DNA from: a virus
IMG/VR virus record: IMGVR_UViG_3300048686_000358
Coordinates: 1 to 55,193 of that record
Length of the DNA stretch: 55,193 nucleotides
Strand: one strand, 5' to 3'
This document shows positions 1 through 55,193 of the stretch, one piece after another. The notes under the pieces were generated by a model that worked only from the letters and a program-made list of their open reading frames with translations, did no database searches and was not told the DNA's origin. Within the stretch, counting starts at the first letter, position 1, and every line of letters starts with the position of its first letter. The position numbers and the translations under genes are program-made.

Positions 1-597
1 AGCAACTCCTTCATTTCCCTTGCCGCCTGCTCCTACTTTCCAGTTGACGGCAGTACCTTCGCCGATACTTTCTTTAAACTCTTTACTAACTTTACTAAGA
101 TAGTTAGTCCAAATGAAAGTCGTACCGCTACCGTCTGCTCTACGTACAACCATAATTTCTTGATCAGGTAGTTTTAATGTGGGATTTAATTTTGTAATGG
201 CAGGATCATTCCAACGTTTAATTTTACCTAAGAATATATCTGCTATTACTACACCTGTAAGTTTCAACTCGCCTGGTTTAACTTCTTTCAAGTTAATAAC
301 TGGCACCACTCCTCCAATGGCAGTAGGAAACTGTGTCGCTCCCAAACTTGCTAATTTATCATCTTTGAGTGGCATATCACTTGCACCGAAAGTAACTGTT
401 TTACCTTCAATTTGTCTGATACCTGCTCCACTACCAATACTTTGATAGTTTAGTCTGATACCAGACTCTTTGTTATATGCTTCTGCCCATTTTGAATAAA
501 GCGGAGCCGGGAAAGTTGCCCCGGCCCCATTAATTGTTGTTTGTGCTTGTGCCGTGAATGTAACAGCCATTAATAATGTAGCAAATATTTTGTTCAT
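1..597 (-). CDS. pstS: Phosphate ABC transporter substrate-binding protein PstS (C-terminus beyond window)
   Basis: This is the N-terminal 199 residues of a periplasmic phosphate-binding protein; the gene runs off the left edge in frame, so it is cut by the window and not necessarily broken. Residues 1-18 form a signal peptide ending in TAQA. The mature start INGAGATFPAPLYSKW and the following YQSIGSGAGI and FGASDMPL segments are the classic PstS phosphate-binding loops, and RADGSGTTFIWTNYL lies further on. The family is usually about 320-350 residues. The ATG at 597 has an AAGGAG ribosome site at 605-610. PstS delivers phosphate to the PstCAB permease; phage copies are known in marine myoviruses and are thought to sustain phosphate uptake during infection. 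Three PHO-box half-sites lie just upstream. It follows the porin gene but is separated from it by a strong terminator, so it should have its own promoter. Confidence 0.95.
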   Translation of the reverse strand, partial: MNKIFATLLMAVTFTAQAQTTINGAGATFPAPLYSKWAEAYNKESGIRLNYQSIGSGAGIRQIEGKTVTFGASDMPLKDDKLASLGATQFPTAIGGVVPVINLKEVKPGELKLTGVVIADIFLGKIKRWNDPAITKLNPTLKLPDQEIMVVRRADGSGTTFIWTNYLSKVSKEFKESIGEGTAVNWKVGAGGKGNEGVA

Positions 598-620
598 ACT
601 GTGTCTCCTTGTGTTGAACA

Positions 621-626
621 AATATA
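621..626 (-). promoter_or_regulatory. Candidate -10 element of the pstS promoter
   Basis: TATATT on the minus strand lies 10 bp downstream of the last PHO half-site, the usual PhoB-dependent geometry. TAAATA at 625-630 is an alternative. A transcript starting just after it would have a leader of roughly 15 nt carrying the AAGGAG ribosome site. Confidence 0.5.
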
Positions 627-636
627 TTTACTTTTT

Positions 637-669
637 TTATGTGACAAAATTATTACAGTTGTGTGACAA
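637..669 (-). promoter_or_regulatory. PHO box: three tandem 11-bp PhoB half-sites upstream of pstS
   Basis: Read on the minus strand, three contiguous 11-mers occur: TTGTCACACAA (659-669), CTGTAATAATT (648-658) and TTGTCACATAA (637-647). The Pho box consensus is CTGTCAT direct repeats at 11-bp period with AT-rich 4-bp spacers, and each unit here fits it, the outer two best. The array ends about 10 bp before a possible -10 element, the spacing expected of PhoB-activated promoters that lack a -35 box. The target gene, pstS, is the textbook Pho regulon member, which supports the call. Confidence 0.88.
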
Positions 670-671
670 TG

Positions 672-693
672 AAAAAAGGGGCCGAAGCCCCTT
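672..693 (-). terminator. Rho-independent terminator after the porin gene
   Basis: The minus strand reads AAGGGGC, a TTCG tetraloop, GCCCCTT, then a run of T. The hairpin is at 676-693 with the T tract from 677 down to 672. It begins 22 bp after the porin stop codon and precedes the PHO box, so it insulates porin from pstS. The GGGGCTT/GCCCCTT stem is almost the same as that of the tmRNA terminator. Confidence 0.9.
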
Positions 694-714
694 AAACTCA
701 AAAATGATTTGAGA

Positions 715-1599
715 TTAGAAGCGGTGTGTTACGCCAACTCCAAATGCTTTAACGTCACCGGCAGTGCCAGCAGCGTCAACATTGCGGAATGCAACATTAA
801 GTGCGGTACGCTTTGTGAAGTTATAATCAGCACCGGCAGCATAAGCCTTTACGCTAGTATTGGTTCTACCATAACTTGCTTTGGCAGTAATCTTGCCAAA
901 GTCGTGCGCTATACCAATGCTATCACCTTTGCTCTTTACTAGACCTTGGTCATCGCTGTGAACGAAACTAAAAGTTGTACCTGCTAGTTTTGTATTCAAA
1001 CCAACAACTGTACTCTTTTCTAGACCTTGTTCAAAACGAGCAACGCTACCATTCACACCCATGAATTTACCTGAGGCTGCAACAACTGTTGCATCATTTG
1101 CAGGACCATTCATTGTGCGCTCATATGCTAGTGAAGCACCCTTCATAGGGTTTACGCTAACAAATACTGCGTCACCTAAACGAAGATTGCGTAGATTGTG
1201 TACATCACCTGCTACACTTCCATACAATGTGCCGAACACATCATTGTTAGTGATTACTAAAAAGTGGCTGTGAACATTACGACCTAGATCCACGCTACCA
1301 AACTTATTGGCAATACCTACAGTTGCTTGACGGTCACCTAACTTAGTACCATTGCCATCGATAGTGTTGCCACTTAATGATGTTTCAACAACAGCACGTG
1401 CTCTTAGACCATCGCCTAACTTTTCATTGACAGAGATAGCAAAGTTGCTAGTAGGTTCTGTAACAAGTTGTGTTGCGCTTACATTGTCACCAACTTTAGA
1501 GTTGTCTACAAATGCACTAACTTTACCTGATAACTTAACCTGAGCACTAGCGATACTTACTAAGCCCATCAATAAAGTTGCCATTACGATTTTCTTCAT
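715..1599 (-). CDS. Gram-negative outer-membrane porin (beta-proteobacterial type)
   Basis: This is a 294-residue general porin. Residues 1-19 are a signal peptide ending ASA. The mature chain opens QVKLSGKVSAFVDNSKVG, as in Burkholderiales/Methylophilales porins, with alternating beta-strand and turn segments, and it ends in phenylalanine (THRF), the BAM-complex signal for barrel insertion. It is somewhat short for the family (commonly 330-380). The start has an AAGGAAG site at 1605-1611. A pore in the outer membrane would raise passage of small solutes; next to pstS and a binding-protein gene this suggests nutrient import during infection, though receptor replacement or superinfection exclusion is also possible. 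Base composition is richer in G+C than the neighbours (27 of 60 at 1081-1140 against 16 of 60 at 2341-2400), suggesting acquisition from a host. Confidence 0.9.
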   Translation of the reverse strand: MKKIVMATLLMGLVSIASAQVKLSGKVSAFVDNSKVGDNVSATQLVTEPTSNFAISVNEKLGDGLRARAVVETSLSGNTIDGNGTKLGDRQATVGIANKFGSVDLGRNVHSHFLVITNNDVFGTLYGSVAGDVHNLRNLRLGDAVFVSVNPMKGASLAYERTMNGPANDATVVAASGKFMGVNGSVARFEQGLEKSTVVGLNTKLAGTTFSFVHSDDQGLVKSKGDSIGIAHDFGKITAKASYGRTNTSVKAYAAGADYNFTKRTALNVAFRNVDAAGTAGDVKAFGVGVTHRF

Positions 1600-1612
1600 A
1601 TTTTCTTCCTTA

Positions 1613-1636
1613 TAAAAAAGCCTGTTAAAACAGGCT
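1613..1636 (-). terminator. Terminator-like hairpin abutting the porin ribosome site (possible attenuator)
   Basis: On the minus strand AGCCTGTT and AACAGGCT form an 8-bp inverted repeat (1619-1636) followed by six T residues, the form of an intrinsic terminator. It ends three bases before the AAGGAAG ribosome site of the porin gene. As a plain terminator of the oxygenase gene it would leave no room for a porin promoter, so it may act as a conditional terminator or as a leader hairpin. A weak promoter candidate (TTAACA, then TTATAA 17 bp later) lies upstream. Confidence 0.6.
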
Positions 1637-1701
1637 AGATTAATATTTAACTTATAAAATCCTACGAAATAAATTGTTAATATGTGTAATATAAACTAAT
1701 A

Positions 1702-2469
1702 TTAAATGTAATATAGCGATAGTTTATTAGCATTTTGTAATTTTACATCAGTATTCGTAGTCCTTAATCCTGTTATAGTTAGATTTGGACGTGGTGATGT
1801 GCTTATGTTAATGGTTGCATGTGGTACATTGGAGTGGTCAAATATAGTTACGTCTCCTGCTCTCCATTGACTATGAACATGATTACCGTACACAAAGTAT
1901 TGTCCCATTTCCCAGTCAGCTAAATTTACTGTCATTCTGACAATTCTACCAGGGTCAGCCGGACATCTATGCCACAATTTATCTATATGGGGTGCAAAAG
2001 TTTGTCCAGGTAACTGAACATGGGCACGATATGTTACGTTTTCTAACTCCCAATAATTTACAATTTTTTTAATTACATCAAAGTTATCAAGAAAGTTTTC
2101 TAAAACTACTTGAGTATGTTTGTGATTTTCAACTCCATGTCTTACTCTATCATTATATTCTTGTTGGGTCATAGGGCTTGCTCCGTTGTTAGGAAAATTT
2201 CTAAGCCCTTTGTTAGTTACTTCATCCCACTCTAAGTCTAAACTTTTTTCAATTATACTTTTAGTAGTAGCAGTGAGGTCGCAAACATAACGTCCCAAAG
2301 AATGAAACCATTCTCCTTCATTTTCTTTAACAAATTTATCAAAATGATAATTACTAAAGTTTTCTTTTACATAATCGAAACTGGAATCATATTCGCTACC
2401 CTTTTGATGATTAAAATCTTTGGGCAAGGATTTGATTTTAAGTCTATTTGTATATGTTGTGATGTCCAT
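1702..2469 (-). CDS. 2-oxoglutarate/Fe(II)-dependent oxygenase-like protein
   Basis: This 255-residue protein has the double-stranded beta-helix signature of 2OG/Fe(II) oxygenases, close in style to aspartyl/asparaginyl beta-hydroxylase-like phage proteins. The iron triad would be His161 and Asp163 in APHIDKLWHR and His217 in NVPHATINIS. The basic residue of RPNLTITG near 227 would bind 2-oxoglutarate. The preceding stretch GDVTIFDHS is the usual strand before the second histidine. The substrate cannot be told. The start follows the Bug-family gene with no gap, so the two are probably co-transcribed. It lacks a signal peptide and should be cytoplasmic. Such oxygenases are common in T4-like phages of aquatic bacteria. 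Confidence 0.75.
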   Translation of the reverse strand: MDITTYTNRLKIKSLPKDFNHQKGSEYDSSFDYVKENFSNYHFDKFVKENEGEWFHSLGRYVCDLTATTKSIIEKSLDLEWDEVTNKGLRNFPNNGASPMTQQEYNDRVRHGVENHKHTQVVLENFLDNFDVIKKIVNYWELENVTYRAHVQLPGQTFAPHIDKLWHRCPADPGRIVRMTVNLADWEMGQYFVYGNHVHSQWRAGDVTIFDHSNVPHATINISTSPRPNLTITGLRTTNTDVKLQNANKLSLYYI

Positions 2470-3381
2470 TTATTTCTTATCTTTCAAAGTTTTTACAAAG
2501 GTATCAACTCTTTTTGTTGCATTATCTATTCCAAATATATCTATTTCGGTGTATTCTGAAACGAAATCTTGGTTTACTTGCTCATTTTTCATATATGATA
2601 AAACAAATTCTTTCCAAAAATTGTAGGCTTCAGTATTCGTGTGTTGCGGCAATGTAAGTAGAAATCCATCATCGAATTGCCAATTATTATATTTTTTTGC
2701 AACGTTAGGTACATGTGAAAATTCTTTCCAATTATTTCTCGCTATAATAGCAATTAAACGTAATTTTCCTGAATCTACGTGTTGCTTTATTATAGAATAA
2801 GGCACAACAATAAAATCAACATGCCCACCTATAGCATCTTGTACTGCAGGTCCACCACCTTTATATGGTACTAAAACAGGTTGAATAGATATTTTGTTTG
2901 CATTAAAAATTTGTTCCCAAATCGTTTTTTGACTAGGGCTACCAAATGCAAATGTCTTTTTATTATCACCAGATTTTAGTGTTTTTTCTAGACTATCGAA
3001 ATTTGTAATATCATTATTAGGATGTGTTGCAATAGCCATAACACTACCTTTAATTACAGAAATATGATCAAAATTATAATTAGGATTATTTAGTTTATGT
3101 GTTGCTACAGTTGCAACTGTAGCGAACCCGATAGTATATCCATTAGGTTTTGATTCTGCAACCTCATTGGTTCCTATAAGTCCGTCTGCACCTCCCTTGT
3201 ACATCGGAACGATAGTAATATTGCGTTGGTCGGCGTATTTCTGAAAATGTCGGAAGGCTATGTCAGTGCCTCCACCGGGTGCGAAAGGTATAACAGCCTT
3301 TATAGGTTCTTTAGTTGGATTAAACTGTGCGTGTGCTGTTAATGCAAAAAATGCAGTTAACATTAAAATTAATTTTTTCAT
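2470..3381 (-). CDS. Bug/TctC-family periplasmic substrate-binding protein
   Basis: This 303-residue protein belongs to the Bug (Bordetella uptake gene) family of tripartite tricarboxylate transporter receptors. Residues 1-18 are a signal peptide ending AHA. The family hallmarks are present: PIKAVIPFAPGGGTDI near residue 30, where the two lobes bind carboxylates, and PYKGGGPAVQDAIGGHVDF around residue 175. Length matches the family (about 300-330). The family captures small carboxylic acids, nicotinate or aromatic acids for membrane partners TctA and TctB, which are absent here, so the phage protein would have to serve a host permease. An AAGGAG site precedes the ATG. It is the first gene after the tmRNA terminator. 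The family is greatly expanded in beta-proteobacteria, supporting such a host. Confidence 0.88.
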   Translation of the reverse strand: MKKLILMLTAFFALTAHAQFNPTKEPIKAVIPFAPGGGTDIAFRHFQKYADQRNITIVPMYKGGADGLIGTNEVAESKPNGYTIGFATVATVATHKLNNPNYNFDHISVIKGSVMAIATHPNNDITNFDSLEKTLKSGDNKKTFAFGSPSQKTIWEQIFNANKISIQPVLVPYKGGGPAVQDAIGGHVDFIVVPYSIIKQHVDSGKLRLIAIIARNNWKEFSHVPNVAKKYNNWQFDDGFLLTLPQHTNTEAYNFWKEFVLSYMKNEQVNQDFVSEYTEIDIFGIDNATKRVDTFVKTLKDKK

Positions 3382-3427
3382 TTATTCTCCTTAGTAGAAT
3401 TATTTAATTAATAAGTTCATAATTCAT

Positions 3428-3453
3428 AAAAAAAGGGGCTTAAGCCCCTTTTT
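3428..3453 (-). terminator. Intrinsic terminator of the tmRNA gene
   Basis: A perfect palindrome GGGGCTTAAGCCCC (3435-3448) is flanked by an A run (3428-3434) and a T run (3449-3453). On the minus strand it is a strong hairpin followed by seven T residues. It closes the tmRNA transcript. The A/T symmetry means it could also stop transcription from the other direction. Confidence 0.88.
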
Positions 3454-3491
3454 GAGTTTCTGTTTATCGGTATGTCTTACCTCAGCATGCC

Positions 3492-3524
3492 TCAAGCGGC
3501 AAGTGCGTATGTAGAGTCGTTTGC
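3492..3524 (-). other. tmRNA proteolysis-tag reading frame
   Basis: Ten codons from GCA at 3524 encode ANDSTYALAA and end in TGA. The resume codon GCA follows GTAGAC, comparable with TAGTC before GCA in Escherichia coli. The ALAA end is the ClpXP-type degron, so tagged proteins should be destroyed by host proteases. Confidence 0.9.
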
Positions 3525-3611
3525 GTCTACTTGTTTTGCTTGATTTACGGTCATCGCCTACCGTATGGTCCACTCTGTTACTCTTTGCCCTGTCGAAACC
3601 ATGACTGGCCC

Positions 3612-3719
3612 ATCAAAAGTAGTTTATGTTTGACAATCTAGATATTAGTAAGGGGCATATTCGAATTAGCCTCTAGCATCCTCGGAAGGGTCAAATCTAA
3701 CTGTGTTCAAAACTACTTT
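3612..3719 (-). other. 108-nt intervening segment of the permuted tmRNA precursor
   Basis: This spacer joins the acceptor CCA end to the 5' end of the coding piece and should be removed by processing. Its ends are complementary: CAAAAGTAGTTT (3710-3721, including the last base pair of the acceptor tail) pairs with AAACTACTTTTG (3614-3625) over 12 bp, continuing the acceptor stem almost coaxially. The inner part holds further short complementary pieces such as TTTGAC and GTCAAA. I do not recognise a known riboswitch in it. Confidence 0.75.
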
Positions 3720-3785
3720 TGGTGGACCAGGCGGGAGTCGAACCCGCGTCCAGAACACTTTTCTCTTTGCTTCATACCATAATAT

Positions 3786-3914
3786 TCAGTCATAGGGTTT
3801 CAAAAAATCGTCACCCTCAGAATCTTCTTCAAACTTACTCCAATCATAGGTACATAGTTTATAAATCCAATATACATATAATGTAACTATTAATAGTAGC
3901 AATATTATATTCAT
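3786..3914 (-). CDS. Predicted 42-residue single-span membrane peptide
   Basis: This small frame starts with ATG at 3914, five bases after the stop codon of the His-rich gene, and ends with TGA just before the tmRNA. Residues 1-19 are strongly hydrophobic (MNIILLLLIVTLYVYWIYKL), giving one membrane segment. The remaining 22 residues are acidic and cytoplasm-like (DWSKFEEDSEGDDF). I see no strong ribosome site, so translation may be coupled to the upstream gene. No family is recognised. The clear division into a hydrophobic helix and an acidic tail, with its position filling the gap exactly, is what supports it. Confidence 0.6.
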   Translation of the reverse strand: MNIILLLLIVTLYVYWIYKLCTYDWSKFEEDSEGDDFLKPYD

Positions 3915-3919
3915 AATAT

Positions 3920-4291
3920 TTAGCGTTGGTAACAAGTTCTTTCACGCTGAATTCTACCATCAGGTAAAAGCACTTCACGCCATTCTGTACAAATGGTTTG
4001 TACAGGATATTGTTCAATAATTACAGGTTGCTCAATTACACGGGGTCTTGTTGCTTCATGTATTACTGCGCCTAACACTACGGCACCAATTACAGGTGCT
4101 ACCCAATCATTACCGCGATATTGGTGACCATGATGATGCCCATGATTATGGTGTCTATGGTTGACTGCATGATTTGAGTACATACTATAACACGCCGGGT
4201 GCTTATGGTCTACTCCATACCTACAGTCTATGCCACTCGCACTAGCATTAAGAGCCAGTAAACTAAAGATAACAACAAATAACTTTTTCAT
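3920..4291 (-). CDS. His-rich exported protein with glycine-zipper-like segment
   Basis: This protein is 123 residues from the preferred start. An in-frame ATG at 4297 lies only one base after AGGAGA, whereas the ATG at 4291 has seven bases of spacing, so 4291 is chosen. Residues 1-18 are a signal peptide. A histidine-rich stretch follows (HRHHNHGHHHGHQ, about residues 46-58), then a small-residue hydrophobic segment (APVIGAVVLGAVIHEA). The C-terminus has paired cysteines in TICTEWREVLLPDG and RTCYQR. It may bind metals in the periplasm or act at the envelope; no function is proven. It is driven by a consensus sigma70 promoter at 4327-4355. Confidence 0.8.
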   Translation of the reverse strand: MKKLFVVIFSLLALNASASGIDCRYGVDHKHPACYSMYSNHAVNHRHHNHGHHHGHQYRGNDWVAPVIGAVVLGAVIHEATRPRVIEQPVIIEQYPVQTICTEWREVLLPDGRIQRERTCYQR

Positions 4292-4326
4292 ATCCATTCT
4301 CCTGTGGTAGAATTCATGATGCTTAC

Positions 4327-4355
4327 ATCATAACATATATGGGAATATTTGTCAA
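4327..4355 (-). promoter_or_regulatory. Consensus sigma70 promoter
   Basis: The minus strand carries TTGACA (4350-4355), exactly 17 bp, then TATGAT (4327-4332). It starts just after the methyltransferase stop codon and should drive the His-rich gene, the 42-aa gene and perhaps the tmRNA. It suggests early transcription by unmodified host polymerase. Confidence 0.85.
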
Positions 4356-4356
4356 A

Positions 4357-5631
4357 TCACTCAAACAACATGTTGAATGTGTTTGTTTCTAAACCCTCAT
4401 ATACATTTTTATTTTTTCTAAATACCCATATCGGTTCAACAAATACGCTATTCTTATCTGCCTCGACTATCTGATGCGGTCTGGCTTGCAATCTCATACC
4501 TATCTTACCCAAATAATGTGCATTAGGATAAGTTAAGATATTATCAACCATATCGTCACAAAGATTTAATCTTTCACCTTTACTGGTTCTAGGTTCAATA
4601 ATATTAATCATCATGTATGCACTATCTTTTAACGCACGATAGACCATTTCGTTGACACGGAAAAAGAAATCATTCTTCCATTTTTCAAAAGTAGGATACC
4701 TTATATAACTTTGAGTAGCATTATTATCCTGTGCATATCTCTCAGTTTCAAAATACGGAGGACTGGTAAAATAAAAATCAAAAGTATTTTCATACAAATC
4801 CCAATTTACATCTTCACTGGGTAAATTATATATCTCAACTTTCTTAATACCCGTACAAGTAAAATGTTTGTCAGATTCTACTAAAACTGGAGTACCTCCC
4901 AAAAGTTCTTCATATTCAATACATTGTTTTTTATATGTCTCAAACACTTCGGGATTAGGATCACAACCAACATACATCTTTGTGCAAGGTGTTGCATAGA
5001 AGCCTGCGAGTCTATCACCCCAACCACAACTAGTATCTAATACATGTTCGGCACTGTGTTTTTCATACAATGCTTTTGCAACGCTAGGTTTGAATTGTGT
5101 AGCAGTATATGTACCAATACGAAATGCACTACGGAATGTGCTATCATTGATATCACTATTGCCCAACGCACCCATACGCCAAAAGTGCCAGTTCATTTTG
5201 TTTAGTTTATTGGCATCATTCCATATATGCCATGGACTGTCTACTAGATTACTCCCGCACTTCATACGATTTAATTGCTGAAAATAATTGCTGACGCTAT
5301 TATATGCGTGTGACTTTTCTATAACACCCAATGGCTTGTCGCTATATTTGTATCTGTAATCAAACTTTTCTAATACTACATCAACATTTTTGTATTCAGA
5401 TAACATAGATGTTGATGCAAATTTTGTAAACAAATCTATAAAATCTACTTTATTAATTATTTTAGTTGGGAATAGTAAATTATTTTTGGTAATATACTCC
5501 GTTAGTGATTGTTTAATATCTTCTTTTGGATATTGATTTATAAATTGGCGCCAATCAGTATTAGAAATATTTGGAATACCTCTAGCGTCTGAGTGCGATG
5601 AGAAATAATTTACAAGATTCGGGTCGACCAT
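4357..5631 (-). CDS. SPPY-motif DNA methyltransferase-like protein
   Basis: From ATG at 5631 the protein is 424 residues; a TTG two codons upstream (5637) is possible but less likely. The S-adenosylmethionine site is VLDTSCGWGDRLAGF near residue 198. The catalytic motif IV is FTSPPYFETE near 287, as in amino-methyltransferases acting on exocyclic nitrogen (N4-cytosine or N6-adenine). Motif order (binding before catalysis) is that of the gamma/beta-like groups. The N-terminal ~190 residues match nothing I recognise and could hold target recognition. No restriction enzyme partner is near, so it may protect phage DNA or act on another substrate. It lies 16 bp after the giant repeat gene, with TATAAT close before the start that could be a promoter. 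Confidence 0.75.
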   Translation of the reverse strand: MVDPNLVNYFSSHSDARGIPNISNTDWRQFINQYPKEDIKQSLTEYITKNNLLFPTKIINKVDFIDLFTKFASTSMLSEYKNVDVVLEKFDYRYKYSDKPLGVIEKSHAYNSVSNYFQQLNRMKCGSNLVDSPWHIWNDANKLNKMNWHFWRMGALGNSDINDSTFRSAFRIGTYTATQFKPSVAKALYEKHSAEHVLDTSCGWGDRLAGFYATPCTKMYVGCDPNPEVFETYKKQCIEYEELLGGTPVLVESDKHFTCTGIKKVEIYNLPSEDVNWDLYENTFDFYFTSPPYFETERYAQDNNATQSYIRYPTFEKWKNDFFFRVNEMVYRALKDSAYMMINIIEPRTSKGERLNLCDDMVDNILTYPNAHYLGKIGMRLQARPHQIVEADKNSVFVEPIWVFRKNKNVYEGLETNTFNMLFE

Positions 5632-5653
5632 ATACAATTATAACATAATTTAA

Positions 5654-8600
5654 TTATGAATTGAAATTGTTTGGGTCGTATTTATTTTTGAAATATTCAC
5701 GCAGCCATGCCCAGTCATAACTTAGACGCAGTTTTTCCATATCCCCGTTTACTTCTTCGTAGTATTGGACAGCATCATAAGCACCCCTAGTACTGTATTC
5801 ACCGTACATGCCATTTCCCACAGTTAACCAAATATCCAAGCGTTCTATACTCTTGTCCGAAATATCTGCTCTTAGTTTCAATGCTTCTCTAAATGCTGTA
5901 CGCCAGGTTGTCCATTCATCTGTATTGTATGCAGCAACACCCGAATTCAACTCTACAACTTCGTGTGCATCGTCAAGTGTGAAGTCAAGTCCATGACCTA
6001 TGTTGTTAAGCGTAATCTTTTTATTATACGCAATCATAGCCTGGTGTCCATACTCTAATCCGTTAACTGGATTTGTAGCATGGAAGATATAGTGCTTAGG
6101 AATCTGTAATCTATCAGGTTGCCAAGCCCAATCAAATTTTTCATTCACTTTGAGTTTAGCAAACACAGTAAACATCCAGGGTGTTTCGCTTGCTTCTGCT
6201 GCCGCATGATAGGCTGCTACACGACCATTCACCCCATCAACACGCACAACACGGTTGCGTAGTCCTTTGGTCACTTTCAATAAATGTTCATAGTTTTCTT
6301 CAGCACCTGTTTCACCGTTGCTTAAGAATACAATATCTAATGGTTTACTTTGTGCTAACTTAGTACTGCGACTAATATATGGGTAATCATAAAGTTCTTC
6401 TTCAACAAAGTCTTGTGCTTCTTTCGGAACAATAATTCGTGTACCACCTGTACTAGTAATAACAATATTTTTAGTTTCAGGAGTCCACAAACTAATAGGT
6501 TCAGTATCAACAACATCGTGTTTTTCTGTTTGAAAGATAGCATACGGGAAATTAAATTCTGTTTTAAGTTTTTCAGTATGTGTATCGGTATCTACTTCTA
6601 TGACTGGCGCGGGCAAACGCTTCACTCGTTGATGCTGATTATAATTAATCTTTTCATAATCCTCCATCAATAGCATATCATCTATTAATTCTCTGAGTTT
6701 GTTCACATCTACTAGGAAGGTATCACCGAATTTTTGTTTATCGCTAGGAAAAACATGCAATTGATCTTTTGCAAAAGGATCACATATATAACTAAAGTCA
6801 AAATCAGTATAGTCACAAACACTACTGCAAACCCAAATATAGTGTTCCTTCTTTTGTTCTAATCTCTTTAACACTTCTCTAAATGTGCGTAGATAACTAT
6901 GATTATATTCAATAACTGTTATAGATTTGTTTTGTATTTTATTGCGTAACGCTAATGCTACACTATCTATTTCTACATTGCCATGGTCTACTAGAATCAC
7001 ATCGTATAGACAACTAGTCGCTACTGCTGTTTTTCGTTTTACAAAGTTTAAATTTCCTAAATGTTCAATAACTTTGACATACTTTGTATCTTCAGGAAAA
7101 CTTGTCTTATTAACCATATATGTAGTACCCCAATGACTCCATTGCGTACCAAACACGTGAACCATACGCATTTGCCATGGGCTAGGATAATAGTCAAATT
7201 CAAAGTTACTATAGTCTAGTTCGCTATTCAGTATCCAGCATAAATTTGTAGTAGACTTGTTGATACACCGATTGATTGTATCAACCCAACTATTCAAATA
7301 GCGTGTCTTAGTGATGTTGCCAAACTTCCCACGTAAATTTTCAAATCTTACTTGTGATTCTATATTACCCCTATCTACATAGAAAATATCAATTTTGGTT
7401 TTCAGTTCAACTAACTTATCTTCAATGTAGTTGATGTCACGATAACCTTTTTGCCACATTTTGCCGTTAACAAAATATGTTTGTGTATTAATGTTATCCC
7501 TACTACCGAATGCATTTATATGATATACATTCTTTTTATCAGGTATCCATTTAAAATCAAATCCACTATAATCGATTTCAGGGTTTAAGGCCCAAAAGAT
7601 TTCACCTTCATGTTTTCTAATTAGGTCTTCTAATGTGGTGCTAATATAATATTTAGGAAACTCTAATTCTTCTAGTATGATTTCTTTGCGTTCTAAATGA
7701 ACAATGGTCCCGTCATTACCCGGTGTCATATATCTTGGACCATCTTTTTCATCAAGTAGTGTACCAAACTGATATATGTATGGCGGGCTAGTATCATCTG
7801 GATGCCAACTAAAATCAAACTTTGTAACATCGACACCATCAGGTATTACCCAATGTGTCATGTCGGGTAGAATAGTAGCAACAGGGTCTGATACAAATTT
7901 ACTATCTATTGCTCCCTCTACAGTATAAGTGGGACCATGCGTTTTAGCCCATTGTGTACCAAACTGGTAGATGAACGGGGGATCCTTAGGATTTGGTCTC
8001 CATGTGTAATCAAAATCTTTTATTAATTTTGTGTTGTTAAACAACTCCGGTTTACTTGCTAGTGTAGCAACAACTTGGTCAATAAACTTTTCTTGCGTAG
8101 GATTGCCCCTATGCAACTTGACAGTAGGCATAATGGTGCCAGGATACTGAGTATTTCCAAACACGTATGTATAATCAGGGTCAGTTGGATCAGGTCTCCA
8201 ACTATAATCAAAATCACTAATTTCTTCTATTGTTTCCCAGCCTTCTGTGTAGGGCGCTACCGTTGCGATAATCTCGCCGACGTAGGATTTTTGTGTTGCG
8301 CCTGGTACATGATATTCTATAGTTGCTTCTAATTCAGCGGGGTTCCATTGATTACCAAACACATAGATATAAGGTTCACTGGTTTCGTTAGGATGCCAAC
8401 TATAATCAAAATCAACAATGTCAATTAAAACTTTGTAATTCGTTTTATTAGGAAGTTTTATTGCATGTGATATATTTCTGTCTACGTACTTTATCTCCGT
8501 AGCACCAGGTGCAACATATCTAGGTCCACCGTCTCGTTGCCATTGAGTTCCAAATTGCCAAATTAAATCAGGTTCTAGTGGGTCTGGTCTCCATGAGAAA

Positions 8601-10573
8601 TCAAAACTTTCTTTATCTATATTATCAGGTATTTCCCAGCGTTCCCATTCAGGTAATACATCAACATCGTTATCCATGTACTTTATTTCTGTTGCTCCTG
8701 GTACATGATATTCTACGGTTGGCTTATACTTGTTACTAATATACTTGTTACCCCATCTGTAAATATAGGGAGGATCTTTAGGGTTAGGCTTCCAAGTAAA
8801 ATCAAACTTAGTTTCATCAATAGGTTGAGTAATTATCCAATTAGACATGTCAATATCAAGCGTAGCAATGATATCATTTACAAATTTAATTTTAGTCGCA
8901 CCCTCAACATGATATTCAATAGTTGGCATTATCTCAGCAGGATACTGGTTGTTACCAAATACATAAATATAAGGTTCTTCTGTATCATCGGGATGCCATG
9001 TAAAATCAAAGTCTTTGATTTTATAATTTTCCAATATTGTAAACTTTGAAATATCAGATACTTTTTTTGCTGTCAACAAATCAATGTATTTTATATCGCT
9101 ATTAGCAGTTGCATTATGTGCTATAAACTTAGGTCCTCCAGTTTTTTGCCATTGTGTACCGAACTGATAAATATACGGCTTATCATCAATGTCAGGGTGC
9201 CAGCTAAAATCAAAATCAGTTGTATCAATGTTTTCAGGTATGATCCAGTGAGTTTTATCCGGTAACGCTACCGCAGTTACTGCATCAATATATTTTACTT
9301 CCGTTGCACCTTCTGCAACAAACTTAGGACCGCCTGTCCTACTCCATTGACTGGGAAACTGATAAATGTAGGGAGGTTCTGTTGCATCAGGATGCCAACT
9401 AAAATCAAATTTCTTTTGATCCACATTACGTGGAACTAACCAATTAGTAAATTGATATGGTATAACTGTTGCAACCTGTGTATCAATATATTTTATTTCT
9501 GTTGCACCCGATACAATATATCTAGGACCATTTGTTTTTTGCCATTGAGTAGGGAACTGATAAATGTATGGCGGATCATTGGGATTAGGTTCCCAACTAA
9601 AATCAAAACTTTGTTTTACAACATAGTCAGGTACTTCCCAATTATCCATTACGGGCAATCGTTTTGCCCTCACATCCATATATTTGTACTCAGTAGCACC
9701 TTCTACAACATATTGAACACTAATTCTATCTTCAGGTTTATTCCATTGATTGCCCCATGCATAAATGTATGGTGGACTAGTCGGATCAGGTACCCAACTA
9801 AAATCAAAACTCAAAGGATCAACATTGTCAAGTATTTCAAAATCTTGCGGTCTTGCAGCCAAACTAGGAGTAAAACTGTCTATATATTTGCGTTCGGTTG
9901 CCCCAGGCACATGATACTCAAGTGTTGGCATAATGCTTGCCGGATATTGATTGTTACCGAAAACATATATATAGGGTGGATCAGTTGGATCAGGTCTCCA
10001 ACTATAGTCGAAACCTATAACTTCATGTATATGCTTGAACAACATTGGCATCGGCAACAAATGTGCTATAATATCGTTTACATATTTTTTATCTGTTGCA
10101 CCGGGCACTTTATATAATACAGTAGGCATAATTGTACCAGAGTACCACTCATTGCCAAACACATATATGTAGGGTGGATCACCGGGATCAGGATGCCACT
10201 TGAAATCAAACTTATCTTTTTCAATATATTCTACAATTTCCCAACAACTGTTAACTTCATCTTTCATGGGAATAGGGTCAACATCGGCCCTATAAATCAT
10301 AACTTCACTATCATTTTTAGAGCATAGCCACGTACCGCTATCTTTTTGATACGTGCTAGGCCATACATTGTTATGGTCTTCAGCCCATACATCTTCGTCG
10401 GGCAGGAAATCGAAGTCCCAATCCCAATCAAAATCTCTATAATCGCAATGTTCGTTGATTATCCAAAAGTGCTCAGTAGTTGCGAGGCGGCGAGCCTCTT
10501 GCAAGTTGTCTACTTTTCTTTCTCTTGGATGAACATTGGGTTTTTCACCATAATAAAATACATCTCGTAGCAT
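5654..10573 (-). CDS. 1,639-aa tandem-module protein with glycosyltransferase-like C-terminal domain
   Basis: Residues 122 to about 985 contain 13 modules of about 66 residues, each opening FDFSWxPDPxxPPYIYxFG and continuing GPxYxVxGATExKYID and WxIPxNID. Three degenerate modules follow (about 1005-1330). Residues 1410-1639 are a full-size domain related to the 316-aa protein at 26411-27361 (shared VDGV.G..AAH.AAAEAS, NPVNGLEYG/NNINGLRYG, W R..FRE). The modules appear to be cut-down copies of that domain: the C-terminal KFDWAWQPD...HYIFHATN aligns with the repeat core. The DGDN metal motif of the 316-aa protein is missing here (VFAKLK instead), so even this domain may not be an active transferase. 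There is no signal peptide. Function is unknown; scaffold, glycan-binding protein or modification substrate are possibilities. It is the last gene of the biosynthetic-looking block. Confidence 0.85.
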   Translation of the reverse strand: MLRDVFYYGEKPNVHPRERKVDNLQEARRLATTEHFWIINEHCDYRDFDWDWDFDFLPDEDVWAEDHNNVWPSTYQKDSGTWLCSKNDSEVMIYRADVDPIPMKDEVNSCWEIVEYIEKDKFDFKWHPDPGDPPYIYVFGNEWYSGTIMPTVLYKVPGATDKKYVNDIIAHLLPMPMLFKHIHEVIGFDYSWRPDPTDPPYIYVFGNNQYPASIMPTLEYHVPGATERKYIDSFTPSLAARPQDFEILDNVDPLSFDFSWVPDPTSPPYIYAWGNQWNKPEDRISVQYVVEGATEYKYMDVRAKRLPVMDNWEVPDYVVKQSFDFSWEPNPNDPPYIYQFPTQWQKTNGPRYIVSGATEIKYIDTQVATVIPYQFTNWLVPRNVDQKKFDFSWHPDATEPPYIYQFPSQWSRTGGPKFVAEGATEVKYIDAVTAVALPDKTHWIIPENIDTTDFDFSWHPDIDDKPYIYQFGTQWQKTGGPKFIAHNATANSDIKYIDLLTAKKVSDISKFTILENYKIKDFDFTWHPDDTEEPYIYVFGNNQYPAEIMPTIEYHVEGATKIKFVNDIIATLDIDMSNWIITQPIDETKFDFTWKPNPKDPPYIYRWGNKYISNKYKPTVEYHVPGATEIKYMDNDVDVLPEWERWEIPDNIDKESFDFSWRPDPLEPDLIWQFGTQWQRDGGPRYVAPGATEIKYVDRNISHAIKLPNKTNYKVLIDIVDFDYSWHPNETSEPYIYVFGNQWNPAELEATIEYHVPGATQKSYVGEIIATVAPYTEGWETIEEISDFDYSWRPDPTDPDYTYVFGNTQYPGTIMPTVKLHRGNPTQEKFIDQVVATLASKPELFNNTKLIKDFDYTWRPNPKDPPFIYQFGTQWAKTHGPTYTVEGAIDSKFVSDPVATILPDMTHWVIPDGVDVTKFDFSWHPDDTSPPYIYQFGTLLDEKDGPRYMTPGNDGTIVHLERKEIILEELEFPKYYISTTLEDLIRKHEGEIFWALNPEIDYSGFDFKWIPDKKNVYHINAFGSRDNINTQTYFVNGKMWQKGYRDINYIEDKLVELKTKIDIFYVDRGNIESQVRFENLRGKFGNITKTRYLNSWVDTINRCINKSTTNLCWILNSELDYSNFEFDYYPSPWQMRMVHVFGTQWSHWGTTYMVNKTSFPEDTKYVKVIEHLGNLNFVKRKTAVATSCLYDVILVDHGNVEIDSVALALRNKIQNKSITVIEYNHSYLRTFREVLKRLEQKKEHYIWVCSSVCDYTDFDFSYICDPFAKDQLHVFPSDKQKFGDTFLVDVNKLRELIDDMLLMEDYEKINYNQHQRVKRLPAPVIEVDTDTHTEKLKTEFNFPYAIFQTEKHDVVDTEPISLWTPETKNIVITSTGGTRIIVPKEAQDFVEEELYDYPYISRSTKLAQSKPLDIVFLSNGETGAEENYEHLLKVTKGLRNRVVRVDGVNGRVAAYHAAAEASETPWMFTVFAKLKVNEKFDWAWQPDRLQIPKHYIFHATNPVNGLEYGHQAMIAYNKKITLNNIGHGLDFTLDDAHEVVELNSGVAAYNTDEWTTWRTAFREALKLRADISDKSIERLDIWLTVGNGMYGEYSTRGAYDAVQYYEEVNGDMEKLRLSYDWAWLREYFKNKYDPNNFNS
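7621..10210 (-). repeat. 13 tandem coding repeats of about 199 bp
   Basis: The repeat core encoding FDFSW appears on the plus strand as variants of ccaactaaaatcaaa at a mean spacing of about 199 bp from 10210 to 7819. Units differ at many positions, so the array is old or selected for variety. Adjacent units alternate between two styles, VFGNQ..P...MPT.EYH and QFGTQWQ..GGP.Y, arguing for block duplication or recombination. Confidence 0.9.
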
Positions 10574-10584
10574 GTATCTACTTA

Positions 10585-11208
10585 TTAATCCAAGGCAATA
10601 TTAAAATTTTTTGTTTGAGGTATGTTGTTTTTGATTTGAGTAACATACAGGTCAAATAAAAAATCAGCCAATTGAACATTAGATTCCGGTAAAAAATGAT
10701 TGTAAGACTGTTCGGTGTTTATATCTTTATTCATTAACGATTTTAAATCAACAACATTTTTATACCCATTACAAATATTGAAACCTAATTTTAATGATTC
10801 TTTGAAGCAAAATAAATGTATTACCTTTCTATTGGCTAGCATATCATTTAATTCATGAAAATATTTTGTCATAGCCCATTTATGAAAATCCTCATCATAT
10901 ATATGTTTATAATAAACCTCGTTCGCATGAAATTCATCAGGGATATCTTCGGGGAAACATGAAGTAATTTTTGTACTTAAAATTCTTAATGGTTCTGTGT
11001 GACAAAAGATAAAAAGTTCTGTACGATTAAAGTCAATGCTTTTCTTATACTCATATAAATTTTGTCTTGCGTACCACCATGATTTAGCAGGATATCCCTG
11101 ACCAGTAAGAGTCAAATTTAATTTATTGGCAAGTATTAAGGGCCAGTGATATGCAGGATTTTCACGCCAAAAACAAAAACTGTCTCCAGTTATGTAAATA
11201 TTAGACAT
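10585..11208 (-). CDS. SGNH-hydrolase-like protein
   Basis: This 207-residue protein starts with the block I motif ITGDSFCFW (Ser10 as nucleophile). A glycine block GQGYPAKSWW and a C-terminal NHFLPESN, whose histidine could be catalytic, are also present. SGNH enzymes remove or transfer acyl groups on sugars and other polymers. There is no signal peptide, so action is probably in the cytoplasm. Its ATG overlaps the stop of the carbamoyltransferase gene by one base. The DxxH pair typical of block V is not clear, so catalytic competence is uncertain. Confidence 0.7.
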   Translation of the reverse strand: MSNIYITGDSFCFWRENPAYHWPLILANKLNLTLTGQGYPAKSWWYARQNLYEYKKSIDFNRTELFIFCHTEPLRILSTKITSCFPEDIPDEFHANEVYYKHIYDEDFHKWAMTKYFHELNDMLANRKVIHLFCFKESLKLGFNICNGYKNVVDLKSLMNKDINTEQSYNHFLPESNVQLADFLFDLYVTQIKNNIPQTKNFNIALD

Positions 11209-12692
11209 TAACTCAATACTTTGACGTTATAAAGTTTTTCAAAACGATCTGCATCGAACCTATCATTAACCATAGGTTCACCGCGTATGTTTAATGACGT
11301 ATTTAATAGCATCGGGCATTCTGTCAACACATACCATTTTTCTAAAAGTTCTCTTATTCCACTTCCATCTTTCGGTACAGTTTGAACACGGCTAGTGCCG
11401 TCATGATGAACAATAGCAGGAAACAAATTAGGTTTATTACATTTTGCAATCACTTGCATATATCTACTATTATTCCAACCTTTTGGCATGTCAAAATATT
11501 TGTGTACATGTTCTTCTAATATGATAGGAGCAAAAGGTCTAAACTTCTGTCTGCGTTTAATTTCATTTACTTTATCCTTTATTTCGTTGCCTCTAGGATC
11601 AGCCAATAAACTACGGTTGCCTAACGCTCTGGGACCAAACTCAGCACGACCACTTGCTACACCTACTATTTTTTCAGTTTGTAATACATCAAGTATACGA
11701 TTTACTGGATAAGGACCATCTATATTGTGTCCAAGAAACGCATCTTTCCATTGAAGTTTTTTACCATACCCCAATGCTGCTGCACCTAAACTACTACCAC
11801 AGTCGCCGGGGTTAGGCATAATCCATATATGTTGAAAATAATCACCTAACATTCTATTAGCAAGACAATTAAGTGCGACTCCGCCACCATAGACAATGTT
11901 GCTACTATTTCCTAACATTCTTGCTTTGGCAAATATTTCTTTAAGTAAATCTTCTAGTACAACTTGTGCCGAACTTGCAATGTCCATTGGATCGGCATTT
12001 GGTAAAAAATCATCGCCAACACCAATATGTAAATTTTGCTTAAAAGTTAAATGACGTTGGTCTTCTATCAATAGATTATGCATCTCATCAGAGTGAATGG
12101 GTTTACCATATGCTGCCATGCCCATTAAAATATATTCTTCATCCATTGGATGCAATCCTACTTTATGTGTCATTGCACTATAAAATAATCCCAAACTATT
12201 TGGATATTGTTTACTATATATTTTTTTATATTGTGCTATACCATGATGGTCATATCCAGCATTCCATATAGTGACTGTATCAAATTCTCCTATAGCATCA
12301 ATAATTACAACTGTTGCTTGACGAAAGGGACTTGTTTGAAAACTTGCGGCGGCGTGGCTTAGATGATGACTATGCTTATAAACTTTTTTCTCTCTAAGCA
12401 TTCCATGAATATCATGCTCTAACAAATGCCCATCAAATAGATTTCTAAATCTAGGTTTCTCACCTGATCGTATTTGCCTCAATACTTTTAATAGTGGACG
12501 CTCATAATAATGTAATTCATAATCACCAATAATATGTTTGAGTGCATCATTAACAATGCCATGACACAAATTCTTATCATGCTTATGCTTGCTGTATCTT
12601 TCACTATGACTGGCAAATAATATTTCACCTGTGTTAGACACAACACTAACACCGGCATCGTGAAACCCATTACTTAATCCAATATAATTCAT
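11208..12692 (-). CDS. NodU/TobZ-family O-carbamoyltransferase
   Basis: This 494-residue enzyme should transfer a carbamoyl group from carbamoyl phosphate to a hydroxyl of a sugar or nucleoside through carbamoyl adenylate. The Kae1-like N-terminal domain opens with YIGLSNGFHDAGVSVV and has the metal motif HHLSHAAAS near residues 107-115, followed by VVIIDAIGEFD. VYGGGVALN is the second ATP-binding loop. The C-terminal YrdC-like half has ASGRAEFGPRALGNRSLLADPR near 345-365 and FRPFAPIILEE. It is somewhat shorter than typical members (about 570). Relatives make carbamoylated antibiotics, Nod factors and, in some phages, modified DNA bases. Here SGNH and radical SAM neighbours suggest a sugar or nucleotide target. 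Confidence 0.9.
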   Translation of the reverse strand: MNYIGLSNGFHDAGVSVVSNTGEILFASHSERYSKHKHDKNLCHGIVNDALKHIIGDYELHYYERPLLKVLRQIRSGEKPRFRNLFDGHLLEHDIHGMLREKKVYKHSHHLSHAAASFQTSPFRQATVVIIDAIGEFDTVTIWNAGYDHHGIAQYKKIYSKQYPNSLGLFYSAMTHKVGLHPMDEEYILMGMAAYGKPIHSDEMHNLLIEDQRHLTFKQNLHIGVGDDFLPNADPMDIASSAQVVLEDLLKEIFAKARMLGNSSNIVYGGGVALNCLANRMLGDYFQHIWIMPNPGDCGSSLGAAALGYGKKLQWKDAFLGHNIDGPYPVNRILDVLQTEKIVGVASGRAEFGPRALGNRSLLADPRGNEIKDKVNEIKRRQKFRPFAPIILEEHVHKYFDMPKGWNNSRYMQVIAKCNKPNLFPAIVHHDGTSRVQTVPKDGSGIRELLEKWYVLTECPMLLNTSLNIRGEPMVNDRFDADRFEKLYNVKVLS

Positions 12693-13525
12693 TTTATATA
12701 CTCACAAATTTTGTTAGAAAACATTATATGATGTTCTGGTCCAGGATGCATCCTATCTCTTGCCAAATCTCTTTCTGCTTGTTCGCCACTTTCACTAGCC
12801 CAATTAGGCAAAATTGTTCCATTTAAGTTCATGTTTTGCAGAAATTCATATGTTACTGCGTCCCAAGATGAATAGTAAGTTTGTATATTTCGTGTTTTGG
12901 CTATATAATCCGCAATATATATTGAATTTCTGCATTGTTTTAATAATTCATCTTCGGGCAAAACTCTAAAAATACCTTCATCATTTATATCATAAAACTG
13001 GCACATACTTGAATTATGTGTAGCAATTATAGAAATGTAATTTACCTCATCAACAGTTGGATGTTGTTTAGCAATTTGCAACCTGTTATGACTGGGTAAT
13101 AAAAATATTGCTTTATTGATTTTTATATGGTTTGATACTATCAAAAATAAATCACTAGCAGTTAATATACTTGAACCGGGCAAACCAAAATTTATACATG
13201 ATGTTTTTAACTTATCTGCTAATAGACTATGCCATAGTAATTCTTTAGGGAGACCTATACCAAAAGTAAAACTACAACCAAACACTGCTATGTCTACTTC
13301 TTTTGGTAGTTCTGTAAATCTGAATCCTGTATCGTGTATTTCATATTGAAAATGTTTATCGTGCCATTGGTCTGCATATTTTATTTCGTTAGTTGTAAAA
13401 TAATCAATGTATGTTATTTCATTTCTAGGTAAATTTGACAAATTGGCGCTGGCAGTCGTATACCTACGAACATCGTCTATACTCTTAGAATCTAATAAAT
13501 TAAATTGTGCAAATTCTTTGTTCAT
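12689..13525 (-). CDS. SGNH-hydrolase-like protein
   Basis: This 278-residue protein carries block I as AVFGCSFTFGIG near residue 80 (serine nucleophile in a GCS variant of GDS), INFGLPGSSIL as the glycine block, and a C-terminal RMHPGPEHH with the likely catalytic histidine. An N-terminal extension of about 75 residues precedes the fold. The ATG overlaps the stop of the 34-aa gene as ATGA, and its end overlaps the carbamoyltransferase start by four bases, so it is translated in a coupled series. The substrate is unknown. Confidence 0.75.
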   Translation of the reverse strand: MNKEFAQFNLLDSKSIDDVRRYTTASANLSNLPRNEITYIDYFTTNEIKYADQWHDKHFQYEIHDTGFRFTELPKEVDIAVFGCSFTFGIGLPKELLWHSLLADKLKTSCINFGLPGSSILTASDLFLIVSNHIKINKAIFLLPSHNRLQIAKQHPTVDEVNYISIIATHNSSMCQFYDINDEGIFRVLPEDELLKQCRNSIYIADYIAKTRNIQTYYSSWDAVTYEFLQNMNLNGTILPNWASESGEQAERDLARDRMHPGPEHHIMFSNKICEYIK

Positions 13526-13626
13526 TTATAAATGAATGGATCACGCTTTTTAATTTCTTTCAATCGTTTGCGGTATCTGATTTCAGATTTAATTTTATAG
13601 ATTATTTTTTTAATCCAGGTTAACAT
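13522..13626 (-). CDS. 34-residue basic peptide
   Basis: The frame runs from ATG at 13626, with GGAG seven bases before it, to a TGA that overlaps the next ATG (ATGA). The product is rich in lysine and arginine: it starts MLTWIKKIIYKIKSEIRYRK and ends KKRDPFIYK. An amphipathic basic helix of about 25 residues is expected. The good ribosome site, the exact overlap and the filled gap make it a likely real gene. Function is unknown; it might bind nucleic acid, an acidic membrane surface, or one of its enzyme neighbours. Confidence 0.72.
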   Translation of the reverse strand: MLTWIKKIIYKIKSEIRYRKRLKEIKKRDPFIYK

Positions 13627-13638
13627 ATTGCTTCTCCG

Positions 13639-14379
13639 TTATTCACTTAATACTTTTTTAATTCTAGGTCCTGCTAAGGTCACATAATATAATTTATGAC
13701 CTTTCTCATTTACATGAGCGTCAGGGCTATGACAACTGACATTAAACTCCCTTTTTCTTGTTTGAGAAAAATCATAACCATGTATATGATTCATTCTACA
13801 CTCTCTAATACTTGTAAATCTATCGATAATATCAAATGGTAAAGTTGGTGGCGGACACCATAAAAATTTTATACCATTAGTTACTGTATACGAGTGCGCT
13901 CCATAAATTGCAGACATGGATTGATGTAGACCGATTGCACCGTTATATAGATATTTTATATAAGCATTTTTTGCTTCTGTGTATTCACTAAATTCTACCC
14001 CGGGTGCATTTGTATGATTTATTGGCCAAGGATCGGGTCTTTCAGGGTCACCCATTGATGCGGCTTCAATCCTATCTACAAAAGATGATGAGTATACAAC
14101 TAAATCAATTTCTTTTTTAAAATTATAAAAATAATCTACAAGTTGTCCAAACATGTGTTGATTTGAATTGCCGGGTCTTGCAATGTTAACAACTTCATAA
14201 TCAGTTAATTCATTTTGTAATAATGATGCCCAACAATGTTTGCTGGGAGGATCTCTGGGAAATTCAAAGAACCAACCAACCATTTCTTTCTTTTCTTTAT
14301 CCCAATGATAAATTCTATCTTCACATCCGTGACCATATGTAAAACTATCCCCTAAAACTAAAATTTTTCTTTTTTTCAT
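13639..14379 (-). CDS. SGNH-hydrolase-like protein
   Basis: This 246-residue protein has the best SGNH signature of the three in this window: ILVLGDSFTYGHG (Ser12), the block II glycine and block III asparagine in VVNIARPGNSNQHMF, and the C-terminal DAHVNEKGHKLYY, whose Asp217 and His219 fit the DxxH-like catalytic pair. Such enzymes act as esterases or acyltransferases, often on acetylated sugars. It lies 13 bp after the ninth radical SAM gene and before the basic peptide gene. Confidence 0.85.
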   Translation of the reverse strand: MKKRKILVLGDSFTYGHGCEDRIYHWDKEKKEMVGWFFEFPRDPPSKHCWASLLQNELTDYEVVNIARPGNSNQHMFGQLVDYFYNFKKEIDLVVYSSSFVDRIEAASMGDPERPDPWPINHTNAPGVEFSEYTEAKNAYIKYLYNGAIGLHQSMSAIYGAHSYTVTNGIKFLWCPPPTLPFDIIDRFTSIRECRMNHIHGYDFSQTRKREFNVSCHSPDAHVNEKGHKLYYVTLAGPRIKKVLSE

Positions 14380-14392
14380 AACTCACAATATA

Positions 14393-15577
14393 TTATGTTT
14401 TAATAGGAATTATCTTCCCGCTTCGTGTATATAACTTATCGATAGCAGAAATTTCTCCACAAGTTTCAACACAATAAAGTAACTTACCATTTTCTACAGT
14501 ATCTGCTTTCCATCCATCTAAGAAAAACTTACCAAAATATGGACCGGTCAATATGTCTATCATACTATTTTGACGCAAATCAAATTTATCTAATCCAACT
14601 CCCTGCATTTTTTGATTAAATTGCCAACGAGAATAAGAAGTAGTAAACTGTCCAAATATTCCACCTAAGAAACAGCAAGGCAGTAAATGTCCTGTTGCTG
14701 AAACATATATTTCTTGATATCCTCTTTCTATTGACTTGCAATTTATATCAGACCTTTTTGCTAAGTCTTTGCTGAAATCAGTTAGTGTGGGTATTGACGA
14801 ATGCCTATATGTAAAATCAACCTTATGACCTACGTCAGGATTAACTTTTGGTCCTTCGTGATTTGCTGGCCATATTGAATATTCAAAATTACCTTCTTTG
14901 TCATAAACACTTAAGCCTTTCATTACACCGTCGTATTCCCCGAATCCCATTGGATTCTTAACTAAGAAAACAAACCCTAACTCATCTGCTAATTTTCTAG
15001 CCTCTTCAACTTGGTGTTGGTTATGTTCAAAAATTAACCATTCCCATATGCCCCTGCCATGTCCGCCGTTTTCACTGTATGCTTTCATGTTAGCATATAA
15101 TTTTTCCCACTTAACACCTCTACGATAGATGTGATTTGTATCTTCTAATCCATCTACACTAAACACCACACCACTCATGCTAAAGACATGTCTATCTTTA
15201 GGCTCGGGCATGGATGCAAAAAATTTACCTAGTTCAGCCCAATGACGAGGGCTACGCATTCCACCATTCGTTCTTACTTGAAACGCATAGTGTTTTTGTT
15301 TTGTACTTTGTTTAAAATATTCTAGTATAGGGAGTAAATCTCTAGCAGTTCCGGCATCACCTAAGTTTCCGCAAAAATTAATACCTATAACATTCTTTAG
15401 TATTTCTTCGGGAAACATTGCCTTAATATCATCTAAGTATAGTTCAGTCAATTCTAATTCAGGTGCAACAGGGCCACCCGCTAAATTTCTACTACATGCA
15501 GGACAACTAGCATTACACCTCGAACTTAATTCAATATGCAATCTTCCTATTTGTGGTATATCATACATTTTGTCCAT
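14393..15577 (-). CDS. Radical SAM protein with SPASM-like C-terminus
   Basis: This 394-residue enzyme has the cluster motif CNASCPAC at about residues 20-27 (CX3CX2C), which would hold the 4Fe-4S cluster that cleaves S-adenosylmethionine. The C-terminal third has more cysteines (INCKS, LLPCCFLGG, LYCVETCGE) like a SPASM auxiliary cluster domain. Unlike the eight upstream genes it lacks the N-terminal cysteine domain, so it represents the ordinary SPASM layout. SPASM enzymes modify peptides or sugars. It abuts its upstream gene with a one-base overlap. The substrate is unknown. Confidence 0.85.
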   Translation of the reverse strand: MDKMYDIPQIGRLHIELSSRCNASCPACSRNLAGGPVAPELELTELYLDDIKAMFPEEILKNVIGINFCGNLGDAGTARDLLPILEYFKQSTKQKHYAFQVRTNGGMRSPRHWAELGKFFASMPEPKDRHVFSMSGVVFSVDGLEDTNHIYRRGVKWEKLYANMKAYSENGGHGRGIWEWLIFEHNQHQVEEARKLADELGFVFLVKNPMGFGEYDGVMKGLSVYDKEGNFEYSIWPANHEGPKVNPDVGHKVDFTYRHSSIPTLTDFSKDLAKRSDINCKSIERGYQEIYVSATGHLLPCCFLGGIFGQFTTSYSRWQFNQKMQGVGLDKFDLRQNSMIDILTGPYFGKFFLDGWKADTVENGKLLYCVETCGEISAIDKLYTRSGKIIPIKT

Positions 15578-16830
15578 TATCGTAATCCTATATATTTTGC
15601 TAAGTTGTCTGGTTTGTTTCTGCGTGTCGTGTACTGTTCAAAAAATACATCGCTGTCATTTCTTAATTGTAATTGATTATCTTTAACAAAACCTTCATCT
15701 AAAAACTTAATTAATCTATTGCAATGTTCATGCTCTACAGGTAATAAATCATCATTTATTAATGCAAAGAACTTGGTATACTTATTAATATAAAAATCAC
15801 GCTCACTTCTAGTCAAGCAAGCAAAACCTTGAAAATCTGGCTTATCAACCATATTGATAGAGATATATGGCTTAACTTTAGTGCGCTTACGAATATTGAT
15901 AATATCATGGTACATTTGATCTAATGATTGTAATGCGATTGCACTTACTGTAGTACTGATACTAAACTCTTTTACTGTACTGTTACCTAATCGTTCTATA
16001 TTGTCTAACCATTCATTATAGACCATACCCTCACGAATAAATTCGGCAGTCTCGCCCGCGCTTTCATTGCTAATATTCATGCGTAGATTAGTTAATCCCC
16101 TAATCTTATCAAAAAATCTATCCATGACTGTGGGTTTTTGACAGAGGTTGCTATGTATAACACACTCAATATTTGGGTTCATCTCTGTCATCATTTCAAA
16201 CACACGAAACACTTCCTCATGCATTAATGGTTCGCCACCTGATACACGGATAGATTCTAAACTATCAGCAATACTAGTAAACCACTCCCAGAATAAATTC
16301 ATATCAGGAGGGTCAATCATTTCATTGATCTCATCCATATCTTTCTGATAGTGTCTGCGGTCATCAGTGATGATACCTTTATACACGCCGTTGACTCTGA
16401 TATCATTCATCCAACTTGTGCTGAATTGTGGGCTGCAATAACTACATGCTAGGTTACATGTATTCTGAAATGCTAACTCTAATGCTTTAGGTTTGAATAC
16501 ATAATTTGGATTCTTATAATCTTCGGCACTTAAATGGTCTTTAAAACTTAAACTCTTGCGTGTTCTATCACTACGCAAGCCTAAGTTTTCATAACGCCAG
16601 CAACTATCACATGCAGGTGGCTGTTCACCTGCTAGCATTCGTTTTTGTTGTTCACGCTTTTCTGCAGGGTTATAAAAGGTGTCTACTGTATTGCCTACTT
16701 GAATGAAGGGCGTATAATGGCAACTGGCAATCTTACCTGAGTAAACCCAGATACTTGCCTCATGAAACTTTGCAAGACAAAAAGTTTTACTTGTCTCATC
16801 ACGAATTTTAAATAGTTTCTTTTCATCCAT
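15577..16830 (-). CDS. Radical SAM protein with N-terminal twitch-like cysteine domain (type A)
   Basis: This protein is 417 residues. The N-terminal region has TFCLAKFHEASIWV, ASCHYTPFIQ and PACDSCWRYENLG, four or more cysteines that look like an auxiliary-cluster ('twitch') domain placed before the catalytic barrel. The radical SAM motif CNLACSYC is near residues 124-131 and the SAM-binding GGE is in RVSGGEPLMHEE. Type A is defined here by AK(W/F) after the first cysteine and SC(H/Y)xP at the second. It overlaps by one base with both neighbouring genes. Confidence 0.85.
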   Translation of the reverse strand: MDEKKLFKIRDETSKTFCLAKFHEASIWVYSGKIASCHYTPFIQVGNTVDTFYNPAEKREQQKRMLAGEQPPACDSCWRYENLGLRSDRTRKSLSFKDHLSAEDYKNPNYVFKPKALELAFQNTCNLACSYCSPQFSTSWMNDIRVNGVYKGIITDDRRHYQKDMDEINEMIDPPDMNLFWEWFTSIADSLESIRVSGGEPLMHEEVFRVFEMMTEMNPNIECVIHSNLCQKPTVMDRFFDKIRGLTNLRMNISNESAGETAEFIREGMVYNEWLDNIERLGNSTVKEFSISTTVSAIALQSLDQMYHDIINIRKRTKVKPYISINMVDKPDFQGFACLTRSERDFYINKYTKFFALINDDLLPVEHEHCNRLIKFLDEGFVKDNQLQLRNDSDVFFEQYTTRRNKPDNLAKYIGLR

Positions 16831-18143
16831 TAATAATTAAACTCATCATCTAGTTTATTTTGTATTAAATAATATTCCATATTTTTGTGTTCTGGAAATA
16901 CTTCAAAAAAACTTTCATTTCTTATACTGTCTAGTTTTTTAGTTATTTTGCTAAAAAACTTTAAAGTATGTGTAAGCGGTGATGCTCCTGCATCTGAATA
17001 CATAAACTTTATAGCATTTTCATATCTACTTACCGTGTTATGATATATCCCATAAGTTTTCAACCACTCTATTTGTTTTAAGAATGCTTCTTCAATTTCA
17101 CGCTTTTTCCAGTCAGGTATATTTTTTAAGCAATAATAGGGAGGTGTGTCTAACGGATTAATCATAATGTTATCTGGCTCTATCAATCCTAACTCTACCC
17201 ATTCTCTGTGAAATTCTATTAAATTAAATGCATTAGGCCAACTCAATGTAAATGATATATTAAACTTGACATGCGGACATTCACGCATCATTAGTTTTCT
17301 ATTTTCTACAACTGTGTTCCAATCAGTACCGCTACGCCAGTATTCAGCCTTTTTATGATTACCGTCTAAACTAGCATTGACACTCACATTCTTGAATTCT
17401 TTCCAATATTCAATAACATTGGGATAATTTTTCAATTGAAAATTACTAAAATTAGTATTATACCTTATCTGTACATCAAAATTTTCTAGTGTAATGAGTT
17501 GATTTAGAACTTCATAATGCTCTTTTTGCATCAGTGGTTCACCACCTGCAAAATAAATTATTTTTGCAGTAGATAAATGTGGTAATATTTCTTCTAGTGC
17601 TTGTTCTTCGGTCTTACCGGGATATTGAAAGCCATCATCAATTTCACTCCTCTCAGTTCGATTGTATAGTTTTCTATGATCCAGTATCCAACTAGTACTA
17701 AAATGAGGGGCACAACTACGACATTTTAAATTACAAAGATTGTTGTAACGAACATCTATATAAAATAATTTATGTTCTTCAACTGTACCATCTGGTTTAG
17801 TATTTGCTACAATATCTTGTATATCTTGATTGTTGTTAAAAAATTCTTCGTTGTATGCATTATAAAATGCATCACCTATTTCAGCACGATTATTACATAT
17901 TCCGCAGTTTTGATGCTGTTCCCCGTTGAGAAACTGTAGGCGCATCTTGCGTGTCTTTTCATTATTCCATATTTCTTTTAGTGTGTTTTTTTTGAGATTA
18001 CCAATTTCATTAACACCATTATAAACGCAACAAGGTTTTACATCGCCCGGTGGACCGACATATTGATGTATCCATGGAAATATACAAAATGTCTTGCTTT
18101 TTTTAGCCATCTCAAGAGGATTAAACTCATTCTGCGTTGTCAT
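16830..18143 (-). CDS. Radical SAM protein with N-terminal twitch-like cysteine domain (type B)
   Basis: This protein is 437 residues. The N-terminal cysteine domain reads TFCIFPWIHQYV, VKPCCVYNG and QNCGICNNRAE. The radical SAM motif CNLKCRSC is near residues 136-143, with APHFSTSW after it, and GGE is in YFAGGEPLMQKE. Type B is defined here by PW after the first cysteine and a CC pair. The C-terminal end LDSIRNESFFEVFPEHKNM is nearly shared with the 438-aa protein upstream, so the two are recent paralogues. The start overlaps the upstream gene by 17 bases. Confidence 0.85.
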   Translation of the reverse strand: MTTQNEFNPLEMAKKSKTFCIFPWIHQYVGPPGDVKPCCVYNGVNEIGNLKKNTLKEIWNNEKTRKMRLQFLNGEQHQNCGICNNRAEIGDAFYNAYNEEFFNNNQDIQDIVANTKPDGTVEEHKLFYIDVRYNNLCNLKCRSCAPHFSTSWILDHRKLYNRTERSEIDDGFQYPGKTEEQALEEILPHLSTAKIIYFAGGEPLMQKEHYEVLNQLITLENFDVQIRYNTNFSNFQLKNYPNVIEYWKEFKNVSVNASLDGNHKKAEYWRSGTDWNTVVENRKLMMRECPHVKFNISFTLSWPNAFNLIEFHREWVELGLIEPDNIMINPLDTPPYYCLKNIPDWKKREIEEAFLKQIEWLKTYGIYHNTVSRYENAIKFMYSDAGASPLTHTLKFFSKITKKLDSIRNESFFEVFPEHKNMEYYLIQNKLDDEFNY

Positions 18144-19443
18144 ATGGTTTTAGTTTTTCATGCAATTCTGGAAACACTTCTTCAAATGTTTCATTTCGTA
18201 TACTATCTAACAATTTGGTTTCTCTATAAAATACAGGGATAAGGTTAGTCTCATCTTTACTGTTCATCATATTTATAGCATTTTGCCAGTGCTCCATATA
18301 GATATCATAATGAAAATCATGCTCTTGTGTTTCTTCGAGCCAAGCCATATGTTTCTGTATTTTTTCTGTAACTTCTTCTTTAATGTCCGGTGGCAATGCT
18401 GTTGTTCTCAACCAAACAGGATCATGCAGTGTGTTCAAATAAAATCCAAAGTTTGTACCATTCCCTCGTTTGAACAATTCGCTATCACACATGTACCTAT
18501 GTAAATCTACAGACTCGCTTGCATTTAATAAACTATATACGGCACTTACACCATAGTCAGCATTAGGTAAATATTCTTTACAAGTTTTGATCCAGTCTAG
18601 AGCCTTTTCCCACTCAAAACCTTTTCTGATATATTCGCCTTTTGCACCAATGGCATCAATACTGCCAACCATAAAGACATTATGAAAGTTTTTCAGCATT
18701 TCAAATGCATGATAATCTTTTAAAGTGTATGATGTTAAATTAGTATTATATCTAATTTTAACTGTGGTTTTATTCATATCAATCAATAACTGCAAGAAAG
18801 CATAGTGATCTTCTTGCATCATAGGTTCGCCACCACTAAAGTGTATTTCCGTATATGGATCTACCATGTTAACTAACTCTACTAAATCATCCTTCATATG
18901 TGTGACTGTTTCATTAGTAAGTAATGTCACGGGTTTATTAGTAGCACGACCTAATTTAATTTCATCTTGTATCCAACTTGTACTTAGACCCGGTCCACAC
19001 GTTCTGCATTTCATGTTGCATAAGTTATTGAAAATTAAATCAATTGTGGATATCTTTATATCCTCAACAGAACCATCTTCATTAGTATGTTTTACAATAT
19101 CTTTGTATTTGTCATAACCATTTTGTCCAGTATGATCGGGGAAATTTCTATACCGGTCATTGAATCGTTGGCGCATACTAATACCGTTCATATCTTCTTC
19201 AGACCAACAACGGTGGCATGCCGTAGGCTTTTTGCCATTCAAAAAATCATAGCGTAGTTTATTCCATTTTTCACTATGAAATATGTCGCTTATTTTTTCA
19301 TCATTCCAATTACCTAATTTGTGGCTACTATGATGGCTATAGTAACAACAAGGCATAACCTTACCATCAGGTTCAGTATGAATTTGAAGCCATGGAACAC
19401 TACAAAAATGTTCTGGAAAATTATCTATGTCTTTATCAATCAT
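18127..19443 (-). CDS. Radical SAM protein with N-terminal twitch-like cysteine domain (type B)
   Basis: This protein is 438 residues. The N-terminus has HFCSVPWLQIHTEPDGKV, MPCCYYSHH and TACHRCWSEEDMNG; the radical SAM cluster is CNMKCRTC near residues 141-148, followed by GPGLSTSW, and GGE is in HFSGGEPMMQED. The end RETKLLDSIRNETFEEVFPE matches the downstream 437-aa paralogue. It overlaps the upstream gene by eight bases. Family features are clear; the substrate is unknown. Confidence 0.85.
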   Translation of the reverse strand: MIDKDIDNFPEHFCSVPWLQIHTEPDGKVMPCCYYSHHSSHKLGNWNDEKISDIFHSEKWNKLRYDFLNGKKPTACHRCWSEEDMNGISMRQRFNDRYRNFPDHTGQNGYDKYKDIVKHTNEDGSVEDIKISTIDLIFNNLCNMKCRTCGPGLSTSWIQDEIKLGRATNKPVTLLTNETVTHMKDDLVELVNMVDPYTEIHFSGGEPMMQEDHYAFLQLLIDMNKTTVKIRYNTNLTSYTLKDYHAFEMLKNFHNVFMVGSIDAIGAKGEYIRKGFEWEKALDWIKTCKEYLPNADYGVSAVYSLLNASESVDLHRYMCDSELFKRGNGTNFGFYLNTLHDPVWLRTTALPPDIKEEVTEKIQKHMAWLEETQEHDFHYDIYMEHWQNAINMMNSKDETNLIPVFYRETKLLDSIRNETFEEVFPELHEKLKPYDNAE

Positions 19444-20746
19444 GTGTCAACCATAAGTTTAATTCAGGGAAAGTCTGACTAAAGTTTTTGTTTCTTCTTT
19501 GGTCATACTCATGTACAAATATTAAAAATTGATTTTTTCTCCAGCGTCTTTCTTCGTCAGTCATGGTGGTTTTTCTGGCTTTCCAGTAATCATATACCAT
19601 TTGCCATGTCTCATGTTCGACACTAGTTAATTGATTACCATACATTTGAATGATTCTATTCGTTCTTTCAAAATAATTATCACAGTAATCAGGTAATATT
19701 CTTAAATCAAATTGTTTAGGATCAGTTAATCTAGCGCAGTTGAACATAATATCTACACCATCTGCTCTAAGTTCTACAACTTTTTCTAAGAACAATTGAA
19801 AATTAAAAATACTCATCAATCCAAAAGTTACCATAATACGAATAGGAACTTTAAACATCGTGCTTACTTTTCGTACAGTTTGTTCCCATGTTTCAATATC
19901 TAATCCGTCTCTAATATATTCTGCTTGAGGTCCCCAAGTATCCATACTAGTATAGACTTCTAGTCCTTTAATCGTTTTTGCATTTAATAATGCTGTCGCT
20001 TTTTCAAAGAACATATTTAAGTTCTTTTCAGGTACACATAGGTTGGTATTAACAACTAGTGTTAAGTTAGGATTATGGTTTTCAGCAACATAATCAAGTA
20101 ACTTCATAAAGTTTCTAGTTGCAAGCGGTTCACCGCCTGTGATTCTTAAATATCTTAAATCTTTATATGCATCGGGTAACCATTTCCAAAAAGCATCAAT
20201 GTATGGATTATCATCTTCGGGAATCATATCATGCATTTTATCTTTATGCACAGTTGGATCTTCTACGGGATAACTTCCATATTTTCTAACTTCATGTTCC
20301 CAGCGGCTACTTTGTCCCGGACTACAATAACTACATGCAAAATTGCAGGTATTTGCAAAACTTAACTCAAGGTAAGACGGGTTAATATGCTTTTCGTATG
20401 GATTATTTAATATTTCGGCTCTGCGTTCAATAGCCCATGGTTCATTAGTAAATCGTTTTCTATCACTTATAGCATTAGGATTGATAGCCTCCATATTAAA
20501 GCAGTAATAGCATTCATTGGGTTGTTGCCCTGACAACATTTGTCTGCGTTGGTCTAATTTATGACCTGTATTGTGTAATGTACTGGGCGTACTTTTAACT
20601 TGCTCTAAATCCCAACGATGAATGGGCGGGTGATAACAACTGTGATTTTCTCCCATGCCGAAATGCATGGTAACCATTAACCATTTTGCGGCGCAAAATG
20701 AATGACTTATTTCATTTGGAATAGGGGTGATTGGTATTGTATTCAT
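19436..20746 (-). CDS. Radical SAM protein with N-terminal twitch-like cysteine domain (type A)
   Basis: This protein is 436 residues. The N-terminal domain has SFCAAKWLMVTMHFG, HSCYHPPIHRW and NECYYCFNMEAIN. The radical SAM motif CNFACSYC is near residues 133-140 with SPGQSSRW following; GGE is in RITGGEPLATRN. The C-terminal FVHEYDQRRNKNFSQTFPEL recurs in the 508-aa and 521-aa proteins, marking type A. The ATGA overlap with the upstream gene is four bases. Confidence 0.85.
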   Translation of the reverse strand: MNTIPITPIPNEISHSFCAAKWLMVTMHFGMGENHSCYHPPIHRWDLEQVKSTPSTLHNTGHKLDQRRQMLSGQQPNECYYCFNMEAINPNAISDRKRFTNEPWAIERRAEILNNPYEKHINPSYLELSFANTCNFACSYCSPGQSSRWEHEVRKYGSYPVEDPTVHKDKMHDMIPEDDNPYIDAFWKWLPDAYKDLRYLRITGGEPLATRNFMKLLDYVAENHNPNLTLVVNTNLCVPEKNLNMFFEKATALLNAKTIKGLEVYTSMDTWGPQAEYIRDGLDIETWEQTVRKVSTMFKVPIRIMVTFGLMSIFNFQLFLEKVVELRADGVDIMFNCARLTDPKQFDLRILPDYCDNYFERTNRIIQMYGNQLTSVEHETWQMVYDYWKARKTTMTDEERRWRKNQFLIFVHEYDQRRNKNFSQTFPELNLWLTHD

Positions 20747-21921
20747 ATAAAGTTACTTAGTTCAGGAATATAGTCTTTGTAATTTAAGTTTCTTGCTTTA
20801 TCAACTGCTGTTATAAACTCTTTTGCTTTAGTCAGTAATTGAGGTTCATAACTGACATGCAACTTAGCAAACAAATCATTTCTTTGATATTCGGGAAGTT
20901 TATTACTGTAGTGATTTCTTAATTCTTCTTTATAAAAGTCAGGTAAAGTTGCCAAACTTAAATAATCAGGATAAAGCACATAATTATGATATGGTGTTTT
21001 GCTATAGTTTGATTGTAACCAATCACTTAATTCTGTTAAATTATGTATGTTTAACATGCTTACCGTTTGCGTTACGTGCCAGTCAACATTTGATAATTGA
21101 TTAAGTTTATTAATACTACTAACAGTTTGATCCCATTGCGTCGGATATCTAATATAATAGTTTCGCAACCCGACATCATCAATACTAGCATTAACTGTAA
21201 CTTTCTTAAACGGTTCCCATAATTTAATTAGTTGGTCTGGTATATCCATCATGTTTAGACTATACACAAGATGTACATTTTCTGCAACGTTTAAGTTAAT
21301 AAGATATTTTAAATATTCAAAGTGTTGTTTTATAAGTGTAGGTTCGCCACCGTTAATATAAATTTCTTCAACAAATTTTGATTTGTGTGCTAGGTCAAAA
21401 TAAAATTCATCTTTTTCAAACCATTTGAAATTTTCCAATGGACGTAGTTTAAACCAACTTAAGTCTTGTGATATTTTCTTTTCATCGGGATACCATTTAC
21501 TTGAACTATAACTGTTACAAGTTAAGCAGGCATTGTTGCACACATTACCCAAACGTAATTCTATGTAAATTAAATTAATATCATCAAGTTTTGCTTTTTG
21601 TTCAAGTTTGGGGATAATGTGTGCCCAACGCTCATTTTCATATTGTCTTTTACTTTTAATACCCTTATCTTCATCACTCCAGCAACCTTCACACTCAATT
21701 GGTCTTTCTCCATTAAGCATTTTTTGTCTGACCTCTATGAACTTTTCACTATTCATAATGTCAGATATGTTATCATTATCTAATGAAACAAGACTTTGTG
21801 ATCCTGTTTTTTTAGCCCAACTTATGGCATCAGTATGATTACTTCGGCAGCAAAGACTAGCACCGCCGTTTGGGTGTGTGGCAAGATGCATCCACGGCAA
21901 TACACAGAGTGTTTTACTCAT
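20743..21921 (-). CDS. Radical SAM protein with N-terminal twitch-like cysteine domain (type B)
   Basis: This protein is 392 residues, the shortest of the eight. The N-terminus reads TLCVLPWMHLATHPNGG, ASLCCRSNH and IECEGCWSDEDKG. The radical SAM motif CNNACLTC lies near residues 127-134, followed by NSYSSSKW; GGE is in YINGGEPTLIKQ. The end NYKDYIPELSNFI replaces the usual VFPEL tail but keeps its PEL. It is coupled to both neighbours by four-base overlaps. Confidence 0.85.
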   Translation of the reverse strand: MSKTLCVLPWMHLATHPNGGASLCCRSNHTDAISWAKKTGSQSLVSLDNDNISDIMNSEKFIEVRQKMLNGERPIECEGCWSDEDKGIKSKRQYENERWAHIIPKLEQKAKLDDINLIYIELRLGNVCNNACLTCNSYSSSKWYPDEKKISQDLSWFKLRPLENFKWFEKDEFYFDLAHKSKFVEEIYINGGEPTLIKQHFEYLKYLINLNVAENVHLVYSLNMMDIPDQLIKLWEPFKKVTVNASIDDVGLRNYYIRYPTQWDQTVSSINKLNQLSNVDWHVTQTVSMLNIHNLTELSDWLQSNYSKTPYHNYVLYPDYLSLATLPDFYKEELRNHYSNKLPEYQRNDLFAKLHVSYEPQLLTKAKEFITAVDKARNLNYKDYIPELSNFI

Positions 21922-23315
21922 CCTATGCTATCCCACCATTCTAGTAGTTTTGAATTTGTAGAGTATATACTACGCATAGTAACCTTTTCATCCCCACGAA
22001 TCTTTTCTAAATGTTCTACCCATCGTTTACCATTTAGTCTAGCAGTCTTATAGGTGTCAGGCCATTCTTCTTCATGTGTTTTACGACTATTCTTCAATGC
22101 TTCTAAGTTAGCAATTAATTGACGTTGCTTCCATGTTGCTCTTGGCTGACAATATGCAATGATATCATCACACATTTCATTTAGTATTTCACGTGGCCAA
22201 CTAGTTGGACTCCACATAATATCAGGATGAAATGCAAAGGTAATCTTTGTAATGATTTCAACATCTAATTCAATACTCAAATCAAACAAGTCTTTTAAAC
22301 TGAACATACCAGGTGCGGTAATAGTCAAGTCTAGTTTCATTTTATCTTTGCCGCCCGGTAGTGCTAGGCCCTGCTTGAAGTTATCTAACCATTTATCCCA
22401 TTTAATACCTGTGCGAATGTACTCTACAATCTCGCCGGTGCCATCGATACTAGCACACATCATCCAGTCTTTATATTTGGGTAGATAATCATATAAGTTT
22501 TTGTCACCAAACTGAACGCGGCTTAGATTACTGTTGTAGCGCATATAGCAATTCTTATTACTGCCATTACGTAACATTTCTTCTAATGTCCACCAATGCA
22601 CATCATACATCAATGGTTCGCCGCCCACCCAATACATTTCTTCTACAATGCCGCGACTTACTGCATCACGGAATTCTGGTTCAACTACAGTCTGTTGAAA
22701 GTCTTGCATTGCTGACTTGATTTCAGGAACCATAAAAGGTTGATTCTTCGGAGTCCACATGTTGTGAACTTTCTTTTCTGTTTCCCATGTTGAACTTAAT
22801 TGTTCACCACACATACGACACTTGAAATTACATAGATTACTAAAACGATAATCAAAACTAATTGGCTCCATTGTTGTGTAACCAGTTTCGTCAGTTTTAT
22901 CAAATGCTTCTTGTATCTTATGCTTAAACAATGTACCGGTAAACCAACCTCGATAACTTTCACCTTCCATCAATAGATTGTTGTTACATACATCACATTG
23001 TGGTATGGCTTCTCCGCGCATTAACTTAACACGAATGTCACGCATATATGGACTGTTCCAATGTTCTTTTAGTGAAACAGGTTTATATGCATCTAATGAA
23101 GTTTTAGATTCTTTTACTTCGCCATACTTTTCATCGTTTGTTGAATCAATATATTGTTTTTGAAAACTATGCTCTTCCCGTGACGCACAACACATTCTGC
23201 GTTCACTTTGTGGGCTGATATAGGTATGAGTCCAAGGTGCCATACAGAACACCTTGTTTTTGCTATCAGGATGGGGCTTTGCATTATCGCCCCATAATGG
23301 TATAATTTTTGTCAT
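21918..23315 (-). CDS. Radical SAM protein with N-terminal twitch-like cysteine domain (type B)
   Basis: This protein is 465 residues. The N-terminus has VFCMAPWTHTYISPQSERR, MCCASREEH and PQCDVCNNNLLMEG. The radical SAM motif CNFKCRMC is near residues 161-168 with GEQLSSTW next; GGE is in YWVGGEPLMYDV. It is about 30 residues longer than its type B sisters, mainly in an insert before the second cysteine group and another before the GGE motif. It overlaps neighbours by four bases on each side. Confidence 0.85.
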   Translation of the reverse strand: MTKIIPLWGDNAKPHPDSKNKVFCMAPWTHTYISPQSERRMCCASREEHSFQKQYIDSTNDEKYGEVKESKTSLDAYKPVSLKEHWNSPYMRDIRVKLMRGEAIPQCDVCNNNLLMEGESYRGWFTGTLFKHKIQEAFDKTDETGYTTMEPISFDYRFSNLCNFKCRMCGEQLSSTWETEKKVHNMWTPKNQPFMVPEIKSAMQDFQQTVVEPEFRDAVSRGIVEEMYWVGGEPLMYDVHWWTLEEMLRNGSNKNCYMRYNSNLSRVQFGDKNLYDYLPKYKDWMMCASIDGTGEIVEYIRTGIKWDKWLDNFKQGLALPGGKDKMKLDLTITAPGMFSLKDLFDLSIELDVEIITKITFAFHPDIMWSPTSWPREILNEMCDDIIAYCQPRATWKQRQLIANLEALKNSRKTHEEEWPDTYKTARLNGKRWVEHLEKIRGDEKVTMRSIYSTNSKLLEWWDSIG

Positions 23316-24838
23316 TGTAAGTCTGGATTGACGAACACATCCTTACTTGGATCTTCTGGTGGATGATCAGGAATATGATTTACGCCATCACGATATTGTC
23401 CTGTAAGTATTTCTTCTTGTAATGGGAGTTCTGTTTCAATACTATCATACCATTGAACAAATTCGGGAGGGAATGTAGCACGGAAATTCTTACCGCGGCG
23501 TACATCATACTGATGATAGAATTGCTTAAAATCACGCTTGTTCTGCTCAGGATCCTTAACATTCTTATGTGGTGTTTTGATAACGTCAAGATAATCAATC
23601 AATCGTTGTGTTTGCTCACGTTCAATACTCATAAGCATTTGCTTACCGTCTCTAGTACGATAATCTGCTTCAATTTGTTTATTTAACCATGCTTGCAATT
23701 CGTTGCTATACTTTTGACGAATCTCCATTGGAAGCATAGCGCAACTTTGGAAACTAGGGAAACGCAAGATATTCAAACTCATTGTTGGGTAGCAAGTATC
23801 GTAAATGCGTTTGAACTCCATCATTTGATCCATAAACTGAACAATGCTCGCAAGACACAAACTATTGATAGTCATCATCATATGTGTCTTTTTGATATTG
23901 CCTTCAGTATGCAATCTTTGTAGATTATGTATCCACTTGTTCCAGTTGAAACCATCACGAATATATTCAGCATGTGGACCGAAACTCTCACAACTTGTAT
24001 ATACTTCAAGCCAGGGAACATAATGACTTAATTCAATAAGTCTGTCCATAATTTCATCTTTAGGCACAAGATTACTGTTAATAGCATAGCGCATAACTTT
24101 GCCGTCAGGTCTATTCTTAACACGCTCTTGGTTGTCGCGGAACCATTCAAAGAGTTTCCATACACCGGCAGCCATTAATGGCTCGCCACCTGTAATACGA
24201 ATTTCTTCTAGGTTATCAGCAAGACCGTTTGGCATTTCCCACCACTTCCAAAACGCCTGACTATATGGATTGATATCGTCAGGCATAGGTTTAGCATGAT
24301 CGGCTTCATTAATGAAGTGACTTCTTGCATCACCATTGATGTTACGATATGGACCAAACTTGTGAATATCTTTTACCCATGTTGTACTAAAACTAGGATT
24401 GCAATAACTACATGCAAAATTACAAGTACGGTCAAAACTAATTTCTAATGTTTTTAACATTGTATTAGTTTGCCAATCACTTTGTGCAGCCTCAATAATA
24501 TGCTTTTCATCAAACACCGCAGTTTTGTATACTCGGTCACTTATTGATCCACGACCCAAATCTTCAATCTTCCAGCAGTATTCACATTCTTGCGGACGCT
24601 TGCCTTCCTGCATAAGTTTACGCATGTACTTCTTATGTTGACTATTATGAATAGCACTTGGATTATTAATTAATTCACCTGCATCAATTTGATGCCCCAA
24701 TGGGTGGTGACAACTAGTTGTCTGCCCGTTGCCTAACCAAATAGTTGCGTTCAACCATTTAGCGGCGCAAAAACTATCACTAATCTTGTCAATTAGTCTG
24801 ACCTTATATTCGTGAAAACTTTCTTCGTGTCTTTTCAT
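23312..24838 (-). CDS. Radical SAM protein with N-terminal twitch-like cysteine domain (type A)
   Basis: This protein is 508 residues. The N-terminus carries SFCAAKWLNATIWLG, TSCHHPLGHQ and QECEYCWKIEDLG. The radical SAM motif CNFACSYC is near residues 137-144, followed by NPSFSTTW; GGE is in RITGGEPLMAAG. The FYHQYDVRRGKNFRATFPPEF end is the type A tail. A proline-rich acidic extension of about 45 residues follows (GVNHIPDHPPEDPSKD) and is absent from the others. Seven bases separate it from the upstream gene. Confidence 0.85.
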   Translation of the reverse strand: MKRHEESFHEYKVRLIDKISDSFCAAKWLNATIWLGNGQTTSCHHPLGHQIDAGELINNPSAIHNSQHKKYMRKLMQEGKRPQECEYCWKIEDLGRGSISDRVYKTAVFDEKHIIEAAQSDWQTNTMLKTLEISFDRTCNFACSYCNPSFSTTWVKDIHKFGPYRNINGDARSHFINEADHAKPMPDDINPYSQAFWKWWEMPNGLADNLEEIRITGGEPLMAAGVWKLFEWFRDNQERVKNRPDGKVMRYAINSNLVPKDEIMDRLIELSHYVPWLEVYTSCESFGPHAEYIRDGFNWNKWIHNLQRLHTEGNIKKTHMMMTINSLCLASIVQFMDQMMEFKRIYDTCYPTMSLNILRFPSFQSCAMLPMEIRQKYSNELQAWLNKQIEADYRTRDGKQMLMSIEREQTQRLIDYLDVIKTPHKNVKDPEQNKRDFKQFYHQYDVRRGKNFRATFPPEFVQWYDSIETELPLQEEILTGQYRDGVNHIPDHPPEDPSKDVFVNPDLQ

Positions 24839-24845
24839 ATCTTCC

Positions 24846-26411
24846 TCAATGTTTGGTATGTGCTTTTATGCATTCTCTCCAGTAACTTTTTAGTTCTGGA
24901 AAGGTTTCTAAGAAATTTGTTTGCCTGCGTCTATCATATTCACTAATGAACATGTAGAAGTTGTTTTTATTTAGTTGCAATTGCTCTGATGGTAGAGATT
25001 CCTTCATTATAGCCAAATCTCGTTTGATTTTTAGTATTTCGTATGGTTTAAAACCTTCAAATGTTTCTAAATAATCATCACCCTGTACATTTTCTTCCAT
25101 GTATTTTAGACATCGTTCTACTTCATCAATGCCATATTGTCCACTGTTTTGAATGCTAAACCAGGGGGGATAACGCAATATTGGAATGTCAAAGAATACC
25201 CGCTGAAATTTCTTTTGCTTGTATACTTTATGGACAATATTATTTTCTTTTTCTATTTCAGTTTGCTCGGGGGCAATCTCAAACTCAACTTGACTTCTGC
25301 CACCAAATTCTTTTCTAAGTTCCAATATCATTTCTAAAAACTTATGTAAACTTGGAATACTTAAAATGTTAAAGGTATTAATGAAACTAACTGTACTGTA
25401 TTTTGTCTCACGCAAAAAGGTACGTACATTATTAAGCATTCGTTCAAACTCTAACCCGGTACGCATATATTCTGCTTGTTTACCATACCCATCCAAACTT
25501 ACAAACAACCAAAAATGTTTGAAACCTTTATCTACATACCAATGATTGCCACTGAACTCATTAAAGTTTTCTTTATCTTCGTATGTTCGTAGTTCTTCGA
25601 TTGCTTTTACTTTGTCTAAAAATTTATCAAATAACTTTTGATCTGGCGGACACATGTTACTTGTGATACTTAATTCAAGTTGTCCATGTGGGTTTTCATT
25701 AACATAGTCTAATACTCTGAAGGTGTTTTTATCCATTAATGGTTCACCACCTGTCATACGAAACACCCGTAACTTACGATAGATATTAGGCCACCATTCC
25801 CAAAATGCATCTACATAAGGGTTCTCTTTCTGTGCTACCTTAAGTGGCATCAAGCCTTTTTTGTCTAGTGCAGTTAAATCATTATGCACCATATTGGCTA
25901 GTTTATAACCACCGTGTTTCTTAACTTCTTCTTCCCAAGACGTAGATAAGTGTGGGCTACAGTACATGCATTTAAAATTACATGCTTGATTGAAATTAAC
26001 CTCTACATATCTAGGTGTTACATCATAATCAAAGGTATTACTTGTAACTTCTTCAAATGTTGGTGCATTCCACCACTCACTACTACGATAATGCCTATCA
26101 CTCATATGACCTTTGGGGTCATCACTTTCTGCATCTTCTACTTTCCAACAATAACTACAGCCTTCAGGGCGTTTACCCTCAAGCATCATCTTGCGTTCTT
26201 GTTTCTTTTGAGGTGTATTATGTAACGCACTGGCCTGTGTTTTTAACAATTCAACAGGTATTTTGTGTGTAGGAGGATGATAACAACTCTGTGTTAGTCC
26301 TTGCGGCAGATGCAAACTCACCTGTTGCCATTTAGCAAGACATAGAGATGGACTGACCGCATTTAAGCGGTCACGCATGTCTCTAGCAAATTGGTCATAC
26401 TCTCCTGACAT
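24846..26411 (-). CDS. Radical SAM protein with N-terminal twitch-like cysteine domain (type A)
   Basis: This protein is 521 residues, the longest of the nine and the first transcribed. The N-terminus has SLCLAKWQQVSLHLPQG, QSCYHPPTHKIP and EGCSYCWKVEDAE. The radical SAM motif CNFKCMYC is near residues 142-149, with SPHLSTSW; GGE is in RMTGGEPLMDKN. An insert around residues 270-300 (AIEELRTYEDKENFNEFSG) is unique. The tail FISEYDRRRQTNFLETFPEL is type A. The start overlaps the stop of the 316-aa glycosyltransferase-like gene, linking the two functions in one operon. Confidence 0.85.
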   Translation of the reverse strand: MSGEYDQFARDMRDRLNAVSPSLCLAKWQQVSLHLPQGLTQSCYHPPTHKIPVELLKTQASALHNTPQKKQERKMMLEGKRPEGCSYCWKVEDAESDDPKGHMSDRHYRSSEWWNAPTFEEVTSNTFDYDVTPRYVEVNFNQACNFKCMYCSPHLSTSWEEEVKKHGGYKLANMVHNDLTALDKKGLMPLKVAQKENPYVDAFWEWWPNIYRKLRVFRMTGGEPLMDKNTFRVLDYVNENPHGQLELSITSNMCPPDQKLFDKFLDKVKAIEELRTYEDKENFNEFSGNHWYVDKGFKHFWLFVSLDGYGKQAEYMRTGLEFERMLNNVRTFLRETKYSTVSFINTFNILSIPSLHKFLEMILELRKEFGGRSQVEFEIAPEQTEIEKENNIVHKVYKQKKFQRVFFDIPILRYPPWFSIQNSGQYGIDEVERCLKYMEENVQGDDYLETFEGFKPYEILKIKRDLAIMKESLPSEQLQLNKNNFYMFISEYDRRRQTNFLETFPELKSYWRECIKAHTKH

Positions 26412-27361
26412 TACCAGCCTTCGATTTCACGAATCACATCCATTTCACGAACAAGAGGACCACGATTGTGTTTGTCTGCATTCAAGTGTCGTTTGAAAAA
26501 CTTACTTTGATCTTCGTTGAGTGTGCAGATAGGTAAACCAACTTTTAATATCAATTCTTTACCAAGCATTTCAGCAACGGTCATAGGTGTATTGTCTTTA
26601 TACTTTTCCCATAGTTCTTTTAAATTATCAAACCATTGCACTTCTTTAGGATCCCAATCGGTAAGCATAGTCATATATGTACCTAACCGTGCACCCATGA
26701 TAGCCCAATCACCGTTTTCTACATCTAAACCGACATTGTGCCATATCGTTAAATTGTTTAAATTTCTGCTTGCTACTGTTTCTTTAAATTCGGCAAGTTC
26801 TGGTTTCATACCTCGATTCAAGCACATCTTAACTCCCTCACGAAAGCCAGCACGCCATGCTTGAAATGGAGTATAGTTGGGATATGTCGTAGAATAACAA
26901 TCCCACATAGCCCAATAAATGTTATCGCTACTATCCAAACAAAAATCAACAGTAGTTTTATTATCGCCGTCGCTATGTTCATGTGTTTTCATGTTCATAA
27001 CATATTCTTTAGTCCATGAACTCATACCACCATTGCCGTAACGCAAGCCATTAATGTTGTTAATTGCTTTCCAACGATATTGTGCTTTTTTAAAGATAGG
27101 ATCAACTTCTCTAAAGTCAAGTTGTATATCAAAAAACTTTTCTTCAGGCATATTATCACCGTCAATTAAAATAAAGCGTTCAGTATCACTCGCCTCTGCA
27201 GCGGCTTTGTGTGCGGCGTCGCTGCCTTTTACTCCATCAACACGCTTTGCCCAAGGCACCATGTTCTTTACTTTGAGCCAAAATTCTTCTTTCTGCGGCT
27301 CATCGTAACTTAGATAAATGCAGTCTAAATCTGCTACATCAATAATATCATCATAATTCAT
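26411..27361 (-). CDS. Glycosyltransferase-like (GT-A) protein
   Basis: This protein is 316 residues. The N-terminal strand LDCIYLSYDEP, the VDGVKGSDAAHKAAAEAS helix and FILIDGDN near residues 62-69 are arranged as in GT-A nucleotide-sugar transferases, with DGDN as a DxD-type metal site. The middle (NNINGLRYGNGGMSSW, WRAGFREGVKM) is shared with the C-terminal domain of the 1,639-aa protein, which lacks the DGDN. It has no signal peptide and is probably cytoplasmic. The donor and acceptor are unknown. It is the last glycosyltransferase-like gene before the radical SAM series, overlapping both neighbours. Confidence 0.7.
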   Translation of the reverse strand: MNYDDIIDVADLDCIYLSYDEPQKEEFWLKVKNMVPWAKRVDGVKGSDAAHKAAAEASDTERFILIDGDNMPEEKFFDIQLDFREVDPIFKKAQYRWKAINNINGLRYGNGGMSSWTKEYVMNMKTHEHSDGDNKTTVDFCLDSSDNIYWAMWDCYSTTYPNYTPFQAWRAGFREGVKMCLNRGMKPELAEFKETVASRNLNNLTIWHNVGLDVENGDWAIMGARLGTYMTMLTDWDPKEVQWFDNLKELWEKYKDNTPMTVAEMLGKELILKVGLPICTLNEDQSKFFKRHLNADKHNRGPLVREMDVIREIEGW

Positions 27362-27698
27362 ATGTCACTAACTTCCATTTAAGTTTTGTTTCTGTGTAAG
27401 ACTCATCTACAAGAATACTTACATCTTCAAAAGCACAATCTATTCCCTCATCTGCTTCTATTAATTTTGAAACAATAGAACCAGGATTTGCAGTTGAAAT
27501 TTTTCCATTAATAATTTTTATATCAGGTCTACCTGCGGCAAAAGTGGCTGCATCTACAACTAGATATTTGCCTTCAGGCTTTTCGCAAGTATAAAATAAT
27601 ACATTACCTTTGTCATCGTAATAAAGACGAAACTCCGGCTTAACGATAGGAGGCGGCTCCCAAATAAGCACGCCATCTTGAATAATAACATCATTCAT
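27351..27698 (-). CDS. Uncharacterised 115-aa protein
   Basis: This protein is not recognised. It starts with a proline-rich segment GVLIWEPPPIVKPEFRLYYDD, then beta-rich YTCEKPEGKYLVVD, and ends in alternating hydrophobic strands (KLKWKLVTYEL). No membrane segment or signal peptide is seen. The ATG overlaps the upstream gene by four bases (ATGA) and its end overlaps the next start by 11 bases, so it is certainly part of the operon. Its size and strand-rich makeup would fit a small partner or chaperone for the neighbouring enzymes or fibres. Confidence 0.7.
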   Translation of the reverse strand: MNDVIIQDGVLIWEPPPIVKPEFRLYYDDKGNVLFYTCEKPEGKYLVVDAATFAAGRPDIKIINGKISTANPGSIVSKLIEADEGIDCAFEDVSILVDESYTETKLKWKLVTYEL

Positions 27699-28486
27699 TT
27701 GTATTTTTCCATAAGTATATCAGCAAAAGACTTCACATGATAATGAAATGGATACATCTGCGTATATGTATTCACACGCAATTTATCCGATAAACACTCA
27801 AACAATAAAGTAGAAGTCCAATCTTCACTTGGGGTTTCATTGACAAATTGTTTCATGTGGGTCATTGATATATATCCCGGCAGCATAGTGTTTTCTATAC
27901 CCATAATATGGCATGCAATTGCGTATGCCCAATCAGTTGTAGCAACTTCATCAGCATTGCATTTCACTATACCTTTGTATTCTTCCCAGTTTTCAAAAAC
28001 ATCTTTAACAATTTTAAAAAAATCTTCTGCTGTTTGTGATTTTTTAAAATAGGTTATGGCATTATAACAGTTAGGTAATTTATTATCATCTATAAATTTT
28101 CTATAAACTCTTGAACCACTGATATCCCCTTTAAAATTTCGTATTGTATCACAAATAACAACATCTCTCTGAGACAAAACTTCCCACCAATGTGATATTG
28201 AATATGGAATAAACATATCTGCTTCAAGTTTTATTGTGTATTCATAGGGACTTGCTTCATATACTTGCCAATCGTTAATAAGTTTCCAGTCACTATCAGG
28301 AGCCAAATCACCATATGGCAATTCTACTACATTGTCAAAAGCATTGCACATACTGACATCATTACTAATTAAAGTTATAGATTCATCTGGCATGGCTCGT
28401 TTAATACTTTTGGCTAATACTTCAGCACACTTTACATAGTTTACTTTTTCAGTGTTTTGAGCCAATATAATAAATCCACGATTCAT
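27695..28486 (-). CDS. Glycosyltransferase-like protein
   Basis: This protein is 263 residues. It opens GFIILAQNTEKVNYVKCAEVLAKSIKR, a first strand and helix resembling GT-A (GT8-like) transferases. YTIKLEADMFIP near residue 86 sits where the DxD metal motif is expected, as EAD. CNADEVATTDWAYAIA resembles the later acceptor-loop region. It is a diverged paralogue of the next gene upstream (267 aa): both share the opening, the YE.SPY segment and the D-x-D-like block. The substrate is unknown. Confidence 0.65.
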   Translation of the reverse strand: MNRGFIILAQNTEKVNYVKCAEVLAKSIKRAMPDESITLISNDVSMCNAFDNVVELPYGDLAPDSDWKLINDWQVYEASPYEYTIKLEADMFIPYSISHWWEVLSQRDVVICDTIRNFKGDISGSRVYRKFIDDNKLPNCYNAITYFKKSQTAEDFFKIVKDVFENWEEYKGIVKCNADEVATTDWAYAIACHIMGIENTMLPGYISMTHMKQFVNETPSEDWTSTLLFECLSDKLRVNTYTQMYPFHYHVKSFADILMEKYK

Positions 28487-29286
28487 TTTATTAACTCCAT
28501 AAAGTTTTCTTTATTCATTACATGAAAATCCATATCTTTAATTGTAATGTATTCTTTACGAATTTTACCACGCTGCCAATGGTCAAACATTACAGTGTAT
28601 TCAGAATTAAATTCGTCATCATTGTTACGATAGATGGATGTATTTTTTCCAACGTGAACTAAGTTCCATGGTATAATATCACGCTTAACATCAATATGTC
28701 CATTTACTATTCTTAGTGCTAGTGTAAGTGCGTAATCGTTTCGATAGACGCCACCGACAAAACTATGAATATTACAATAATGGTCATAATTTTTTTGCAC
28801 CATTTCTAAACATTCAAATATTTGCTTTGCTCTTTTTGATTTTTTAAAAGCGACAACAGTAGCCCACATGGTTTGAAAACTATAAGCACTAAGTACTTCT
28901 TGTGGCAATCCTGGCTGCATCAAATAACTAGTTGTGTCGTGACAGCAAAAATCATCATAATATTTAAAAATATCAAGAGTTTTATTTGAATTGACCATAT
29001 AATCAGTATCCATTAATAAGGTTTCATCATATGGGCTATGTTCGTATGCTTGATATCTCCCCTTGTTTATCCAAACACTATGTTCTCTAATATTATCTTT
29101 GTCTGGACTTATAATTATTGTTTTATCAAATTTATATTGAGAATCTGAATCTATAGAAGTTTCATCTGTAACTACAGTAACTGGTAAATTTAAAAAATGA
29201 TTAATTCTTTTGGCTGTGGCAACAGCCATTTTATAATAGTTAAATTTGGGAGAATTAAAAGCAAAAAGTATTGCGCCTTTTGTCAT
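28483..29286 (-). CDS. Glycosyltransferase-like protein
   Basis: This protein is 267 residues. The opening GAILFAFNSPKFNYYKMAVATAKRINHFLNLPVTVVTDE is a nucleotide-sugar binding half, and ETLLMDTDYMVNS near residues 90-96 contains a clear DTD metal motif. ALTLALRIVNG and the C-terminal MDFHVMNKENFMELI complete the fold. The paralogue immediately downstream keeps the layout but has EAD. ATGA overlaps link it to genes on both sides. The position after tail-fibre genes suggests sugar decoration of virion parts or host glycans; this is inference. Confidence 0.7.
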   Translation of the reverse strand: MTKGAILFAFNSPKFNYYKMAVATAKRINHFLNLPVTVVTDETSIDSDSQYKFDKTIIISPDKDNIREHSVWINKGRYQAYEHSPYDETLLMDTDYMVNSNKTLDIFKYYDDFCCHDTTSYLMQPGLPQEVLSAYSFQTMWATVVAFKKSKRAKQIFECLEMVQKNYDHYCNIHSFVGGVYRNDYALTLALRIVNGHIDVKRDIIPWNLVHVGKNTSIYRNNDDEFNSEYTVMFDHWQRGKIRKEYITIKDMDFHVMNKENFMELIK

Positions 29287-29594
29287 CTTTTAGACTCAAT
29301 TTCTTTCCATTCGTTATACCATTCTTCCATTACATTATCGTATACTTCACGCAGTTTATGATATAGTTGCATAGCATGAACTTCAACCGGATTATTAAAG
29401 GTGTCAAGTAACACTACTTTGTCTTTGGCAACTGGGGTATTATATAAAAAGGTAATAGTTTGAATGTCGGCTTTCCAAAGTCCACCTTGATCGGCAACTA
29501 TTAGTTTGCCGTCATACTTATCTTTAAGTTGGGCTTTGGCAGCGTTATGATTAAATCTGGCTTTCGCCTCTGCAATTAAGGTTTTGGTATCCAT
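29283..29594 (-). CDS. Uncharacterised 103-aa protein, possibly a fibre-related accessory protein
   Basis: This protein is not recognised by name. Residues 1-30 are a charged helix (TLIAEAKARFNHNAAKAQLKDKY), the middle is strand-rich (GKLIVADQGGLWKADIQTITFL), and the C-terminus is a long acidic/basic helix (YHKLREVYDNVMEEWYNEWKEIESKR). Size and place right after fibre genes resemble fibre-assembly chaperones, but that is only position-based. A ribosome site AGGAG precedes the ATG by seven bases, and a late-promoter-like CTAAATA lies at 29611-29617, so it may lead the 29.6-5.6 kb operon. Confidence 0.7.
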   Translation of the reverse strand: MDTKTLIAEAKARFNHNAAKAQLKDKYDGKLIVADQGGLWKADIQTITFLYNTPVAKDKVVLLDTFNNPVEVHAMQLYHKLREVYDNVMEEWYNEWKEIESKR

Positions 29595-29610
29595 TAAACA
29601 CTCCTAAGAG

Positions 29611-29617
29611 TATTTAG
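29611..29617 (-). promoter_or_regulatory. T4-like late promoter candidate
   Basis: CTAAATA on the minus strand matches the late-promoter core described for T4-like cyanophages (relative of T4 TATAAATA). It lies 17 bp upstream of the 103-aa gene start, leaving room for a short leader with the AGGAG site. Confidence 0.45.
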
Positions 29618-29640
29618 ATAGATACCAAGTCAGTTAAAAA

Positions 29641-30603
29641 TTATGATACTGATACGGAGCCAGCAAGTGTAATTGTGCCCCAAGTATTTGCAAGATAAGT
29701 CGTTTCCGGCGGTCTTACTGTTAGTGTTGTCACAGAGCCTGTTGATACGGTTAGACCGTTTGGAATTTCATCCCATACTGTATAGATTGTAACTACAGAA
29801 CCAGCATCACCATTACTACCTTGAGTTCCATTTGTCTTAACAAAGATATTGATATTGGTACTTAGATATCCTGAAGGACCTGTACTTGCAGTTTGATAAT
29901 AAACGTTTGCATTACTGGTTGTCCATGCATAATATCCGCTATTGGTGCCTATAGTAGGTGAATTTCCACCACCACCAACTCTAGTAACACCGTTGTAACT
30001 TGTACCTGCAACCGTGATAGAACCAGATGTTGGACTTGACATAACAACTGTTCCGACGTTAGAACATAAGTTGTTCAATAATAGATTAATACCAGATCCG
30101 TTTGGATGAGATACTGTCATGGCTAACTGGCCGCCGCTATTAAAGAAATAACGGGCAGCATCACCGTTCGCAAAAGTTGCAGTATGAGTAAATGTTGCCT
30201 TATCACTCCATGTGCTACCAACTGTAACTGAGTTTGAAGTAGTGCTACTTTGTGATACAGCATTTAATCTGTTGTTGTAAATTGTTGTTAAGTTAGTTGG
30301 AATAGCACTTAGATAAGTAATTGTTCCTCCTGATACCGGAGCAGTAACAGCGGTAATGCTTGAACTTTGATGCGAGGCTGCATTTGAAGTGTTATTGACA
30401 AGAGATGCCCATTTTGCCGCAGTAACTGTGTCACCACTGGCAGCGTTCGCAATGCCGGTTTGTCCATACCCCTTATTACCGTTTCCAGTTGACCAAACTA
30501 AGTTTAGTGAGGCAGTTCCTGTATTCAAGGTTCCGTTTGCATAACCTTGAATCAATGTATTGAAATCGCCTGCTTCGATAACTCCGTACTGTGCGTAACT
30601 CAT
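29641..30603 (-). CDS. Phage fibre-like structural protein
   Basis: This protein is 320 residues. It is rich in Ser, Thr, Gly and Asn, with low charge and few cysteines, as in phage fibres. N-terminal AGDFNTLIQGYANG and the KGYGQTGIANAASGDTVTAAKWASLVN segment resemble attachment domains of fibre-like proteins in marine T4-like phages. The C-terminal part has a glycine-rich GVTRVGGGGNSPT loop and strand-turn repeats ending TITLAGSVSVS. It is likely a fibre or whisker component bound to the baseplate or neck. GGATAAG before the ATG may be a weak ribosome site. Confidence 0.65.
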   Translation of the reverse strand: MSYAQYGVIEAGDFNTLIQGYANGTLNTGTASLNLVWSTGNGNKGYGQTGIANAASGDTVTAAKWASLVNNTSNAASHQSSSITAVTAPVSGGTITYLSAIPTNLTTIYNNRLNAVSQSSTTSNSVTVGSTWSDKATFTHTATFANGDAARYFFNSGGQLAMTVSHPNGSGINLLLNNLCSNVGTVVMSSPTSGSITVAGTSYNGVTRVGGGGNSPTIGTNSGYYAWTTSNANVYYQTASTGPSGYLSTNINIFVKTNGTQGSNGDAGSVVTIYTVWDEIPNGLTVSTGSVTTLTVRPPETTYLANTWGTITLAGSVSVS

Positions 30604-30615
30604 TTCTTATCCTTA

Positions 30616-31836
30616 TTATTTTATAGTAACGAAGGCCTCAACAATACCAACGTCATCCGTATTCTTATTTATTAAAGAACGCCCTATTGTATTGAACGCA
30701 GTTGCTTCGCCGGGTTTTGCTGCCCTTGCAATACCGTTACCAGCACTAACAAGTCTTTGACCCTTTTTTACTTTACCAGTAACTTTAACTGGAACTCTAC
30801 CACCTACAGCGATAGCAGGGTGTGTTTTATCATCACCTGCCATAGCATTCATAACATATCCTGCTTTTTCTGATACTACACCAAATACATCTTCACTTAG
30901 ATCGTATTGTACCGCAGTTATTTCTTTTTCGCCACCGATTTCGACAACAGTGCCTGCATCATATTCATTATCGGATTCAAAACGTTCTGCCAAGTCAGCA
31001 TATGTGCTTTGCCATCTTGCTCCGGAACTTAGAGTCCAAATACCTGACACAGTTCCGCCTCCAGCAATTTGGCTAGCAGTTAATTTATTAACTTGTATAT
31101 TAGCAGTACCAGTATTAGTGGTATAGAAAGTAGGAGTAACACCATTTGATCCTGTCATAAAGTCAAACACATTTGCGTTTGTATATGTGCCGGACGGGGT
31201 AAACGGAGAACCGTTAGCATAATAATAGTTGTCAGTTCTAATACCCTGAGTATAAACGTTACCATTAGCAACAATTAAAGTATTTCCTGCTAAACCACCA
31301 GTTACAGTCCATGTTCCTTGTAGTGTACCAGCAGTAGTATTAGAGCCTGTACTAATCAATGTACAAGGATTGATAGAACCAATGTTGGCACTTGTAATAA
31401 ATGCATTAGCAATTGTAGCGTTCGCAGTTACAGTTGCTAAACGCACTGTAATAGTATCTCCTACGATTGCATTTAATGCTGTAATATTGTTTGCTTGCAG
31501 ATTACCGGTTACCGTTACTGCACCAAAAGTTGTTGTTCCTCCGCTAGCCGTTGAAGTAAGGGCTAACCAGGCATTTGCGTTACTTGTTCCGTCAGCGGGG
31601 CAAACATACAATGTGTTAGCATTTGTATTGTACCAAAGTTGTCCTTGTAATGGGTTTGCAGGAGGGGTAGTGCTTGCAAAATTCTCAATCATGTGGACAA
31701 AGTTAGTATCCAATGTCTGTCCGTAACCAGCGTAGTTTCGTCCAGGCAATCCTAAACTGGTACTTGTTGTGTTTATCGTGCCGTCAGCAATAGTAGTTAG
31801 AACTGTTCCATTGCTTTTTACAATTGTATATGCCAT
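30616..31836 (-). CDS. Tail-fibre protein with peptidase-G2-like C-terminal domain
   Basis: This protein is 406 residues. The N-terminal domain TIADGTINTTSTSLGLPGRNYAGYGQTLDTNFVHMIENFA, then PPANPLQGQLWYNTNANTLYV, is shared by many marine T4-like structural proteins. The middle (about 100-265) is repetitive beta-helix-like sequence rich in Ala, Asn and Thr. The last 120 residues (YADLAERFESDNEYDAGTVV onward, IGGEKEIT, GRVPVKVTGKVKKGQRLVS) resemble the peptidase-G2/intramolecular chaperone domain that helps fibre trimers fold and may then be cut off. A GATAAATA late-promoter-like site lies 20 bp upstream. Confidence 0.8.
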   Translation of the reverse strand: MAYTIVKSNGTVLTTIADGTINTTSTSLGLPGRNYAGYGQTLDTNFVHMIENFASTTPPANPLQGQLWYNTNANTLYVCPADGTSNANAWLALTSTASGGTTTFGAVTVTGNLQANNITALNAIVGDTITVRLATVTANATIANAFITSANIGSINPCTLISTGSNTTAGTLQGTWTVTGGLAGNTLIVANGNVYTQGIRTDNYYYANGSPFTPSGTYTNANVFDFMTGSNGVTPTFYTTNTGTANIQVNKLTASQIAGGGTVSGIWTLSSGARWQSTYADLAERFESDNEYDAGTVVEIGGEKEITAVQYDLSEDVFGVVSEKAGYVMNAMAGDDKTHPAIAVGGRVPVKVTGKVKKGQRLVSAGNGIARAAKPGEATAFNTIGRSLINKNTDDVGIVEAFVTIK

Positions 31837-31856
31837 TTTTTACCCCGATATGCTAT

Positions 31857-31864
31857 TATTTATC
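31857..31864 (-). promoter_or_regulatory. T4-like late promoter candidate
   Basis: GATAAATA on the minus strand, one mismatch from T4 TATAAATA, is 20 bp before the fibre gene start. The same octamer precedes gp6 and the 51-aa gene, which supports a shared role. Confidence 0.5.
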
Positions 31865-32485
31865 TTAAATTGTTACTAAGTTAGTTAGGGCTTGAATCCT
31901 AACTGTATAATCTATTTGTATTTGTCTGTTTAGTGACTTTTGTACTGGGTGGAAGATAACATGCGTCAAAAGGCGTGTTAACACATTCCCGTTAGTATCT
32001 GTGCCGTAATTTGCTAAAAGTCCTAATTCATCAAAAATAAAACTTGATTCCGTTTGTGTGCTATTATCAAATGCCGCTTGTCCAGCAGGTTCACCGTAAT
32101 CCAACAAACATTGCACTAAAATGTCAGTATAAACTTTTCCTACTGTATGTAGGACTGTCATTTTGTTTCTTGTTGGGTCGAGGTTGAAAACACTAGTGTC
32201 ATCAACGATTTTAGCGTAGGTTTGATTATAAAGAGCAGCATTTTGCCCCGTTGTGTTCGGGGGTAGGTATGTTATAACACCTGTTTCGTCTACACTGGCA
32301 CCACCGTTTCCAAACGCCATTTGATAAATTTCACCGTAGCCGCGACCACTAAGTGTGTCAGCAAGTGCTTCTGACATATTTTCATAGTTGATAGCGTTTT
32401 TCTTATCTACAAACACTTCCCCATTGTTAGGGTCGTAGATTTTCAAAAAACCTTCAACTTTATATGTTATGTTAATTCCTGACAT
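31865..32485 (-). CDS. Virion structural protein (206 aa)
   Basis: This protein is 206 residues, of a type seen next to fibre genes in T4-like marine phages. N-terminal ITYKVEGFLKIYDPNNGEVFVDKKNAINYENMSEALADTLSGR leads into a Gly-rich IYQMAFGNGGASVDETGVITYLPPN block, a mixed beta region, and a C-terminal FHPVQKSLNRQIQIDYTVRIQAL. No signal peptide or membrane segment is found. Its first ATG shares a base with the stop of the 51-aa gene, whose C-terminus resembles its N-terminus. It is probably part of the baseplate or fibre base. Confidence 0.7.
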   Translation of the reverse strand: MSGINITYKVEGFLKIYDPNNGEVFVDKKNAINYENMSEALADTLSGRGYGEIYQMAFGNGGASVDETGVITYLPPNTTGQNAALYNQTYAKIVDDTSVFNLDPTRNKMTVLHTVGKVYTDILVQCLLDYGEPAGQAAFDNSTQTESSFIFDELGLLANYGTDTNGNVLTRLLTHVIFHPVQKSLNRQIQIDYTVRIQALTNLVTI

Positions 32486-32640
32486 TAGTTATCGCCTCTT
32501 TTTTGTACTAATACTTCTTTGGTATTAGGATCGTAAATTTTAACATGTGAAGAAAAGTAGAATCCTCCGTTCTCATTGGGTTTAACCTCAGGAACGCTAT
32601 TTTTGAGTTGTTCTGTCTTTTTTTCCGTACTTTCATTCAT
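32485..32640 (-). CDS. 51-aa protein related to the N-terminus of its neighbour
   Basis: The frame begins with ATG at 32640, 16 bp after the stop of the giant gene, and ends TAATG into the next gene. The second half, HVKIYDPNTKEVLVQKRGDN, matches FLKIYDPNNGEVFVDKKNAIN at the start of the 206-aa protein. The first half is polar and charged (NESTEKKTEQLKNSVPEVKP). It may be a small separate capping or assembly protein or a decayed duplicate. The close fit in the gap and the overlap favour a real gene. No clear ribosome site is seen. Confidence 0.65.
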   Translation of the reverse strand: MNESTEKKTEQLKNSVPEVKPNENGGFYFSSHVKIYDPNTKEVLVQKRGDN

Positions 32641-32646
32641 AATATT

Positions 32647-32654
32647 TATTTATC
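32647..32654 (-). promoter_or_regulatory. T4-like late promoter candidate (weak)
   Basis: GATAAATA on the minus strand just after the giant gene stop. It ends only six bases before the ATG of the 51-aa gene, so a transcript from it would be almost leaderless; it may instead serve the 206-aa gene, or be chance. Confidence 0.3.
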
Positions 32655-32656
32655 TT

Positions 32657-35600
32657 TTAACCGACATCCTGATTTAAGAATTCTGCCCCGATCGTTTCAC
32701 TTATTTGTAGTGGATCACCCTCAACTGGATTAAAGTCATATGAGTTCCATGTCTTGTTATACTGAACGGATGATAGTAAGTTTTCAGACAAGAATCCGTA
32801 TACATCAGAATATTTGGATATAAACACCTGAACTCCAGTACCGTTAACACCTCGACTTAAACCAGTTAAAGTATTTGTTGCCAAATCTGCTGTTCTAAAT
32901 CTAATCTGTTCCCCATTTACAAATATTGTGTTACCCTCAACAACAGTAATTGTTACTGAGTCGCCAGCAGTAACACCGTTTGTAATTTTAATTACCGGAG
33001 CAATACTAGATATTGCAAAGTAATAATCATTAGAAGTTAAGGTTGTTGCAGTAGTATTATTTACTACAATGATTTGTGTAATAATTCTCTTGTCTGCATC
33101 CAAACCGATAGTTATTACGCCATCTACGGCTGCAGGAGCCACTTCATTTTGAACTATAGTTGCCGTTACTCTAGTAACATCATCTAGGTAAATTGTAGTG
33201 TCAGTATAATCCAAATCTTGTGTTAGCCAAGTTGATGTTTGTGAATTCGCACGATAAATTGTTTGTGTTCCTTCTTTGTTAATTAACTCCATGTAAGTTT
33301 CCTGATCAGGCGTCGCAGAAGGAATCATACTAGTAATAATTACTTCATCACCGGGTTGAATTTCTCGTAGAATACTTAGATTATTGTCTGCATTTAATCT
33401 TAGTGCAGAACTTGGAACACGATAACCATTAATAGTTACCCACAATCTTTCTACATTATATTGTTCCCATTGAGTTACACTAAATGATAAACTTGAAGCA
33501 GTTGCCAGTACAAAAATATCACCTGCATGTGTTTCAGAGATTGTAAATGTATTTGGCGATACTAAATCAACATCCTTAATATAATAAGTTTGACCTTCAA
33601 CAATATTACTTGCTCCAACATTACCAGTAAATATTACTGGTGTATTTGGAACCAATCCAGTAGTACTTGTGACAGAAACTAAATTAGTTCCAGCAGTTGT
33701 ACTTGTTCCTGTTGTATTTTGTAATACAAAGTTACCGTCAATGAATATATAACCACCTGATACATAATTTGCTACATTAATTACAGGATTATTTGTATCT
33801 GTTAGTAATGGTTGATATGGGGTTAGATATAAATCAACTGAGGTAGCACTTATAACGTGTACATAATATAAGTTATTATTTAGTTGTGTTGAGCCAACTA
33901 CACCGTCTATTCTAACATAATCATTTGTAACGAAATTATGTGGGTTTGTAGTGGTAACTCTAATTGTAGATAATCCACCGATATAAACCGTCATAACTCC
34001 TAATCCAGTTCCAGGATCAAATACAGAACCACCCGGTGTTGTTGAAATAGTAAATTCTGTAGCACTTACAATGCTATCAACAAAATATACAGTTCCATCT
34101 GTTTGCACATTACTTCCGGCAAACGGTAGACCTGTTAAATTCTTAAATATTGCAGTCTGACCTACAACAAATCCAGATGTATCTTCGCATGTTATGATAT
34201 TACCAGTTGAAGAAACCTGAGACACTTGAGTAACTGATAATGGTGCAGAGAAGACGTTGTCCACATATGATATTGGATCTACTGTATTATTAGGTGTAGA
34301 ACTTGTAATTGTGTAAGAATTAGTCAAGAAATACTGACGCTCAGTTCTATTAAAAGTTGTTATTGCAATAACATCCCCACTAGATGGTATTCCACTAGTA
34401 AATGTGATAGTGTCTAAATTAGAATTAATATTGTATGTGCTCGGCAATACTCGTAATCCGTTAACTTCTACAATTGCATTTTCAGCATTGTCTCCAGCAT
34501 TGTAGTTAGTAATAACATATGTCGCTGATCCATCTGCTGTAATAAGTTCTGTTTCAGGAAGTGTGTATCCATATTGTTCTGGAGTAGTTTCACCAAATAC
34601 TGTATATGAAAGATAATCGACACTTGAATTATAAACAGTCGAGAAGATAATTTTAGCACTAATACCATTATCCGCAATACCAAATACATAATCATATGTG
34701 ATTGCTAATGCGCCACCTGTTGCATCTGTTAACGATATTACTGAACCGCCAGGTGTAGCAGATATTGTAAACTCGTTATCGTCTATAACATTCTTAACAT
34801 AATAAACAGTCTGTGGAGAAATGATTCCACCAAAAATAGTGTCACTAAATGTTATCGGATCATTATTGTCCATTCCAACTGTTGTATTACATACAACAGT
34901 ATTTGTTGCACTATTTGTACCAGTAATATTAAATTTATCACCTAGCACTAATCTTGTACCGTTATGTTGAACATAAGGATCAGTCCATACCGTTGTTTCA
35001 GGAATCACGACCATTGTGCCTGTTGCATCTATTAAAGTAAAGATAGAGCCTGCGACACCTGAAACTATTGTTGCACTAATGCTAATCAAATTGTTTACAT
35101 AATCAATAGATTTTACATAATAATGTGTACCGGCTACAATATTACCAAATGTTGTGCCGGAGAATACGACCATACCATTTATAGTGAATCCAGACACATC
35201 TTCGCATTCAATACTATTAGTTGAAGCAAAAGTTTCTATAGCATTTGTTTCTGTTAGCGCGGATCTAACAACCCCCGAACCTTCAGTTTTCAATGCGGAA
35301 TAGTTACAAGTCAAATAAATTTCACTAAATCCAGTTTCATCATTCAATCTAATAGGATCGTTACTAGAATTTGATTTAACAAGTTGATCACCGTTACCCA
35401 CATCATATACATCAATTCTGAGTATATCAGGATCGGGGAAGAAATTAAGAGGACTGTTTAATGTTACAGTTTGATTATACCAATCGATTATATAGTCAGT
35501 ATCGTATAATGAAGTGCTTAACCCGGTAGTATAATCAATTACAAAAATTGCTAATTGTGCAGGATTTCTACTTAATCCAGCAAAACTATATGTAACTTGA

Positions 35601-38600
35601 GATGAAGTTGTTGGTACAATTTCTGTAGAAGTTACTCTATACCCAACATGGGCATATTCGGTCGCTTCCCAGTTAGTTCCAGGACGAGTGTTAACAATCA
35701 TTTGCATACTGTCTGTCACAACACCGGGTACTAATTCTTCCGGACCATAGCCAAATGTAAATTCTGCACCCTGTACTGTATAGAAGGTCGGATCACTAGA
35801 AATTTCACTTGTTGTTGTCCATGTAGTTCCATTACTACTTGTAAGGATTATACTTTCTTCGCCAACAATCACAAATTTATTAGTACCATTGTATACAATA
35901 TCATACAAGTCTTTTGTTGTTCCGGAAGTTCTAACAGTCCATGTTACACCGTCAGGAGATGTAATAATTGCTCCATTGTTACCTACTGCTACAAATAATC
36001 CATTGCCATAAGTTACTGCATTTAGATTTACAGCAATACCTGATGCTTCTGCGGTATAGGATGATCCATTTAAACTTGAGTAAACAACACCGTTTTCACC
36101 TACTACAATAATAGTATTATTACCTGATGTTACATCATTAAAGCCACTTGATGTCAACGCAGCCGCAGGGCTAGTCCATGTAACTCCATTGTCATTGCTT
36201 ATTAATAGTAAACTAATGTTAGAAATGATACCACTTAAATTTTGCTGTCCCTTACCAACTGCAATTAAGCCGTTGAAGAAAGTTATGTTTGCACTGGTAA
36301 CAGAATTTAAATTGTTGGTTAATCCGTTTGTAAATTCATATTTTTTAGTCCAGTTGTATACATCATTACTTGTATATATTTTTTCTCCAACTGCTACATA
36401 ATTGGTTCCATCATAGGTAACACCATTTAAAATAGCATTCTCAATATTCACTGTAGGAGTTAATAATGTACCAACACCAGTCGAAGTCCATATTATGGCA
36501 TCAGGGCTAATATAAATTGGTGTATTATTATTGTGTGTTGTAACTACATAGTAACCATTACCGTATGTAATGTCTGTTGCAGATACTGGTACTGTAGTAA
36601 TTTTTTCTGTCACCCACTCAGTAGAATTTGTGCTAATTACCGATTCCGTATTAGTCGGAGAATTGGCTATCGCAACATATTTTGTGTTATCATACACAAT
36701 TCCAACTGATCCCAAGTTAGGTGGATAGAATGGTTTGTCTTGCAACACAGTATCGATTTCGTATTCATCTGCTGGGGCAAACGCATTACCTAAATATATA
36801 CTATTTGGATATGTTATTCCATCTATTAATTGTGTCAAATCTTGACCTGGCATATTGATATAATTGCTCCAGCCCAAGGTGTCTGTGGTTGATGGCTTAT
36901 AGTAACCAATAATTCTGTCTAGTTCATTTAGTAATCTATTATCGCTTCCGATAAGTTCCCATTTACCTAAAATAAATTCATCATCATTATTAGATATAAT
37001 ACATTGATATACTTTGTTATTGTACTTTACAATACTCTGATCAAAGTAGAACGGTTCAGGTAGTAATGCGTAATCTCCTGATTTTGCAACATACATTGAT
37101 CCTGATTCGGTTGAGAGTACAACATCAGTTCCTCCTACTGTTTCAGATACTGTAATATCATTTCCTGATATACTAGTGATATAATATGTAGCACCGATTT
37201 CTATGTTTGAACCGCCAAATACATCGCCGGTGAAAACGACAGGGTCATTAACATTGAAGCCAGTACTACTGGTTAACGTAATAATATCCGTACCGGCTGT
37301 TGTGCTTGTAGCAGTTGTACTTCTTATCCCTTCGAAGGGAAAATCTCCGTATGCTACAGGAACTGATAATAACGGATCTGAATAAACTTCCACTTGATTT
37401 TCATTGATAACTTTAAAATAATAACTTGTTACTGTGTCGTTTGGAACGCCACTGCAAATCAATTGTGTGATTTCACCATTTGATTCAACAGGAATCTTCC
37501 ATGGATTGTTTGGATCTGGATTAGGTACAATTACATCAATGCTATTGACAGTCAATGTCAAATCATTCAATGGAGAGACACCACCTATATCATTTCCACT
37601 AATAACAATAGTATTGTTGATTGTATATCCTGCACCCGGGTCAGTTACAATTACTCTATATCCGCCCAAAATATAACTAATATCAAACTCAGCAATATTA
37701 GATGGGTTGATATATTGTGTCATTTCTATTGTTCCAGTAGCACCCGATAATGCTACTGCACTACCACCTTGACTAGCAGAAAGTTCGACATATGCTTGGC
37801 CGGTACCGGTCATTGAACCATTATCATTAGTTAGTGTTACTGCCGATCCAGCCAATGTTGTTTTAATTGTAAATTGAGTTGCGCTGGCAATTGACTCTAC
37901 ATAATATTGGAAATCAAATTGAACTCCACCTAATGCTGTTCCTGAAAACTCTATAGGCATATTTACATACAATATTGTAGTGTCTGCACAAGTTAATAAA
38001 TTTCCTGTGCTTGAAGTGTTCGTTACAGTTACTGTGGTTACACCCGAATCTATAACATAGTATGGAGTACCTGATGACAGACCACCTATACTAGAATCTA
38101 ACTGGAACGCTAAATTATTGTACACTAATGCCAATGTATTAGTGTTTGTGTCCAAACACACTCTGTTAACTGGCGCTGCTAATGTTGCCTTAATAGTTTC
38201 AACAACTAGATTACCTACTGTGCCGCCACCTGTCAATCCGGGATATTGCTGGCTAGTTGGATACATAGTAAACTGTTGTCCACTAATCTGACCCGGGCTG
38301 ATTGGTAAGCCTACATTTAATGTCATAGAGCCAGTTGCGCTAGTAAGATTAACTGTAGCCATTTGACTTGTTAATGTGCAGGTTCCTGTTTCATTGGCAA
38401 GTGATATTAAACTGCCATTCAATACAGTTGTTACTGTGAAGTGCGTTCCATCTATGATTTGACAAACATAGTAAGTTGTCCCTGATACTAAATTACCAAA
38501 GTTATTAACAGGAGAACCACTTACAACCATATTATTGAAAATAATTCTATCGTTAACATTTAGTCCCAATGTACTTTCGCAAGTTACCTGATCATTTGAT

Positions 38601-41600
38601 GCAGTAGTCGCAGTGACTTCAACAACTAAAGGATCGTTAGTTGTTGACATTGTAAAGTTTTGATTGTCTACAATAGTTGTAACATAATATGTTTGATTTT
38701 CTTCAATGCCACCAAACACATTTCCTGTAAAGAACACGGGCAACCCAACATAGAAGTTATTAGTGCCACCTTGTCCAGTTAAGGTAAGCGGTACTGTAAC
38801 AACATTAGTAGTTGCTGTTGTTTCTGTGGCTTGTAAGATACCAGGATAATCTAGTGTCAATATTGTCTTGTCTGTCAATTCACCCACTAAACAAGTACAT
38901 GTAGCAGTTGGAACTGTAGCGGTTGATAGAACAAATACGGGCCCGCCTGATGTTGCAGAAATTGTAAATCTTTCTAAGTCAACAATAGATTCAACATAGT
39001 ATATGGTTTCGTCTACCAATCCACCAATTACAATGCCTGTAAATTTAACTGGCATACCCACATAGAAACCAGTAGTAGGACCTACCGTACCTTCGTCAGG
39101 TGCTCCACCGGGATTAGGTGCAATTCTTATTGCATTTGGATATGCCGTTGCAGGTCCGTATGTTTCTAATGTGTTTCTTGTTCTTGATGACCATGTAATA
39201 TTTGTTTGTTGTTCAACATCAATAACTTCGAATGCCGCACCTTCAGCACTTGCTAAAATAGAATCTATTGGTGGCTGTGTAGATTGCAATGAAATTGACG
39301 AACTAGAAATTTGAGTACTATTATTAAACAATCCAGCATAGAATGATCCATAGAAGTTACCAGGACTCCATTCTGTAATTCGTGAATTATATGTAGTTCT
39401 ATCATATCTTAATGTTAGATTGTTTTCACGAATTGGATAACTAGATGTAACACAACTTGCTCTCGCAACAATTTGTAATTGGTTGGTTGTACCTGTTCCA
39501 CTTGAACTGATTACAATTCTATTATGATCTTCTAGTGCACCAATGTATGATGAGTATAATGCTACTTCAAAATTTGGTGTATCAACAATTACTCTGGCAT
39601 AATAAAACTCATTATCTATTAATCCACCAATTGTAGTGCTACCCTCACCAACAACATATTTTACAAGATCACCTGTTACTATTAATGGTTGTGATAATAT
39701 AAACGAACTTGTATATGTAGAAACATTTGCACTATCTATGTAAATTGTGTATGCAGGATCAAACTGAATTTCTGGTAGTACGACATAACCTTCGCCCGGA
39801 TCAATTACTGTTACACTTAACACAGTATCTAAGAACATGTTTGCTTGTAGTACCGCCTGTCTTCTTGGAGCAGGATATATATTTGTATCTATATAGGCAG
39901 TAACTCTTGGTGGGTTAGCATATCCGCGACCTCCATTAAGCATTAATACTGCAGGTAAATCAATGTAAATTTGTTGACCCGGTAAATGATTTGTTATTTC
40001 AGTGCCATTAACACCGCGTGTCAATCCGCTTATAGTATTAGTTGCTAAATCAATTTGTGAGTATGCAATTTGTTCATCATCTATCGTGATTAGGCCATTG
40101 ATAGGGAAACCGTTCACGTTATCTACAACCATTGACAATGTAGTTAACTCCAGGTATGATGCAAGAGTTGTGATAGGATAATTGTTTTGACCAATTAAAC
40201 TTATACCATAATTTTGATACCATTGGTTGTATGGTTGAGTTTGCCAAATTTGATTATTTGGTAAGTATTCGTATATGCTATTTGGATTACTGAATACTAA
40301 CTCAGGACTTATAAACTTTTCATAAGTTTTATTGTATTGGCTAGGTAAATCAAAATCAGTAACATCACCGGTATAGATATCTTCTCCTGTATACTTAAAC
40401 AAGAAATCTTTAATTACTACGTGATAAGGTTTGACCTCATTAATGTATCCTGCTAAGAATTCTTGATTATCACTTTGAAATACTTCAATAGGTCTTAGTT
40501 CTCGTATAGTGTGTGAAACGTCAATTAATGATGTTTTATTTAACCATGGCAGATAATTTTGATTCTCAATGGTTTCGCTTTGAATGTAATCAAATAATAA
40601 GATAAGTGCTTTGTTTCTATATTCAAATAGCACTTCCGGTAATTCTTCGTTAAGCGTTCTTAGGACATTTCTTGTTTCTTCACTAGGATAAGTATCGTAC
40701 GGATCAGTATCAAAGAAACTACCACCGAATCCAAATCCAGCAGCCTCATAATCCCACAATGAACTCTTGAATTGTATAGTACCGTTTTGTAATCCAATTC
40801 TCTCCCACACACCAGTGTCTTTTAAAATATATGTTTCTGATAGACCCGCTGAGTTTGTTGCAACCTTAGCGATTGTACCAGTAGGTACTGATAGTGTCGA
40901 TAGATCCGAATATACCGCAACTTGCACGTTCGATTTTGTATTGTTGTTGTAACCAACTGCCCACCAATTTATATATTCCCAATAGTTCTCAGTATCCCAC
41001 ATAGGTTTGCCTGTTGAGGGATTGATGGGTCCTTTATTGAACAAGAAAGTTGGGTTAGCAGTTTCGCTAAAAGGATACTGCTTTAGTATTGTGTTAAAAT
41101 ACTGTAAGTAATTTTCTAATCCTTCAAATCTGTTATAGAAGAAACTTTGTCTTGGTCTTGCCAAAACACCACTTTGCACTAACTTAGGTAGATATGGATC
41201 AGGAACAACTCCCCCAGCCTCATCAGTGCCAGATAGACTTTCTAGCATTCTATTGTATAATGATTCGGGGCGTGTAAATCCAGCCGTTCCGGGCAATCCT
41301 GGTAAGAAATCATCAGGATAGTTAGACCTAATTAGACTATAAGAATTATGTGAAACATCATCATTGTTACCGGTACTGTATCCGATATGTAATATAGAAT
41401 CTAATTCATTGATAGCAGGTGCACAATTATACAATCCAAATACATTAGTTGATAATGGTGCAAAATATTCTATACCTGATCCATTTGGACTAGCAATATA
41501 TGATTGACAAATAAAATCTGATAGTGTTTTACCTTGATTCTTAAAAATCAAATTAGTATTTCTTACCCAATAGAAATATCTAGGAACTGATTTACCTTCA

Positions 41601-44600
41601 GTATTAATTGTGTATTGAATAGAATAATTATCAATATCTCTTGGAGTACCTGGACCTGGATAATCCACTGGAGGGACAGCACTAATAATCCAACTGTAAA
41701 TAGAAACGTCACTACCCGGAAACACACGCCCCCAATATTTACTATTGTAAACTATATCATTTTGATGATAGTTCATGTAACGTAGTGATGAGGTATCTAA
41801 CCACAATTGACCAACTTGTGCAGGTCCCCAAGTAATAGTTCCTCTAGAGGTCGTTGCTGGCGAGTTGTATCCCGCCGGGTCAGAACCAGAAATTACATCA
41901 ATATTCTGAGCAACTACTCCCATTAATTTACCTTGTAATGGATCAAAATAGTCTAGGTTAACTAATGTATTGTTAGTTTCTGCGCTGTAAATTTGAATGT
42001 TTTGAATTTTTCTGACATCGACAACTGGCGCGCTATATCTAAATGTTGACCAATCTTGTTCTCCTGTAGCATTATTATAAATTACAACTTGACCTCTAGT
42101 TACGTCAGGTCTAAAGTTTGGTGCACCAACCATTACCACATTATCATTAAATTCTAAGACTGTACCGTATAGAGGTTGATTGCCATTAACTTGATTCAAT
42201 GCATTAACACTCTGTGCGTAAACATAAGTTCCAGTATTGTTTAACGATTCATTATATACCGGTAAGTAATCATACATGTATACCGCACCCACATTGTTTA
42301 GTGAATCAATAAATTGTGTAGTATTGTTATCAAAAACAAGATCATTATCAAAATTAGAGTCATCAGTGAAATCAAATGTTGTATATTCGAATCGTGTGCC
42401 AATTGGTGCACCTACAACAAATGAACTCTTTTCATTGTACTTTACTTTTGTGCCAAACGCATTTGTCCCTTGTATATGTGGGCAATTAACTAATTGAGTA
42501 AATGTAAATAACTCAAATCCTAATGCAGTTAAAACTCCTTGATTAAATGCTGATACATTTAACTTGTCATTGATATATGCTAAATTAACATTGATAAGGG
42601 CAATGGTTAGTTTGCCATTTACTGCTGTGGCAACTACATTAGGTATATTTGCATTATTAATAGTTAATGCAATCGTAGATGCATTGCCTGCAGGTAGATT
42701 AACAGAATAACCGTTAATCAATATTGTACTTGCGGTTAATAGTGCACAATCAGTAGTGCCCGTAATAGTACCATATTTGGCAGCAGAGTTTGTAAATCGA
42801 TATACTGCACCTTCTCCGTTAATTTGACTCACTTCAAACGGCGCGCCAATAATTAATTCTGTGGCATACTTGTCAACATCTAGGCTTGTAGCAAACTTGC
42901 TACCAACTTCAGGACTTGTTTCTGAAGTAAGTTGTTGTGCATACACAAAATTATTAGAAGAAATAGTAATAATGTCGCCGGCTGTTAAACTACTGTATAT
43001 GTTTAATGTATAAATTACGCTACTAGTGATAGGATCAAATTGACTTGTTACTGCATAATTTTTATCACTCAATAGAGTACCATTAACATCAATGTACATA
43101 GATTGTGTTTGTGCAACAGCAGCCATTGTTCCTGTTGCCGTAGTCAAGGTTACATCAGCATCTACTGTCACAAAAGATAAGTTTGGCGTTGCGTTTGTGA
43201 CTTGGAATGTTGTAGATAATGCTGGATCTTCACTAATTGTAATTGCAGGATATGTAACATCATCTATTGTTCTTGTTCCAATAGTTTTAATATAATAAAC
43301 AGTATTTTCTGTAATACCTGAGGTTGTATACGATCCATAAAACTTAATAGGTCTCCCAACAACCATTGAGGTTGTGTCATTTACAATTATTTTATCGTCA
43401 ATTGATAATGTTCTAGTAGCAGTACCTGATAATTTATTTTTAGCAACTGTAAACTGAGTTCCACCTGGTATACTACTAATGTAGTATACTGTGTTTTGGA
43501 ATATACCACCAAACGTTGTTCCGGTAAATACTACCGGATCAAATAATGAAAATGCAGAAGTTGCGGCTGCTGTTAAAATATTAGTTGTTACAGTTGTGGC
43601 AGTTACAGTAGATGATTGTGTAGTTGGATATAACAATAAATTAAATGTTTGTGGCACATATGGTATTGAACTATTTTGTGTTTCATACGTTTGATATAGT
43701 CTATCAAATACATATGCATAACCCCAATCATTTATTGACCCACTGTAATTTTGTCTTGGCGCACCTACTACTAAAGTTTTTCCAAAATAATCAGTTGCAA
43801 TAGAAGAACTAAATGCATCACCTGATGATAATGTGCCTAGTGTCAACACATTACTTAATTCATATTTTTGTGTAGTTGCATCTTTATTGTACACGTATAC
43901 ATTATTGTTGGCGGTGTCAGACACAAATATCCAATTTTTGTCACCTGATAATGATATAGCACTTCCCCAGTTTGTTACATTATTGTTGGGAGCAATTATT
44001 GGTTCTTGAATCAATACTAATTCATCTTGTAAAGCATTATTAATCAACTGATATAAGAATATTTTACGGTCTGATTGTGTAGCCCCAGTTGGCTGAGAAA
44101 TTACGAACAAATCATCAGTATGTTCAATCGTAGTCCCGAACGAAGGAGATTCGGTTATTGTTTGTGTTAGTACATAGGTTTTTGTTAGTGCATCATATGC
44201 ATATCTGTAAACTTCACCTAGGTCACTATCACTTATTAAGTATCCCAAATTAGCATCATATGCTACTGCCGTTCCAAAACTGCTTGAATTATTCTTAGTA
44301 ACTTCTGAATCGTATTTGTAGTTTAATTTTTTACGTAATACAGCCCATGATCCATCAGAGTTTTCATCTACCCATACTTTATTCTGCACAAATTCTTTTG
44401 CTAGTAAAGGTAGTGAATTAATCTGATTTGGTTTTTCAATTCTTTGTGACTGTAGTTTTAAGCACACTCCCGTACCAGTAACGGTTTGAACGTTAGTGCT
44501 TAGTGATAATGCCAACTGTACCGTGTAAGGATCGACAATACTTTGTACAACATAATAACCATCAACTGCATTATCAAAATTAATGATTGCCAATGGATCT

Positions 44601-47600
44601 AATTTTTGTAGATTGTGCGGGGTGTCTAAAGTAATATTAGCAGTGCCGTTGTTATTATTTTTAGCACCTATTACAGTACCGATTGGTGTAGGTGCAAAAA
44701 TTTGCCACGTGCCTTGAAATTGTGCTAACCAAATATAATCGCCCACATATATTTTAGATAGTGGGTTGTTAGCGACAGGCAATCCACTAAAATAATATGA
44801 GGTTGCCTTAACATCATTTAAGTTTACGTATCCAGCACTAGGTAATAATGTGTTTGGAGTGTCAACTGGCAATGTTGGTAAAATATCAGGGTCTGTGATA
44901 AGTCTACCATAGTTAAGTAAGTTGTATAATGGAACTTCTTGTTGTACACCTTCACTATCTTCCCCGTCGGCTAAACCAACAATACTAGGGTTACCAGTTA
45001 ATAATGATTCATTTAATTTAAATTCAACAAAGTTGGTATTTAAAACTCCACCGTATTCGCCAGTTTTAATAGCCCAGTTTTCATAGACATCATAATCAAT
45101 ACCACCCTGTGGCAATTGAGCGCCCTTGAATACATTTACTGAGTTACGTGTGCCTTTATTCTTAATAAAGTTTTTATATACATTAATTTGTGTAATATCA
45201 GTTAAATCTGCAATTGCTAGGTAATCTCTTGGACGATATCCAATCAAACTAAAACTTAATAAATCAGCATCTTGCTCAAGGTTTGCCTTGTTTACATCAT
45301 AGTATAAAGTGGCTTCATAACTGCGTGTACTTGAATTTGGTAACAAACCTTTTTGAATTTCATCGTAATCAGTTTCTTTCCATGCACGTTCATTGAATAT
45401 TTCATTTGCCTGTATAATTTTGAGTGCAGTCCAGTACTTGTTTTTGTACTTTACAATAGCACCCTTAGTATACTTAATTGTCCTATCCCATTCACGAATG
45501 TTGTCTTGATTTAAAATAAATCCTGACGCATCCAATAATCCGTTCCACTCAGCAGATTTAGTGCCTTTTAATAAGATTCTGTTTTGTCTTAAACCAGTAA
45601 CCAGATTGTATATAATATCGTCAAATAATGTTACGTTATCAAATACAATACCATGTTCAATATTGCTGATATAGAATTGAGTTAGTGCGACAGTATCCCC
45701 GTCATTCAGTGGCTTTGCCGTAAATGACGTACCATCACGAACGATTGACATATCAACTATTTGAATAGGATATGCATTCTGATTTAGAATAAAGTTTTGT
45801 TGTTGTAACGTTAATGGTTGAACGACATGACCATCTTTGTTTACTGTAATCTGATTGGCAGCAGGATTAAGATTAATAATACTACCCGCTTCCCAACCTG
45901 TTTGAACCCAATACATGAATTCCAATGTCATTTGACGCCAGGTAATTGCAAGCCCGGATTCTATAACATCAAATACACAGCCTTGACTTTCTAGATATTT
46001 GCTATAACTTGCCAAAAACTGTCCAACTTGTTGTGGTGTTTCAAATTCTTGCCCATAAGGAACTAATATGATTTTATCAGTATAGTCATTTGCAACTTGA
46101 ATGCTTAGATCGCCTATTTTTATGTTATCATAGTTACCATTAATTTTTGGTGCAAAGGTTTTAAAATATGCAAGTGTTTGACTATTACCATATACTCTAT
46201 ATTTACCATTTGCAGTTAATTGAACAACAACACCACTGAATATCAACTTAGAGAACGGTTGATTTTCATATAGTAATACTTGATAACTTTCGTCGGGAAT
46301 TAATAGTGAACTGTTAGTACTATTGGCTGTACTCTTTTCAACATAGAATTTTAAAAGTGTTTTATCACTAAATCCAGCCACTCTATAGACTAGTCTAACA
46401 TCTAAATTATCTAATAAAGTTGTAATAGAAGTCCCGCCGTCAATGCCGATCTGTTTGCAATAGTCAACTATCCAATTTATATAACTTGTTTTTGCTGTGC
46501 CATTGCCATATATTTCAATATCATTAATTACTAAATGTGTTCTGTTATCAACTAACCATTGATCAAATTCAGAGTTATAACGGTAGTTGTCTAAATCGAC
46601 TCCCAAATTAAAGAAGTTAGCAGGTCTTGTCAATGCTAAAATTCGCATCAAGTCAAATGGCCATGCACTACTTCTGCGATATGCAAACTCACTTGGGCCA
46701 ACATCGCCCACTGCCCAATCTCGTCTAAATGATTGGTTAGAATAATTTCCTACGATGGAAACGAATGGACTGACTAAGTTACCTTCACTGTTTACTGGTA
46801 ATACTTGCAATAAGCCTGGTCTTTGGTATGCACTAATAACAACTGGATCACCGTTATTCCAATTTATACCATTAGCCAAATCTCCCCATAATACAGTGTT
46901 ATCACTTGTGTATGGGGCGGGACCGTAACGTGTTTCCCACCAGTCAGGCTTATTAGTGAAACCAATCATTTCCCACGGGGTCGTGTCGGGTGTGCTAGTA
47001 TCATAGAAGTATTGGTAAATTCCTCTCCAATAACCTTGTATAATTTGTGCCTTGTTTATTTTATTACCAGATTGATTATAGTTATAGGTAAACTCATTAG
47101 CAGGATTATAGTACTGTGTCTTATAAGTGATTCTATTTTGTCCTACCCAATTTAAGAAACTTTCAGAATAGATAGAAAGTATCTCGTTATAATCATAGTC
47201 AGTGGTTCTAAAGTTACCCGGAATAACATCATAATCTCTAATTGGAATAACTTGTCCAAGTTTTAAATTGTTGTAAATGCGCTTTTCAAATTCTAATAAG
47301 ACCTGATCTCTATAATCATTTAATGTCTGAGTTACAGGATCATACTCACCATATAATTTTGTGTAAGAACCATCATGTCCTACAATAAAATAAGTAGGAT
47401 TATTATAATTTTCATCTAATACAACATTAGGAATTGTAGATGGATATAGTCCTAATTTAGTAGGAGTATTTGGTACAAAACTTCCATATGTTTGATTATA
47501 TTCATTGATAGTAATTTGATCGCCAGGTAACAAATCTTTAGTTACTGTCAATACTCTACTATCTGTGCTTACAGTATAATCTACGTTATGTATAAGTTGT

Positions 47601-50600
47601 GTTATAGTAGGTTGATTATTTACCACTCTTGACAAATAAACCAACACACTATTATAGTTTGCAGTATTAAAATTATAAATTGTTGCTAGTGGATACTTAC
47701 TCACATCTAATGAGTTGGCAAACGAATATGTATTTGTAATATACGGTGCTTTAGATGGTAGCATGTCGCTCCAAAAGAACGAATCACTATCTATTTTGCT
47801 AGCAGTAATTTGATCCAATGCATCATCGAGAACATATGCAGGTGTTTCAAAATTTGTGTAACTACTGTTAGTAACAGTATTAATTAATATATTTTTAAAG
47901 TTAGCATATTCTTTACTATTATACATTAATGCATTAAACAAATTATAGTCTTGTTTACGCAAGAATGTACCCGGCAATACCAGTGATGCACTATTTTGTA
48001 TGATGGCAGTTCCATATGGAACAAGATTTCCCAAATCATTGTAATTGTTTATACCAAATACTTCACCCGTTGTATATGGATTGTTATAAAATATACTTTG
48101 ATAATGACCACGAATGTCACCAACGTTAACCTGCTCAACGTCTGCATTAAAAGGATTATTATTTAAGTTAATAGGAACAGTATAATATGCTGAACTGCTT
48201 ACTTCATTACTTAATAAAAATACTTCTACTACAGTATCAACATCAGGATTAGGAACTGACAATGTGATTATAGTTGAATTACCAACCACATCGAACGTGT
48301 AATCAGTTGCAGATTGTCTTACGTTGTTGATGAATACTTGAATAGTAGGCCATGGACTTTCATTTGCAGCCAGTTTTGGAATATCACATTTGTACGTACT
48401 CGTTGGTGCCAATGCGTCATATTTAAACTGGAACACCTGATATTGTACGCTAGGTCCTACTGCTGTCACCCATCCAATAGAACGTTCAAACGTATCTACA
48501 TCAGAGTAATCAAAAATATACCCGGTGTTTACATCTTGTGTTATTGATTGTCCGTTTCTAACATAATTAAACGAATCTAAGTTTAAAGAAACATCAAAAC
48601 TAATATCACCGACATTTGCAACAGAACTATATCTTACAGGGAATCCTAATATTGGATCATCAAGACCTGAACCTAAGCCATATGAAAATAATTTATTACC
48701 TTCAAAAGATGAACTTGGGTAAACTTCTTTGTTACCAAAACTATAATTATTTTTATCAAACACATCAAATAGTGGTGCTTGATTTACAGTAACTTTTTCT
48801 TGTGCTTCGACCCAATCTGTTTCATATAACTCAGTTGTTATATTAAACTTTGGTCCATAATAAAAATCTTTGCCTGCATTATAATATCCACGAAGTATAG
48901 CAGTTTGTTCATTAAACAAAACTTCTCCGTCGTCTGCTTCTGTCAATGTAATGACCGGAGTAGAAGAAGATGTGATGGTAGACAGTCTTACAATATAAAT
49001 CTTGTTTTTAACATTAACATCAGTATCGGATGCAAAAACGATTCTAGCACCATCAAATATATCATATGCATCAAGTTGCTCATCACCTGCATAAATTGCT
49101 ACATCTGTTGCCGTACTAAAGACATTAGATCCAGTCCATTCAACAGTTAAAACATAGTTAGTTGTTGTTTTAGTTACCGCAATAATTTGAGTATTTTGTG
49201 GCAAAACATTGTTTGAATCTGTAATATATTGGTCGACTTCAAATGGCACATTTACAGAATTAATAGGTACTGTAACAGTAGTTGTATATACTGAGGGATT
49301 ACTATTACCTAAGATAGTTGCATTATAAGTTGTGTATACTTGTGTATCAGGATAAAAAACTTCTTTGCCTGCTACTTGACTGAAGGCATCAGTAGTATGA
49401 AAATCAATATAGTCTATTGGCTGTTTACCAACTGTACCTGAATTGAAAAGTTTTATATTTGGATAAAACTCAATAATTGGTCTTTTGGCTTTGTTTTCTT
49501 GTGTCGCATACAAAGAAATCAAATTAGGATCGTTGTTATAAGTTGCTGTTGCATTAATAACATTAATATGGAACCAACGATTTGTTTTAGCCCATGCATT
49601 CTTATCAATAGAATTTCTTGCAATAGTAATGTAGTCCGGAGTTATTGGTATGTACAAACTACCATCATAGTTTCCAATATCATAAGGTAATAAATCATAC
49701 GGTGCGTATACCTCAGAGGTGAATCCTTTGGCTGCTACAAGTTCATCTACACGAATCAATTCAATTGCAGTACCTACACCCTCAACATAAAATTCAGTAT
49801 TAGCATAACTTGTAGGATATATGTCACCTTGTAATATGACTTTTAAACCATTAGTAAATACAACGCCGTTGGGCGCAGTATAATTTTGTTTTCCTAAAAT
49901 ATCTGTAAGTACATTAATTCTATTTGTTATATTGTTTTGAATTAAACGAATCTGTCCTACTTTATTAGCAGATGTTCCGTCTTGATAATACAATACATCT
50001 TTAATAGCACTTAGATAAGGTATTAATGATATAGTTCCGGCAGTGTTTCTATAGAATCCGCGACCTACCCATTGAGTACCATATTGTGGAATAATTTTTT
50101 CATTAGTAGGTATAGGACCTTGTACTACTAACTGAATTGTAGGATCAGCCATATCTCCCACATATACTATTCTATAAAATGTTGCGGCAACGTCTGTGTA
50201 AAAACCACCTTCAAAGTTTGTTTCATCCAAACTTGTGCCAGGAAATACATATGGATTTCCACCAACCGGGAAAGTAACAGGTCCTGATGGGGTACTTACA
50301 GTTTGTGTTCCTGAATATGGACCCGATTCATCATATAGAGTTTCGTCATAAAATTTCTGTACGAACCCTTGTTCATTACTTACACCGGTATTATAAAACA
50401 TTAATGTAAGATTGTTGAGTGCTGTTACACCATCAATACCATTTGTTAGTTCACTAACTCTTTTACCATTAATTTGATCAAACGGTGTAGTACTAACAAC
50501 ACCTACGGGATTGTTACCAGGAAAATTATATTCATCCTGTGCATTCTTAAATGGTACAGTAAACGTTACTAACCCAACTTCAGCACCGTTATTAGAAACT

Positions 50601-51274
50601 CCTAGTATATCACGAACTGGTATATTTGGTTGTGCAGGATCATATCCACTTACACCAGGCTCACCTTGAATCCAAAATTGACTGTCTTGATTTACAGTAA
50701 AAGTATATGTGCCACCACGTAATAATGTGATAACGGGATTGGTTGCACCTTGAGGCTGTCCATCTAATGTGATATTATATCCGTTTGGAGTATCTGTGAC
50801 AATAAACTGACCTGCATTAAAAATGATGTCAGTTGAAATTGTTACTGATTCTGGACCGTCTGGTAGCCAATAATACTGATTAAAATTAATTATTTTATCT
50901 AGGTTGGTATAACTTTCCCATGAATAAAATTGAGACTCAAATAGTCTACTATTGTCATTAACTACACCACCTTCAAGTGCTAGCCCATCAACAATTCCAG
51001 GATAACTTATAAAATCTTGTGCTACACTTGTGCCGTCTTTTAAGAAAACTACGCCCGGCTCAAGTTGATAATCTGTTCGTGTTTTTGTAGGTTCTGTAAC
51101 ATAATAGTCTTTAGCATTTACACCATAACCAATTTTACTTCCAACATAACCTTGCACACGCATTGTGTTAGGTTGGTCAACAATTTGATCTAATGTTGCA
51201 TTTAAAAACTGTGCATTAGTAACAGTTTGAAAGACTTCCGGAAGAAAGTTAAGTGTTCTGATTCGTGAGACCAT
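32657..51274 (-). CDS. 6,205-residue giant virion (baseplate/fibre) protein
   Basis: An uninterrupted frame of 18.6 kb. The N-terminus RTLNFLPEVFQTVTNAQFLNATLDQIVDQP is characteristic of large baseplate-associated proteins placed after gp6 in T4-like phages of aquatic bacteria. Approximate layout: 1-2300 beta-rich segments; 2300-3060 a propeller-like series (SFGTAVAYDANLGYLISDSDLGEVYRY, WGSAISLSGDKNWIFVSD); 3900-4860 and 5350-5930 contain about ten of twelve copies of a 60-75-residue module with NDPVVFTG, GGI, YYV.SIVD, FTIS.TPGGS, TGTM; 4860-5165 YGNGYYVV/SPDGVTWT repeats like BNR/sialidase propellers. The motif SGLTRGVNGTEI occurs twice. It should be a very long extended arm for host contact. 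It is probably cotranscribed with gp25 and gp6. Confidence 0.85.
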   Translation of the reverse strand: MVSRIRTLNFLPEVFQTVTNAQFLNATLDQIVDQPNTMRVQGYVGSKIGYGVNAKDYYVTEPTKTRTDYQLEPGVVFLKDGTSVAQDFISYPGIVDGLALEGGVVNDNSRLFESQFYSWESYTNLDKIINFNQYYWLPDGPESVTISTDIIFNAGQFIVTDTPNGYNITLDGQPQGATNPVITLLRGGTYTFTVNQDSQFWIQGEPGVSGYDPAQPNIPVRDILGVSNNGAEVGLVTFTVPFKNAQDEYNFPGNNPVGVVSTTPFDQINGKRVSELTNGIDGVTALNNLTLMFYNTGVSNEQGFVQKFYDETLYDESGPYSGTQTVSTPSGPVTFPVGGNPYVFPGTSLDETNFEGGFYTDVAATFYRIVYVGDMADPTIQLVVQGPIPTNEKIIPQYGTQWVGRGFYRNTAGTISLIPYLSAIKDVLYYQDGTSANKVGQIRLIQNNITNRINVLTDILGKQNYTAPNGVVFTNGLKVILQGDIYPTSYANTEFYVEGVGTAIELIRVDELVAAKGFTSEVYAPYDLLPYDIGNYDGSLYIPITPDYITIARNSIDKNAWAKTNRWFHINVINATATYNNDPNLISLYATQENKAKRPIIEFYPNIKLFNSGTVGKQPIDYIDFHTTDAFSQVAGKEVFYPDTQVYTTYNATILGNSNPSVYTTTVTVPINSVNVPFEVDQYITDSNNVLPQNTQIIAVTKTTTNYVLTVEWTGSNVFSTATDVAIYAGDEQLDAYDIFDGARIVFASDTDVNVKNKIYIVRLSTITSSSTPVITLTEADDGEVLFNEQTAILRGYYNAGKDFYYGPKFNITTELYETDWVEAQEKVTVNQAPLFDVFDKNNYSFGNKEVYPSSSFEGNKLFSYGLGSGLDDPILGFPVRYSSVANVGDISFDVSLNLDSFNYVRNGQSITQDVNTGYIFDYSDVDTFERSIGWVTAVGPSVQYQVFQFKYDALAPTSTYKCDIPKLAANESPWPTIQVFINNVRQSATDYTFDVVGNSTIITLSVPNPDVDTVVEVFLLSNEVSSSAYYTVPINLNNNPFNADVEQVNVGDIRGHYQSIFYNNPYTTGEVFGINNYNDLGNLVPYGTAIIQNSASLVLPGTFLRKQDYNLFNALMYNSKEYANFKNILINTVTNSSYTNFETPAYVLDDALDQITASKIDSDSFFWSDMLPSKAPYITNTYSFANSLDVSKYPLATIYNFNTANYNSVLVYLSRVVNNQPTITQLIHNVDYTVSTDSRVLTVTKDLLPGDQITINEYNQTYGSFVPNTPTKLGLYPSTIPNVVLDENYNNPTYFIVGHDGSYTKLYGEYDPVTQTLNDYRDQVLLEFEKRIYNNLKLGQVIPIRDYDVIPGNFRTTDYDYNEILSIYSESFLNWVGQNRITYKTQYYNPANEFTYNYNQSGNKINKAQIIQGYWRGIYQYFYDTSTPDTTPWEMIGFTNKPDWWETRYGPAPYTSDNTVLWGDLANGINWNNGDPVVISAYQRPGLLQVLPVNSEGNLVSPFVSIVGNYSNQSFRRDWAVGDVGPSEFAYRRSSAWPFDLMRILALTRPANFFNLGVDLDNYRYNSEFDQWLVDNRTHLVINDIEIYGNGTAKTSYINWIVDYCKQIGIDGGTSITTLLDNLDVRLVYRVAGFSDKTLLKFYVEKSTANSTNSSLLIPDESYQVLLYENQPFSKLIFSGVVVQLTANGKYRVYGNSQTLAYFKTFAPKINGNYDNIKIGDLSIQVANDYTDKIILVPYGQEFETPQQVGQFLASYSKYLESQGCVFDVIESGLAITWRQMTLEFMYWVQTGWEAGSIINLNPAANQITVNKDGHVVQPLTLQQQNFILNQNAYPIQIVDMSIVRDGTSFTAKPLNDGDTVALTQFYISNIEHGIVFDNVTLFDDIIYNLVTGLRQNRILLKGTKSAEWNGLLDASGFILNQDNIREWDRTIKYTKGAIVKYKNKYWTALKIIQANEIFNERAWKETDYDEIQKGLLPNSSTRSYEATLYYDVNKANLEQDADLLSFSLIGYRPRDYLAIADLTDITQINVYKNFIKNKGTRNSVNVFKGAQLPQGGIDYDVYENWAIKTGEYGGVLNTNFVEFKLNESLLTGNPSIVGLADGEDSEGVQQEVPLYNLLNYGRLITDPDILPTLPVDTPNTLLPSAGYVNLNDVKATSYYFSGLPVANNPLSKIYVGDYIWLAQFQGTWQIFAPTPIGTVIGAKNNNNGTANITLDTPHNLQKLDPLAIINFDNAVDGYYVVQSIVDPYTVQLALSLSTNVQTVTGTGVCLKLQSQRIEKPNQINSLPLLAKEFVQNKVWVDENSDGSWAVLRKKLNYKYDSEVTKNNSSSFGTAVAYDANLGYLISDSDLGEVYRYAYDALTKTYVLTQTITESPSFGTTIEHTDDLFVISQPTGATQSDRKIFLYQLINNALQDELVLIQEPIIAPNNNVTNWGSAISLSGDKNWIFVSDTANNNVYVYNKDATTQKYELSNVLTLGTLSSGDAFSSSIATDYFGKTLVVGAPRQNYSGSINDWGYAYVFDRLYQTYETQNSSIPYVPQTFNLLLYPTTQSSTVTATTVTTNILTAAATSAFSLFDPVVFTGTTFGGIFQNTVYYISSIPGGTQFTVAKNKLSGTATRTLSIDDKIIVNDTTSMVVGRPIKFYGSYTTSGITENTVYYIKTIGTRTIDDVTYPAITISEDPALSTTFQVTNATPNLSFVTVDADVTLTTATGTMAAVAQTQSMYIDVNGTLLSDKNYAVTSQFDPITSSVIYTLNIYSSLTAGDIITISSNNFVYAQQLTSETSPEVGSKFATSLDVDKYATELIIGAPFEVSQINGEGAVYRFTNSAAKYGTITGTTDCALLTASTILINGYSVNLPAGNASTIALTINNANIPNVVATAVNGKLTIALINVNLAYINDKLNVSAFNQGVLTALGFELFTFTQLVNCPHIQGTNAFGTKVKYNEKSSFVVGAPIGTRFEYTTFDFTDDSNFDNDLVFDNNTTQFIDSLNNVGAVYMYDYLPVYNESLNNTGTYVYAQSVNALNQVNGNQPLYGTVLEFNDNVVMVGAPNFRPDVTRGQVVIYNNATGEQDWSTFRYSAPVVDVRKIQNIQIYSAETNNTLVNLDYFDPLQGKLMGVVAQNIDVISGSDPAGYNSPATTSRGTITWGPAQVGQLWLDTSSLRYMNYHQNDIVYNSKYWGRVFPGSDVSIYSWIISAVPPVDYPGPGTPRDIDNYSIQYTINTEGKSVPRYFYWVRNTNLIFKNQGKTLSDFICQSYIASPNGSGIEYFAPLSTNVFGLYNCAPAINELDSILHIGYSTGNNDDVSHNSYSLIRSNYPDDFLPGLPGTAGFTRPESLYNRMLESLSGTDEAGGVVPDPYLPKLVQSGVLARPRQSFFYNRFEGLENYLQYFNTILKQYPFSETANPTFLFNKGPINPSTGKPMWDTENYWEYINWWAVGYNNNTKSNVQVAVYSDLSTLSVPTGTIAKVATNSAGLSETYILKDTGVWERIGLQNGTIQFKSSLWDYEAAGFGFGGSFFDTDPYDTYPSEETRNVLRTLNEELPEVLFEYRNKALILLFDYIQSETIENQNYLPWLNKTSLIDVSHTIRELRPIEVFQSDNQEFLAGYINEVKPYHVVIKDFLFKYTGEDIYTGDVTDFDLPSQYNKTYEKFISPELVFSNPNSIYEYLPNNQIWQTQPYNQWYQNYGISLIGQNNYPITTLASYLELTTLSMVVDNVNGFPINGLITIDDEQIAYSQIDLATNTISGLTRGVNGTEITNHLPGQQIYIDLPAVLMLNGGRGYANPPRVTAYIDTNIYPAPRRQAVLQANMFLDTVLSVTVIDPGEGYVVLPEIQFDPAYTIYIDSANVSTYTSSFILSQPLIVTGDLVKYVVGEGSTTIGGLIDNEFYYARVIVDTPNFEVALYSSYIGALEDHNRIVISSSGTGTTNQLQIVARASCVTSSYPIRENNLTLRYDRTTYNSRITEWSPGNFYGSFYAGLFNNSTQISSSSISLQSTQPPIDSILASAEGAAFEVIDVEQQTNITWSSRTRNTLETYGPATAYPNAIRIAPNPGGAPDEGTVGPTTGFYVGMPVKFTGIVIGGLVDETIYYVESIVDLERFTISATSGGPVFVLSTATVPTATCTCLVGELTDKTILTLDYPGILQATETTATTNVVTVPLTLTGQGGTNNFYVGLPVFFTGNVFGGIEENQTYYVTTIVDNQNFTMSTTNDPLVVEVTATTASNDQVTCESTLGLNVNDRIIFNNMVVSGSPVNNFGNLVSGTTYYVCQIIDGTHFTVTTVLNGSLISLANETGTCTLTSQMATVNLTSATGSMTLNVGLPISPGQISGQQFTMYPTSQQYPGLTGGGTVGNLVVETIKATLAAPVNRVCLDTNTNTLALVYNNLAFQLDSSIGGLSSGTPYYVIDSGVTTVTVTNTSSTGNLLTCADTTILYVNMPIEFSGTALGGVQFDFQYYVESIASATQFTIKTTLAGSAVTLTNDNGSMTGTGQAYVELSASQGGSAVALSGATGTIEMTQYINPSNIAEFDISYILGGYRVIVTDPGAGYTINNTIVISGNDIGGVSPLNDLTLTVNSIDVIVPNPDPNNPWKIPVESNGEITQLICSGVPNDTVTSYYFKVINENQVEVYSDPLLSVPVAYGDFPFEGIRSTTATSTTAGTDIITLTSSTGFNVNDPVVFTGDVFGGSNIEIGATYYITSISGNDITVSETVGGTDVVLSTESGSMYVAKSGDYALLPEPFYFDQSIVKYNNKVYQCIISNNDDEFILGKWELIGSDNRLLNELDRIIGYYKPSTTDTLGWSNYINMPGQDLTQLIDGITYPNSIYLGNAFAPADEYEIDTVLQDKPFYPPNLGSVGIVYDNTKYVAIANSPTNTESVISTNSTEWVTEKITTVPVSATDITYGNGYYVVTTHNNNTPIYISPDAIIWTSTGVGTLLTPTVNIENAILNGVTYDGTNYVAVGEKIYTSNDVYNWTKKYEFTNGLTNNLNSVTSANITFFNGLIAVGKGQQNLSGIISNISLLLISNDNGVTWTSPAAALTSSGFNDVTSGNNTIIVVGENGVVYSSLNGSSYTAEASGIAVNLNAVTYGNGLFVAVGNNGAIITSPDGVTWTVRTSGTTKDLYDIVYNGTNKFVIVGEESIILTSSNGTTWTTTSEISSDPTFYTVQGAEFTFGYGPEELVPGVVTDSMQMIVNTRPGTNWEATEYAHVGYRVTSTEIVPTTSSQVTYSFAGLSRNPAQLAIFVIDYTTGLSTSLYDTDYIIDWYNQTVTLNSPLNFFPDPDILRIDVYDVGNGDQLVKSNSSNDPIRLNDETGFSEIYLTCNYSALKTEGSGVVRSALTETNAIETFASTNSIECEDVSGFTINGMVVFSGTTFGNIVAGTHYYVKSIDYVNNLISISATIVSGVAGSIFTLIDATGTMVVIPETTVWTDPYVQHNGTRLVLGDKFNITGTNSATNTVVCNTTVGMDNNDPITFSDTIFGGIISPQTVYYVKNVIDDNEFTISATPGGSVISLTDATGGALAITYDYVFGIADNGISAKIIFSTVYNSSVDYLSYTVFGETTPEQYGYTLPETELITADGSATYVITNYNAGDNAENAIVEVNGLRVLPSTYNINSNLDTITFTSGIPSSGDVIAITTFNRTERQYFLTNSYTITSSTPNNTVDPISYVDNVFSAPLSVTQVSQVSSTGNIITCEDTSGFVVGQTAIFKNLTGLPFAGSNVQTDGTVYFVDSIVSATEFTISTTPGGSVFDPGTGLGVMTVYIGGLSTIRVTTTNPHNFVTNDYVRIDGVVGSTQLNNNLYYVHVISATSVDLYLTPYQPLLTDTNNPVINVANYVSGGYIFIDGNFVLQNTTGTSTTAGTNLVSVTSTTGLVPNTPVIFTGNVGASNIVEGQTYYIKDVDLVSPNTFTISETHAGDIFVLATASSLSFSVTQWEQYNVERLWVTINGYRVPSSALRLNADNNLSILREIQPGDEVIITSMIPSATPDQETYMELINKEGTQTIYRANSQTSTWLTQDLDYTDTTIYLDDVTRVTATIVQNEVAPAAVDGVITIGLDADKRIITQIIVVNNTTATTLTSNDYYFAISSIAPVIKITNGVTAGDSVTITVVEGNTIFVNGEQIRFRTADLATNTLTGLSRGVNGTGVQVFISKYSDVYGFLSENLLSSVQYNKTWNSYDFNPVEGDPLQISETIGAEFLNQDVG
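33500..39130 (-). repeat. Tandem and dispersed ~60-75-residue beta modules in the giant protein
   Basis: At least nine diverged modules of the form NxxxFxxGxPVxFTG, GGI, TYYVxSIVD, FTISxTxGGS, ATGTM fall here, in two groups (about 39.1-37.1 kb and 35.2-33.5 kb) separated by the BNR-like stretch. Further copies sit near 43.1-43.6 kb and 39.7 kb. They look like expansion by duplication of a single fibre building block. Confidence 0.75.
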
Positions 51275-51295
51275 CGTGTTTTCTCTTTATATTAC

Positions 51296-54200
51296 TTATC
51301 TTGCCTGTAACTCGTTGGGTGTCAACGCTGCGATTACTACCACATCGTTTGCAGTAGCACCGTTTACAAATATTTCATAAGGGGCGCATTTAATTTCATA
51401 TAGATCACCAAAACTTAATGTTGGGTCATTTGGAACCAACACAACTGAACTTACTAATTCGCCAAGTTGATCATGCAGATACGCACTTAACTCTGAGAAA
51501 TAAAATGTATCGCCGAAGTTCCAATTATTAATGTTAAAATAATCATTCATTGATGAAAGCACAGCACTTCTTATTTCACTATTACTTGCAGCAGTATTTT
51601 GTGCCTTGATAACTTTTATTGTTGCTCGTAAAGCGGGTGGTGCTTTAGGACCAAATAATGGCTTGAACACAACACTATTCATAACCATTGAATCACTTAA
51701 CATTTTATATTCTTGTAACCCACTATATTCATTACTTAATTCACTAATTGTAGGTCTTGTTGGCATTGGTATACTATTTGTACTGTCCTGAATATAATTT
51801 TGATACGCAGTATAATAACTTTGAGGTACCACATATAAATCTATAATATTTGTTGTGGCAGGATTAATACGGGTAGTATTATTGCTATTATGTCTGTATT
51901 GGTATGATAAACCCTGTCTACCTGGCAACACTTTATATGCACCTTCAGTTTGCTCTATCATTATATATGAAGGTGTAGTTACAGTTTGATCTTGCACAGA
52001 AATATAAAATTTATTTTCAGCATATGCATAAAACAATGTATTGACTGGATAATCGTATTTTACAACTTCAACTTGCGTGATTGTTGGATATTGAAAAATT
52101 ACATCGGTAGTTGGAATAATTTGATACCTAGAAAGTGTGACAGAATCTTCAACTCGTTGAAAGAATACATATATTCCAACATTTGTTGCACCAAATTGAT
52201 AGCCTGTAAGTGTTGTGAAAAAGTCTGGATTTAAAATAACAACTCTATCATTAACATCGATGCTTGAAACTTCAACTTCAAAGTCATTTACATATCCATC
52301 AGTTTCAATAGTTTGACCAGTGATGTTAACTTGAATAGGTACTGATAGTGGATTATTACTACCTGGCTGTGTATTAGACTCAAGTACTTTTACATAATCT
52401 TGCAAAATTTTTCCTGAGAATGGATCATAAACAAGTTTACCACTTTCAAAGAAAAATCTTGTGTCTGCAACACTACCAAAATAATAATTTAATGAGCGAT
52501 ATGTTACAACATATCTATTGCTACCCAAACTTGTAAACTTCACAAAATATTCAGGATCAGTGAATGAACTAACTTGCCATCTTTGTTGCGTAATTAATAA
52601 ACTATTATCAAAAATCAACGTGAAGTCTTGGTTAAGTTCCATTCTTGTCAAGCATTCTTGTATCACAATATTAGGTAGTGTATTGTCAAATGCAGGTATA
52701 ATCTGTGTTGCTACAGCACCTTCTGGAACTAACCCGTTTAATGTAACTGGACCTATGCCGGTCGCAAACTGACCAACACCATTATTGTAACCATCACCTA
52801 CTACATTCAATACAGTAGTCCAAAAATATGTTCTATTACTTGGTCCAGCAATGCCTGCAACAAGTCTGTTACTAGAATCAAAATAATAACCTGAAGGTGC
52901 TTCAAATTTAATTAATGACCCCTGTGTTATATATTTTAATGTATATGTTGAATATGTTCCAATTGGTACAGGCGTTTCTGCACTTCCTACTATATTATAA
53001 AAATAACCGGTAACATTATTTGCATTTACTGTAGAAACATTCCAATATATGTTTCCGTAATTAGTAGAAAGATTATATCTAGGATATGTAGTTGTATCGG
53101 CAATATAATATTGTCTCGCTTTATTTCCTGATAGTGCTACTGCTAAGTTAGTAGTCAAGAAACTAATAATATCGCCAGTGTTATTGATAGTAAGATTTAA
53201 GAATCCTTCAGTGTCATCTTGATAGATGGCACCATCATTTGCAAAACTATTAGTACTAGAATACTTTCCGGTTGGATCCAATAAATCTAAATTTTTACTA
53301 ACGCCGATGCTTGTTCTATTAATCGCTTTAGACTTAATAATTGAACTGTATAATGTATATGGGAAGTTGTTATAATCTTCACCATTTACCATACGATTTT
53401 GAGTATAATATCTGGCTGGTGCTCGTTGTTTAATTTGCGATAATGGTTCTCTTGCTTGTGCATTTGACACAGGAGTTTGTAGTGTAAGACCTAACTGTAA
53501 TGTTTCTACTCTACCAACTCTACTTACATATGGAATGTTTACTGTAATGCCTTGCATTTCAATAGGATCAATTGTATATGTAAGTGCATTGCCTGCACGA
53601 ACATACGCTCTATATGTACCCACTGGCATTTCTGAAAATACGCCATCACCGAATGTGTAACTTACCTGATCATTAAATCTAGATGCTACGCTGAAAATTT
53701 TTCTGGCGCTAGATTCTGTTTGTAGATATGCGTTTGCATATACATTTTCAACTTGTTTCCACAAAAGTCTAGTATTATTACTTACATTAAGTTGAAATAA
53801 CCAAGTATCAGTTTCATTTATACCTTCAATATTAATATCAACAACTTGATTTGCAATTTGTTGTTGAAGATTAAAATCATACGTGTTTAATGAACCCTGT
53901 TTGAAATAAAAGAAAAATCCTGTGTTTGGGCTTCCGTAACCCAATTTGTCATTTCTAAAAAGTATATTCATTTTTCCACTAGGAGAAGGTGGAATTTCGT
54001 AAACATTATCACTATCAACACTTGTAACACTAACAAGTTCAAAGTTCATTGTTTTTCCATCTACGGTGGTTGTAAACGGAACTATCGGCAAGTTGGCAAT
54101 AGGTATGTTGACACTATATTCGTCTGTTTTTATACCTAAAATTTGTTGACTATTACCGGGCCTACCAATTTTTTGTGAGTTAATTAATGTAGCATTGATT

Positions 54201-54676
54201 ATAGTATTGTATTGATTTAGCCAATTTGCATTTGCAGGATCATTCCAAAGAATGGGGAAATTACTCAAATTAAAACCATTAATGTCGGTAATATTTTCAG
54301 TTGTTTGTATACTTGTTATTTTTATATAACCTTGACCGGCAAGATTTCTTTTAGGGTTATAACTAACCAGGTTGGCTAGTTTGATAACACTGTCTCTACG
54401 TTCAGCAGTATCAATAAAATTTTCACGGGCATTTAAATCACTACGATATGCAAGGCCTTGACCCATGAATGCGATAACATCAAGTAATGCAATAAATTCA
54501 CTTGATTCTACAAAGTCATTAAACGTTTCAGGATAGTAGACACGCAGATAATCGATGAAACTTTTGCGTAATGTTTCATAGTCATAACTTCTAAAATCTG
54601 CCTCGCGGAAGGTTTGGTATATCGCTCTCCAGTCGTTTGTACCAAAAAGTGCTGATTGTCTTGAACTTGTAGCCAT
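51296..54676 (-). CDS. Baseplate wedge subunit gp6-like
   Basis: This protein is 1,126 residues against about 660 for T4 gp6. The N-terminal region SALFGTNDWRAIYQTFREADFRSYDYETLRKSFIDYLRVYYPETFNDF, then FIALLDVIAFMGQGLAYRSDLNARENFIDTAERRDSVIKLA, is the conserved gp6/baseplate J core found in T4-like phages. The C-terminal NNWNFGDTFYFSELSAYLHDQLGELVSSVVLVP is the other conserved element. In the baseplate, gp6 dimers join the six wedges in a ring. The extra length is in a beta-rich middle domain (about 250-900). It is followed directly by the giant protein gene, as expected of wedge components. Confidence 0.9.
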   Translation of the reverse strand: MATSSRQSALFGTNDWRAIYQTFREADFRSYDYETLRKSFIDYLRVYYPETFNDFVESSEFIALLDVIAFMGQGLAYRSDLNARENFIDTAERRDSVIKLANLVSYNPKRNLAGQGYIKITSIQTTENITDINGFNLSNFPILWNDPANANWLNQYNTIINATLINSQKIGRPGNSQQILGIKTDEYSVNIPIANLPIVPFTTTVDGKTMNFELVSVTSVDSDNVYEIPPSPSGKMNILFRNDKLGYGSPNTGFFFYFKQGSLNTYDFNLQQQIANQVVDINIEGINETDTWLFQLNVSNNTRLLWKQVENVYANAYLQTESSARKIFSVASRFNDQVSYTFGDGVFSEMPVGTYRAYVRAGNALTYTIDPIEMQGITVNIPYVSRVGRVETLQLGLTLQTPVSNAQAREPLSQIKQRAPARYYTQNRMVNGEDYNNFPYTLYSSIIKSKAINRTSIGVSKNLDLLDPTGKYSSTNSFANDGAIYQDDTEGFLNLTINNTGDIISFLTTNLAVALSGNKARQYYIADTTTYPRYNLSTNYGNIYWNVSTVNANNVTGYFYNIVGSAETPVPIGTYSTYTLKYITQGSLIKFEAPSGYYFDSSNRLVAGIAGPSNRTYFWTTVLNVVGDGYNNGVGQFATGIGPVTLNGLVPEGAVATQIIPAFDNTLPNIVIQECLTRMELNQDFTLIFDNSLLITQQRWQVSSFTDPEYFVKFTSLGSNRYVVTYRSLNYYFGSVADTRFFFESGKLVYDPFSGKILQDYVKVLESNTQPGSNNPLSVPIQVNITGQTIETDGYVNDFEVEVSSIDVNDRVVILNPDFFTTLTGYQFGATNVGIYVFFQRVEDSVTLSRYQIIPTTDVIFQYPTITQVEVVKYDYPVNTLFYAYAENKFYISVQDQTVTTPSYIMIEQTEGAYKVLPGRQGLSYQYRHNSNNTTRINPATTNIIDLYVVPQSYYTAYQNYIQDSTNSIPMPTRPTISELSNEYSGLQEYKMLSDSMVMNSVVFKPLFGPKAPPALRATIKVIKAQNTAASNSEIRSAVLSSMNDYFNINNWNFGDTFYFSELSAYLHDQLGELVSSVVLVPNDPTLSFGDLYEIKCAPYEIFVNGATANDVVVIAALTPNELQAR

Positions 54677-54695
54677 GGATTATTTCTCTTTTCAG

Positions 54696-54703
54696 TATTT
54701 ATC
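54696..54703 (-). promoter_or_regulatory. T4-like late promoter candidate
   Basis: GATAAATA on the minus strand, 19 bp before the gp6 ATG and in the short gap after gp25. Position and sequence fit a T4-like late promoter for baseplate genes. Confidence 0.5.
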
Positions 54704-54726
54704 ATACTTAAAAGTATGGATTTTGA

Positions 54727-55176
54727 TTACTGAATCTTGGCTCTGTTTGTGCTTTGATCAAAGAAAACGCTCAATAGTTGTGCGTTATTAAAGGGAGTAA
54801 TCGCAATTTCAACTTCTAAAAGTATTCCATTTTCTTTGGGAAATGCTTTAACAGAGTTCAGAACAAGTCTTGGATCACTGCCTGCAACTCTACGTAGTTC
54901 GTTCTCAAGTTGAAATTGTACATCTGCTGTGTTTGGCTCGAATACAAACGACCACAATGTTGTACCGTATTTAGGATTTCCTACTTTTTGTCCTTGAGGA
55001 ATATTTAAAGCATTTAAAAAGTCTTGTATTACTAATTGTTCATCAACTAATGTGAACTTTTTTCCAAATACGATAGGATTAGTCAAACTACCTGTACCAC
55101 CATCTACACCCTGAGGCAGATTGGTAGAGCGGGGCTTATTTGCGTTTATTGTGCTAAATCCTACATATGTTGGCAT
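54727..55176 (-). CDS. Baseplate wedge protein gp25-like
   Basis: This protein is 149 residues of the gp25/GPW family, a conserved small piece at the inner core of contractile baseplates. After about 30 residues, NPIVFGKKFTLVDEQLVIQDFLNALNIPQGQKVGNPKYGTTLWSFVFEP gives the typical signature, followed by a C-terminal ELRRVAGSDPRL and strand-rich end. Length is close to the family norm (about 130). AAGGA precedes the ATG by seven to eight bases. Order gp25 then gp6 is that of T4-like phages. Confidence 0.92.
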   Translation of the reverse strand: MPTYVGFSTINANKPRSTNLPQGVDGGTGSLTNPIVFGKKFTLVDEQLVIQDFLNALNIPQGQKVGNPKYGTTLWSFVFEPNTADVQFQLENELRRVAGSDPRLVLNSVKAFPKENGILLEVEIAITPFNNAQLLSVFFDQSTNRAKIQ

Positions 55177-55193
55177 ATTATGTCCTTTTTGTA

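Follow-up and report, generated by a model that had tools for sequence, protein, structure and literature searches.

When a phage carries pstS, the gene for the phosphate-binding protein of the Pst transporter, what switches it on: a host short of phosphate, or the virus? The question is raised by a fragment of a virus record, 55,193 bases long (the window, by which we mean the whole stretch of DNA analysed), that holds a pstS gene at positions 1-597 of the minus strand. The gene product was recognised by PF12849 (E=2e-29) and phrog_5385 (E=5e-50). Its frame opens with an ATG at 597, preceded by the ribosome-binding sequence AAGGAG (605-610, minus strand), and is truncated at the window edge, with 199 of about 330 codons present. 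The phosphate-binding stretches GAGATF, GSG, GASD and RRADGSGT are shared with E. coli PstS, and matches to PstS chains in the PDB reach E values down to 1e-76; solved structures already cover PstS well. Together with the viral origin of the record and the gp6-like and gp25-like baseplate genes found in the window, these family matches bear out the original prediction of a phage pstS. The closest group of proteins is that of the Burkholderiales (66-71% identity), and with a best identity of 71% PstS points to a host at the level of the order only.

The gene upstream of pstS encodes a Gram-negative porin (715-1599, minus strand; PF13609, E=1e-19) and ends in an intrinsic terminator, AAGGGGCTTCGGCCCCTTTTTT, at 672-693 (minus strand, read from 693 to 672). 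Thus, pstS forms a separate transcription unit. A consensus scan for a sigma70 -35/-10 pair serving pstS found none. Instead, three PHO half-sites occupy 669-637 of the minus strand, 72 bp ahead of the phage gene: the distal TTGTCACACAA (659-669, 9.6 bits), the middle CTGTAATAATT (648-658, 9.4 bits) and the proximal TTGTCACATAA (637-647, 10.2 bits), which follow one another as TTGTCACACAA CTGTAATAATT TTGTCACATAA at a phase of 11 + 11 bp. That is, at least two CTGTCAT-like half-sites at 11 bp, the mark of a PHO-box promoter, are present, and here there are three. The original prediction had named exactly these coordinates, the strand (minus) being left unstated, and its observation of three contiguous half-sites in perfect phase was confirmed.

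Half-sites were scored with a matrix derived from six E. coli PHO promoters (16 half-sites, read from MG1655); their positions, which we take to be those of the known boxes, were located letter for letter in that genome. The prediction had proposed a PhoB matrix scan of the whole genome; a scan of both strands of the window with this E. coli-derived matrix gave 29.2 bits at the box (10.2 + 9.4 + 9.6) versus 14.5 bits for the runner-up triple. The same matrix gave 32.8 bits for E. coli pstS and 26.5 for phoB, on both of which it was trained, and 21.4 for ugpB. Could such repeats have arisen by chance or from AT-rich sequence bias? The region is indeed AT-rich, and single half-sites were frequent across the window in the matrix scan, but when the whole window was simulated 300 times with a first-order Markov model, no run reached 29.2 bits (top simulated score 23.1), and the triplet is kept in phage relatives. 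We therefore give this explanation practically no credence. A second phased PHO pair of comparable score was not found in the window, so that a wider PHO regulon there is unsupported. Strict phased PHO pairs away from the pstS promoter were rare in the phage relatives as well; one second site matching the strict pattern (contig G412, locus L163) was dismissed, as it lies inside a coding frame.

The box takes the place of a -35 element, and the hexamer TAAATA (625-630, minus strand) follows at the -10 position. It begins at +17, counted from where half-site 3 starts, and six bases lie between this half-site and the hexamer. In E. coli phoA, phoB, pstS and phoE the -10 likewise begins at +17. 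Usable upstream DNA was available for 128 bacterial pstS loci, of which 86 had a PHO doublet, chosen without using the -10; TA stood exactly at +17 in 78 of these 86 promoters and TAnnnT in 63. The -10-like site that had been predicted is thus at the right distance, but its hexamer, TAAATA, lacks the T of position 6. The window promoter resembles those of E. coli pstS, phoB and phoA in its 11-bp CTGTCAT-type repeats, the lack of a -35 and the element at +17. It differs from E. coli PHO promoters in being phage-borne, in this -10 without T6, and in its three half-sites, between the two of phoA and the four of pstS.

The third half-site had been regarded as an extra detail. This holds against betaproteobacterial pstS promoters, nearly all of which have two half-sites (L071 is one that does not), but three are not new in themselves. 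With four half-sites in E. coli pstS and three in pstS promoters of Microvirga, we rejected novelty and regard the three as an elaboration within the phage clade, not a new design; that they change sensitivity would be a guess. The Microvirga promoters, from an alphaproteobacterium, have the phased half-sites GTGTCATGTAA TTGTCATCCAA CTGTCGTAGAG (L096, L098, L103-L108, L110, L111, L117 and L122). Third half-sites in two other cellular loci, L173 and L170, were rejected; here the -10 region itself had been read as a half-site.

Relatives of the window PstS were encoded at 45 phage loci. Seven distinct promoters (the window, L002, L003/L004, L006, L007, L008 and L009) showed three in-phase half-sites of >6 bits together with TAAATA. 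In L005 the proximal half-site is weak; in L010 it is lost, and an upstream one is present but off phase by one base. Across nine such promoters, mean pairwise identity was 0.72 in the triplet and 1.00 in TAAATA versus 0.33-0.34 in the 50 bases upstream, and the genes upstream of these conserved promoters differ. Conservation sets in at the distal half-site, an argument for counting all three as part of the promoter. That is, the box is conserved with pstS, a phosphate-starvation gene, across relatives. The order porin, PHO box, pstS also recurs, in L010/L011 (porin 67% identical) and in L016 (35%); a comparison of the window porin with the phage collection gave no match.

The hexamer TAAATA was identical in 20 of 20 inspected phage pstS promoters (these phages are related, and the promoters are not 20 independent events) versus none of the 86 bacterial ones. 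Four contigs of the phage group were used to count it ahead of other genes (the window, G004, G413 and G406): coding-strand TAAATA occurred in 29 of 57 upstream gaps, with 8.3 expected, a simulation maximum of 15 and 6 in antisense. Ribosome-binding sequence aside, it is the most over-represented upstream hexamer of the group. Many copies lie about 25 nt ahead of the start codon, often as gaTAAATAc, and in the window these include the one at the gp6-like baseplate gene. Thus, a T4-like element at the -10 position recurs upstream of the group's genes. The consensus of T4 late promoters is TATAAATA, and the two bases before the window TAAATA are AG versus TA in T4. These promoters, served by gp55, gp33 and gp45, have no conserved -35 and consist of nothing but an 8-bp TATA box in the place of the -10 (PMC2988020).

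A late sigma factor is encoded in the contig of L010 (phrog_12791, E=2e-74; gp55 family phrog_234, E=7e-23) and also in the contigs of L016, L019 and L163; of these late-sigma contigs, two besides that of L010 have PHO-pstS. The gp55 gene is absent from the window, a fragment of about 55 kb of a larger genome. Our promoter is like T4 late promoters in the TAAATA core at the -10 position, which recurs throughout the group, and relatives encode a gp55-type sigma; it is unlike them in its host-activator array at fixed spacing, since T4 has none upstream. Judged by this recurrence, the apparent -10 of the window most likely represents the core of a late promoter of the phage itself, and pstS is therefore probably not purely PhoB-dependent. 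Sigma70 may use TAAATA poorly, as it lacks the T at position 6 of the -10, unlike most bacterial pstS promoters.

Other phages show different layouts. In a second group (L013, L015-L018, L020-L022 and L029) two half-sites are followed by TAAATA at +18. Six phages (L031-L034, L039 and L046) carry phoX and pstS in tandem (at about 1570-5010), with a PHO doublet ahead of phoX and pstS directly after it; in the two tested, phoX matched PF05787 in Pfam (L031, E=1e-122; L034, E=4e-122). All six have TAATAT or TACTAT at +17 and TAAATA at +28. L027 and L028 likewise have a -10 at +17, a perfect TATAAT in L027, and TAAATA at +28 ahead of pstS. As read from their sequences, distant phages carry a PhoB-type -10 and a late-type element apart, and in the window both predicted roles fall on one hexamer.

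These layouts bear on whether the window promoter is a pure PhoB promoter, in which TAAATA is no more than a poor sigma70 -10 and pstS comes on solely under phosphate starvation. All the PHO-box evidence agrees with such a promoter, and its TA at +17 obeys the bacterial rule. However, it does not account for a hexamer that never varies in 20 phage promoters yet occurs in none of the 86 bacterial ones, where TAnnnT is used instead, for its leading place among the upstream hexamers of the group, or for phages that have a proper -10 at +17 and still keep TAAATA as a second element. We consider it rather unlikely. The opposite explanation is that a host-derived pstS brought its PHO box along as a relic, now decayed, and that the phage uses only the late promoter. 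A PstS close to that of Burkholderiales (66-71%), whose promoters bear PHO doublets, speaks for such a history. Yet the box has three half-sites in phages and two in betaproteobacterial donors, box identity is 0.72 against 0.33-0.34 in adjoining DNA, and distant phages retain the box, even before phoX. To us a relic seems very improbable.

We therefore favour, with fair but not full confidence, a composite promoter at which host PhoB with sigma70 and a phage late switch would both drive pstS. Either starvation of the host or the virus on its own could then probably activate the gene. When the host lacks phosphate, its phosphorylated PhoB would occupy the three half-sites, which stand in for a -35, and bring in host RNA polymerase carrying sigma70 at the TA-containing element 17 bp downstream. 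At a later stage of infection, a gp55-type late sigma of the phage would read the same TAAATA regardless of phosphate supply. PstS produced at that stage might feed the host PstCAB transporter during phage DNA synthesis, to the presumed benefit of the phage. The host PhoB control proposed in the original prediction is thus well supported at the level of sequence by matrix score, spacing, conservation footprint and the box before phoX-pstS, whereas pure dependence on PhoB is not, given that the -10 is most likely a late core.

PhoB acts through region 4 of sigma70. In T4, gp55 resembles sigma domain 2 only, and gp33 occupies the sigma-4 site (PMC2988020). We infer that PhoB is expected to work with the host holoenzyme and not with the late one. 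A direct action of PhoB, bound at the triplet, on the late holoenzyme of the phage (gp55/gp33-type) appears improbable. If it did, a host two-component regulator would tune phage late transcription of a single gene, and the mark of the contact would be that PHO sites and TAAATA keep a constant helical phase, be it at +17, +18 or +28.

How does this promoter relate to known phage phosphate genes? For cyanophage pstS, control by the host PhoBR system has been reported (Zeng and Chisholm 2012, as cited in PMC10976474). The cyanobacterial box is described as PyTTAAPyPyT/A or CTTA-N7-CTTA in PMC10976474 and PMC3037559, and for the promoters flanking cyanophage pstS PMC3037559 offers no single solution. 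The likeness lies in a phage pstS reported to be under a host phosphate two-component system. The difference lies in the box, which in the window is of the proteobacterial CTGTCAT type and not of the cyanobacterial CTTA type. The window lacks the combination of a cyanobacterial 8-bp repeat box with a cyanobacterial-type PstS; cyanophage PstS shares at most about 49% identity with the window PstS. In eight cyanophages checked, the short gap between the preceding gene and pstS held no comparable box, and we rejected cyanophage pstS as the same element. Given the box type, the Burkholderiales-like PstS and these eight boxless records, the parallel with cyanophages drawn in the original prediction stands as an analogy only.

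Phages of soil and aquatic habitats, including freshwater, also have pstS as an auxiliary metabolic gene (PMC10987575), as does ours; that text, however, mentions neither PHO boxes nor promoters, and it names phoX a single time, in a general enumeration of bacterial enzymes. In the literature searched, mostly without subscription journals, we met no description of a PHO box combined with a phage late promoter element; we do not claim priority. PhoB control of phage pstS, reported for marine cyanophages, would extend to T4-like phages, here through a PHO box of proteobacterial type. These phages carry betaproteobacterial-type phosphate genes with at least three promoter layouts, the PHO box also standing before phoX-pstS operons. 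Since the window combines the putative late promoter with the host switch in one element and relatives keep the two apart, the group forms a natural series for asking how phages tie the nutrient sensing of a host to the programme by which they express their own genes.

Several further features lie near these genes. Metallophosphoesterase and glycosyltransferase genes stand beside phage pstS in L010 (5093-7133), L031 (5601-7510), L034 (5085-6985) and L045 (5324-6785); the glycosyltransferases are GT4-like in L010 and L031 and of family 2 in L045. A second PHO doublet accompanies such genes in L045 and L031. These neighbours recall the PlcP-Agt phosphorus-sparing lipid pathway and are candidates only: for a PlcP/Agt identity of the metallophosphoesterase and GT4 genes, the NCBIfam LpxH matches fell far under the cut-off.

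Within the window, the porin leader (1600-1701) contains a terminator-like hairpin with a T run, AGCCTGTTTTAACAGGCTTTTTT, at 1636-1614 of the minus strand, between a TAAATA (1649) and the porin start. The hairpin is kept in seven phages (also L010, L016 and L163-L166), four of its base pairs having changed in both partners, and may be a leader stabiliser or an attenuator. A TctC-like periplasmic binding protein (PF03401; 2470-3381, minus strand) is encoded beside porin and pstS, so that the phage carries three envelope uptake proteins. At 4298-4356 (minus strand), a near-consensus sigma70 promoter, TTGACA-17-TATGAT, lies ahead of a gene for a histidine-rich exported protein of 125 amino acids, in a gap without TAAATA. 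A Nol-like carbamoyltransferase and two radical SAM proteins are encoded at 11208-12692 and 23312-26411 (minus strand), and the structural region contains a single open frame of 6205 codons (32657-51274, minus strand).

Follow-up and report, generated by a model that had tools for sequence, protein, structure and literature searches.

A phage protein apparently composed of truncated, inactivated units of a GT-A-type glycosyltransferase

The protein REP (1639 aa) is encoded on the minus strand, at positions 5654–10573, of the IMG/VR virus record IMGVR_UViG_3300048686_000358 (55,193 bases, the entire stretch analyzed, referred to here as the window), and is composed of degenerate GT-A units. At the level of sequence and structural model, the origin of this protein from a GT-A enzyme, with loss of the DxD motif, is highly probable. 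Homology to a family bearing the active site, loss of the motif and purifying selection were all found and, since the C-terminal domain has also lost its DxD, REP is regarded as a pseudo-glycosyltransferase array, apparently dead. Our best guess of its function is a putative non-catalytic arm that binds glycans or an enzyme and works with the 316-aa enzyme GT316. The complete reading, which joins the origin of REP as a glycosyltransferase array to the mechanism proposed for the arm, is given a probability of about 40%.

The open reading frame starts with ATG and has no internal stops, and its coordinates and description in an initial annotation, made from the sequence, were correct. What that annotation missed was that residues 1–100 (10274–10573; all REP features lie on the minus strand) also form a larger unit, which is related to unit 16 (hhalign E 1.6e-28), has the AF2 order β1-β2-α-β3 and carries NEHCDY where the DxD segment would be. 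This unit is followed by 13 short modules of 65–68 aa each (residues 101–962, 7688–10273), delimited with a repeat profile and, for modules 1–3, an AF2 model. Unit 14 (residues 963–1062, 7388–7687) bridges the short modules and the larger units in the hhalign comparisons. Unit 15 (residues 1063–1190, 7004–7387; hhalign and AF2) corresponds to the N-terminal half of GT-A plus the DxD segment, here NSE, and unit 16 (residues 1191–1312, 6638–7003; hhalign) has the same layout with SSVCDY. A linker with some β structure in the AF2 model (residues 1313–1409, 6347–6637) leads to the GT2-like C-terminal domain (residues 1410–1639, 5654–6346), where FAKL replaces the DxD motif, as assigned from its identity to a 528-aa relative described below and from the tree.

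The core of the short modules was FD[FY]xWxP[DN]..P[PD]YIYxFG, with centers spanning residues 122 to 919; the three larger units that follow have their midpoints at residues 1005, 1124 and ~1254, and that of the C-terminal copy lies at residue 1480. Identity among the modules of the window averaged 40%, with a maximum of 56%. The sequence repeats far beyond chance: the 13 modules of about 66 residues had been judged not to be random low-complexity sequence, and a repeat profile indeed detected between 3 and 36 copies in each of the related proteins encoded at 57 viral loci, a tally that includes some larger units. Where a DxD would be expected, the larger units carry NSE, SSV, NPE or NEH. No tandem repeats were detected in the window at the DNA level, which argues that the array is old there. 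Two open frames on the plus strand (8705–9049 and 9452–10117), antisense to the array, are likely repeat shadows.

The number of modules per protein varied from 1 to 34 (74 proteins with both ends recognized, modules above 20 bits). In close relatives of the window protein, the modules at both ends were positional orthologues and gain or loss took place in mid-array; modules 7–9 were missing from L004 and modules 5–9 from L035. Two proteins with C-terminal domains 99.6% identical contained 9 versus 12 modules, their open frames (4569 versus 3954 bases) differing by 615 bases. Higher-order repeats of four modules were present in larger arrays, as in L047, with an identity of 0.64 at a separation of 4 versus 0.40–0.43 at separations of 1–3. 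In six pairs of relatives with estimable dS, dN/dS was 0.08–0.20 for the whole protein and 0.10–0.21 for the array. Hence, with low dN/dS and a changing module number, the array is kept by selection, although its length is labile.

The larger units had been proposed to form an intermediate series between the modules and the parent domain, and profile–profile comparison (hhalign) gave strong E-values at every link from the modules through units 14, 15 and 16. The short modules matched unit 14 with E 2.5e-13, unit 15 with E 1.1e-9 and unit 16 with E 4e-6; unit 14 matched unit 15 with E 1e-34, and unit 15 matched unit 16 with E 7.8e-26. The alignment of the repeat with the C-terminal domain was also recovered (E 7e-6), over a short stretch of about 21–22 columns. 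Likewise, the relation of the C-terminal domain to GT316 was evident over 218 residues at 29% identity (BLASTP E 3e-9) and against the profile of the 316-aa family (E 2.5e-14). The parent proposed in the initial annotation was therefore a true homologue, but the closest parent was a paralogous family with an intact DGD or DAD motif, not seen in the window. This intact-DGD/DAD family matched the C-terminal domain of REP with E 6e-43, the 316-aa family with E 3e-27, unit 15 with E 3.1e-10 over 85 columns, in which the D[GA]D segment faces NSE, and unit 16 with E 1.1e-5; its E-value with the short modules was 0.021. Column-shuffled and reversed controls gave E-values of at least 0.19. Since neither the intact-enzyme profile nor the GT-A structures (Foldseek) matched the modules directly, the membership of the short modules in the GT-A group, as traced by sequence, is transitive, through units 14–15.

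The loss of the active-site DGDN from the C-terminal copy was confirmed. DGDN was kept in 64/64 members of the 316-aa family and D[GA]D was intact in 34/34 domains of the intact-DGD/DAD family; the same segment of the REP C-terminal domain reads xAKL, with A in 41/42, K in 42/42 and L in 42/42 sequences. In the tree, the C-terminal domains of REP formed a single clade (100/100) on a long branch, adjoining the intact-DGD/DAD family.

The AF2 model of residues 900–1639 had a pLDDT of 87, and in it units 15 and 16 had the same order of elements as the C-terminal domain, β1-α-β2-α-β3(DxD)-β4-β5. When this model, which includes the C-terminal region (1410–1639), was compared as a whole with the PDB (Foldseek), the top matches were GT-A enzymes, the best being the chondroitin polymerase K4CP (2z86, E 1.9e-5), alongside LH3, SunS, WrtF, ArnC, GtrB and polypeptide GalNAc-transferases, all of them of the GT-A type. 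K4CP has two GT-A domains. REP 900–1639 shares its fold with the GT2-like enzymes K4CP, SunS, ArnC and WrtF, but differs from them in having no DxD in any unit and in consisting mostly of half-domains. The origin of the repeat from an enzyme fragment is thus supported by the chain leading from the modules to units 14/15, the intact-DGD/DAD family and the C-terminal domain, together with these structural matches.

The model of residues 1–330 reached a pLDDT of 84, with modules 1–3 mostly above 90, and each module appeared as four strands, the first of them short and placed at the W-x-I/V position. As modeled, the modules have lost β1-α-β2-α and retain just the part of the domain from the DxD site onward. 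The module-array model yielded a single meaningless match in the PDB (Foldseek, E 8.3). In BFVD it matched two proteins of uncultured Caudovirales phages with the same predicted module fold (A0A6J5L5L5 and A0A6J5LK21, 39% and 27% identity), both deposited as ‘Uncharacterized protein’ with no description of repeats or origin, and a GTA-type protein over 66 columns at a non-significant E of 4.8. The GT-A relation of the modules is thus drawn from the sequence links and the predicted order of elements.

The gap between the larger units and the enzyme was closed by the 528-aa protein encoded at L219:2564-4147 (record G025), in which a GT316-like domain is naturally fused, on its C-terminal side, to a second domain that keeps DGDA. 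This second domain was 31% identical to the C-terminal domain of REP over 226 aa, with DGDA opposite FAKL, and the DGD-bearing protein matched Pfam Glyco_tranf_2_3 weakly (E 7e-4, below cut-off). The intact-DGD/DAD family (INTERMEDIATES) spans stand-alone domains of ~225 aa, GT316-like fusions and multi-unit arrays. In the last of these, the sister arrays (L358–L436), 3–17 degenerate units of ~100 aa precede a C-terminal domain with intact DGD or DAD, and in the sister protein L263 the module profile matched a single unit (residues 38–101). Of the 35 sister loci with at least 900 nt upstream, 11 have a GT316-like gene that overlaps or abuts the array gene, and radical-SAM relatives are often found nearby. 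As read from these alignments, REP is the branch whose head lost the DxD and in which most units shrank to 66 aa.

Relatives of REP were found at a minimum of 573 loci in the viral contigs searched, the 57 loci mentioned above coming from an earlier search. Among 50,697 cultured-phage records, tblastn detected no relative of REP, of units 14–16, of GT316 or of the 528-aa fusion, and the positive control, a carbamoyltransferase (CarbT) encoded near REP, matched 138 records. Two scans of GTDB genomes found no cellular relative, and distant ones could be missed because the scans rest on short patterns. The sequence search of the PDB gave no relative. Pfam, NCBIfam and PHROGs all lacked a family for REP: nothing in PHROGs matched it, no Pfam match rose above cut-off and, therefore, it corresponded to no described structural family; the Pfam candidates DUF5820 and DUF7515 lay far below cut-off and were disregarded. 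Short modules were observed in five proteins without the REP C-terminus, all ending at or a few bases from the end of their stretch and thus probably truncated. GT-A enzymes and single pseudo-glycosyltransferase domains are already on record; the libraries and papers searched gave no account of an array of half-domains, nor of repeats of this kind. The nearest precedent was human LH3/PLOD3, whose middle GT-A (AC) domain is described as non-catalytic and possibly involved in substrate recognition (PMC6082870). As is probable for REP, a GT-A domain was retained beside an active one after losing its activity (PMC6082870), but LH3/PLOD3 has one complete domain and REP up to 34 truncated copies, and no sequence relation is claimed.

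The constant companion of REP was GT316, a GT-A-like protein with intact DGDN (26411–27361, minus strand). A separate GT316 gene, 73–78% identical to that of the window, was present in 29/30 records reached through REP alone (a set excluding four reached through GT316 as well); in the exception, G003, the sole match to GT316 was the C-terminal domain of REP itself. Conversely, REP occurred in 16/17 GT316 records, the exception being a record of 53.6 kb with GT316 as its sole match. GT316 was 73–79% identical across contigs, conserved far more than REP. The usual upstream neighbor of REP was the NodU/Nol-like CarbT (11208–12692, minus strand; Pfam Carbam_trans_N/C), found in 54/64 complete REP loci. 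The genes between GT316 and CarbT form the variable part of the cassette, at whose end REP usually lies, and differ by phage: in the window they are nine consecutive radical-SAM genes (14393–26411, minus strand; Pfam), some of them below the curated Pfam cut-off and several with a SPASM match (PF13186) that is N-terminal, before the radical-SAM domain. Elsewhere, a B12-binding radical SAM and a DegT aminotransferase, or an NTP-transferase and a GatZ/KbaZ-like protein, were found. The labels AmidT (amidinotransferase-like) and KdsC-like, given to other members of such cassettes, came from reading the sequence and were not confirmed by Pfam. An apparent dependence of module number on cassette type (raw Kruskal-Wallis P 0.004) was rejected, with P 0.5–0.75 within bins of C-domain identity; with relatedness of the C-terminal domain held constant, module number does not track cassette type, and the array is therefore linked to no specific product.

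Other genes were also recorded around REP. Genes of ~340–356 aa lie directly or closely downstream in several phages (..KVILFGQNEWAWF..; L003:13685-14710, L052:15251-16309 and 16275-17342), the gene being duplicated in L052 and the L003 member having no Pfam match. A protein of 6205 aa (32657–51274) has two segments matching phrog_10938 (virion structural protein). Two genes at the low end of the window, for a Gram-negative porin (Porin_4, E 1.4e-19; 715–1599) and a TctC-type receptor (E 3.2e-21; 2470–3381), suggest that the host of this virus is betaproteobacterial; relatives of the porin are also found on the flanks of REP in several other phages.

The ancestor of REP was most probably a GT2-like glycosyltransferase of the GT-A fold in aquatic T4-like phages. 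Its catalytic domain would have stayed at the C-terminus while degenerate copies piled up ahead of it, the first as units of ~100 aa without the last part of the domain and the later ones, in the REP branch, as 66-aa modules reduced to the strand of the former DxD site and the sheet strands beyond it; the C-terminal domain of REP has lost its DxD as well. The array may now act as a multivalent arm of variable length, holding a glycan acceptor or growing glycoconjugate and bringing it to the DGDN-bearing GT316 and the carbamoyltransferase encoded alongside. The product would be an unusual sugar or peptide modification, set by the variable cassette, on the surface of the host envelope or the virion. 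The evidence counted for this reading was the homology chain with its shuffled controls, the GT-A matches of the model, the clade of C-terminal domains, the intact D[GA]D of the parent family, the sister arrays, the 528-aa fusion, the linkage to GT316, CarbT and sugar genes (DegT aminotransferase, NTP transferase, GatZ-like), purifying selection and the LH3 precedent. Counted against it were the failure of the modules to match GT-A structures or the intact-enzyme profile directly and the independence of module number from cassette type. The GT-A fold has an acceptor side and a nucleotide-binding side, and binding of an acceptor was preferred because the modules keep the former and have mostly lost the latter. 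It is possible, though tentative, that this acceptor-side half became a self-standing repeat in 1–34 copies, a putative glycan-recognizing arm serving an active glycosyltransferase in trans.

A virion- or tail-associated fiber, with modules as spacers or receptor-binding units whose number sets length or avidity, is a doubtful alternative. REP shares its strand with baseplate and virion structural genes (phrog_10646, phrog_10938) and lies downstream of them, and fixed ends with a rapidly changing module number would suit a fiber. Furthermore, the island resembles the pelagimyophage/cyanomyophage host-recognition cluster, a variable island near tail genes that, in the part of the account available, mixes tail fibers with glycosyltransferases and radical-SAM cassettes; a REP-type repeat protein is absent from that part (PMC7029224). 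Nevertheless, the absence of a PHROG match, the position of REP among biosynthetic genes and the enzyme-like intact domain that ends the sister arrays, odd for a fiber, argue against it.

REP could instead be the acceptor itself, its modules being a polypeptide substrate decorated by the radical-SAM/SPASM proteins, CarbT and GT316. The nine radical-SAM genes of the window, the radical-SAM relatives near sister arrays and the W, D, P, Y and K positions, almost invariant across 613 modules, fit this idea; however, it is unlikely, as many REP loci lack a radical-SAM run in the upstream stretch examined, folding is predicted for the modules, in contrast to typical RiPP precursors, and this type of array also accompanies intact glycosyltransferase domains.

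That the C-terminal domain remains catalytic, using another or a metal-independent active site around the invariant A-K-L, with the array as its acceptor-binding arm, is quite improbable. Metal-independent GT-A enzymes exist, and this domain is very highly conserved (dN 0.01–0.05 in six pairs; invariant K); on the other hand, D[GA]D is retained in every copy of the parent family and of GT316, and the long branch to the clade suggests a changed constraint. Finally, a resemblance by chance or by convergence on an aromatic motif, with an unrelated repeat fused to the glycosyltransferase-like domain, could explain the short direct match of the modules to that domain and their E of 0.021 with the intact family, but is very improbable given the strong E-values and shared element order of units 14–16, which link modules and enzyme, and the module match in L263.

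Should REP be such a glycan-recognizing arm, it would represent a new class of glycan-binding repeat proteins built from modules, for which the whole enzyme, the ~100-aa unit and the 66-aa module survive as a series. REP and its relatives form an exceptionally full and still living record of the passage from enzyme to repeat protein, with the intact enzyme, the fused pair, arrays with intact heads, arrays with dead heads and the short modules all preserved. REP itself is found next to glycan and radical-SAM cassettes in hundreds of contigs from uncultured aquatic phages. If its modules bind glycans, they would constitute a natural modular lectin of a new kind and could help to reveal the products of these large phage islands.
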